Positions 1 through 35,654 of a DNA stretch of 35,654 bases are shown here, one piece after another. Numbering within the stretch: position 1 is the first letter of the stretch; every line of letters begins with the position of its first letter. This DNA is from a virus. A program made the translations under genes and the position numbers. The DNA lies in the IMG/VR virus record IMGVR_UViG_3300009008_000127, positions 1-35,654 of that record. The stretch is one strand, 5' to 3'. The notes beneath the pieces are model-generated. The model worked only from the letters and a program-made list of their open reading frames with translations. It was not told where the DNA came from and made no database searches.

Positions 1-215
1 TCGACCCAGAACCCTTGCGGTCGCGAGACATAACCTCGGTTTAGTTCCCATTCCTTCCACTGATTGCCTGCGTATGTCTTTGACTTCTCGGGCGCGTTCG
101 GCATCGCGTTCTCAATAAAGTCGACGATTCTCTCGGGGAGGCCAATGTCTCGCAACCCCTCTGTTAAAACTTCTTCTCGAAGATACTCAAACCAATTTCC
201 TGTAGAAATATCCAT
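1..215 (-). CDS. Unidentified protein, N-terminal 71 residues only (gene runs off the left edge)
   Basis: An ATG at 213-215 opens a frame that stays open to base 1, so only the N-terminus is present. TTGGAG lies 8 bases upstream of the ATG. The peptide begins MDISTGNWFEYLREEVLTEG and is rich in charged residues, with Trp/Tyr pairs further on (KTYAGNQWKEWELNR). I do not recognise a family. The LREEVLTEG stretch resembles short leader-like N-termini seen in phage virion proteins, which is a weak impression. It lies 30 bases downstream of the cupin gene and probably belongs to the same operon. It is too short to appear as a complete gene here. Confidence 0.6.
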   Translation of the reverse strand, partial: MDISTGNWFEYLREEVLTEGLRDIGLPERIVDFIENAMPNAPEKSKTYAGNQWKEWELNRGYVSRPQGFWV

Positions 216-245
216 GTATTATACTCCAACACTATAAATAGTTAG

Positions 246-575
246 CTATCTGCGATAATCATCTTCCAGTCTTACAACGTCACTTAAATGCGGAGTGCTT
301 ACTTCCACCACTTCTACTGCTACCTCGTTTGCCCCAAAACGATGTATCTGGTGCGGGGTCACGTGAAAGGCTTCTCCGGGCATAAACTTCTGTATCTCGT
401 CGTTTTCGTCATAGTTGTATAACACGCCCTTGATGACATAGACTGTTTCTTCTTTTGTTTCGTGATATTGTTTAGACAAGCGATGGCCTGCGTTTATATG
501 TAAAATTTTTCCAATATAGTCTTTAGTCTCTGCCCAAATAATTTCATAGCCCCAGGGCTTTTCGATTCTTCTCAT
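246..575 (-). CDS. Cupin-domain protein, similar to the C-terminal cupin of type II phosphomannose isomerase/ManC
   Basis: A 109-residue single-domain cupin. The open frame extends to a TTG at 605, but the ATG at 575 has TTGGAG six bases upstream and sits one base after the stop of the preceding gene. Seen: KPWGYE at residues 6-11, cupin motif 1 around H38, E42/E43 and G50 (QYHETKEETVYVIKG), motif 2 around P66-G67 with H75 and H78, and an ending of the form EVSTPHLSDVVRLEDDY. Known of the family: this ending and the KPWG start are typical of the small mannose-6-phosphate isomerase cupins that follow GDP-mannose pyrophosphorylase domains. Inference: metal-binding sugar-phosphate isomerase or sugar-binding protein. 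No fused nucleotidyltransferase is present. The substrate is unknown. Confidence 0.8.
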   Translation of the reverse strand: MRRIEKPWGYEIIWAETKDYIGKILHINAGHRLSKQYHETKEETVYVIKGVLYNYDENDEIQKFMPGEAFHVTPHQIHRFGANEVAVEVVEVSTPHLSDVVRLEDDYRR

Positions 576-576
576 G

Positions 577-921
577 TTATCTCCAAAACAGTTGTATCCC
601 CACAATCACAAACGAAAGAAGCACACAAGTCATAGTTTTTGCGGTAAACATTGTTTCATTTAAGAGGTACCATGTCAGAAGGGGAAACGTAAGGTAGGAC
701 ATGGAAAATATTAAAAATCTGGGGCCCCACACTTCTCCCCACTCTTCGTAGCATATTTTAATTCCGTACCAAAAGCAGATCCCTGTTGGGATCGAAAATA
801 CAACTGCCGACAGGATCGGCTTATCTGACCACCAGTCCCACACAAATTGAGAATTTAATTGGAACCAGCCCAAGGTCTGCCCCAATGCAAATAAAAAACA
901 AGCAATTAAAATGTTATACAT
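577..921 (-). CDS. Small multi-pass membrane protein of unknown function
   Basis: About 114 residues with four hydrophobic stretches: roughly residues 1-20, 33-52, 65-83 and 93-113. The ATG at 921 is a possible start; an in-frame TTG at 930 has GGGA five bases upstream and could be the real one. The last two helices (SYLTFPLLTWYLL, then CVLLSFVIVGIQLFW) recall the final helices of drug/metabolite or small multidrug transporters. The length and helix count would fit half a DMT transporter or an SMR protein, but no diagnostic residues were identified. It overlaps the end of the upstream gene by 8 bases and is followed after one base by the cupin gene. Confidence 0.7.
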   Translation of the reverse strand: MYNILIACFLFALGQTLGWFQLNSQFVWDWWSDKPILSAVVFSIPTGICFWYGIKICYEEWGEVWGPRFLIFSMSYLTFPLLTWYLLNETMFTAKTMTCVLLSFVIVGIQLFWR

Positions 922-1696
922 TGTGAGCAATAATTCCCACTGAGTCTTCCCCTTCGGAAACTTTAACTATATCAAATCTGTTCTCTAAAAATGATGCCAC
1001 AGATTTTTTAGTCGTGCACGCTAAAATAATTTTGTTATCCTTGTTCGAGAGATATTTCCTAATTCGACTAAAACTTAAAACATTCTTCTCGGACATGAGG
1101 TTTCCGCTGTCTATAAGGCCCCGATTTATTTGATTCGGAAGAAGCAGGAGCGCGCTATTTTCCAATTTGGACGCATTGATGACTTCCCAATCTAACATAT
1201 CAACGCTAAAATTACCATTGTAATTGAAGTTTTGTATTTTGCTAATCACATCTGGTGTTAATCGGGAGAACTTTGGATCCAAAGTACCACATGTGATGGT
1301 CCCCTCTTTTATGATTTTATTTAAAAAATAACAGCAAGATGCTCGGTATAAGGGATCAAAATGAGTTGCAACCTGCGACTGTAGGAATCCCAGAAACTCT
1401 GCGTTAGAGGCTGCGGTTTCTCTTACAAAAAAATCAAGCCCCCTTACTATTGCAGAGGGATCTTCAATCATGAATCTCCAAAAATCATAAAACGGACGAT
1501 AAGAAATGAACCCCTTAACATATATATCAAGGTCTTGAACTAAAGAGGTTTCAACTCCGCCCATAAAATAAGGAGAAATGACAAATCTCTTTTTAGATGA
1601 ATACACCAAGTCAAGCAAATCGGGATAAAAGGCTTCTTTGTCGTCTAAAACGTCAAAATATACATTTTTCTGTTTATGTCTGAGTTGTCTTATCAT
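914..1696 (-). CDS. D12-class adenine methyltransferase-like protein lacking the DPPY motif
   Basis: A 260-residue protein whose layout follows D12/Dam methylases. There is PYFMGGVETSL at residues 42-52, where Dam proteins have PFxGGG, then SYRPFYDFWRFMIEDP where they have NDINPxLINFYxxLxxxP, then YRASCCYFLNKIIKEG where they have RAxxFYFLNRxxFNG. The position where DPPY should follow reads LLLPNQ (184-189), so the catalytic motif is absent. The start is ATG without a clear Shine-Dalgarno sequence and overlaps the upstream gene by 23 bases. Inference: a catalytically dead relative of a DNA methylase, perhaps a DNA- or cofactor-binding decoy. The alternative is an unrelated protein that mimics the pattern. 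Confidence 0.5.
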   Translation of the reverse strand: MIRQLRHKQKNVYFDVLDDKEAFYPDLLDLVYSSKKRFVISPYFMGGVETSLVQDLDIYVKGFISYRPFYDFWRFMIEDPSAIVRGLDFFVRETAASNAEFLGFLQSQVATHFDPLYRASCCYFLNKIIKEGTITCGTLDPKFSRLTPDVISKIQNFNYNGNFSVDMLDWEVINASKLENSALLLLPNQINRGLIDSGNLMSEKNVLSFSRIRKYLSNKDNKIILACTTKKSVASFLENRFDIVKVSEGEDSVGIIAHNV

Positions 1697-2111
1697 TGGG
1701 TTTTGCTATAGTCCCGTGACCGGTCCTCAGATTTTCCATTCTTTTTAATAACTCAGACTGATCTAATATCGCGGCCCCATCGTCGGCGCGGGGCTGTACG
1801 TTTTGTTGTGGCGATTCATGGCCTTGGGGGGGCGCCTCTACTGCCTCGGCTACTTGTTGTGACCTGTACGATATATATGCATTTATAATTTTTGTAATAT
1901 CAGCCAACATAAAGTCTATATTTGCTAACTCTATGCGAATATTCTCAACAGACGTCAGAGTGGAAAGGCTAAGCAAATCCGATACGAATTCAGACGAAGT
2001 ATTGTTATGCAAATTTTCAATCCTACGTTCGACTGAATCTATCAGTCTGCTCACCTCTGGTTCAAGTTCTTCCATATCAATGGAATATTGTATATTAACT
2101 CTTTGTTTCAT
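1674..2111 (-). CDS. Helical protein of unknown function
   Basis: 145 residues. Residues 10-90 are predicted by eye to be helical, with heptad-like charge patterning (MEELEPEVSRLIDSVERRIENL). A Pro/Gln/Ala-rich linker follows at about 92-110, and the polar tail includes a short helix QSELLKRMENLR. The start is ATG at 2111 with AAAGGA four bases upstream, one base after the previous stop, so the two genes are translationally coupled. No family recognised. A virion assembly or chaperone-associated role is possible from the position downstream of groEL but is not shown by the sequence. Confidence 0.6.
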   Translation of the reverse strand: MKQRVNIQYSIDMEELEPEVSRLIDSVERRIENLHNNTSSEFVSDLLSLSTLTSVENIRIELANIDFMLADITKIINAYISYRSQQVAEAVEAPPQGHESPQQNVQPRADDGAAILDQSELLKRMENLRTGHGTIAKPNDKTTQT

Positions 2112-2112
2112 T

Positions 2113-2403
2113 TTATCCTTTAATTAGTTTTTTCTGTTTGGTTAGAGAGTTTTCAACGACCTTCGGAGAACCAACAACAATGATTTCCGTACCCGTATGC
2201 CCTCTGTTGATTGTAAGTTTGGTAAACTTGTGGTTGACATTCAGGCCATCGGGCAGCAACCCTCTCTCATTTAGTTGCTGCATTCTATCTTCTTCTCGAA
2301 TCATAACAACATGTTCGGGGTTGACAAAAACCTCTCTAAGTGTGTAGTCTTGTTTTGTGGTTAAGGCTGCGTTGTGGCAGACTTCTGTAAGTTTAACTAA
2401 CAT
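2113..2403 (-). CDS. Small FlbD-like protein of unknown function
   Basis: 96 residues from the ATG at 2403, which has GGAG six bases upstream and overlaps the stop of the preceding gene by 7 bases. The open frame reaches 2496, but the extra residues overlap that gene and carry no start signal. The fold pattern is beta-rich: an N-terminal strand MLVKLTEV, then VNPEHVVMIRE, then FTKLTINRG and TEIIVVGSPKVV. This resembles FlbD/DUF-type small proteins (KLTxxxG..., INxxxIxxIEE..., V.ESxEEV). Function unknown. The position just after groEL points only to shared transcription. Confidence 0.6.
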   Translation of the reverse strand: MLVKLTEVCHNAALTTKQDYTLREVFVNPEHVVMIREEDRMQQLNERGLLPDGLNVNHKFTKLTINRGHTGTEIIVVGSPKVVENSLTKQKKLIKG

Positions 2404-2615
2404 GGTGACTCCATTGGATATACGCAATGGCGCGATACCGTGGTCTTTCTTCCCTGAGCATATATCGTACAAGTGCCCGATTGAAAGCGACGGCACTCTG
2501 GCGTCTCCTCTATAAAAACCCCCACAATGGGGCGCTCTGTCTTATCAATAAAAATATTTTCGCTGTCAAACAACACAACATCTTGAGGAATGTATATTAA
2601 ATCACCTAATTTCAT
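2397..2615 (-). CDS. Small beta-rich protein of unknown function, translated directly after GroEL
   Basis: 72 residues. The ATG abuts the groEL stop codon, and GGAGG inside the end of groEL lies eight bases upstream. The start MKLGDLIYIPQDVVLF suggests a small SH3-like or beta-barrel protein of the kind that sets pore or surface chemistry in phages. Four Cys (residues 41, 49, 64 and 72) are present but not in a clear metal site. Product unknown. Confidence 0.6.
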   Translation of the reverse strand: MKLGDLIYIPQDVVLFDSENIFIDKTERPIVGVFIEETPECRRFQSGTCTIYAQGRKTTVSRHCVYPMESPC

Positions 2616-4193
2616 TTAAATATCCTCCGTCTGAATAACCCCGTAGTTGGTGGTTATAAGGGTGCCCGCACAGCTAGCGGCATTTGTGAGCGCGGTGCGC
2701 GTAACTTTGACAGGATCAATAATGCCGGCCTTCATCATGTCAACTAATTCATTATTTCTAAAATCCCATCCCTTGTTGTCCGGTGAATTCTCAACATTGT
2801 CTAATAATATATCCGGCGAAAGTCCAGCATTTTTCGCCATTTGAGCGAACGGCTCTCGGCATGCTGAGCGAACTATTGTTGCGCCCAAAGCCTGATCAGA
2901 GTGGGTTGTTCTAATTATTATTTTTCTAGATGCTCTCAAAAGGGCAGTGCCTCCGCCCGAAACGATCCCTTCAAGCTGAGCAGCCTTTACTGCCTCCAAG
3001 GCATCTTCTACTCTGTGTTTCTTTTCGATCATCTCCACTTCGGTTGTTCCTCCGACACTAATTACTGCCACACCAGAAGAAAGTCGAACAATCCTATCTT
3101 GCAGGGCTTCGCATTCGTCCATGGACTCCGTTTGTTCTATTTGTGTCTTTAGCGCCTCTATGCGCCCATCGATTTCGGCAAAATCACAATTTCCCCCAAC
3201 AATCGTAGTTGAATATTTCGAAGCCTCAACAAATTTTGAAGTTCCCAAATCAGAAAGCTCAACTTCGTTTAGTTTTTTGCCGCCCTCCCTTGTGATGAAA
3301 TTGGCGCCCACTGAAAGCGCTAAGTCATCCAGCAAATCTCTTCTTTGTTGGCCGTAAAGAGGCGCTTTTATGGCTGCCACTTTTAACGTACCCCTCATGG
3401 CGTTCATAATTAAAGCCGCTAGTGCTTGACCTTCTATGTCCTCAGCCACGATGACGAGGGGGCGACCTTCTCTTGCGATCGTTTCCAAAATTGGCAATAT
3501 CTGATCGACTGTTGAGATTTTATGATCAGTAACCAAATAAAGCGGCTCATCATGCATCATCATATTTCTTCGATCATCTGTCACAAATGCCCCTGCACAA
3601 TACCCCGAAGACACCTTGAATCCCTCGGTGACATCCAACGATGTCTCAAGAGAGCGTGACTCTTCAATGGTTATTGAGCCGTCTTGGCCCACGCGATCAA
3701 CAGCCAAAGCAATGAGATTTCCAATGCTATCATCGTTATTGGCTGAAATAGTAGCGATGTGTGCAATATCTTCGGCACTCGTAATTGGTTTTGCCATTTC
3801 TTTAAGGTTTTCTGTAATTTCTTTAACTGTGGCATCTATTCCTCTCTGTAATTCAATTGGGCACACTCCAGAAGTGATATACCGCTGGGATTCTCTTAAG
3901 ATTGCCCTAGCTAATATCGTTGCTGTTGTTGTTCCGTCTCCGGCTATGTTGTTGGTCTCTACTGCAGCCTGCCTAATGACCTGCGCGGCTGCGTTCTCGA
4001 ATGGATCTTCTAAGGCGACAAACGCGGCGACTGTCACGCCGTCTTTTGTGATGAATGGCGTTTTATCTTTTTCTTGAAGGAGCACGTTTCTTCCTCTCGG
4101 CCCAAGAGTAGAAGCCACGTTATCAGCCAAGGCATTCGCGCCCTTCATAATTTTATTTTGCAATGATTGGTTGTTGTCGTATTCTCGACTCAT
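2616..4193 (-). CDS. groEL: Phage-encoded GroEL-type chaperonin
   Basis: 525 residues and full length for a group I chaperonin core. Seen: STLGPRGRNV at 28-37, TKDGVTVA at 49-56 with D51, AGDGTTTAT at 84-92 with D86, the hydrolysis Asp in RVEDALEA (D397) and SGGGTALL at 412-419. These match the ATP-binding and catalytic residues of bacterial GroEL (D52, D87 and D398 in E. coli), so it should be an active ATPase. The E. coli Gly-Gly-Met tail is missing; the protein ends GVIQTEDI. It has its own consensus promoter (4215-4243) and GAGGT upstream of the ATG. The groES-like gene is not adjacent but lies at 21459-21737. Inference: it folds phage structural proteins or enzymes, replacing or supplementing host GroEL. 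Confidence 0.97.
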   Translation of the reverse strand: MSREYDNNQSLQNKIMKGANALADNVASTLGPRGRNVLLQEKDKTPFITKDGVTVAAFVALEDPFENAAAQVIRQAAVETNNIAGDGTTTATILARAILRESQRYITSGVCPIELQRGIDATVKEITENLKEMAKPITSAEDIAHIATISANNDDSIGNLIALAVDRVGQDGSITIEESRSLETSLDVTEGFKVSSGYCAGAFVTDDRRNMMMHDEPLYLVTDHKISTVDQILPILETIAREGRPLVIVAEDIEGQALAALIMNAMRGTLKVAAIKAPLYGQQRRDLLDDLALSVGANFITREGGKKLNEVELSDLGTSKFVEASKYSTTIVGGNCDFAEIDGRIEALKTQIEQTESMDECEALQDRIVRLSSGVAVISVGGTTEVEMIEKKHRVEDALEAVKAAQLEGIVSGGGTALLRASRKIIIRTTHSDQALGATIVRSACREPFAQMAKNAGLSPDILLDNVENSPDNKGWDFRNNELVDMMKAGIIDPVKVTRTALTNAASCAGTLITTNYGVIQTEDI

Positions 4194-4214
4194 CTATACC
4201 TCTTAGTTATATAT

Positions 4215-4243
4215 ATTATAATCACTTTTTCAATAAATGTCAA
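4215..4243 (-). promoter_or_regulatory. Perfect sigma70 consensus promoter for groEL
   Basis: On the minus strand, TTGACA (4238-4243), 17 bases, TATAAT (4215-4220). It sits between the stop of the 544-residue gene and the groEL ATG, about 20 bases before the start. All 12 hexamer positions match the consensus, which suggests strong expression by host-type polymerase. Confidence 0.85.
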
Positions 4244-4244
4244 G

Positions 4245-5879
4245 CTAATTTATATCTTTTGTTTCTTCTGTTTTCTGGCCAATGTTCTGAGCGGACGTAA
4301 TTGCCGCATCAGCCTTTGAGTCATCTTCTAATCCGCCAGCAAAGTAGCCTTGAATATTGGTACTCAAACTTGACAGCTCTTGAAAAATTTCAAAAACAAT
4401 TCTATTAACATCGTCAATGATTTCATCAAATACACCCTGCACTGCTTCCAGGCCGATTTCTATACCACCAATGTTGACTTCGCCTTGCCCGCGGGCCAAG
4501 ACGCGGTGCTCGGGAGCTAGCCCCTCTATGCCATAAATGTCGGCGCGTGTTAGTTCATACTGGTTTCCGCTGGTGATGTACCCAAGAGTCATCATGAGGG
4601 CGCGCCGCTTTTGTTTTTCATCCAAGGTATTATAAAAATTTCTTGACTCCTCAACGCTTGCGTAAGATCCCAAGCCTTCGCCAACCTTTTCTAAATCAGA
4701 AACAGCCTTAAACCATATTTTGACCGCCCTTTCTTGTGCCTTACCCATTAAGGTGGCCAGCGCGATAGGGTCGACGTCCTCGATTTGCTTTTCTTCCAAG
4801 AAATTAGTTAAAAACTGTAGGAGCGGCGAAGCTTTGGCTGGGATACCGGTGCCTGCTTTGTGGTATTTAAATCCGGCACGGCCTATTTTATTGCCCCTAA
4901 AGAGACTATTGTTGGATAGGTAACCAAGCTCTGTCCGCAAATCATCTAACCATGGCTCGTTTCCGACTTGCGCCTTTACAATATCAAAAAACTTGGCCTC
5001 AATCTTATCTACTCCGGGAAGCTTAGGAATTTTAAAATCAACTCCACGTTCGCCAGAAATAACATTTGCTGGCAGCCTAATTCGCTCGCTGTTCTCGCGA
5101 CTGGCGCTTCTATAGAGTATTTCTACAATATTATCAGCGGTTAGATCATACTGATAAACTTCGATCTGGCCTTTTCTTTGTAAATCTTTTCCTTCAAGAG
5201 TCTTGGTTGCAACAATATATCGCATTAGAGATTTGCGCTTAATTAAATCGCCAATTAGATCATTATAGCTTCCGCCGGCCTTTAGAGTCTTTTCATTATA
5301 AAGTTTAAGGCTGATAGGGACGCCATCAGCAGTAATGTCCGCGATTGTGTCGGCGCCAGCAGCAGGGATCTGTTCTCCCCCTAGCAGGACTGCCAAAAAC
5401 GCTTCAAAATTAAAGCCTGCCGACGAAGCGTTAAAGTTTGTGATAACCGTAGTTAAAGTTTTAAGGAACACCAAATATGCAAGGGTAGATGCAATCTTTT
5501 CCCCCTGTGTTTCACCAAAAGACATTAGCTTCTTTGCATGGTTGGGATCACCAAGCATTTTAGAGACATTATCAAGTTTAACTCTCAGGTCGCTGCCGGG
5601 GATGCGGCGCAAATATTGCTCCAATTCTTCGCGTTTGGCCGCGGCCCCCTCGTCGTTGCTATTAAGTGAAGCCCATCCCAACTCAGAGACGCTAGGCGCC
5701 GGGATGGCCTCATGAGTAAGAGTTTGTTTTTTAAACATCTCTTGTTGTTTTTCTTCCTTCAGGGGTCGCAAGATTGCCAGCGACATAACCTCTTCCACCA
5801 TCTTCAACAGCATGGACGGAGAGATTGTGCTATTTTTCTTTTTGTACTCTTGTTTTAATATTTCTTTTAATTCAGACAT
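4245..5879 (-). CDS. 544-residue protein of unknown function, possibly with a nuclease-like core
   Basis: Starts at ATG 5879 with GAGGAA upstream. The N-terminal 130 residues are helical and charged. The middle part has FEAFLAVLLGG (158-168), ADTIADITADG (176-186) and PISLKLY (188-194) followed by GSYNDLIGDL. Glu159, Asp181 and Lys192 are arranged like the E...D...xxK of PD-(D/E)XK nucleases, but the acidic residue before Lys is Ser190, so catalysis is doubtful. The C-terminal third contains a long helical stretch (DEIIDDVNRIVFEIFQEL). It lies between clpP and groEL. It could equally be a virion protein. Unidentified. Confidence 0.7.
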   Translation of the reverse strand: MSELKEILKQEYKKKNSTISPSMLLKMVEEVMSLAILRPLKEEKQQEMFKKQTLTHEAIPAPSVSELGWASLNSNDEGAAAKREELEQYLRRIPGSDLRVKLDNVSKMLGDPNHAKKLMSFGETQGEKIASTLAYLVFLKTLTTVITNFNASSAGFNFEAFLAVLLGGEQIPAAGADTIADITADGVPISLKLYNEKTLKAGGSYNDLIGDLIKRKSLMRYIVATKTLEGKDLQRKGQIEVYQYDLTADNIVEILYRSASRENSERIRLPANVISGERGVDFKIPKLPGVDKIEAKFFDIVKAQVGNEPWLDDLRTELGYLSNNSLFRGNKIGRAGFKYHKAGTGIPAKASPLLQFLTNFLEEKQIEDVDPIALATLMGKAQERAVKIWFKAVSDLEKVGEGLGSYASVEESRNFYNTLDEKQKRRALMMTLGYITSGNQYELTRADIYGIEGLAPEHRVLARGQGEVNIGGIEIGLEAVQGVFDEIIDDVNRIVFEIFQELSSLSTNIQGYFAGGLEDDSKADAAITSAQNIGQKTEETKDIN

Positions 5880-5888
5880 TTAAGTTCC

Positions 5889-6542
5889 TCAAACAATTAT
5901 ATCGGCAATTCCCAATTCTAATGCTTCCTCTGCAGATAAGTAGATATTTACTTTTTCGTTTAGCATTTTTTTAAGCTGCTTTTTTGTCATCTTTGTATTT
6001 TCGACCAGTGCATTCATATAATCTTCTTGAAGCTGCTCGATTGCAGACAATTCATTTACAAGATTTGGCAAAGACCCGGCTGAAGTGCCTATTACATTAT
6101 GAACCATAACGCGGCAATTTTGACCGATCCTTCTCTCACCTTGGGTACCGGAAGCTAACAACAAAACTCCGGCCGACATTACCTTGCCTAAGCCTATGGT
6201 TTGTATTGCGCTGTTTTTTTTGACAAAGTTCATCACATCATACAACGCAAACATATCATCAGCATTTCCGCCGTAAGTCGATATATAAAACTCAATGGGC
6301 TTTCTTTTTTCTTCTTTTGGTTCTAAGACATTTAGCTCATTTAAAAATAAGAGTGCCTGAACCAACTCAGCTGCTCTTTCTTCTGACACATCTCCGAATA
6401 GCCCGATTGTCCTAAGATCTGGTTCAGGCGCCAAATCTTCAGGACCCAGCGAGTCTGCATCAACAATTACGATTTTCTTTTTACTTTTTGCGTCGTCGTC
6501 TTGAATCAATTCCGACAGCTTCTTTTTAACCTTATTTATCAA
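5889..6542 (-). CDS. clpP: ClpP-like serine protease (family S14) with Asn in place of the catalytic Asp
   Basis: 217 residues with the ClpP core. The start is TTG at 6542, with GAGGG eight bases upstream; no ATG is available after the preceding in-frame stop. Seen: ISTYGGNADDMFALYD (87-102), the nucleophile Ser123 in GKVMSAGVLL, His148 in CRVMVHNVIG, and NIYLSAEEALELGIAD near the end. The third triad residue is Asn199 instead of Asp. The N-terminal 45 residues are basic and then acidic, unlike processed host ClpP. Two roles are possible: a prohead maturation protease, as in many phages, or a ClpP barrel working with a host ATPase. No Clp ATPase is encoded in this window. The frame overlaps the upstream gene by 11 bases. 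Confidence 0.9.
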   Translation of the reverse strand: MINKVKKKLSELIQDDDAKSKKKIVIVDADSLGPEDLAPEPDLRTIGLFGDVSEERAAELVQALLFLNELNVLEPKEEKRKPIEFYISTYGGNADDMFALYDVMNFVKKNSAIQTIGLGKVMSAGVLLLASGTQGERRIGQNCRVMVHNVIGTSAGSLPNLVNELSAIEQLQEDYMNALVENTKMTKKQLKKMLNEKVNIYLSAEEALELGIADIIV

Positions 6543-6960
6543 CCTTATTACCCTCCATCAAGAACACGGCAGCAACTTGCCTGTTCTCTTGTAAATAGTT
6601 CATTGCCGTATTCCAGTCGTCAAACGAGACCAATGTGCGAAATATTTCCGGATGTGCGGCGATTATAGCCAATATAGTAGTTTCTTTAAATTGTTTAACT
6701 TCTTCTCTGTCTTTTTGTTTGACTTTTTCGTATAGCTCGCTTCCGGGGACCACTCCGGTCTTCGAAAGGGCTCTTAATTTTGTGTACGTTGCAAAAGAAT
6801 ATGCCTCAATACACTTAGATAAAATTGTTAAAGATATAACATGCGCGAGCTTGATCATCAACACGGAAGTTCGCGCGCCAGCAAGAAAATAAAACGTCTT
6901 GCAGGTCACATACCCAAAAATAAAAATTAAAATGTATAAAAGAAAACTTTCCCAACCCAT
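6532..6960 (-). CDS. N-terminally membrane-anchored protein of unknown function
   Basis: 142 residues. Residues 5-28 form a transmembrane segment (SFLLYILIFIFGYV), followed by a second weakly hydrophobic helix around 34-50 and a charged cytoplasmic part (VKQKDREEVKQFKE). There is no cleavage site. It is the first gene after the terminator and promoter at 6970-7031 and is followed by clpP with an 11-base overlap, so the two may be co-regulated. No family recognised. Confidence 0.65.
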   Translation of the reverse strand: MGWESFLLYILIFIFGYVTCKTFYFLAGARTSVLMIKLAHVISLTILSKCIEAYSFATYTKLRALSKTGVVPGSELYEKVKQKDREEVKQFKETTILAIIAAHPEIFRTLVSFDDWNTAMNYLQENRQVAAVFLMEGNKVDK

Positions 6961-6969
6961 TTTATATCC

Positions 6970-7005
6970 AAAAAAAAATAACCACTAAGAACCTTAGTGG
7001 TTATT
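6970..7005 (-). terminator. Rho-independent terminator
   Basis: A perfect 13-base-pair stem (6977-6989 with 6993-7005) with a 3-base loop, followed on the minus strand by a run of eight T at 6971-6978 that begins at the foot of the stem. It lies just after the stop of the acidic protein gene (7034) and before the next ATG (6960). Confidence 0.85.
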
Positions 7006-7031
7006 ATAACAGCTTAAAGAACGTAAATCAA
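7003..7031 (-). promoter_or_regulatory. Candidate promoter overlapping the terminator
   Basis: On the minus strand, TTGATT (7026-7031), 17 bases, TATAAT (7003-7008). The -10 hexamer is perfect and the -35 matches at 4 of 6. The expected start near 6996 lies past the upstream arm of the terminator hairpin, so transcripts from here would not form the terminator. The gene for the 142-residue protein follows. Confidence 0.5.
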
Positions 7032-7033
7032 GA

Positions 7034-7717
7034 TTATTTGCCAGAAAGTCTGTTAAAAATTCTTTCTGCCAATTTCTCAGCAACTTCGCTTTGCTTCTTA
7101 TCTGCTTGAAGTCTTGCAGCGACACGACGGGCAACTTCTTCAACAATATCATCTTCCTTGCCTTCTTGGTAGTGTCTCGAGCCGGGCGCATCATCGTCCG
7201 AATCCTCAGTGCCATCTTCATGCATCATATCAACATCGACCTCTTCTTCTTCCTCTTCGGGTTCCATAACGGCATCGATATCATCATCACCCCCTTCACC
7301 GCCAAGGTCGTCGACGGCGCCTACGTCCATCTCGCCATCCACATCGCCACCATCTTCCATATCAACGTCGACTCCGACCAGATCTGCCAGTTGGCGTACT
7401 AAATCCATAAATTGATCTTCCACGTCGCCGCCTGCGTCCATGGCATCCATATCGCCCATGTCATCGACAGGTGGCTCAACATCTACCGGGTCCTCAACGG
7501 GAACGTCTACATCAACGTCACCCATGGCTGCGTCCATGGCCGGCTCTTCATCTTCTAATTCGTCTTCAACGGCCATTTCAACGACCTCTTCGGCATCTTC
7601 GTCGATCGATGAGTCTTTAGTAAATTTGCCAAATCCATTCTCAGCTAGCGGTTCAATGCTAGCGAGCTTCATGAATCTACGAATTTCAGATTCATTTAAA
7701 AGTGTTTTCTGAGCCAT
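7034..7717 (-). CDS. Extremely acidic low-complexity protein, possibly scaffold or head-associated
   Basis: 227 residues. AAGGAG precedes the ATG. The N-terminus LNESEIRRFMKLA (about 6-18) is a short amphipathic helix. Residues 35-180 consist almost entirely of Asp, Glu, Val, Met, Gly and Pro, with repeated DVDV/DMDAMD/EEEEEE-type runs. The C-terminal 45 residues are a basic/acidic helix with EEVARRVAARLQADK and AEKLAERIFNRLSG. This bipolar layout (acidic body, helical ends) suits a prohead scaffold or internal core protein, or a DNA-mimic. That is inference; no family was recognised. The repetitive coding sequence explains the long false frames on the opposite strand. Confidence 0.8.
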   Translation of the reverse strand: MAQKTLLNESEIRRFMKLASIEPLAENGFGKFTKDSSIDEDAEEVVEMAVEDELEDEEPAMDAAMGDVDVDVPVEDPVDVEPPVDDMGDMDAMDAGGDVEDQFMDLVRQLADLVGVDVDMEDGGDVDGEMDVGAVDDLGGEGGDDDIDAVMEPEEEEEEVDVDMMHEDGTEDSDDDAPGSRHYQEGKEDDIVEEVARRVAARLQADKKQSEVAEKLAERIFNRLSGK

Positions 7718-7776
7718 TGTGACTTTCTCCTTAAAATAAACTCACCATTAAATAGTAACCAAAACTCATAAAAGCA

Positions 7777-8037
7777 CTAAAATTTAAACCACTGTATGCT
7801 TGGGTTAGAGTTCAGTTTTTTCAAGGCCTTGTCTTGTAGTTGTTTAACTCTCGCGAAAGAAATATCCAATCTGGCGGCAGTTTCTCTTAATGTTAATTTG
7901 CCATTTTTAAAGATAGCCACCAAAACACAGTTATTATCTTCCTGATACTCTATATTATGTTTACACTCTTTTACGGGGCATATTAGATCTTTTGAGATAC
8001 AATGTCGAGCACACTTTAATAGACCATCTCCCCTCAT
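7777..8037 (-). CDS. Sigma factor region 4-like DNA-binding protein with a Cys-rich N-terminus
   Basis: 86 residues. The C-terminal half, KLTLRETAARLDISFARVKQ (47-66) then ALKKL, reads as sigma70 region 4.2: a helix-turn-helix that recognises the -35 element. The N-terminal half has Cys at 9, 13, 20, 25 and 37 and His at 12 and 27 (CARHC, CPVKEC), suggesting a zinc site. Regions 1-3 of sigma are absent, so it cannot be a full sigma factor. Known: stand-alone region 4 proteins can redirect host RNA polymerase (T4 AsiA/MotA act on region 4). Inference: phage transcription regulator. It overlaps the upstream gene by ATGA. Confidence 0.7.
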   Translation of the reverse strand: MRGDGLLKCARHCISKDLICPVKECKHNIEYQEDNNCVLVAIFKNGKLTLRETAARLDISFARVKQLQDKALKKLNSNPSIQWFKF

Positions 8038-8372
8038 AGATCCGGCACCTCTTCCTCTAAAATATCGAATATTTCTTCGATCTCGCTTTGCGAAAGACCA
8101 AAATCTCGCATTTTTTGCTGGCCAGAATTTTTGAGCATTCTTGATTTTTCAATTCTTTGCTTATTCATGAGTTTTCTCTCTTTCGTATAGTCTTCTATAA
8201 AGGAACATATCCTTTCGTCCGATTCAATAAAGCCATCAATAACTGCTCTAAAGAAATCTGACTGAGTTAATGAGTTGTGCCTCAATCTTATAATAAACTT
8301 GGCGTGCTGGTGATCCGTCTCTTCGAATACAATCTTTTTTAGCTCTTTCCCGTACTGCAGACTTTGAGCCAT
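8034..8372 (-). CDS. Small protein of unknown function, possibly ribbon-helix-helix
   Basis: 112 residues from the ATG at 8372, which overlaps the upstream stop in a TGATG; an in-frame GTG lies just before it. The segment HAKFIIRLRHNSLTQSDFFRAVIDGFIE looks like a strand followed by two helices, as in ribbon-helix-helix repressors. A lysine-rich middle (KERKLMNKQRIEKSRML) and a C-terminal acidic helix (SQSEIEEIFDILEEEV) follow. It is coupled to the sigma-region-4-like gene downstream, which fits a regulatory pair, but the fold assignment is only by eye. Confidence 0.6.
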   Translation of the reverse strand: MAQSLQYGKELKKIVFEETDHQHAKFIIRLRHNSLTQSDFFRAVIDGFIESDERICSFIEDYTKERKLMNKQRIEKSRMLKNSGQQKMRDFGLSQSEIEEIFDILEEEVPDL

Positions 8373-9394
8373 CACCAGTTTCTCGCAAGAATGTGAGTTC
8401 TGCTCTCGCTGAGGCCAGAGCTTGTTTGTTTTACAAAGCGCGCCTTGTCTCTCAACTGATCTAGGCTTCTGGAGCCAGAGTAGGAGAGTCCAGATCTTAT
8501 GTTTCTCCCCAGATCGCTAAGAATGGGCCCGACAGGACCATGGTAAGGAACCTTTGTTGCAACGCCCTCGAAGGAAGAATATTTTCCTCTCCAATCCTTT
8601 TGAGCTTCTTTAGAGGCCATGCCCCTGTATGTTTTAAATTTAAATCCTTTGTTGTCCGTAAAAACATTGCCGGGAGTCTCGGCAGTTCCAGCCAAAAGAG
8701 ATCCACACATGACCGCATGGGCGCCGGCCGCAAGGGCCTTAACGATGTCACCGGCATTTTTGATACCGCCATCGGCAATAATTTTAACGTCCCTGTCTGT
8801 CTTGGAACAATCGATAATTGTTTGCAAACCAGGCAGGCCATGGCCAGTTTGGATTCTAGTAGAACAAATTGAGCCGCCGCCAATATTGCACCTTACTGAG
8901 TCTGCTCCCCAGTCTGACAAATCGTTAACACCCTCTAGGGTGGCAACATTTCCTGCCATGATATGCACGCTTTCCCCAAGGTGAGTTCGCAATTCAGCTA
9001 GCGCCTCTTTCATTAAAATGTGATGTCCGTGGGCCACGTCGACGCATATAAAACTTGCACCACTCTGCAAACTCATTTCGGCTCTTTTCAAGTAGTCTCC
9101 CGAAATGCCAACGGCTGCTCCTATTATTTTGGCGCCAGCAGTAGTGGCATCTTTAATCATGGAACACTGCTGTTCCCAGCTATTATATCGATGAATTATA
9201 GCCGTAGCGCCCGAGTAAGACATGGCTCGAGCCATCTCCCACTCTGAAACTGTGTCCATGGGCGAGGCAATTATTGGCAAAAGCAGCTCTAACCCTTTTC
9301 CTAGATCGGTACTTACATCGACGTCAGTGCGTGTCCTAATATCCGAGTACTGCGGTATCAGCAGCACATCGTCATATGTGAGTGTGTTCTTCAT
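8372..9394 (-). CDS. IMP dehydrogenase/GMP reductase family enzyme without CBS domains
   Basis: 340 residues, one TIM barrel. Seen: TYDDVLLIPQYSDI at 5-18, the active-site loop GGGSICSTRIQTG with its Cys, IADGGIKNAGDIVKALAAGA, the phosphate-binding SLLAGTAETPG and YRGMASKEA. The CBS pair inserted in most bacterial IMP dehydrogenases is absent. The SLLAGT and YRGM motifs are IMPDH-like, but the flap is short (GKYSSFEGVATKVPYHG), with no Arg-Tyr dyad and the EG directly after it, as in GMP reductases. So the direction of the reaction (IMP to XMP, or GMP to IMP) is open. Either would let the phage tune purine pools during replication. It overlaps the thioredoxin-like gene by 4 bases. Confidence 0.92.
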   Translation of the reverse strand: MKNTLTYDDVLLIPQYSDIRTRTDVDVSTDLGKGLELLLPIIASPMDTVSEWEMARAMSYSGATAIIHRYNSWEQQCSMIKDATTAGAKIIGAAVGISGDYLKRAEMSLQSGASFICVDVAHGHHILMKEALAELRTHLGESVHIMAGNVATLEGVNDLSDWGADSVRCNIGGGSICSTRIQTGHGLPGLQTIIDCSKTDRDVKIIADGGIKNAGDIVKALAAGAHAVMCGSLLAGTAETPGNVFTDNKGFKFKTYRGMASKEAQKDWRGKYSSFEGVATKVPYHGPVGPILSDLGRNIRSGLSYSGSRSLDQLRDKARFVKQTSSGLSESRTHILARNW

Positions 9395-9753
9395 TGATCC
9401 TTGTTGTCCCTTATAAACTTAATAATATCCTCCGATTTGTACCATGTTTGATTATTTGGATTTTCAGGTTCTTCCATGACCGTTATACTGTGTCTTTCTC
9501 CTGTCTTAATCATACAAATCGTTGGTGTGCCGTAGAAGCCTATCTTGTCTTCAACTCCTTGGCCGCGGGCCATATTAAAAACGTAAAAATTAATCTTACT
9601 AAATTTTCGAGAAATGTCAACATAATAGTCTCTTAGTCCAATGCACATCGGACAGGTATCTGCGTAAAATTTAATAACACCAACGGCATCTTCTTGATTA
9701 ACGTTGTCAATCATATCGTTTAGTTTTGCTCTATTGAGATTTTTGATTTTCAT
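9391..9753 (-). CDS. Thioredoxin-like protein (CPMC active site)
   Basis: 120 residues from the ATG at 9753, with AGGA seven bases upstream; the frame also has a TTG two codons earlier. Seen: VIKFYADTCPMC (26-37) with redox Cys34 and Cys37, and the cis-Pro loop GTPTIC (P77). The C-terminal helix is charged (SEDIIKFIRDN). The length and motif order are those of a single thioredoxin domain, with CPMC instead of the usual CGPC, which resembles glutaredoxin-like or NrdH-like variants. Inference: electron donor for the phage ribonucleotide reductase at 21967-23934. The gene overlaps the upstream zinc-finger gene by 23 bases. Confidence 0.85.
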   Translation of the reverse strand: MKIKNLNRAKLNDMIDNVNQEDAVGVIKFYADTCPMCIGLRDYYVDISRKFSKINFYVFNMARGQGVEDKIGFYGTPTICMIKTGERHSITVMEEPENPNNQTWYKSEDIIKFIRDNKDQ

Positions 9754-10003
9754 TTTCAATTCCTAAATGTTTTAAGGCTCCCTTCGTCTTGTCGATGCAT
9801 TCCGGGCAAAAGAGCCTAACTACTTCCTGCTTGACAACGACATTCCACGATTGAACCATGTCTTTGTTTTTCTTATCGAACTCTTTTTGACATGCCGTGC
9901 ACATGTCTGGCAATTTGTTGAACTGGAAAATTTTTTCGGAGATATCTTTCGATGCGTCTGGCCCATATCGCTTCTTCGCTTCTCTCCGCTGTTTCCTATT
10001 CAT
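9731..10003 (-). CDS. Small zinc-finger-like protein of unknown function
   Basis: 90 residues. The basic N-terminus (NRKQRREAKKRYG) is followed by CTAC at 35-38 and CPEC at about 66-69, giving a CxxC...CxxC zinc ribbon. A basic, possibly nucleic-acid-binding N-terminus plus a zinc ribbon suggests a DNA- or RNA-binding role. No closer family was recognised. It overlaps the upstream gene by 8 bases. Confidence 0.65.
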   Translation of the reverse strand: MNRKQRREAKKRYGPDASKDISEKIFQFNKLPDMCTACQKEFDKKNKDMVQSWNVVVKQEVVRLFCPECIDKTKGALKHLGIENENQKSQ

Positions 10004-10352
10004 CCTCGGTGCCCTTTCTAATTGATCGCTGCTGTTCCATGGATTTCCTGTAGGTTGGAGATCTCTCGGCCGTTACCGTAATAGATTTTTCTTCCTGCGG
10101 TGCTGAGGCCTCTGTATCAGTCGCGGCATCAACTTCAGAGGACGTAGCTTCGGAGGCCAACAGATCTTCTGTATACTGCTGCAGAGTATGGTAGGCTCCC
10201 TCAAACTGTACTAGGCTAAGGGCTAGCTTAGCTAATTCTTCTGCGTCTCCGAATTCAGATTGCTTAGAGCTGCAATCCTTCATTACGCCGTATGTCTCCA
10301 CGGCTTTCGATTTTAAAAGCAGCAAAGCTGCATTAATTTTATCAATTGACAT
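9996..10352 (-). CDS. Helical protein with a disordered tail, unknown function
   Basis: 118 residues. Residues 1-66 look like two or three helices (KINAALLLLKSKAVETYGVM; EELAKLALSLVQFEGAYHTL). Residues 70-118 are Ser/Thr/Glu/Ala rich and then basic (RKSMEQQRSIRKG), probably disordered. The start is ATG 10352, ten bases after the stop of the methylase gene, with GGAGA nearby. No family recognised. Confidence 0.6.
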   Translation of the reverse strand: MSIDKINAALLLLKSKAVETYGVMKDCSSKQSEFGDAEELAKLALSLVQFEGAYHTLQQYTEDLLASEATSSEVDAATDTEASAPQEEKSITVTAERSPTYRKSMEQQRSIRKGTEDE

Positions 10353-10362
10353 TCTGTTCTCC

Positions 10363-10836
10363 TTATCTGTTCATAGCGCCAAATACTTGTTGGTGGGCTG
10401 CACCATCAAAATGAATAACTGCTGACGGGAACGGCGCCGAATTCTCACTGTCTCCAAACTTGAGTCTACCTTTAATAAAATAGATCTCATCAGCCTTCAT
10501 GACGTATTCGTGCCAATATTTTGTGTCTGTGCGCGCTGGGATCAGCATCACGACGCGAGTATTTTCCTTTCGCGATTCTCGATATGCCTTTTCGATCCAC
10601 TTGTCTATTCCTCTCCCATATGGGGGGTTAACAAAGAGCACATGCCCTTCCCAATCTTTTGTCAAACCATCATCGTCTTCTGTGAAAAATTTACCACATT
10701 TAGCGTTGGTCGGGCTTGCGCAAGGGTCAAGTGTGAATGGGCCAAAACGCCAATTAAGTTTATCATAAAAATCTTGGGGGGTGGCCCACTCTCCCGTCTT
10801 TGACGAAAACATTACAACCTGTGTGCTCTTATTCAT
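10363..10836 (-). CDS. Phage DNA N6-adenine methyltransferase (Dam family of phages)
   Basis: 157 residues. Seen: EWATPQDFYDKLN (16-28), TLDPCASP (35-42), NPPYG (70-74), and VMLIPARTDTKYWHEYV downstream. These are the hallmarks of the short phage-type DNA N6-adenine methylases. The NPPY motif is intact, so it should be active. Target site not deducible from the sequence. It overlaps the adjacent methyltransferase by 8 bases and forms the downstream end of the cluster of three methyltransferases. Inference: protection of phage DNA from host or self-encoded restriction. Confidence 0.92.
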   Translation of the reverse strand: MNKSTQVVMFSSKTGEWATPQDFYDKLNWRFGPFTLDPCASPTNAKCGKFFTEDDDGLTKDWEGHVLFVNPPYGRGIDKWIEKAYRESRKENTRVVMLIPARTDTKYWHEYVMKADEIYFIKGRLKFGDSENSAPFPSAVIHFDGAAHQQVFGAMNR

Positions 10837-11611
10837 TTGTTACTCCTTGTTCTCGAATTCTTCTGAGGCACATATCATAATATTCTCGTTCTTTTTCGAT
10901 CAAAATATAATTCATATCTTTGTTCAATGCGCCGACAGCAGTTGTGCCAGAGCCACCAAAGAAGTCAAGAACTGTGCCGCCTTTCACGCCGGCAACATCA
11001 ATGCATCGCTCTATTACTGCAACTGGCTTCTTGGAAGGGTGTTTAAAATTTTTCTCAGCCTTTGTTGGAATATCCCAAATGTTACGCAACTGCTTGCCTT
11101 CTTTCTTAATAGAATCCCCAGCATAGGCTTTTGATTTTACATCTTTATAGTTAAATCTATATTTTTTATCTTTTGCGACCCACAATAAACTTTCATATGA
11201 TGCCTGTAACCTGCGGCATGCAATATTGGGCACCGCATTTCTTTTGTACCAAGCAACGTCATTGATGATCATGCGATTTTGTTTTTGCAATACGTAATTG
11301 ACAAGCCCGATATTATGGTATGAACCAAATATAAAAAGACTGCCATCATCTTTTAACTTCGAGAAGGCTTTTTGCAGCCATAAATCTGTCCAAGTTATGT
11401 ATTGTTCTATACTATCAAACTTATCCCACTCTTCATTGAAACCTACGATACCTTTTTTCTGACCAAGTGATTTTTCATACTTTAAGACGTCTGTACTTGT
11501 TGACGATATGTTATATGGCGGGTCAAATATGCCCAAGTCAATTGATTTGTCCCCTACAACGTCGTCGATAATATCAAACAAATCAGCATTATACACTTTA
11601 TTTAATTCCAT
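10829..11611 (-). CDS. DNA methyltransferase, N4/N6 (beta class)
   Basis: 260 residues. The catalytic DPPY (30-33) comes first and the SAM-binding motif DFFGGSGTT (216-224) near the C-terminus. This order (motif IV, target recognition, motif I) defines beta-class amino-methyltransferases such as CcrM-type enzymes. HPSKKPVAVIERCID just before motif I is also typical. The motifs are complete, so activity is expected. Whether the product is N6-methyladenine or N4-methylcytosine cannot be settled by the DPPY motif alone, although DPPY favours adenine. It overlaps the D12-type methylase by 14 bases. Confidence 0.93.
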   Translation of the reverse strand: MELNKVYNADLFDIIDDVVGDKSIDLGIFDPPYNISSTSTDVLKYEKSLGQKKGIVGFNEEWDKFDSIEQYITWTDLWLQKAFSKLKDDGSLFIFGSYHNIGLVNYVLQKQNRMIINDVAWYKRNAVPNIACRRLQASYESLLWVAKDKKYRFNYKDVKSKAYAGDSIKKEGKQLRNIWDIPTKAEKNFKHPSKKPVAVIERCIDVAGVKGGTVLDFFGGSGTTAVGALNKDMNYILIEKEREYYDMCLRRIREQGVTNE

Positions 11612-12584
11612 GAAACAAATACTCCTTTACTTTGTTGTTCCTGCTTTGTTTTCTACTGTTGGTTTTGAATCTCCTGTAATCGAGTTCGTGTACCACAGTA
11701 TTTTTAAATTTTAACCCGATCATTTCTTCCAATTCGGAGGGTTGTACTATTCCCTCATTGGAATATGAAACAAACAGTTCGTTTGTTTTTTCGCTACACA
11801 AATTAATAATCCTTTTCATTTCCGCGTGGCAATTTCTTTTAGATGATAGTTTTGATTTCTTATCACTCGTTTCAATGCTTTTTCTAACCACACCCTTAAC
11901 TGCAGGATTATTATACTTAGAGATTGTTTCCAATACGTGAAACACTGATGAGTATTGTCTAGAGTTGTAGGGAGGATCGAGATAGACTAAATCGTAATTA
12001 TCTACGTTGTTCTGTAAGAATTGAGCGGCGTCATCATTGCATACAACATGCTCAGTTGAGCCCCGCGTGTCGACCAGTTCAAAATCTTTCACTCGCCAAG
12101 GTTTTTCACATTGCTTTCTCCAGCCGGCCTTATAATAGCTCTCGTAGGAGCCCATGATATTTGATCTAAAATCTGCCGCTTCTATGGTTTGTGCCAAGTA
12201 GTAAGAAAATTCTTGTGGTGTGAGTTGTTTCGACACCTCATCTATCCAAAGACGGGCACCATCGATGTGCTCTGCAATATCCGTTTTAAAAATGTTAACT
12301 CCAGAACTTTCTGAGTAATTCTGAGTTATAAAGCCGCGTGCCTTATTGTGTTCTATAGCATGTGGCCTACGTGGCGCCTGATCAAGTAAAACTGATCTTG
12401 TGCGGTGAGCAGAAAAACTCAAAAAATCATTTGACACGGTATTGATTCCATAACTTTTAAATAACAAAGAAACTGCACCAGTACCACAAAACAAGTCAAG
12501 CGCTTTGGTGTTGCGTCTAGATTCAAGACGCATGTTGTGACTTAAAAAATCACTTAGTCTATTTTTATTACCTAAATACTTCAT
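11598..12584 (-). CDS. DNA adenine methyltransferase, D12-like (alpha-type motif order)
   Basis: 328 residues. Seen: KYLGNKNRL (2-10), SAM-binding DLFCGTGAV (30-38), and catalytic DPPYNSRQY (203-211) followed by VLETI. The order and the DPPYN-RQY form resemble type II restriction-modification methylases of the D12 group. The central region (100-170) would be the target-recognition part. It overlaps by 4 bases the upstream gene for a protein with a D...ExK motif, the usual arrangement of a methylase with its cognate endonuclease. Specificity unknown. Confidence 0.9.
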   Translation of the reverse strand: MKYLGNKNRLSDFLSHNMRLESRRNTKALDLFCGTGAVSLLFKSYGINTVSNDFLSFSAHRTRSVLLDQAPRRPHAIEHNKARGFITQNYSESSGVNIFKTDIAEHIDGARLWIDEVSKQLTPQEFSYYLAQTIEAADFRSNIMGSYESYYKAGWRKQCEKPWRVKDFELVDTRGSTEHVVCNDDAAQFLQNNVDNYDLVYLDPPYNSRQYSSVFHVLETISKYNNPAVKGVVRKSIETSDKKSKLSSKRNCHAEMKRIINLCSEKTNELFVSYSNEGIVQPSELEEMIGLKFKNTVVHELDYRRFKTNSRKQSRNNKVKEYLFHGIK

Positions 12585-12985
12585 TTTTCTTGTTTTGAGA
12601 GCGGAAGCAATCTTTCAAAAAGATTGTCAATATCATTAATTATAGCCCATCTGCTAGTCCCTGTCAAATAAACACATGCAGAAATATTGTTGTTTTTCCA
12701 GAAAGAAACTTGCTTTTCCTCCACTTCTTGAGAAGAATAAATATAATGCATAATCCCAGCATTTTTATCGGGGTTCAAGTAGTCGGCTTTTGCAGATGCA
12801 AAGGTTGGCTTTGCTTCAATCCCGGAAACAATGCCGCCATGGATGTCAGCTATATTTCTATTTTTGCTACCTGCCCAAGAGCCTGCTGGGAACTCGAAGC
12901 TAAGCGCAGGGGCCCTCATGATGTGAGGTTTCATATCTTCCATGAAGTTTAAAATTACGTCTGTCTCGGATATAGTATTTTTCAT
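12581..12985 (-). CDS. Candidate restriction endonuclease subunit, PD-(D/E)XK-like
   Basis: 134 residues. NIADIHGGIVSGIEAKPTF contains Asp47 and the E57-A-K59 triplet, the D...ExK arrangement of PD-(D/E)XK nucleases, and the upstream acidic helix (FMEDMK) could supply the first Glu. The following helix region (ADYLNPDKNAGIMHYIY) and strand SACVYLTGT fit the core fold. It overlaps both neighbours by 4 bases (ATGA-type junctions) and lies between a PD...DxK-type gene and a methylase, so a restriction role is the simplest idea. Not shown: dimer form, target, activity. The short length leaves room for little besides the core. Confidence 0.55.
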   Translation of the reverse strand: MKNTISETDVILNFMEDMKPHIMRAPALSFEFPAGSWAGSKNRNIADIHGGIVSGIEAKPTFASAKADYLNPDKNAGIMHYIYSSQEVEEKQVSFWKNNNISACVYLTGTSRWAIINDIDNLFERLLPLSKQEK

Positions 12986-13830
12986 AATAACACCGGTCCC
13001 TGCTTCATAGTTCTTACAACTCTTTTCGACTTAGAATTCTTAAATTTCTGCTTATGGGTGTTGTTCAGCTTTATGTTGAGTGATGGCATGCCCAGCGCTG
13101 CTCTGGTTTCCGAAATTACCATAAGTGTTGATTGAACAGGGTGAGCGTCCGTGCCGTCTGGTTTAAACAATTTGCCCCTAAAGGTGTCATCAGAATAAGT
13201 TCTGATATTTTTGCTCATGGCGTTATGCAGTCTTGTTAGTTCGGCCTGTGTTGTTTTTTGTTTCACTACTCGTTTCCCGTTAATATCACTTTGAATTATC
13301 GCAATAATTTCACTGAACACTCTTTGGCAAACTGATTCTTCATTGCTTAGCAATAAGAACGCATCCGGCCTATCCTTGGCAAAATTCTTATAAAACCAGC
13401 TTTGCGACCACCCTCTCATTTTGTTTTGACTAGCATCTAGTCCCTCTTTGGGGCCGATGTAAATAATCGGACACTCAATGCTATCATCTAGTAAAAGTGG
13501 CCACAATTTATCTAAGCGCTGCAGTACTGCATTGCCCACCGGTGCTGTTTTCGAGTCTTCAATGCACACTATTGGGGTTGTTTTTTTAAACAACACATAA
13601 TCAGGCGTTCCAGCGGTATTAGAAAGAAAGCGACTGGTTAATTCATCATACTTTTTTTTATTGGACACACGATGTACAAAATTAATACGAACATCATCAC
13701 CACCTAATTGTAGGCTAACTGAACGTGTGTAGTCCAAATTTCTATCGTGTTCGTGATTCTTATTTTTAAGAATCCATGCGTACAAATCAGCGCTGTCACA
13801 GCAGAGAGTGTAGTCAATTGATCTAGGCAT
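12982..13830 (-). CDS. Candidate PD-(D/E)XK endonuclease
   Basis: 282 residues from the ATG at 13830, which overlaps the upstream stop by 8 bases. An ATG at 13875 is possible but overlaps the upstream gene by 53 bases and lacks a start signal. Seen: NTAGTPDYVLF with P76-D77 and VCIEDSKTA with D92-S-K94 (preceded by E91), the PD...DxK signature, followed by a helix with QRLDKLWPLLLDD and the strand PIIYIG. This is the core of a restriction-like nuclease. The C-terminal half (SKNIRTYSDDTF onwards, ending in a very basic tail) may bind DNA. Inference: restriction endonuclease of the cluster. A Holliday junction or homing-type nuclease cannot be excluded. Confidence 0.65.
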   Translation of the reverse strand: MPRSIDYTLCCDSADLYAWILKNKNHEHDRNLDYTRSVSLQLGGDDVRINFVHRVSNKKKYDELTSRFLSNTAGTPDYVLFKKTTPIVCIEDSKTAPVGNAVLQRLDKLWPLLLDDSIECPIIYIGPKEGLDASQNKMRGWSQSWFYKNFAKDRPDAFLLLSNEESVCQRVFSEIIAIIQSDINGKRVVKQKTTQAELTRLHNAMSKNIRTYSDDTFRGKLFKPDGTDAHPVQSTLMVISETRAALGMPSLNIKLNNTHKQKFKNSKSKRVVRTMKQGPVLL

Positions 13831-14077
13831 CTTCTGCTTCTCCCGAAATAGCGTTGAAGTTATCGACAACCTCATCGATGTCGAACTTGTGCTTATAAAG
13901 ACGATATGCCTTTACTGCGGCACGGATCTCGTCCGTGTTGAGCCAATTATTTTCGCGAAACTCAGTTCGCAATTCTCGCTTTTGTTCTTGGTACGGTTCA
14001 ATGCAATCTTCGATTGCCTTTAAGGAGCGAATATACTCCTTTACATATTGTTTCTTTGTTTGGTTTGTTGTGGCCAT
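13823..14077 (-). CDS. Small coiled-coil protein, possibly GapR-like (DUF2312)
   Basis: 84 residues, nearly all helical: KEYIRSLKAIEDCIEPYQEQ (13-32), then a second helix and NTDEIRAAVKAYRLYKHKFD. The size and pattern (helix, EKxxL helix, short ordered C-terminal helix) recall GapR/DUF2312 nucleoid proteins, but the diagnostic GFDxKxLRxxIRxR segment is only loosely matched. The first gene of the methylase/nuclease unit, with GGAGGG before the ATG and a promoter at 14114-14142. It might be a controller of the restriction-modification genes, which is speculation. Confidence 0.55.
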   Translation of the reverse strand: MATTNQTKKQYVKEYIRSLKAIEDCIEPYQEQKRELRTEFRENNWLNTDEIRAAVKAYRLYKHKFDIDEVVDNFNAISGEAEDA

Positions 14078-14113
14078 TTTCCCTCCGGTGTTGTGGCTTT
14101 TGTTTACTCTAAT

Positions 14114-14142
14114 AATATATCAGATTGTAGGCGCTGTGTCAA
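14114..14142 (-). promoter_or_regulatory. Sigma70-type promoter before the restriction-modification-like unit
   Basis: Minus strand: TTGACA (14137-14142), 17 bases, TATATT (14114-14119). The spacer shares a GCCT..AAT.TGA pattern with the promoter at 15045-15073, and both are followed by ATT. The ATG at 14077 follows after about 35 bases. Confidence 0.8.
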
Positions 14143-14145
14143 CTA

Positions 14146-14841
14146 TTATATTCCAAAAAGTTGTTTTATAAATCTTCTAACTAGGGTGTCTTTTTCTTCT
14201 TCAGTTTCGCATTCGGCAAAAAGATAGTTGTAGGTTGTTTTTTTGCTCTCTAACTTTAGATCTAGAATGTCTATCTGTCTTCTCATCCAGTTAATCTGCT
14301 GACTGTAATTTTTTGGAGCTGAAATACTATATCTCTCGGCCAAATCTAGTAAAATAAAATATCTCTTCTGCTCTAAAGATTCTTTTGCGTCATTAAATAG
14401 TTTTAAACGTATTTCTATTTCTTTTTCGGAGAGGTCTTTCGGCAGCCTGTCTGGATGCAGTTGGAGTGCAATTTTCTTAAACAGCTTGCTGAAAGCTTCA
14501 TGAATCTCCGAATCTTCTTTTTCGATTTCGGATGCTTCTCCGGACACATCTTCAACAATAGGTGAAAGAATATTAGATTCAATCTCGTCTTCACTGTCTC
14601 CAATTAAGTTTCCTCTTTGTTTTTCTGCTCTTATATCTTTATACGCTTCTTCTACCTGAGTGCTGTATTCTTTGTTAAGTGCGCGCAGATTTAAATTATT
14701 CTTAGCGCAGTAGTCCTCAAGATAAGCTTGAAATTCATTCCCAGTTTTGCTGGCTATCTGTTCAATTAATTCTATTTCTCCGTGGATGAATCTAAGTTTA
14801 TTAACGTACCTTTTCCATCGAAGTTTCTGGCTGACTGACAT
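14146..14841 (-). CDS. J-domain (DnaJ-like) co-chaperone candidate
   Basis: 231 residues from the ATG at 14841 (a GTG lies just before; GAGG is ten bases upstream). The segment EAFSKLFKKIALQLHPDR followed by FNDAKESLEQKRYFILLDLAERY (149-171) is the helix II, HPD (129-131), helix III pattern of a J-domain. It is placed after a 110-residue helical N-terminal part and before a basic helical tail. The HPD is intact, so it could stimulate a DnaK ATPase. No zinc-finger or client-binding domain of class I/II DnaJ is present. Inference: it recruits host Hsp70 to a phage client. It is preceded by a structured leader and a promoter. Confidence 0.75.
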   Translation of the reverse strand: MSVSQKLRWKRYVNKLRFIHGEIELIEQIASKTGNEFQAYLEDYCAKNNLNLRALNKEYSTQVEEAYKDIRAEKQRGNLIGDSEDEIESNILSPIVEDVSGEASEIEKEDSEIHEAFSKLFKKIALQLHPDRLPKDLSEKEIEIRLKLFNDAKESLEQKRYFILLDLAERYSISAPKNYSQQINWMRRQIDILDLKLESKKTTYNYLFAECETEEEKDTLVRRFIKQLFGI

Positions 14842-14911
14842 CACAAAAGCCCTCAGTCGTAAATAGGTCGGAGGATAGATGACAGGCTAAATCTTGTTCA
14901 ACATATTTCAT
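14801..14911 (-). CDS. Possible 36-residue ORF in the leader
   Basis: The ATG at 14911 is preceded by AAAAGGA, and the frame ends at 14801, overlapping the J-domain gene by about 40 bases. The product is MKYVEQDLACHLSSDLFTTE and 16 further residues. It has an apparent ribosome binding site but no recognised family. It may be a short coupling peptide for the gene behind it rather than a functional protein. Confidence 0.35.
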   Translation of the reverse strand: MKYVEQDLACHLSSDLFTTEGFCDVSQPETSMEKVR

Positions 14912-15026
14912 TGATAGATCCTTTTAAAATCACGATTGCTTGGAGGGCTAAGTGGGATGTGTGTTGTATAACCTTCTCTCTATTGTTTTTTTGTTTGTGG
15001 AGAAGGCCATCGTGATTCCCGTTCAT
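14898..15026 (-). CDS. Possible 42-residue ORF in the leader
   Basis: The ATG at 15026 follows GGGGG by four bases, and the frame ends at 14898. The product is MNGNHDGLLHKQKNNREKVI and 22 further residues. It spans the whole stem-rich leader, so translation of it would disrupt the predicted fold. Coding use is uncertain. It overlaps the next small ORF by 14 bases. Confidence 0.3.
   Translation of the reverse strand: MNGNHDGLLHKQKNNREKVIQHTSHLALQAIVILKGSINEIC
14928..15017 (-). ncRNA. Structured leader RNA with nested inverted repeats
   Basis: A 9-base perfect inverted repeat (14928-14936 with 15009-15017) encloses a 7-base one (14972-14978 with 15000-15006). On the minus strand the inner pair starts two bases after the outer 5' arm. 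This gives a nested RNA fold in the 5' leader downstream of the promoter at 15045-15073 and before the J-domain gene. The outer 3' arm is followed by TTTT and AAAAGG. No known riboswitch class was recognised. Confidence 0.45.
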
Positions 15027-15044
15027 CTATCCCCCGATATAAAT

Positions 15045-15073
15045 AATATATCAAATTATCAGGCGTTTGTCAA
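15045..15073 (-). promoter_or_regulatory. Sigma70-type promoter after dnaE
   Basis: Minus strand: TTGACA (15068-15073), 17 bases, TATATT (15045-15050), six bases after the dnaE stop codon. It would drive the leader, the two small ORFs and the J-domain gene, with a leader of about 200 bases. Confidence 0.8.
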
Positions 15074-15079
15074 ATTAAT

Positions 15080-18000
15080 TTAGCCTAATAATCTAAAAGT
15101 TTTTCCAATCGCATATGCGGAGAAGCCCCATTGCTCATCATACTTTAAGCGAGCCATGTATGGCCGGTTAATATGAATCGTGTCTCTTTCAGGGCGGACT
15201 CCCCAGCATCTAATTCGCGTTGATTGGTTGTTGGTGTCTGTGACCTCGACGATCCAGTACGACTTTCCGTTTTTGGTAGTTCGTGCATCCACCTTTCGCG
15301 GAATAAACCAACAAACTTGAAGTTCGGGATCAAATTCTGAAATAGGTGGTATAAATCTCTCCTGCAGCTTCTGAACAGTATCAGAACTGATGACGAGGTT
15401 AATAGGGAATACACCCGTGAGGTCGGTCTTAAATTGAATTATCTCTTCCTCGGTGAAGTCTCCCTCTGGGGCGTAAGTCTCAATATTTTCTGTCAGCTTC
15501 TTGGAGTTCTTTGGTCGATCCACAATGCATGCTGACCAGAAATGTTTGCGACCAGTAAATCGATCATCTAAAATATTATCCAGGGCGCCGCCTCGACATA
15601 GTGCATCCAGGGACTTTTTATTTAATTTAGAATAAGTTATATTTTCATTAAACAACAACTCCTCTGCGGCGGCCATAGGCCGGTTGGCTAGAATCTGCTC
15701 GATGGCAGCATTCCCAAGGCCCTTGATCGAAGTAAGTGGCTGAATAAGTGTTTTGCCGTCATCGCTAATTTCCCAAACTGTACCTGACTTGTTGATGTCT
15801 AACGGAGCGATATCAAATCCATATCTTTTCGCAACATTGATTGCTTTCTCTTTTCTCGTTTCTGGTTCTTTGTCTAGAAATGCTGCCATCCACTCTGCTG
15901 GATAGTAGTTCCAAAGCCATGCACACTGGAAAGAAATTACGGAGTACGATACTGCATGAGACTTGTTGAAGCCGTACCCCGAGAAGTATTCGAATTTGTC
16001 CCAGAGAGCTTGTGCTTCGTCGCGGGTGATGCAATTTTCCATACACCCTGCAATAAATTTGTCGTGCAACTTACCCTTGACGGATCCCTTGCCTGTTCCT
16101 TTCTTGGTCAACACCTTCCGAAGCATGTTGCCCTCATCCAGAGTCAGACCACCAAGCTTGTGTGCCAGTAGCGCGATCTGCTCCTGAAAGATCAGGAACC
16201 CAAACGTCTCTTGGGTAATATCGTGCGCGTCCTCATTAAGATACTTAATGTAGTGGGGGCTCTCCTTGGCCTCCACATACTCATCATGCACGTTTGCCGC
16301 GAGGGGGCCCGGGCGATAGATAGAAGTAATAGCCGACACATCAATGATGTTGGTCGGCTTTGCGCGTACGCAGAACTTCTGCGCTCCTTGCTCGGTAAAC
16401 TGAAAGACGCCGGCCCACTTACCGGTGTGAAAAATATTTTCGTATACCTCTTGATCATTCAAATCGATGACGTCTGGATGTAGTGTGTCTTCGTAATACT
16501 TTCTCACTTGTGAAAACGTTGGGTTCTCAATTCCGTGGCGGCGGCGCAGGATATGCTCAATGGCACCTTCCATCATTTTAAGAGTGGACAAACCCAACAA
16601 ATCAAACTTAATGAAACCCATGGGCTCAAGGTGTCTAACATTCTGCCCCTCGGCCCATGGGGCCTGACGAATGCCGCCTGAATTAATCAAGGGCATGTTT
16701 TTGTCTAAATTTTCCGCGATCACAACGCCGCCGGCGTGCCGAGAACACGAACGTACCTGCCCCACCAGCCCCTCAACGTGAGTCTTAACTGCGGGATACA
16801 TATTCAGATACGCCTGAAGGGTGGGGGAGAACTCCATCACCTCTTCCCATGTGGGAGCATACACTCCCGCCTTAATACCATGCTTTTGCTTGGCCGCTGG
16901 GGTCGCTTCCCGAATCATAATCGAAGTAACCGTGTTTACCTCTGTAAATGGAATGTTGTAAAGCTTTGAGATATCCTTAATTAAACTTTTGAGCTGCAAG
17001 GTGTTCCAGTTTGAGATCGGTGCGACACAATCTTCTCCCCACATTTCAACTAGCTTTTCTTTCAGCGCCATACTATCTGATACATCGTAATCGATATCGG
17101 GATAGTCGGTGGCATCTGATCGTAGGAATCGCGAGAACAGCAGGCCGTGCTTGATTGGATCAATCTGAGTAATATTCAGAGCATATGCCACAAGAGAGCC
17201 GGCGGCGGATCCTCTGCCGGGGCCGGTGAGCATCATGCTTGCAGCCACGTCAACAATAGACTTCATGGTTAAAAAGTATTTTGAAAAGCCGCGATCATCA
17301 ATAATATTTAATTCTCGCTTTAAGCGTTCGGTATACTCCTTGTTTGCGTGAAGGCCCTTGTCTTTAAGGCCCTCGAGGGCGAAATTTACCAAGGCCTGAG
17401 TGGCCGTAAATCCTGCGGGTACTACGAATTCGGGAAGACGAACTGTATTGTCGGGCAGAAACCTCTCGATACGCTTAAATGCTATATCATGAGTTTCCTC
17501 AATACTTTTCAAGACTACGGCATCATCGTATTCAAATCCCGTAGATTCCGAATACTGCTTGTAACTTTCCCAGATCTGATCACCATTTTTCGGATACAAT
17601 TCGTATCCAATTTCCTCAACCCCTTCGGGAAGCTGAGATTCTTCCTCGGCCCAAGAGGGTCGACCTTTGCCAAGCCAGCCTAGGCGTTTGTAAAGTTCTC
17701 TGTCTTTCCAAGCGTCAGGGCCAGGGTAGTGGCTATCGGCCGTTGTGATTAATCCAACGCCAAACTCTTCTGCAACCTGAATAACATACTGATTCAGTTC
17801 GTGCTGCTCTTTAATATCGTTCCACTGGATCTCAGCATACCAGCGATCTCCAAAGATATCAACCATTTGCCGTGTAGACTCCCTCATTGCCTCTAGGACG
17901 GCTTCATCGCCTTCCTCCCGGTTCTCCCAGTAGTTGCCGGCGTAAACGCCGCCTAGGCATGCTGATGAGGCTATAATGCCCTCATTGTACTTCTTCAGAA

Positions 18001-18508
18001 GTGCATAGTCAATGCGAGGATAACGATAGAAATTTTCTGATTTATAGCTTTCCGATACAAGCTTGAATAAATTGTTCAGGCCCGTTTGGTTTTGAACCAA
18101 TAGCACAAGGTGCCGGCGCCGGCGTAAAATATCTTGAGTCTTCTTGCTGTTGCCTTCGTCTTCTACGGTAGCGCCTGACTGCTCGTCCTTCTTGATAGAG
18201 CGAGCGGCCTTCTTGTCTTCCATGGCTTGATCATAAGCCTCTCGCCATTCTGAAATAGATGGGGTGAAGTAGGCCTCGCATCCGAAAATGGGCTTAAAGT
18301 CTTGTCCCTGCTCCTCCATTTTCTTTGCGTGCAAAACTTGATAGGCTAGCCCGTTCATATTTCCATGATCTGTTAGCGCCAAGGCATCGCAACCATTCTC
18401 ATACGCGAAATCCATATGAGCTTGGGGATAGCCGATGGCATCAAATATTGAGCCGGCCACACTATGAGCATGCAGCCCAACAAATTTAATCTTCGATTTG
18501 GTTCTCAC
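15080..18508 (-). CDS. dnaE: DNA polymerase III alpha subunit (family C, DnaE type)
   Basis: 1142 residues, full length for DnaE. GTG start at 18508 with AAGGAG five bases upstream; no better ATG nearby. Order: PHP domain (LHAHS at 12-16, LTDHGN at 45-50, ADSHY at 257-261), polymerase core with GRGSAAGSLVAY (431-442), PDIDYD (470-475; catalytic D471 and D473), SRHAGGVVIA (589-598), third catalytic Asp636 in IKFDLLGL, tandem helix-hairpin-helix (IKGLGNAAIEQIL), and a C-terminal OB fold. The PHP metal ligands look intact, unlike in E. coli DnaE, so the PHP may proofread. No DnaQ-like exonuclease is seen in the window. It replicates the phage genome with the helicase at 23938-25323; sliding clamp and loader are not in the window. 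Confidence 0.97.
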   Translation of the reverse strand: MRTKSKIKFVGLHAHSVAGSIFDAIGYPQAHMDFAYENGCDALALTDHGNMNGLAYQVLHAKKMEEQGQDFKPIFGCEAYFTPSISEWREAYDQAMEDKKAARSIKKDEQSGATVEDEGNSKKTQDILRRRRHLVLLVQNQTGLNNLFKLVSESYKSENFYRYPRIDYALLKKYNEGIIASSACLGGVYAGNYWENREEGDEAVLEAMRESTRQMVDIFGDRWYAEIQWNDIKEQHELNQYVIQVAEEFGVGLITTADSHYPGPDAWKDRELYKRLGWLGKGRPSWAEEESQLPEGVEEIGYELYPKNGDQIWESYKQYSESTGFEYDDAVVLKSIEETHDIAFKRIERFLPDNTVRLPEFVVPAGFTATQALVNFALEGLKDKGLHANKEYTERLKRELNIIDDRGFSKYFLTMKSIVDVAASMMLTGPGRGSAAGSLVAYALNITQIDPIKHGLLFSRFLRSDATDYPDIDYDVSDSMALKEKLVEMWGEDCVAPISNWNTLQLKSLIKDISKLYNIPFTEVNTVTSIMIREATPAAKQKHGIKAGVYAPTWEEVMEFSPTLQAYLNMYPAVKTHVEGLVGQVRSCSRHAGGVVIAENLDKNMPLINSGGIRQAPWAEGQNVRHLEPMGFIKFDLLGLSTLKMMEGAIEHILRRRHGIENPTFSQVRKYYEDTLHPDVIDLNDQEVYENIFHTGKWAGVFQFTEQGAQKFCVRAKPTNIIDVSAITSIYRPGPLAANVHDEYVEAKESPHYIKYLNEDAHDITQETFGFLIFQEQIALLAHKLGGLTLDEGNMLRKVLTKKGTGKGSVKGKLHDKFIAGCMENCITRDEAQALWDKFEYFSGYGFNKSHAVSYSVISFQCAWLWNYYPAEWMAAFLDKEPETRKEKAINVAKRYGFDIAPLDINKSGTVWEISDDGKTLIQPLTSIKGLGNAAIEQILANRPMAAAEELLFNENITYSKLNKKSLDALCRGGALDNILDDRFTGRKHFWSACIVDRPKNSKKLTENIETYAPEGDFTEEEIIQFKTDLTGVFPINLVISSDTVQKLQERFIPPISEFDPELQVCWFIPRKVDARTTKNGKSYWIVEVTDTNNQSTRIRCWGVRPERDTIHINRPYMARLKYDEQWGFSAYAIGKTFRLLG

Positions 18509-18797
18509 TATTTCTCCTTGTAAGTTTGATCCATGCGCCCCACATAATAGGGACGGCGATTGGGTGAAGGCACAAAAGCCAACTAAGTGGGGCTCCGGTT
18601 ATAAACCACGGATTAACGTTATTTCCCAGCCAAATAAATAAAACTGGAAAAAGAATATCTTCTATTATTTCCCACAGAATAAAAATAACCACCAACGCAC
18701 GGCCGTGCTCTACCAGCGTGTCCATAAGTCTTGTTGGATGAAAGTGTCCAAGCTTGTGCTTCAAGCGCTGGACAACCCACCAAAATGCTTTTCTCAT
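18486..18797 (-). CDS. Small two-pass membrane protein
   Basis: 103 residues. Two hydrophobic segments lie at about 34-56 (ALVVIFILWEIIEDILFPVLF) and 66-88 (FITGAPLSWLLCLHPIAVPIMWG), between basic ends, giving an N-in/C-in topology. It overlaps the upstream gene by 4 bases and the dnaE GTG by 23 bases. A promoter at 18819-18847 could drive it together with dnaE. A holin or envelope role is possible given the amidase 2 kb upstream, but the linkage is loose and no family was recognised. Confidence 0.65.
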   Translation of the reverse strand: MRKAFWWVVQRLKHKLGHFHPTRLMDTLVEHGRALVVIFILWEIIEDILFPVLFIWLGNNVNPWFITGAPLSWLLCLHPIAVPIMWGAWIKLTRRNSENQIED

Positions 18798-19672
18798 TCT
18801 TCGCCCTTTGTATATACTAATTTAGCATGTTTGTGGGGACTTGTCAATGGTTCTTTTGGCATTTCTATATGATTTTCATTAGAGATATACTCTGCATAAC
18901 CGTGCCATGAATCTATCTGGAAAAACCACTCCGTCTTTATCTCAAAAGATGAATCTTCGCTAACCTCCTTAAACACAGTATCAAAGTTAAAATCTCTTGC
19001 CGACCACCTTTCAGACAGGGGCAGCTTTTTGATAGGATATTTATCTTCTGTGTTATAGTAGGTTCTGGTTGTCTCCGAATTGACAAACCGGCGGCATTTT
19101 TTAAAGTCTTCAGGTGTCATGGTAAACGGCAAGAACAAATTATCTTTTGCGGTCTTGCCTTCGTGTGAAAGAAAAAAATTGTAATTTGTATTTGAAATTG
19201 CCTTTCTATGCTTTCTCAATTCGTAGATATCATACATACCATAAGGAAATGAGACATAATATTTCTCTGGGACAAGCCATTTGGAGAGCTTGTTGGCCAC
19301 AAACCACGCAGAATGAATTCCGGACAAAACCGACCACCCGTAGGAGTCACGACGATCGCGGTTTTTGGGTAAAACAGGGGCATAATATATTGGTATTTCC
19401 TTTCTAACCTCGGACGGATATTTGTGTTTCCTATTATAATAGACAGGATCATACACCCAGTCTCCGATTGTTTTTCTTATTATTGGCGCCATATCATCAT
19501 TTGCAATAATCCATATAGTCTGACACCCGACCACCGCACACTCCACGATAGATTTTTGAATAACCACCATTGCTTCATTTATCGGAAGCATGGACACAGG
19601 AACGTTTGTCGCAAAATCAATGTTAGAGTTTGCAATGGGAATAATTCCAGCTAGGTGTACGTGATTGCTCAT
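18794..19672 (-). CDS. Nucleotidyltransferase-like protein (putative GT-A fold), unknown substrate
   Basis: 292 residues. The N-terminus reads HLAGIIPIANSNIDF, then VVIQKSIVECAVVGCQTIWI (35-54), IANDDMAP and KTIGDWVYDP. This is the layout of sugar or CMP nucleotidyltransferases (AGxxPxAG, VIxxxIxxxxxAGxxxIxIV, NDDM), but the glycine-rich GxGxR loop of typical pyrophosphorylases is replaced. Downstream motifs include SGIHSAWFVANK and YVSFPYGMYD. Inference: nucleotide-sugar related or base-modifying activity; certainty is low. It overlaps the Rossmann-like gene by ATGA, so the two products probably act together. Confidence 0.5.
   Translation of the reverse strand: MSNHVHLAGIIPIANSNIDFATNVPVSMLPINEAMVVIQKSIVECAVVGCQTIWIIANDDMAPIIRKTIGDWVYDPVYYNRKHKYPSEVRKEIPIYYAPVLPKNRDRRDSYGWSVLSGIHSAWFVANKLSKWLVPEKYYVSFPYGMYDIYELRKHRKAISNTNYNFFLSHEGKTAKDNLFLPFTMTPEDFKKCRRFVNSETTRTYYNTEDKYPIKKLPLSERWSARDFNFDTVFKEVSEDSSFEIKTEWFFQIDSWHGYAEYISNENHIEMPKEPLTSPHKHAKLVYTKGEE
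18819..18847 (-). promoter_or_regulatory. Candidate promoter for the small membrane protein and dnaE
   Basis: Minus strand: TTGACA (18842-18847), 17 bases, TAAATT (18819-18824). The -10 matches the consensus at 4 of 6 positions. It lies inside the end of the nucleotidyltransferase-like gene, about 22 bases before the next ATG. Confidence 0.6.
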
Positions 19673-20547
19673 AAATTGTCTATTATGTGTCTGTAATTTT
19701 TGGCGGCCGGAATCATTCCAGACAACAGCTCTTCAAGTTCTGTTGATACTCTTTTTACCTTGCTTGTTTCGCGCCACTCTGGCGGCTGTGATACGACCTT
19801 TTGCCTTCCAATGGTCGATGTCTTAAACTTATAGTGCTTTGGATTTCCGTTCGGACCATAAGAAGCGAAAAGACCTTTCATGCCGCGGTGCTCCATTTCG
19901 TAAACAGTCTTAAACCTCGCCATTGTTTCAGAGTAATCAAAATTTAATAACTGATCTTCGTTTAAGCAAGATATGGCGCATGCGTCTTTTATTGCAGTTT
20001 TGCCATCAATTCTATCTGATGGATAGAACCACACCTCTGATACAAAGTCGTCTTTAGTTTCTATAAAATCAATCTCATGCTTTCCGCCGCGATTAAAAGC
20101 CACCCAGTCATAAACAACAAAATTATTTTTTGTTTTCTCATAATCTACCAACTTGTGACAACCATCATCTCCAAAAAAATAACAAACATCAAAAGATATA
20201 TTTAGTATTCTTTTATACTCGCTGGCACATACTATGTTTTTCCCGTCCCACCTCATTGAAGAACAAAAATTGGACAAAGGAACCTTTCCCTTTAAGGAAA
20301 GCAAGAAAAGCATTCTTTCCCAGAGTAATTCCTTAGTAACGCCAACTTTCTTTTCTCCATCAAATGTCGTTAAAGTTTTCGCAGCTCTAGGAATTTTAAG
20401 ACACGACAAGTCAAGACCCTCTTCAAGATAATCAAACCTAAAGGGCCGATCGGGCCTCGTAAAAAAAATAGGATAGTCGTTGTTAAAAGCAAAAATGACT
20501 GCGCTTAAAGAGCTTCCGACAACTATGGCATCATATTCAAGAGGCAC
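19669..20547 (-). CDS. Rossmann-fold protein, possibly FAD- or NAD-binding
   Basis: 292 residues from a GTG at 20547, chosen because it places the first beta strand at the N-terminus and overlaps the amidase gene by 11 bases; a TTG at 20589 opens the frame 14 codons earlier. The Shine-Dalgarno sequence is weak. Seen: EYDAIVVGSSLSAVIFAF (3-20), a beta-alpha nucleotide-binding start with GSSLSA instead of GxGxxG, as in some flavoprotein oxidoreductases. The rest (FDVCYFFGDDGCHKLVDY, EVWFYPSDRIDG) shows no second recognised motif. The last part is basic. Coupled to the nucleotidyltransferase-like gene by ATGA. The substrate and reaction are unknown. Confidence 0.5.
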   Translation of the reverse strand: MPLEYDAIVVGSSLSAVIFAFNNDYPIFFTRPDRPFRFDYLEEGLDLSCLKIPRAAKTLTTFDGEKKVGVTKELLWERMLFLLSLKGKVPLSNFCSSMRWDGKNIVCASEYKRILNISFDVCYFFGDDGCHKLVDYEKTKNNFVVYDWVAFNRGGKHEIDFIETKDDFVSEVWFYPSDRIDGKTAIKDACAISCLNEDQLLNFDYSETMARFKTVYEMEHRGMKGLFASYGPNGNPKHYKFKTSTIGRQKVVSQPPEWRETSKVKRVSTELEELLSGMIPAAKNYRHIIDNL

Positions 20548-21493
20548 CCTTCTCTTCTTTGACCTCTTCCAAGAGACCCACGATATCAAGACCAGCGCAA
20601 TCTATTTTGCTTTTGCTGACGTGATAGTGACTTACAAAGCCAGAATATTTACCATACGCTACTTGCTGTTCATATTTGGTTGAGTTGCCATTAAACTGAT
20701 TTCTCGGGGTCTCAAATGGTATGCCGGTCGCCTTATTAATCGCAGCCCACAGCGACTTAAGAGCTTCTTTTTGGGCTGGGTAAAAATCCAAGAACGGGTC
20801 TAGCTTAGTGCCATGTACCCAAGCGCCTTCAACGAGCGATCTTTCTCCAAACCCATTGCGCACATACCAATCTTGATATTTCGGGTAATATGCATTCGAG
20901 ATTTCTACTCCCACTGAGGGCCGGTTTGTCCTCTCGGAGCCGGCATGCCACGCTGCATGCTGCATGTCTAATGTTTGGTATATGGTGCCGTCATTGTCTA
21001 TCAAAAAATGCACTGAGATACCGCGCTTGTCCAACACTCTCTGGCAAGAGGTAGAAGACAAGCAAACATCCCAATGATTCACAAAATATCTTATGCTTCT
21101 TTTTGGTCTACTGGTATAATCGTAGTACGAGCCCGGGCGCGCCGCAAGGCCGCCGTGTTCCGACCACAGCACAACTTTTTCCCACTCAATGGGAATAAAC
21201 TCTCCATTATAAACAATGTAATTTGAATATCGACAATCCTTTGGCTTGTGATCATCAATGTTTTCTTGTCGCTCGGTCCATAAGCGCCGGAAAGTCATTG
21301 GCCCACATAGGCCGTCGCCGGTCAAGCCGTGGGCCTTCTGCCACTTTTTAATAGCCCTTACAAGTTTGTCGTCAAAGTACCTTTCGCCGAACCAGTTTGG
21401 GCCCCAGCCTAATTTTGAGGCTGATGCTTCATTATAAAAGTTCTTGTCCATAAAATAATCATCCCAAAGGCGAATCAACAATTCCCACAACAT
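20537..21493 (-). CDS. N-acetylmuramoyl-L-alanine amidase (endolysin) with peptidoglycan-binding domain
   Basis: 318 residues from the ATG at 21493, with AGGA five bases upstream; the frame also has a TTG at 21508. The N-terminal peptidoglycan-binding domain spans about 35-75 (LVRAIKKWQKAHGLTGDGLCG). The amidase_2 domain has FVNHWDVC with a zinc His, then HAAWHAG and SVGVEISNAY. SHYHVSKSKIDCAGLDI supplies the last His and Cys ligands, as in T7-type amidases. There is no signal peptide, so it needs a holin; two small membrane proteins occur in the window (18486-18797, 27767-28009). It overlaps the co-chaperonin gene by 35 bases. Confidence 0.93.
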   Translation of the reverse strand: MLWELLIRLWDDYFMDKNFYNEASASKLGWGPNWFGERYFDDKLVRAIKKWQKAHGLTGDGLCGPMTFRRLWTERQENIDDHKPKDCRYSNYIVYNGEFIPIEWEKVVLWSEHGGLAARPGSYYDYTSRPKRSIRYFVNHWDVCLSSTSCQRVLDKRGISVHFLIDNDGTIYQTLDMQHAAWHAGSERTNRPSVGVEISNAYYPKYQDWYVRNGFGERSLVEGAWVHGTKLDPFLDFYPAQKEALKSLWAAINKATGIPFETPRNQFNGNSTKYEQQVAYGKYSGFVSHYHVSKSKIDCAGLDIVGLLEEVKEEKGAS

Positions 21494-21737
21494 AATTATC
21501 CTGAACAATATAATAAGTCACATTATTAATGCAAATTTCTTCGATCATTTTATTATCAACTGCAACAAAAGCGTGTTTTTTTAGATCGAACCGTGTATCC
21601 TGGGCCCAATCTAATACCCTGTACATACTGTGTATTTCCTGCTTTGGTTCATAATCTTCGGGTAATAGGACACTGGATGTTTTTTCCTCTGGTTGGGCTT
21701 TTTCAATTAGAATATATCTATTGACTGGTTTAAGCAT
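21459..21737 (-). CDS. GroES-like co-chaperonin
   Basis: 92 residues. LKPVNRYILIEKA (2-14) matches the first strands of GroES (RPLxDRVxVK). EEKTSSVLLPEDY (17-29) fits the mobile loop, with VLL where GroES has the IVL GroEL-binding tripeptide. KHAFVAVDNKMIEEICI and YYIVQDNYVVGIV match the later strands, including the last strand (ESDILAIV in E. coli). Sequence identity is low, as in phage co-chaperonins such as T4 gp31. Inference: partner of the phage GroEL at 2616-4193, although the genes are far apart. Overlaps the upstream gene by 8 bases. Confidence 0.75.
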   Translation of the reverse strand: MLKPVNRYILIEKAQPEEKTSSVLLPEDYEPKQEIHSMYRVLDWAQDTRFDLKKHAFVAVDNKMIEEICINNVTYYIVQDNYVVGIVDSPLG

Positions 21738-21957
21738 TCTTCACCTCTCTTAAAATTAGCTTTTCCTGAACACGGTATACTTCTTGTGTCAAAAATATGT
21801 CTTCCCTGTTGTCGCAGTGCTTGCAATACATTGTCATGTGTACATTGTTTCCGTGTGTGGACCTGATATTTCCAACGGGTACCCAATAACATTCTCCTTT
21901 TCCAGAGCCACACCCTCTCTTAACATATCTCGATTCCATCAAATGGTTAAAATTCAC
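21730..21957 (-). CDS. Small Cys-rich protein, possible zinc site
   Basis: 75 residues from a GTG at 21957; GGAGG lies four bases upstream and directly after the nrdJ stop, which supports this start over the ATG at 21939. Cys at 16, 23, 45 and 48 (CYWVPVG and YCKHC) could bind zinc. Function unknown. It follows nrdJ by nine bases and is coupled to the co-chaperonin gene. Confidence 0.55.
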   Translation of the reverse strand: MNFNHLMESRYVKRGCGSGKGECYWVPVGNIRSTHGNNVHMTMYCKHCDNREDIFLTQEVYRVQEKLILREVKNA

Positions 21958-21966
21958 TATCCCTCC

Positions 21967-23934
21967 TTAAATTGTGCAAGTGTCATTAGTACAAAATTTA
22001 GATCCCACACCGCCCTCTTCGTCTTCAAATCTTTGAAATGTTTTTATCTTTGAGTTCATCTTATTATATTGCCGCTTTGTTATCGCCTCGTATGGTGCCT
22101 GTTCATATCCTGTTTCTTCATACTTGAGAAAAGAAACCGCCTTGAGTCTAGTTTCATATAACTCTAATGCGGTCTTTATGTGTCGGGCTTCCTCTGGCTT
22201 AAATGTAACGGTTATTGAAACTGAATTATCCGCCCAATAATATTGGTATTGGGCTGCAGTTTCAAGCTGTTCCCAGATAGAGACGTCTTTCTTTCCTTTG
22301 TTGAAATAAGGCTCGTGTACAGGAAACTCAACAACAGCAGTGTTGGGGGTATATTTGTCATCTTCAACATTATATCCCGAATCTTTTAGTTTGTCAACTA
22401 AATTTGAAGTTTTCGAGAACCTGATGCGTCTAATATAATACTCATCTTCCGGGAAGTGGATCCCGGGGGTGGAGCCGTTAAGTAGCGATACCGTTCCGGA
22501 CGGCTTAATGGACGTCATCCGTACCGATTTGGGGATGCACAACCAGTTAGAATACTCTTCGTCAAGCTGCTTAACATAATCATAGGCCTTATCACACATA
22601 TCATAGACTTGTCGTCGGCCGAACTTAGAAAATGCCTGAACAACCCCAGATTGAGATAGTCCGATCCTGCGATTCTTCAACATTTTCGCGTTTGTTTCAG
22701 GCCAGTGTGTGTTTGATAAAGTAATGGTCTTACCATATAAATATGCAATCTTTAAGGTACGCAAATAATCTTCCAAGTCGTCGTGCTTTGCTGGGTAGGT
22801 TTCCACCAAGCAGCAAAGCTCCGCGTCTTCAAGTTGCTGTTCAACGCACGGATTAAAGCCTGCAACATTTACATCGTCAAATCTTGGACCATCTTTAAAT
22901 CGACCACGTGTTCTGGCGTTGTCGAGCCAAATATAGCCGGGTTCACCATTCTTTTGTGATTGCTTTGCGTGCCAAGAGTAATCCATTCCAACTTTTGCAT
23001 TAAATGAATTGTTAGAGCCCCATCGATGATGATATAATTTTTCTTGATCGTTTTTCATCTGCAAATAGTGGGTATCATCGTACCTCCCCATAGCAAGTGC
23101 CGCAGATCGGCGTACATTCCCCGACACAACACATCTTCCAATAAGGTTTTCGGTGTCCACAAGATCAACCGACGTGATGGCCTCGCCAATTTTACTAGAG
23201 TACATTTCCTTTAAATTTTTATGAAGTTCCATGAGCGGCTCGGGACCACTAGAAGTACCGCCGAACCCCTTGATTTCTGCCCCGAGTTCACGTATTGCAG
23301 AATAATCAAACTTCGGTACCTTGCCGCCAAAGAAAAATCCATCCAAAAGGGAGTGAACCGAATTAACCCAGCCCTCGCGAGAGTCCTCAATAACAAGAAC
23401 ATCTCCCGTATATTCGGGCTCTCTAATGGTAACAGTGTTGGCGCCCTCGGTGTCAAACCCGACGCCGACGCCCACCATCAAGGCATCCATCATCCACGCA
23501 AACAAATAGCCACCCTTCGTGGCTAAATCCCGGGTGGAACGAAAAGCACAATTAAATAAACCAGCGGCGGTGCGCTCTTCAACAAACTTGGTCCCCATCA
23601 TCCACAGGCCGCGGCCCGGTGGGGTCCACTTTAAATTAAACAATCGATCATACGCTTCTTTGGCTGTTTTTTGAGCCTTATTATCATTCCACTCCAGCCC
23701 AAGCTGGAATACATGTTGCTTTTGCATGTTAAACATGCCCTCAACAACTCGTCGGCAAGTTTGCCACCATTCTTCGGTGCCGCTTGCGTCAGGGTCAAAT
23801 TCACTAAGGCGCCTCGAATATGTTCTCTTATATGTCACGTAGCCCAGTGGGCCCCAGGGCACTTCGGCGGCCTTATATGGCTCAACGAAAGTGTCTGATA
23901 GTCTAAATCTGCGTATGTTCTCGATTGTTCTCAT
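21967..23934 (-). CDS. nrdJ: Adenosylcobalamin-dependent ribonucleotide reductase (class II, monomeric RTPR type)
   Basis: 655 residues. Seen: NPCVE (361-365) with radical Cys363 and Glu365, Asn361 beside it, the redox pair Cys129 and Cys374, and the C-terminal shuttle C648-x4-C653 (FCTNDTCTI). Spacings match the Lactobacillus leichmannii RTPR (C408 to C419 = 11, C731 to C736 = 5), so it should be a functional monomeric class II enzyme. TSIKPSGTVSLLNGSTPGIH (474-493) is the phosphate/substrate loop. No R2-type subunit is needed. It makes dNTPs from host ribonucleotides using host B12; the thioredoxin-like protein at 9391-9753 could be its reductant. ATG at 23934, three bases after the helicase stop. 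Confidence 0.96.
   Translation of the reverse strand: MRTIENIRRFRLSDTFVEPYKAAEVPWGPLGYVTYKRTYSRRLSEFDPDASGTEEWWQTCRRVVEGMFNMQKQHVFQLGLEWNDNKAQKTAKEAYDRLFNLKWTPPGRGLWMMGTKFVEERTAAGLFNCAFRSTRDLATKGGYLFAWMMDALMVGVGVGFDTEGANTVTIREPEYTGDVLVIEDSREGWVNSVHSLLDGFFFGGKVPKFDYSAIRELGAEIKGFGGTSSGPEPLMELHKNLKEMYSSKIGEAITSVDLVDTENLIGRCVVSGNVRRSAALAMGRYDDTHYLQMKNDQEKLYHHRWGSNNSFNAKVGMDYSWHAKQSQKNGEPGYIWLDNARTRGRFKDGPRFDDVNVAGFNPCVEQQLEDAELCCLVETYPAKHDDLEDYLRTLKIAYLYGKTITLSNTHWPETNAKMLKNRRIGLSQSGVVQAFSKFGRRQVYDMCDKAYDYVKQLDEEYSNWLCIPKSVRMTSIKPSGTVSLLNGSTPGIHFPEDEYYIRRIRFSKTSNLVDKLKDSGYNVEDDKYTPNTAVVEFPVHEPYFNKGKKDVSIWEQLETAAQYQYYWADNSVSITVTFKPEEARHIKTALELYETRLKAVSFLKYEETGYEQAPYEAITKRQYNKMNSKIKTFQRFEDEEGGVGSKFCTNDTCTI
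22369..22397 (-). promoter_or_regulatory. Perfect promoter consensus inside nrdJ
   Basis: Minus strand: TTGACA (22392-22397), 17 bases, TATAAT (22369-22374), in the coding frame of LVDKLKDSGYNV. All 12 hexamer positions match. It could serve the downstream Cys-rich, co-chaperonin and amidase genes, or be a chance consequence of coding sequence. Confidence 0.4.
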
Positions 23935-23937
23935 TTA

Positions 23938-25323
23938 TCATCTTCCTTTTCTAAATTTTTGATATCTATTGAACAAAATCTCTTTTTGCTCTTTCGCACT
24001 CAAGGGCAAAGGATTTTGTGGTATTGGATTTGTAGAAGTAGCTGCAGTACCGAAGGACTTTGAAAGTACTTTAATGCAGACATTCGAGGTGTCCATAAAA
24101 AGCTCATGCACAAATCCATCGGGACCATTTCTATTTTTTGCAATAAACATTTTACCTTTATTGTTTTGCTTATCTTCTATTGTTCTAGAAACGGTAAATA
24201 TGAAGTCAGCCACAAAACACTTATTGAATGCCTCGGAAATTTGTTCCATTGTGATAACTTCCGCGTTGAGTCCGGAACGATTGGTCTGAGAAGCCGTCCA
24301 AATAGGGCACTCAAACTCTTGAGATATGGCTCTCAATTCTTCATAAATTGATTCCAATTCATTTCTTTTTTCTTTTCTAGCTGTGACTGGCTTGAGCAGA
24401 TCCGCATAATCAACGATAATCATTCCCGGCCTGATGCCTCTCTTTAATAACCTCGACAGGTGGGATCTAATCGTGTTGGTGGAGGCTGATTTTGTAGGAT
24501 ATTCTTTAATGATCAGCTTGCCATCAATGTTTTTAACTGACTCATAGATTTCATCCTTAAAACTAGTTAAATCTGACAAGGGATATCCAGTAATACAGCT
24601 ATCATAACGACTGGCGACAACCGTATCTTGCAATTCTAATGTGTAGTGGATGACGGTCCTATTTTCTTTCAGGGCTTCTGAGCCCAGATGTACCAAAACC
24701 ATCGACTTGCCGGCGCCCGTGGGGGCAATAACAACGCCCAACTCACTCTTGCCTAGACCGCCGTTACAAATCTTATCAAGCTCATCCCAGCCGGTTGTTA
24801 CCGGGTTTCTAAACTTTGGCTTAAATCTCTCTTCAAAGTCGGCCAGATAATCATATCCGAAATTATTTTCAGAACCAAGCTTAATGGCATCATTAATAAC
24901 TTTGGAGATCTCGTCGAAAGAGCACGATTGTAGCAGATTTACGGACTTCATCATCGCCTCTTTTAACTTTTGCTTTCGACAAAACTCTAAGGCGGTTTCT
25001 TTGATGTAATCTACTTCGTCAATCTCTCTAGAGTGAATCATTGCAAAGTAATCTTTAACTTGCTTTTGAATCACATCATCTTCGCGATCAAGTTGAGTTC
25101 TGACAATCGATATAATTGCTTCCGGCGACGGATGCTTATTATACTTGATTCTATATTCCATGATCTTGCCGGCAAAGACTCTCAAATATTCAAGATCTAA
25201 AAAGTTGATATCTAGAACTTCTGTGATCTGATCGGCGAATGGGCGATCCTCAAAGATAAGCTGCACTAAGCCTTCTTGGAAGGACTTTCCATACCTTCCA
25301 AAGTCTACTCTTTCTGCTAACAT
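23938..25323 (-). CDS. DnaB-type replicative helicase (T4 gp41/T7 gp4-like)
   Basis: 461 residues. Walker A APTGAGKS (200-207), catalytic Glu230 in YTLEL, Walker B MIIVDYADLL (301-310) with Asp305, and TASQTNRSG (343-351), the H3 motif of hexameric RecA-fold helicases. The N-terminal 160 residues are helical, as in the DnaB N-terminal domain that binds primase. No primase is seen in the window. Upstream are GAGGG and the promoter at 25345-25373. It unwinds DNA ahead of the phage polymerase. Confidence 0.94.
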   Translation of the reverse strand: MLAERVDFGRYGKSFQEGLVQLIFEDRPFADQITEVLDINFLDLEYLRVFAGKIMEYRIKYNKHPSPEAIISIVRTQLDREDDVIQKQVKDYFAMIHSREIDEVDYIKETALEFCRKQKLKEAMMKSVNLLQSCSFDEISKVINDAIKLGSENNFGYDYLADFEERFKPKFRNPVTTGWDELDKICNGGLGKSELGVVIAPTGAGKSMVLVHLGSEALKENRTVIHYTLELQDTVVASRYDSCITGYPLSDLTSFKDEIYESVKNIDGKLIIKEYPTKSASTNTIRSHLSRLLKRGIRPGMIIVDYADLLKPVTARKEKRNELESIYEELRAISQEFECPIWTASQTNRSGLNAEVITMEQISEAFNKCFVADFIFTVSRTIEDKQNNKGKMFIAKNRNGPDGFVHELFMDTSNVCIKVLSKSFGTAATSTNPIPQNPLPLSAKEQKEILFNRYQKFRKGR

Positions 25324-25344
25324 AAATTCCCTCGTTCGCTATAG

Positions 25345-25373
25345 AATATAGCATTTTTTTCAGTAATAGTCAA
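25345..25373 (-). promoter_or_regulatory. Promoter of the helicase and nrdJ unit
   Basis: Minus strand: TTGACT (25368-25373), 17 bases, TATATT (25345-25350). The -10 lies in a perfect inverted repeat, GCTATA-TTC-TATAGC (25338-25352), which may be an operator. The helicase ATG at 25323 follows. Confidence 0.8.
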
Positions 25374-25470
25374 ATAATATATTTAGATTTTGCTTGCCAA
25401 CTCTACGGCAGGTTTTTGAGCGGTATTAGTAAGTAGTAAACAGTATTTCCGTTTGCAAATCAATTATATC

Positions 25471-26457
25471 TCAGGTCGCAGACCCGACACATTCTATACT
25501 AATTTTGTTCAAAGATACCTTCAAATCTTCCCAATTTAACTCCCCAAACCCATCTTCGATCATCATCCCAAGTATGGCCGTTTTATTAAAGGAATACTCG
25601 AATTCAGTTATTGCGTAGTCAACCTTTTGTTTTGCCTGAATAGACATTTGCGGGGCATACAACTGCATCATGTTATAATTGTGTTCTATCAACTCTTTAG
25701 CTTCGACGACATTAGAATAAAATTTTGGTTTTGCCTCGGTGATTTCGCAATATCCAACCACATCATCAATAGAATAGGTTTTTTCTTCTGCCAAAAACGG
25801 TAAGCGTTTAGCTATTGTGGCCAAGCCGGCACCACGAACGCCCTTTAGATTATCGCTGGTGTCTCCTGCAATTGCTCTCGCGAGTGCCATATTCGTAGGA
25901 TGTATCCCGATTTGCTCCGTGATCGTGTTCATGTTCATGATCTCTTTCTTAGTTGGTCTAAGCAAGATCGTTTCTTCATCGCAGAGCTGCATAAAATCCT
26001 TGTCATTCGAAACGATCACCTTTTGCCATCCATCATAATGTGGCATTCTGGTAATGTACGATATAACGTCATCTGCTTCAATTTCTGGCAGCATTGTCTG
26101 AACTATGGGCATCTCATTCACATATTCAATAAGGCGAGATTGCTGCCAAACCTTATTCTGCATCTCTTGATCATCAGTAAGATTATGGAAGGCTCTGTTT
26201 AGGCGAATTGGCTTGCGGCCGGCCTTGTAATTCTTATCCATGGACTTTCTTTTCTTAGAACCATTGGGTCCGTCCCATACAATAATAATCTCTTGAGGCT
26301 TTGTATCTCTTACGAGTTTTTGTAAAATCTTAATAAATCCCTTCAAGCCGCCGATTGGCTGACCATTGGCAGAGATTGAGGGGTCAACAATATAAGCCCT
26401 CAAGTAAGCGTTTAAGGCATCCACGATAAGAAGCCTTTTCTTGTTAGTGTTTGTCAT
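25471..26457 (-). CDS. 5'-3' exonuclease/flap endonuclease (FEN family)
   Basis: 328 residues. Conserved acidic residues of FEN nucleases: D13 (LLIVDALNAY), D62 in VWDG, E127/D129/D130 (EIEADD), D152 and D154 (SNDKDF), D199 and D202 (AGDTSDN). The helix-three-turn-helix GVRGAGLATIAKRLP (206-220) follows. The length is that of T5 or T7 exonucleases. It removes RNA primers and processes flaps. The promoter at 26460-26488 leaves almost no leader, so the start may be leaderless or lie downstream. A 147-base gap with no gene follows up to the helicase. Confidence 0.93.
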   Translation of the reverse strand: MTNTNKKRLLIVDALNAYLRAYIVDPSISANGQPIGGLKGFIKILQKLVRDTKPQEIIIVWDGPNGSKKRKSMDKNYKAGRKPIRLNRAFHNLTDDQEMQNKVWQQSRLIEYVNEMPIVQTMLPEIEADDVISYITRMPHYDGWQKVIVSNDKDFMQLCDEETILLRPTKKEIMNMNTITEQIGIHPTNMALARAIAGDTSDNLKGVRGAGLATIAKRLPFLAEEKTYSIDDVVGYCEITEAKPKFYSNVVEAKELIEHNYNMMQLYAPQMSIQAKQKVDYAITEFEYSFNKTAILGMMIEDGFGELNWEDLKVSLNKISIECVGSAT

Positions 26458-26459
26458 AA

Positions 26460-26488
26460 TTTATAACTTATTACAGGGGAGATGTCAA
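26460..26488 (-). promoter_or_regulatory. Strong promoter directly at the exonuclease start
   Basis: Minus strand: TTGACA (26483-26488), 17 bases, TATAAA (26460-26465). The hexamer ends only two bases before the annotated ATG (26457), so the expected transcription start is at or beyond that codon. Confidence 0.75.
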
Positions 26489-26493
26489 GCGTT

Positions 26494-27621
26494 TTATCCC
26501 GGTTCTGCATAAAATTGTTCCGCGGATCCTTCTCTTCGATCAAACTTTTGAACTACTTCTTCATCCATCAGCTTAATGATGTTGTTTTTAAATTCTTCAT
26601 CCGCTTGTAGGATCTCGGTCCACTTGGATGGTTGAAACTTTTTCTCATACCCATCTGGCATCTTAAGAGTATACCACGCTCCAGCGCTGGTTAGGTAATC
26701 AGAACTCTTTACGGCATCAAACCAGCTTTCCTCGTCGCGGATGCCAATATCTTCGGTACCCCACAGGATACGGAAGGCACAGTTTCTGCCTTGTGTTCCA
26801 AAGCGCGATTTCTCTAGCTTAACTTTAACTTCGGATCCGATTCGGAACCCCTTTTCATCCTCGATGAAAGCAGACTTGGCTTTGCGGCCGGTGAGCCAGA
26901 TGCGCAGCGAATACGAATAGTGCATCGCCTTGCCGCCGGGTGTCATATAGGGGGTAGTCATCGCAATAATGCGAGCGTTAGGGCCACTTGGAATATTTGT
27001 CTTAAGCTGGTTAAGCACAACAAACGTTGCCTGCTTGTCTGCAATAGGAATGATCAGCTTTGACATTCCCTTAGCGAGAATACGAGCCTTGACCGCCATC
27101 GAGGATTGAGGATTAAAGTCTCCCTCAACATCTGATACCGAAGGCGTCAATGCCAGAGAGTCCCAGATAAACAACAGTTGTTCATCGGTTGCCCCAAGCA
27201 GTTCTTCCACGGTTTCCAGCACAAACTCCACAGAGGACGCCTGAACGTACATTAAACGCTCTAGGTCGCATCCTGCTCGCTCCAAGAAGCTTGGGTCGAT
27301 GGCAGACTCGGAATCGAAGTAGACGACCATCTTGCCCGTTTTCTGAGCGTTTGCGGCCACTTGCGCAGCCATGTAGGATTTACCGGTACTCTCCAGGCCT
27401 GCCAGTTCTGTGACCTTACCGACTGGAATCCCAGCTACCTTTCCTTTACATATAATAGAATCAAGCCATCGCGAACCAGTAGAGATCCACTCTTTTACTT
27501 CGGTTGGATTTTCTCCTGTTAGATCGTGAGCGACATTTCTGCCGGCTTTCTTATTAACAAGACTCATCAAGTCTTGCATTGATACTCTTCCAGCTTTTGT
27601 TTGTTTGGCTTTTCTAGCCAT
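26494..27621 (-). CDS. recA: RecA/UvsX-type recombinase
   Basis: 375 residues. The start is the ATG at 27621 with AAGGAGG four bases upstream. The open frame reaches 27672, but those 17 codons lie in the tRNA. Walker A GLESTGKS (75-82), catalytic Glu105 in YFDSESAID, Walker B LLFIWDS (149-155) and NQL (204-206). The GLESTGKS form and the NQLK motif resemble phage UvsX-like and RecA-like recombinases. Basic N-terminus. The C-terminal 100 residues include ILWGTEDIGIRDEESWFDAV. It drives homologous recombination and recombination-dependent replication together with the SSB upstream. Confidence 0.94.
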   Translation of the reverse strand: MARKAKQTKAGRVSMQDLMSLVNKKAGRNVAHDLTGENPTEVKEWISTGSRWLDSIICKGKVAGIPVGKVTELAGLESTGKSYMAAQVAANAQKTGKMVVYFDSESAIDPSFLERAGCDLERLMYVQASSVEFVLETVEELLGATDEQLLFIWDSLALTPSVSDVEGDFNPQSSMAVKARILAKGMSKLIIPIADKQATFVVLNQLKTNIPSGPNARIIAMTTPYMTPGGKAMHYSYSLRIWLTGRKAKSAFIEDEKGFRIGSEVKVKLEKSRFGTQGRNCAFRILWGTEDIGIRDEESWFDAVKSSDYLTSAGAWYTLKMPDGYEKKFQPSKWTEILQADEEFKNNIIKLMDEEVVQKFDRREGSAEQFYAEPG

Positions 27622-27645
27622 GTGGCCTCCTTGGCATAAATAAAA

Positions 27646-27722
<77 letters not shown>

Positions 27723-27730
27723 CATAAGGC

Positions 27731-27753
27731 GGCAGACTTTACACCGGTCTGCC
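27731..27753 (-). repeat. Short inverted repeat upstream of the tRNA
   Basis: A 7-base perfect stem (27731-27737 with 27747-27753) with a nine-base loop, between the stop of the small membrane protein gene and the tRNA. No T run follows, so it is more likely a processing or stabilising hairpin than a terminator. Confidence 0.5.
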
Positions 27754-27766
27754 AGCGGCTTATTCA

Positions 27767-28009
27767 CTACTCAGTTGTAGTTGTTGTCTCAGTCGCATTA
27801 CCTGTGTTTTCATTGGTTGCGGTAGTAGTTTCAGAAACTTCGACTGCACTTGTGGTTGTCTCGGCAGTACCTGTCGTGGTAGCCTCACTGACTTCCTCGG
27901 CCGGCGGCTCGAAAGTGCAAGTCCCATATGCAGTAGCGACCACTAGGGCCCCTGCCACAAAACTAACCTGGACCTTCCATCGGGCCAATTGCGATTTTAA
28001 CCATTCCAT
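27767..28009 (-). CDS. Small membrane protein with a Thr/Glu-rich tail
   Basis: 80 residues. AGGAG precedes the ATG at 28009. Basic N-terminus, one transmembrane segment (QVSFVAGALVVATAYGTC, about 14-31), then a low-complexity tail of Thr, Glu, Ala and Val, ending TETTTTTE. No lipobox in the canonical form. It follows the SSB gene in the same unit. Function unknown. Confidence 0.65.
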   Translation of the reverse strand: MEWLKSQLARWKVQVSFVAGALVVATAYGTCTFEPPAEEVSEATTTGTAETTTSAVEVSETTTATNENTGNATETTTTTE

Positions 28010-28042
28010 AACATTCTCCTTTTCTGTGTTACATAGAATAAA

Positions 28043-28070
28043 GTGGTGCCCTGTTTTGCCGGGGCACCGC
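28043..28070 (-). repeat. GC-rich inverted repeat between the SSB and membrane protein genes
   Basis: Stem of nine pairs (28043-28051 with 28062-28070), including one G-T pair, around a ten-base loop, just after the SSB stop. On the minus strand it is followed by TTTATTCTAT, a poor T tract. It could act as a weak attenuator that lowers expression of the downstream genes relative to SSB. Confidence 0.45.
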
Positions 28071-28079
28071 GGCTTTTCA

Positions 28080-28850
28080 CTAAGCTCCGCTCATCAGATC
28101 GTTAAATGCCTTATCGACTTCACTTGCTCCCTTCGCATAGCGTACGCTCTCACTTGAGCGCTCCTCTGCAGATTTGGAGCCAGACATCTGTTCATCCAAG
28201 ATGGCATCAATTTGATTAGGGGCGAGCCTTTCAAATAGACCATCAAAGTCAGGCATATTATCGAGCATACCGGGAATTGCCTCTTGATCTTCCAAGAGTG
28301 GCGATGTGTTGCGGCGCATTTTGAGATTAGTTTGGGGATACGCTCCCGGTCGAGTTGGCTTAGTGTACGTTAGCGTGATATCGGTGCCTTCCTTGAGGTC
28401 GGTGATATCTCCGTACTCCGGATCAAGAATGTAGCCAAGCAAAAGCTCGTAAGCTTGCTTTCCATAGCCATAAACCTTGATTCCTTCGTCTTCGTTACCA
28501 CGAACAACAACAGGCGAGAAATATCGGGTACGCACAAAAAGACTCTTTGCAAGCTTCTTGCTCTCCTCATCGTTCTTGTCGACACCCTCGCGCCAAAGCG
28601 TTGAAGCGAACTCACAAATCGGACAATTCTCTCCAAAGTTACGCTTCGGGCACATGATACCACCCCTATGATCTCCCACGTTATAGTGGAAGAAAAATTC
28701 CTTCAACGGATCCCCATCACCAGTGGGTACGATCCGAATATCTTGATCTCCCTCATCTGGCTTAAACCAAATTGAAGGGCCATCGTTGTATTTTCCCTCG
28801 CCACGAAGTGTAGCGAGCTTTTGCTTCATTAATTCCATATTAATTGACAT
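28080..28850 (-). CDS. Single-stranded DNA-binding protein, T4 gp32-like
   Basis: 256 residues. The N-terminal basic segment (MKQKLATLRGEGKY) resembles the gp32 cooperative-binding region. A zinc site is seen in H55 (or H61), C67, C76 and C79 (CPKRNFGENCPIC), matching the His-Cys-Cys-Cys spacing of gp32. The OB-fold core follows, and a long C-terminal part with DMPDFDGLFERL and other acidic residues would bind partners. AAGGAG precedes the ATG; promoter at 28902-28930. It covers ssDNA in replication, recombination and repair. Confidence 0.9.
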   Translation of the reverse strand: MSINMELMKQKLATLRGEGKYNDGPSIWFKPDEGDQDIRIVPTGDGDPLKEFFFHYNVGDHRGGIMCPKRNFGENCPICEFASTLWREGVDKNDEESKKLAKSLFVRTRYFSPVVVRGNEDEGIKVYGYGKQAYELLLGYILDPEYGDITDLKEGTDITLTYTKPTRPGAYPQTNLKMRRNTSPLLEDQEAIPGMLDNMPDFDGLFERLAPNQIDAILDEQMSGSKSAEERSSESVRYAKGASEVDKAFNDLMSGA

Positions 28851-28901
28851 TATTTTCTCCTTTTGTTTTTAATAAAGTATGCCAAGCTTTCCTTGACATC
28901 T

Positions 28902-28930
28902 AATATAGCACCCTTGAACAAGCAAGTCAA
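28902..28930 (-). promoter_or_regulatory. Promoter of the SSB, tRNA and recA unit
   Basis: Minus strand: TTGACT (28925-28930), 17 bases, TATATT (28902-28907). The -35 and most of the spacer lie in an 8-base inverted repeat (28910-28917 with 28927-28934). The -35 also overlaps the stop codon of the upstream gene. Confidence 0.8.
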
Positions 28931-28934
28931 GGGT
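28910..28934. repeat. Inverted repeat across the -35 region of the SSB promoter
   Basis: Perfect 8-base arms, ACCCTTGA and TCAAGGGT, with a nine-base loop. It covers the -35 hexamer and nearly the whole spacer, so it may be an operator. It is not followed by a T run in the direction of transcription. Confidence 0.6.
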
Positions 28935-29769
28935 TATTTTGTATTGCGTTAGTATGGGCAACGCAGAACCCAAAATCAGTTTCATATGGCGATTCATAAA
29001 TCGCATATGTCAGATTCTTAAAAGCATTGGTTGATTTTTGTTTTAACTTTTCTATTATCCTTTGATGCAAGCCGCCGTCCTGTTCTAATTTTTCTTTTGA
29101 TATACAGAAATAATAACACACATCCCTGCTCATGTCAAGCTCAAAAAACCATTTTTCTTGAACTTTATTGGTGTCCAGTCGGCCGAGGGTCCTTATTCTT
29201 TGTACTTCTGATGGGTGGCTTAAATTGCCAATGATTGGCTTTGTGTGATCAAATAAATTCTTATAATGAACACTATAATAAATAGTTTGATTTATGGTTT
29301 CAAAATACTTTTTAATCGGAACATCCCCAATTATTTGCTCTAAAACTGGATTACTAAAAATGGTGATCGAGTTAAATAATCCGCTTCGAGCATACTCCTG
29401 TAAAATTGCGAATATCGCCTTCTCTTGCAGCTTCATATTCCCTATCAACAGTTCCGTGTCTGGCTTGATGTAAAATAAATCTATTTTTTTATCTTTAATC
29501 TGCTGTAAAATGCATAGTGTATAGTTGGCACTCTTGCTGGCGCCACAAACAAAAACTTGAACATTTTCAGTGGCCTCTTTAAAAAACTTGGATAAATTTG
29601 GTATGTTTTTTTCATAATCTTCTTGTTCATCATAAGATTTCAACTTATACTTGAATTTGGTAGTCTTGTCAAATTCACCTGAAAGGCAATATACTTTATA
29701 CTCTCTGTTTTCTTTAAAGTGGGCGGCGATTGCTGTGCCGGCTTTGCCGATACCAATGGTGGTAATCAT
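28927..29769 (-). CDS. Divergent tubulin/FtsZ-like protein
   Basis: 280 residues. The order of motifs follows the FtsZ/tubulin GTPase and C-terminal domains. ITTIGIGKAGTAIAAHF (2-18) stands where FtsZ has the GxGGxG loop. VFVCGASKSANY (72-83) falls at the place of the GGGTG(S/T)G signature but is degenerate. LFNSITIFSNPVLEQIIG and FETINQTIYYSV (156-167, N160) match the FtsZ NDKLLKVL and AFxxANDVL segments. GNLSHPSEVQRIRTLG (181-196) matches the catalytic T7 loop region, but the NxDxxD is changed to NLSHPSE. YAIYESPYETDFGFCVAHT resembles the last C-terminal strands. Inference: a filament-forming tubulin homolog in phage DNA positioning, like PhuZ/TubZ, with altered or no GTP hydrolysis. The alternative is a plain Rossmann protein. 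It overlaps the polymerase gene by ATGA. Confidence 0.6.
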   Translation of the reverse strand: MITTIGIGKAGTAIAAHFKENREYKVYCLSGEFDKTTKFKYKLKSYDEQEDYEKNIPNLSKFFKEATENVQVFVCGASKSANYTLCILQQIKDKKIDLFYIKPDTELLIGNMKLQEKAIFAILQEYARSGLFNSITIFSNPVLEQIIGDVPIKKYFETINQTIYYSVHYKNLFDHTKPIIGNLSHPSEVQRIRTLGRLDTNKVQEKWFFELDMSRDVCYYFCISKEKLEQDGGLHQRIIEKLKQKSTNAFKNLTYAIYESPYETDFGFCVAHTNAIQNNP

Positions 29770-30953
29770 AATTTAAGCTCCATTAGTTCTGAATAATTTT
29801 TACCCGCGTTGAGGTTGCACATAAACGTGCCCAGCTTTGTCTCTTCAAATATAGATTTAATCTCGGGCACTAACTCTCTCTCTTTACTATCAAGATCTAC
29901 GACAATCTCATCGTGGACTATGTGCGATATGAAGCTCTTTTTGTCTGATAAATACTTGTCAATCTCGATAGCTCTGTCAATTACAGCGTCCGAAGTAGTG
30001 CTTTGAATTATGTAATTGAAGGCGCGCCGAGAATCGATCTTTATTTTTCTTCCAAAAGGTGTAGTAATATATTCCCCGTCATACCATCTGTCAAGTACTT
30101 TTTTTCTATCATAATAGTCAGTGTTTATTATTCTAGAGTCAGGATTGTACAACCACGAAAAGAAAATTGTTTTAGCTTCTTCTCTGTAGATGTTGCTTTT
30201 TGCGATTACATTATTAATATTCCACTCATGTATGTCTTCTTGTGGCTGCTCTTTTCCACTCATGCTCAAAAGTGTCCTAATCTCTGCTCCATTAAAATCG
30301 AGTGACAGAAACCAATCATTTTTTGGTTTAATAAGTTTTCGATATTCCTTTTTCATCGTTAGAATGGGCGTAGTTTCAGGCTTTGTGGTCAGTCTTCCCG
30401 TGGCGGTACCGAATAAGTTATAATCGATGTATGGAGATCCTGCCAAAAGCTTCTTAATTGCCGATCGGTCCGATGTGCTCACGAACAAGTGTCGACACTC
30501 TTCACTATTGAGGTTTAGATTTTGAAATTTTATCTTGTGTAACAGCTTATATGCAGCGTCCAAATGGCCATAATTAGGAGGCCTTTCATAATTCTCAAAA
30601 ACATATTTTGTTATTTTATTTCTAATTTCACAAAATTCTAACAAAAAATCGTGAGGAACCAAATCAAAAAAACAAAAACTTCTCAAATCTATTTTTGCCA
30701 ACTTAAACGACTTCAAATATGCTTTAAACTTCTTTTGCGTCCTGTCTAAGTGATCTTTAATTTCTGGAGGACAAGCTTGCGCCAAAGATTTGCCCCCACA
30801 ATAAAGCCATGCGTACTCAATCTGGTCACCCGCTGCAGAACCAGTAAACTTCCATGTTCTTGTCAGATCATCTGGAATTTCATCAAAATTCAATTTTCCA
30901 TCTGCATAGACCCCTATGCACTCTGTTTTATCGTCTAAAGTTTGAAAATACAC
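29766..30953 (-). CDS. DNA polymerase, family A (polymerase domain only)
   Basis: 395 residues from a GTG at 30953 with GAGGG four bases upstream. The open frame reaches 30998, but those 15 codons contain the promoter of the gene. Positions below count from the GTG. TATGRL (183-188), motif A DFNGAEIR (219-226) with the metal Asp219, motif B RxxxKxxxFxxxY exactly spaced (R257, K261, F265, Y269), Gln317 with Asn313, motif C HDEIVVD (347-353). All catalytic residues are present. There is no 3'-5' or 5'-3' exonuclease domain; the N-terminal 180 residues match no domain I know. Since the window also encodes DnaE, this enzyme may fill gaps or mature Okazaki fragments with the exonuclease at 25471-26457. 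Confidence 0.92.
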   Translation of the reverse strand: MYFQTLDDKTECIGVYADGKLNFDEIPDDLTRTWKFTGSAAGDQIEYAWLYCGGKSLAQACPPEIKDHLDRTQKKFKAYLKSFKLAKIDLRSFCFFDLVPHDFLLEFCEIRNKITKYVFENYERPPNYGHLDAAYKLLHKIKFQNLNLNSEECRHLFVSTSDRSAIKKLLAGSPYIDYNLFGTATGRLTTKPETTPILTMKKEYRKLIKPKNDWFLSLDFNGAEIRTLLSMSGKEQPQEDIHEWNINNVIAKSNIYREEAKTIFFSWLYNPDSRIINTDYYDRKKVLDRWYDGEYITTPFGRKIKIDSRRAFNYIIQSTTSDAVIDRAIEIDKYLSDKKSFISHIVHDEIVVDLDSKERELVPEIKSIFEETKLGTFMCNLNAGKNYSELMELKL

Positions 30954-30969
30954 TTTTCCCTCTGATACT

Positions 30970-30998
30970 AGTATATCATCTCTTTTTGCTTCTGTCAA
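30970..30998 (-). promoter_or_regulatory. Promoter of the family A polymerase unit
   Basis: Minus strand: TTGACA (30993-30998), 17 bases, TATACT (30970-30975). It overlaps the end of the upstream virion gene and shows that the TTG at 30998 is a promoter hexamer, not a start codon. Confidence 0.8.
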
Positions 30999-32241
30999 GT
31001 ACGCTTCTTTTTATATCTGTCAGAGTGCCCTTCCCTCTCAGGCCTTTAAATTTAGCATCTACCAAGGCAGATATTTTATTATGTTTTTGAAAGTCTGACA
31101 TTTTCAATTTTCCGATCTCAGCTATTTCAACTTTTAAAACCTCAAGCTCTCTTTTCCCGACATAGTTTCTATTTTCAATATTTTTTAACTCAACATAGTT
31201 ATTTATAAAATAATCGGGACCATATCGCTGGTACACCTTCTGTGGGTTCATTCTTTCTAAATTGTACTTTTCCGTTAAAACATACTTTCCTCGAGGTACT
31301 CCCCTAGATGTCAAATTCTTCTTGTCAACATATAGATTATACAATCTAAGAGTGAAATCCATAAATTCCTCAAAATCATTACGATTTGCTGGCCTACAAT
31401 ACATAGAAAAAAACGATCGCGGACCATAGACTCCGTATTTTGCCATATATTGGCGCATTGTCGGAGAGCTAAGATCTGCCACCAAGCGCCAGGGAGCGTT
31501 TCTGTCAACTGAAAACCCAACCTTCATGGCAACATTTAAATAATAATCAAAATTGGCACTTTTGTAAAATAACTGATCGATTGGATTATCTTTTGAAAAG
31601 TCACCCTCAGCTATTTCAATCACAAGGCCCGAGGTACGAAGAGGGACCGATCTGTGTTTCATCATTTCTGGCTTTAAAAACGGAAAGACGAAAGACACTT
31701 GATCAACGTAGTGCAAGAAATTTCTCATAAACACATCGAATGTGCCAATATTTCTGCCTGTAGCTTTCTCCATTGCAAAAAGGTACTCCATACACCCACG
31801 TGTGTAAGGTCCGGACCTAACGCCTTTTTTTAAATTTTCAAAACTCAAATACGCGAGTTTCGGAATGGGAACCGACAGGTAAGGATCGTCAAGCACAATT
31901 TTTCCATTCTGCCTAGCTGCTTTAAAATATTTCTCCAGATCTGCAAATGCATCAGCAACAAAATTGACCGCTGTGATTCCGGGGTTTTCATCCGAAAGGC
32001 CAACTTTACGCAATATTGTATGATCTTCGCTCGGATCTAAAACAACCGGGATTCCTTCCGTGTCTATCTTCCCATAAGTTATTGTTTCTCCAAATCGAAA
32101 ATCTTTTATGCATTTCGCAAATTTTGAATTTGTATTATCAAGCGAGCGCGATTGAACCTCTGCATCAATATTTACTTTAAAGTTGAGTCTTGATATAAAA
32201 GCCTCAACGGTTCCTTGTTCGTTATTTCCTGTAAATGCCAT
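30976..32241 (-). CDS. Probable virion protein of unknown function
   Basis: 421 residues, start ATG overlapping the upstream stop in TAATG. Long, soluble, with no recognised motif; aromatic-rich middle (PEMMKHRSVPL, FYKSANFDYYLNVAMKVGF, FFSMYCRP) and a basic C-terminus (KRSVLDRSKKR). Its tight coupling to the large structural-looking gene suggests a tail, neck or baseplate part. This is inferred from context only. Confidence 0.65.
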   Translation of the reverse strand: MAFTGNNEQGTVEAFISRLNFKVNIDAEVQSRSLDNTNSKFAKCIKDFRFGETITYGKIDTEGIPVVLDPSEDHTILRKVGLSDENPGITAVNFVADAFADLEKYFKAARQNGKIVLDDPYLSVPIPKLAYLSFENLKKGVRSGPYTRGCMEYLFAMEKATGRNIGTFDVFMRNFLHYVDQVSFVFPFLKPEMMKHRSVPLRTSGLVIEIAEGDFSKDNPIDQLFYKSANFDYYLNVAMKVGFSVDRNAPWRLVADLSSPTMRQYMAKYGVYGPRSFFSMYCRPANRNDFEEFMDFTLRLYNLYVDKKNLTSRGVPRGKYVLTEKYNLERMNPQKVYQRYGPDYFINNYVELKNIENRNYVGKRELEVLKVEIAEIGKLKMSDFQKHNKISALVDAKFKGLRGKGTLTDIKRSVLDRSKKR

Positions 32242-35200
32242 TATAGTTTACTAAGTCCCTTGGATTTGTTTTCCAAAAATATTTGGAACTGGTCTGCTAT
32301 TTCGGAGCCCGGGTAGTTCCTGACCTCATCGCCCTTGGCGGGGTCAAGAAAGCCTTCGAAGCCGGCACCAAAAGCTTCTTCTACGGCTTTGCGGGAGGCT
32401 CCGTGGTTTTTCTCAAAAAAGCCACATTCTTTTCCTTGAGATTTACTGCTCCGCGGGGTTCTCCTTAAAGCGTCATTCAGGGTTTCTGTCGTGCCGTGAG
32501 AGGTCCATTTTGCAGTTAAGGTGGTATTAAATTCGCCCGGAGCAATTCTATTTTTTGCGTGGGTTATTAGGTGATACCCTCCGAAACCCAGCATATATGC
32601 CAAAGAATCTTTATCGGAAATCTTCCCCAAAGCCAAATCAATTGTTCTTGGGTCTATGAAACAAATAGAGCCTGGGAATATATTCGGAAGCCCAAAAGTA
32701 TCTATTGTGAGCTTGTATGGCTCTCTTAACTGTAAAATTCTATTTCTTTTGTAGTTTGTTTCCGATGCAAAGAACCTCGCTTCTCTGACATATGGCTGAT
32801 CGTCTTTTTCAAAAGATATTTTTTGAACCATTCCGCTATTGACACCAAAATTAAATTGATAATATCCACTTGCTAAATTTTTCTGTGTCGGTGTCGGAAA
32901 AGACAACTCGCTGCAGTTTAGCCCAGCAACTGTTGGGTAGTAAATGAAATAATTAATCCAATTTTCGGCTGCCTTCTCTGAATAAAATTGCATGAGGCCA
33001 CCCTTTTTATCTCCTTGTGTTATCCTGGTTATTGACTTACACGCTGAGCCTGGGGGCGCCCCTTCCGGTGCAGGGATAAACAAATCATATGTCAGCCTGC
33101 CTTTCTTTTTCGCTACTGTGTTCGCACATTTGCCGACTGCATCCAAGGGGGCATAAACTTGCGCCAATTGGATTGAGGTCGCGTCAGTTAACGTATCTGA
33201 TTGTCCCGTTTCGTCCGCATAGTTTTTAAATTTGGAAAGAACCTCACGCAAAAACTCGTCCATAAACAAGCCGAAGCTATATTGAGGAAACTGCCTATTT
33301 CCTTGATATTTTGTAATTTTTTTCACAAACCAAACCGAAAAAGTCTCAATAGATACTGGTATGTCCGCCATATTTACTTCGTGCCAAAGCCCGGCGCCCG
33401 GAGCTTGAGGGGCTTGCGTCATTCTTATGTCTGTCAATATAACTCTGGTATTATCAAACGCCTTCTCGGCAGCGGTTCCCAATTTGCGCGTGGTTGCTCG
33501 ACCTTTGTAGCTAACGTTGACAAGTGTTTTGACTACTTTAATTAAATCACCAACATAGAAAAACGGCACAGAACGTCGGCCATCCGCCAGAACAAGTTGC
33601 GGATCTATGTTCTCCGTAAATAGGTTCTCTACGCATTTGTCGAGATCCTTGGCCTCGCATTTTTGGGCTCCTTTTACGTTTTTTATAAGATCTGATATAA
33701 GTTGAGGTGGGGTGTCGCCGTCCTTGGGAGGATACATGTCAAGATCTCGTGTGATCAATTTTCTACTAATTAAATCGTTAACACGGGGATAGATCGTGTA
33801 GATTTTTTTATTTGTGCGCAGTTCTGTAAGGATGGAAGAAAAAACAAGTGTCTGCAATTCTTTGCCAAACCAATCTACTTGTGTGGTTAAGTTTGCCCTT
33901 AGTCTGTCGGCAGCATCCGAGGAGCCGCACTGGGCCATGATTTTTTGAACTAATGCTGTAGCGCTATCAAAAGTGTCCTCAAGCTCTGCATTCGCAAAAA
34001 TATTTGCACCTTGAGAAAACGCGACAGCTTCCAAATATCCCCTATAGGTAATAACCAAATTCACAGAACCATCTTCCTGGATGTCAAACCTGTGATCTAT
34101 AAGCGTGGCGATAATGGGCAACACGCACATATCAATGGCCTTTCTTTTTGCGTCTGGGATGATATCGCCGGCACCCATCGCGGGATCAGAATATGCATAT
34201 CCTATTAAAAACTTTATCCGATAATGCTCAGGATCCCAACCGGACTGATCGACTGATTTATTTCCAGATCCGCCAGTAATCGGACCAGACCTCGTAATCA
34301 GATCTTTATAAGAAAACTCGCCGCGTCCGGACTCTCCTTTCTGGCCAGTAGGGCGCGTTCTTAAAATGTCCGTAAAGCTTTGAAAGTATAAAGTCAAAGT
34401 CAAAGAGATGTCTTTAGTGTCGTTCGCCGGGTTTGTGCCCTGGTAGCTCCATTCGAGGCTTCTAATTCCAACTGAATTTCCTTTATTATAATTCTCAACT
34501 ATCATGTTTGGATTTTGCTTTATTGCAGCCTTGAGATCCATATTGTTGATGGCATTGCTTTCAAAAGGTATCTCTTGTTCATAACCGGGGCCCTGTTTAA
34601 AAAGCCTAATCATTGGGACCAAAGAAGAAATCTCGGCCGGCGTTAAGTCCAAAAGCGCCTGCTGGTTTTCATTGAACAGTAACTGGCTGACACCACATTC
34701 GGTCTTGCCTTCGATTGGATATACTCCTTGAAATGTATCTTCGACGGGCGCATTTTTATATTTCTCGTCGGATTTATATTTATGATAAATTTCGACGCGT
34801 CCTTTTTCTCTTAATGCAGAGAAAGTAGGAGTATTAATACTAAAATAATCTTTAATGCTGGTTCTGATATTGGCAGCAGCATCTTTCTGTGCTTGTGTGA
34901 CCGCTTGCTTTCCGGCGGGTGGTGTGGAGGCTGCTACTTCCGTGACGGCGCCGGTTCCTTCGGCGGCGGCTTGAAGGGAGTCGCCGAGAGTGCCCGCATC
35001 GATATCGTCCCTGATTTGCTTAACCTTGTCCGCATCGGCAGTCGATAGAGGGTCTGCGCCCCCAAGGGCCTCAAGGGCAGTCAAGACTAACGCATATAGA
35101 CCCAAAAGGGTTTGATAGTCAGTATAGGTATAAGAATCTTTAACAACTTTTAAAACCTCTTCTGCTATGATAGTTCTTGTATTTTCTGATTTAGAGCCCT

Positions 35201-35654
35201 CTGTCCCGGTCATCTCGGCCATGGCCGATTGGACATTACTAAGTAAGGTGGGAATTGCGGCGCTTGAGTTAACTGCGCTTGGGGAAGCATATCCCAGAAC
35301 TCCAACATATACTGTGCCATCTTGCCATTTGGCAGTACCCGAATATACATCTCCACTCTTAGAGACAAGCGCGCTTAGTTTAGCCTCGTCAACAGTGTAA
35401 GCCGTGCCGGATGCAATAGGTTCATATATTTCGTCTTTTATGGTGCGGGCGGCCCGATGAAAATCAACTTTCCCCCACAGTATGGCCTTGGTGTACGCCG
35501 CCCATATGTCTTTGGAACTACGAAAGATCCTATAACAGTTCCCCAAAAATGTAGAAACTATTTGGCGCTGGTCGACGCTCAGGGAATCGACGTTGGCCTC
35601 ATCGGCTCCCGTCGTCATTTCCGAAACGAGTTCTGTGCCGGCTTTTAAAGACTC
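32241..35654 (-). CDS. Large virion protein, probable baseplate/tail hub component, N-terminus missing
   Basis: At least 1137 residues. An ATG at 35618 is present, but it has no Shine-Dalgarno sequence and the frame is open to the window edge (ESLKAGTELVSE before it), so the gene probably starts outside. The N-terminal third is Ala/Thr/Asp rich and helical. The C-terminal part has YKLTIDTFGLPNIFPGSICF (residues counted from the ATG: near 1000), LGFGGYHLITHAKNRIAPGE and FNTTLTAKWTSHG. This is the pattern of phage hub or late-control D-like proteins (PGxxxxIDP, GxYxIxxVxHxIxxGxFxTxLxxxW). The family assignment is by resemblance only. Confidence 0.7.
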   Translation of the reverse strand, partial: ESLKAGTELVSEMTTGADEANVDSLSVDQRQIVSTFLGNCYRIFRSSKDIWAAYTKAILWGKVDFHRAARTIKDEIYEPIASGTAYTVDEAKLSALVSKSGDVYSGTAKWQDGTVYVGVLGYASPSAVNSSAAIPTLLSNVQSAMAEMTGTEGSKSENTRTIIAEEVLKVVKDSYTYTDYQTLLGLYALVLTALEALGGADPLSTADADKVKQIRDDIDAGTLGDSLQAAAEGTGAVTEVAASTPPAGKQAVTQAQKDAAANIRTSIKDYFSINTPTFSALREKGRVEIYHKYKSDEKYKNAPVEDTFQGVYPIEGKTECGVSQLLFNENQQALLDLTPAEISSLVPMIRLFKQGPGYEQEIPFESNAINNMDLKAAIKQNPNMIVENYNKGNSVGIRSLEWSYQGTNPANDTKDISLTLTLYFQSFTDILRTRPTGQKGESGRGEFSYKDLITRSGPITGGSGNKSVDQSGWDPEHYRIKFLIGYAYSDPAMGAGDIIPDAKRKAIDMCVLPIIATLIDHRFDIQEDGSVNLVITYRGYLEAVAFSQGANIFANAELEDTFDSATALVQKIMAQCGSSDAADRLRANLTTQVDWFGKELQTLVFSSILTELRTNKKIYTIYPRVNDLISRKLITRDLDMYPPKDGDTPPQLISDLIKNVKGAQKCEAKDLDKCVENLFTENIDPQLVLADGRRSVPFFYVGDLIKVVKTLVNVSYKGRATTRKLGTAAEKAFDNTRVILTDIRMTQAPQAPGAGLWHEVNMADIPVSIETFSVWFVKKITKYQGNRQFPQYSFGLFMDEFLREVLSKFKNYADETGQSDTLTDATSIQLAQVYAPLDAVGKCANTVAKKKGRLTYDLFIPAPEGAPPGSACKSITRITQGDKKGGLMQFYSEKAAENWINYFIYYPTVAGLNCSELSFPTPTQKNLASGYYQFNFGVNSGMVQKISFEKDDQPYVREARFFASETNYKRNRILQLREPYKLTIDTFGLPNIFPGSICFIDPRTIDLALGKISDKDSLAYMLGFGGYHLITHAKNRIAPGEFNTTLTAKWTSHGTTETLNDALRRTPRSSKSQGKECGFFEKNHGASRKAVEEAFGAGFEGFLDPAKGDEVRNYPGSEIADQFQIFLENKSKGLSKL

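Follow-up and report, generated by a model that had tools for sequence, protein, structure and literature searches.

A small, diverged tubulin/FtsZ-superfamily protein encoded in the replication operon of uncultured phages

We propose that a group of uncultured phages encodes a 'mini-tubulin', which represents a new family of the tubulin/FtsZ superfamily and serves DNA replication in phages of the divPolA1 group, probably as a GTP-binding scaffold. We put the probability of this reading at roughly 0.6, with GTP binding, polymerisation and the partners of the protein being inferred. The tubulin/FtsZ fold and membership of the superfamily are close to certain, and a role linked to replication is likely. 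The gene was found in a 35.7-kb fragment of a phage genome (the whole stretch of DNA analysed, hereafter the window), and its open reading frame is exactly the one that the first-pass annotation of this DNA had indicated:

28927..29769, minus strand: mini-tubulin gene, 280 aa, ATG start (open reading frame, AlphaFold2 model, Foldseek and VIA matches, at least 590 relatives)

This is a real gene under strong purifying selection, with dN/dS of about 0.03-0.08 for pairs with dS <0.7. Searched on its own, the window protein gave no significant hit in Pfam or PHROGs; a sequence comparison of the family profile with solved structures likewise gave none, and the HMM of the PhuZ family (phrog_4733) matched neither the window protein nor the relatives searched. 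No Pfam or PHROG family names the mini-tubulin, which was previously unrecognised. The absence of a naming match in Pfam, PHROG or isolate phages agrees with the earlier suggestion of a new branch, and the analyses support a new, diverged family of the tubulin/FtsZ superfamily.

The first-pass annotation had described the product as a divergent tubulin/FtsZ-like protein, to be checked by structure prediction with a fold search. AlphaFold2 modelling based on the family alignment gave a confident structure (pLDDT 91.8, pTM 0.90) whose elements, named by analogy with FtsZ/tubulin, follow the order S1-H1-S2-S3-H3-S4-H4-S5-H5-S6-H6-H7-S7-S8-H10-S9-S10. The predicted fold includes a Rossmann-like GTPase domain, the central helix H7 and a C-terminal alpha/beta domain. 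A second model, that of a relative 37% identical to the window protein, has a pLDDT of 94.5 and agrees in fold. Neither helix H8 nor H9 is predicted in either model (DSSP for the T7 region), and the C-terminal domain is present in both:

28951..29196, minus strand: C-terminal (activation-type) domain with S7, S8, H10, S9 and S10, without H9

Foldseek searches of the PDB returned only FtsZ or TubZ structures among the best 50 matches (E 2e-11 to 1.5e-9, TM mostly about 0.7), and the named entries in the top five viral models are an FtsZ cell division GTPase, a cell division protein and a tubulin. With VIA-align, the window model matches CetZ (Z 22.2, rmsd 3.3 A, 257 residues), TubZ (Z 21.7, 275 residues) and tubulin (Z 19.8, 267 residues), and the CetZ/TubZ alignments cover residues 1-280. 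The model of the relative scores higher still (CetZ Z 24.9, TubZ Z 23.9, with up to 20% identity to TubZ). Two confident whole-length models with a C-terminal domain thus uphold the tubulin/FtsZ fold, with FtsZ, TubZ, CetZ and tubulin as the best matches.

The outcome that would have refuted it, a plain dehydrogenase-type Rossmann fold without the C-terminal domain, was not obtained. In that reading the protein would be an NAD(P)-binding protein of the dehydrogenase or TrkA type that resembles tubulin only in its GxGxxG loop. Some relatives do match TrkA_N (E 6e-5) or saccharopine dehydrogenase (1.2e-4), and for the N-terminal glycine loop NAD-type Rossmann families outscore Pfam tubulin in single-sequence HMM searches. 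However, both models match tubulins over their whole length, including H7 and the C-terminal domain, and none of the top 50 PDB matches is a dehydrogenase. As far as structure prediction goes, the two whole-length matches rule this reading out, and we give it hardly any credence.

Homology was also detected by the profile-profile search that had been suggested alongside the fold search. In hhalign, a profile of 40 members of a second, divergent clade aligned with a nine-member PhuZ profile with a probability of 87.5% and a score of 49.4, well above the maximum of 20.3 for 60 column-shuffled controls and comparable to the score of FtsZ against PhuZ in the same set-up (50.5). This alignment spans only residues 4-98, from T1 to S5. 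The comparison with FtsZ gave 24.9-25.9 against null maxima of 23.1-26.3, at or barely above the null, and was dropped as evidence. Pfam Tubulin (PF00091) matches 6 of the 40 second-clade members, with E values of 0.0058 or worse, below the cut-off. A lead to phrog_5908 (1.5e-5, in one of two relatives) was rejected, as the match where inspected was limited to residues 57-119 and this family also matches 13 cellular control genomes. Sequence thus supports homology to phage tubulins in the N-terminal part, and structure does so over the entire protein.

The carriers of the gene are a widespread group of uncultured viruses of bacteria. Scanning IMG/VR with close patterns yielded 81 relatives, and the motif [IV][LF]QEYARS alone gave at least 594; at least 590 loci encode a mini-tubulin. 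The second clade, at 26-40% identity, was reached via two divergent loci. Clustering at 90% identity left 104 distinct variants, 63 in the clade of the window and 41 in the other. Conservation in at least 590 viral contigs, these 104 variants, the low dN/dS and the PhuZ profile score together indicate that the family is not a product of chance. A tblastn search of 50,697 phage records with three family members gave no usable match, and a scan of a genome collection with the QEYARS pattern gave nine pattern matches, none of them a relative. The group appears to be mostly marine, an inference from the sample types in these IMG/VR series and from marine or brackish relatives rather than from a tabulation.

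The position of the gene gives an indication of its role. It is surrounded in the window by the following genes:

29766..30998, minus strand: short family A DNA polymerase of the divPolA1 type, 410 aa (PF00476, E 9.8e-15; phrog_17)
28080..28850, minus strand: gp32-like single-strand DNA-binding protein, SSB (PF08804, E 5e-14; phrog_1192)
26494..27672, minus strand: UvsX/RecA-like recombinase (phrog_97, E 8e-60)
25471..26457, minus strand: 5'-3' exonuclease of the FEN/RNase H type (PF02739, E 5e-30)
23938..25323, minus strand: DnaB-like replicative helicase (phrog_19, E 8e-74)

A gene for a B12-type ribonucleotide reductase comes after that of the helicase. The family A polymerase had already been pointed out as the neighbour; its stop codon overlaps the start of the mini-tubulin gene by 4 nt (ATGA), and the same overlap is found in 153 of 196 loci. 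Both clades share the order divPolA1-tubulin-SSB-UvsX-FEN-DnaB with occasional extra genes, and in some distant loci one or two genes separate polA from the mini-tubulin gene. All 53 loci that were fetched via the adjacent polymerase and have enough downstream sequence encode a mini-tubulin, and no polA-tubulin fusion was found. The mini-tubulin gene is thus a core gene of the replication operon. This place points to a role in replication rather than to a spindle; the gene order implies a role shared with the operon but not contact with the polymerase.

By eye, the PolA protein keeps the DxxxxE, R-x3-K-x3-F-x3-Y and HDE motifs, and it is too short for a normal 3'-5' exonuclease domain. The window codes for two polymerases of different families, the other being polymerase III alpha-like (15080-18508, 1142 aa, phrog_405). 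It also contains GroEL and GroES-like genes about 17 kb apart (2616-4193 and 21459-21737, the latter with an E value of 0.0016). The divPolA1 proteins have been described as divergent PolA enzymes of 155-190 kb phages that also have a 'regular' polymerase and GroEL/ES, with a replication role argued from the gene neighbourhood and no mention of a tubulin (PMC11348598). Both partners, the second polymerase and GroEL/GroES-like proteins, are present in the window. We therefore place its PolA in the divPolA1 group on the basis of shared gene order, size and partners, without a tree, and propose that the mini-tubulin carriers belong to the divPolA1 group of roughly 190-kb phages.

The same polA-SSB-UvsX-FEN-DnaB order, with other genes in the slot of the mini-tubulin, is found in two isolates: Flavobacterium phage immuto_3-5A, a divPolA1 phage, and Microcystis phage Mel-JY01. 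Since both have the order without the gene, the mini-tubulin gene is an addition that has become fixed in the uncultured lineage under study. The slot gene of Mel-JY01 (428 aa) was considered as a possible family member and excluded by eye and with the family HMM. Mel-JY01 itself (45674-64654) seems to be an isolated member of the divPolA1 group; its PolA is annotated as hypothetical and its exonuclease as 'DNA polymerase I'.

We mapped the nucleotide pocket and the putative interfaces onto the predicted structure using the models and the 104 variants:

29731..29754, minus strand: T1 loop, residues 6-13 (GIGKAGTA), directly after S1
29524..29544, minus strand: T4 loop, residues 76-82 (GASKSAN), after S4 (model and clade comparison)
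29380..29400, minus strand: QEYARSG signature closing helix H5, better conserved than any other stretch of the family
29350..29352, minus strand: T6 asparagine N140 at the guanine-pocket position, in 102 of 104 variants
29248..29316, minus strand: central helix H7, residues 152-174, with F156-x3-N160 at guanine-pocket positions (model and conservation)
29197..29247, minus strand: T7 region, residues 175-191, with no H8 predicted and a single conserved acid, E188, followed by R191

The segments that had been listed in FtsZ/tubulin order all lie where the fold requires them in the predicted structure: in addition to the T1 and T4 loops, FSNP forms T6 after S6, FETINQTI starts H7, GNLSHPSEVQRIRT runs from T7 into S7, and FGFCVAHT is S10, the last strand. 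The residues of the guanine pocket are nearly invariant. Position 156 is aromatic (F/Y) in 103 variants and N160 is found in all 104; by order and near-equal spacing, the E. coli FtsZ counterparts are IPN165 for N140 and F182-G-A-A-N186 for F156-x3-N160. In FtsZ and tubulin, these T6 and H7 residues hold the guanine, as is established for those proteins. The T1 GxGxxG is also present after S1, as GIGKAGTA in the window and GLGQAGCN in the other clade, with G6 in 102 and G8 in all 104 variants; G11 is missing in half of the window's clade.

T4 departs from the canonical GGGTGS/TG signature. The window protein has CGASKSAN, and the second clade has GSGxxSG, with G78 in 40 and G82 in 33 of its 41 variants, versus 3 and 0 of 63 in the window's clade. 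The altered GGGTGTG loop noticed at first reading thus corresponds to a loss of the T4 glycines in one clade and to a variant loop in the other. The parallel claim that the catalytic acids are altered also holds. T7 does not retain its N-x-D-x-x-D motif, and an acid at position 184 is found in 4 variants only; however, 84 of the 104 have D or E at 188, matching the D-V-x-x register of FtsZ D212, so that the T7 acids are not wholly lost. Q124, Y126 and R128 of the QEYARSG signature are invariant, and this stretch sits on the far end of the helix relative to the nucleotide loops. With the pocket kept, T4 and T7 altered and H8 and H9 not predicted, we infer, without binding data, that the second clade at least is likely to bind GTP and that a canonical self-activating protofilament is doubtful. 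Nucleotide binding may be weak in the window's clade because of the loss of the T4 glycines and of G11 in half of its members.

A second, canonical FtsZ-like GTPase of 378-384 aa is encoded in four relatives of the window's clade, those whose contigs reach the relevant region. Its gene immediately follows an SbcDC-type gene and is located ~40-45 kb upstream from that of the mini-tubulin:

L234, 5284-6435: second FtsZ-like gene
L235, 5223-6377: second FtsZ-like gene
L236, 4797-5936: second FtsZ-like gene
L237, 5312-6448: second FtsZ-like gene

These proteins pass the Pfam tubulin cut-off, with a marginal PHROGs match, and harbour the motifs GVGGGGN in T1, GGGGGTGSS in T4 and D-x-x-D in the T7 region. 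They have an acidic N-terminal extension. At 85-88% identity to the first of the four, they vary much less than the mini-tubulin. In the second clade, three contigs of 120-187 kb contain SbcDC and no second FtsZ-like gene. This raises the tentative idea of a two-tubulin replication system, in which a universal mini-tubulin is wired to the polymerase and SSB and one clade has in addition an FtsZ-like GTPase with SbcDC, the mini-tubulin having lost its phosphate loops where the second protein is present. If true, it would point to labour being divided as between non-catalytic and catalytic tubulins in a mixed polymer. The link between the second gene and the decayed T4 is based on a small number of genomes and probably goes back to one evolutionary event.

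Other functions can be envisaged for the same fold. One is that of a self-sufficient, cytomotive tubulin in the manner of PhuZ or TubZ, which would position or segregate phage DNA or virions in the cell by means of GTP-driven dynamic filaments. The full fold with its C-terminal domain, PhuZ as the closest profile match, the conserved guanine pocket and the acid at 188 in 84 of 104 variants are all compatible with it. We nevertheless find it rather unlikely, since the window's clade lacks the T4 glycines and the T7 N-x-D-x-x-D is lost with no H8 predicted, while the canonical, PhuZ-type lower interface of the protofilament is made of loop T7, the base of H8 and S9 (PMC3678025). In addition, the gene is located in a replication operon, with no chimallin gene and no iterons: chimallin, the protein of the phage nuclear shell (phrog_4795), was not found in the records of 10 relatives, three of them of 185-191 kb, in a search that detected the phiKZ positive control, and no tubC-type iteron array was seen in window positions 27600-32300.

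The opposite extreme is a non-polymerising accessory subunit of the replisome, a pseudo-tubulin whose fold is only a binding module, e.g. for divPolA1 or SSB. The ATGA overlap that couples the gene to polA in 153 of 196 loci, the universal retention in the polA-SSB operon, the decay of the phosphate loops in one clade, the missing H8 and H9 and the location of QEYARSG, the most conserved motif, at a helix end away from the nucleotide loops would all fit. However, the invariance of the guanine-pocket residues would then be unneeded, and polA and the mini-tubulin gene are separated by one or two genes in some distant loci; we regard this as possible, without favouring it. Phage division inhibitors are well known, and with its tubulin-superfamily fold the protein might instead serve host takeover as a decoy, co-assembling with the FtsZ of the host to block division. 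This is very unlikely, as similarity to FtsZ is very low by hhalign and the position in the replication core is fixed across 26-100% identity, unlike that of variable host-takeover genes.

We thus favour a GTP-binding scaffold in the service of replication, and infer how it might work. The mini-tubulin would bind GTP or GDP, which is better supported for the clade with the glycine-rich T4. Its conserved lower face (QEYARSG, the end of H7 and E188/R191) may mediate head-to-tail association or association with a partner. The resulting scaffold, slow or static, would hold the polymerase-SSB-UvsX machinery or the replicating DNA together and, unlike PhuZ, would not be a fast motor driven by its own hydrolysis. 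In the window's clade, the FtsZ-like GTPase encoded next to SbcDC may supply a dynamic polymer, which the mini-tubulin may cap, nucleate or regulate. The data suggest that these viruses organise DNA replication with a cytoskeleton-type protein.

Among known systems, PhuZ and phage TubZ (phiKZ gp39 and relatives, phrog_4733) share with the mini-tubulin a phage origin, the fold class and the best profile-profile match. In contrast with PhuZ (327 aa in phiKZ), the mini-tubulin is about 45 residues shorter, has altered T4 and T7 and no predicted H8, and belongs to a replication operon, with no phage-nucleus shell gene found in the relatives searched. CetZ and plasmid TubZ give the highest structural scores (Z 22-25 and 21-24, respectively), but they are only 10-20% identical to the mini-tubulin, which does not keep the T7 motif and has no tubC-like iterons near its gene. 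With FtsZ it shares the fold and the T1, T6 and H7 motifs in the same order and at near-equal spacing; it differs in lacking the GGGTGTG loop, N-x-D-x-x-D and predicted H8 and H9, and in a profile score near the null. FtsZl1 and FtsZl2 are precedents for diverged families of the superfamily whose polymerisation elements are altered and whose gene neighbourhood is distinctive, although they are cellular, have extra domains and, for FtsZl1, occur in membrane-remodelling neighbourhoods (PMC2875224). For function, a comparison can be made with AlpC of prophage CGP3, a cytoskeletal protein without which viral DNA is not replicated efficiently and which, unlike the mini-tubulin, has an actin fold and an adaptor, AlpA (PMC4446434).

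Whereas known phage tubulins are linked to jumbo-phage spindles or to plasmid-like partition, the mini-tubulin is encoded by a core gene of a replication operon, in a phage group that is large, abundant and uncultured. It is probably among the smallest proteins with a whole tubulin fold, and it no longer has parts that are considered necessary for the polymerisation chemistry of tubulins. A gene family unnamed in databases is given a function class, and two questions would become testable: whether tubulins can support replication factories where phages form no nucleus, and how much loss of T4 and T7 the fold tolerates while still acting as a nucleotide switch.

Several other features of the window were recorded. 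Upstream of polA (30976-35618), two large genes (421 and 1125 aa) are conserved and have no significant Pfam or PHROG match. Positions 26000-35654 contain 29 sigma-70-like promoter matches, versus 18.6 +/- 4.2 in shuffled sequences, with strong minus-strand matches at 30998, 30094 and 29138. Three consecutive DNA methyltransferase-type open reading frames are found at 10363-12584. Finally, a gene of the IMP dehydrogenase/GMP reductase family is present at 8372-9394 (PF00478, E 3e-100), an unusual case of phage purine metabolism.
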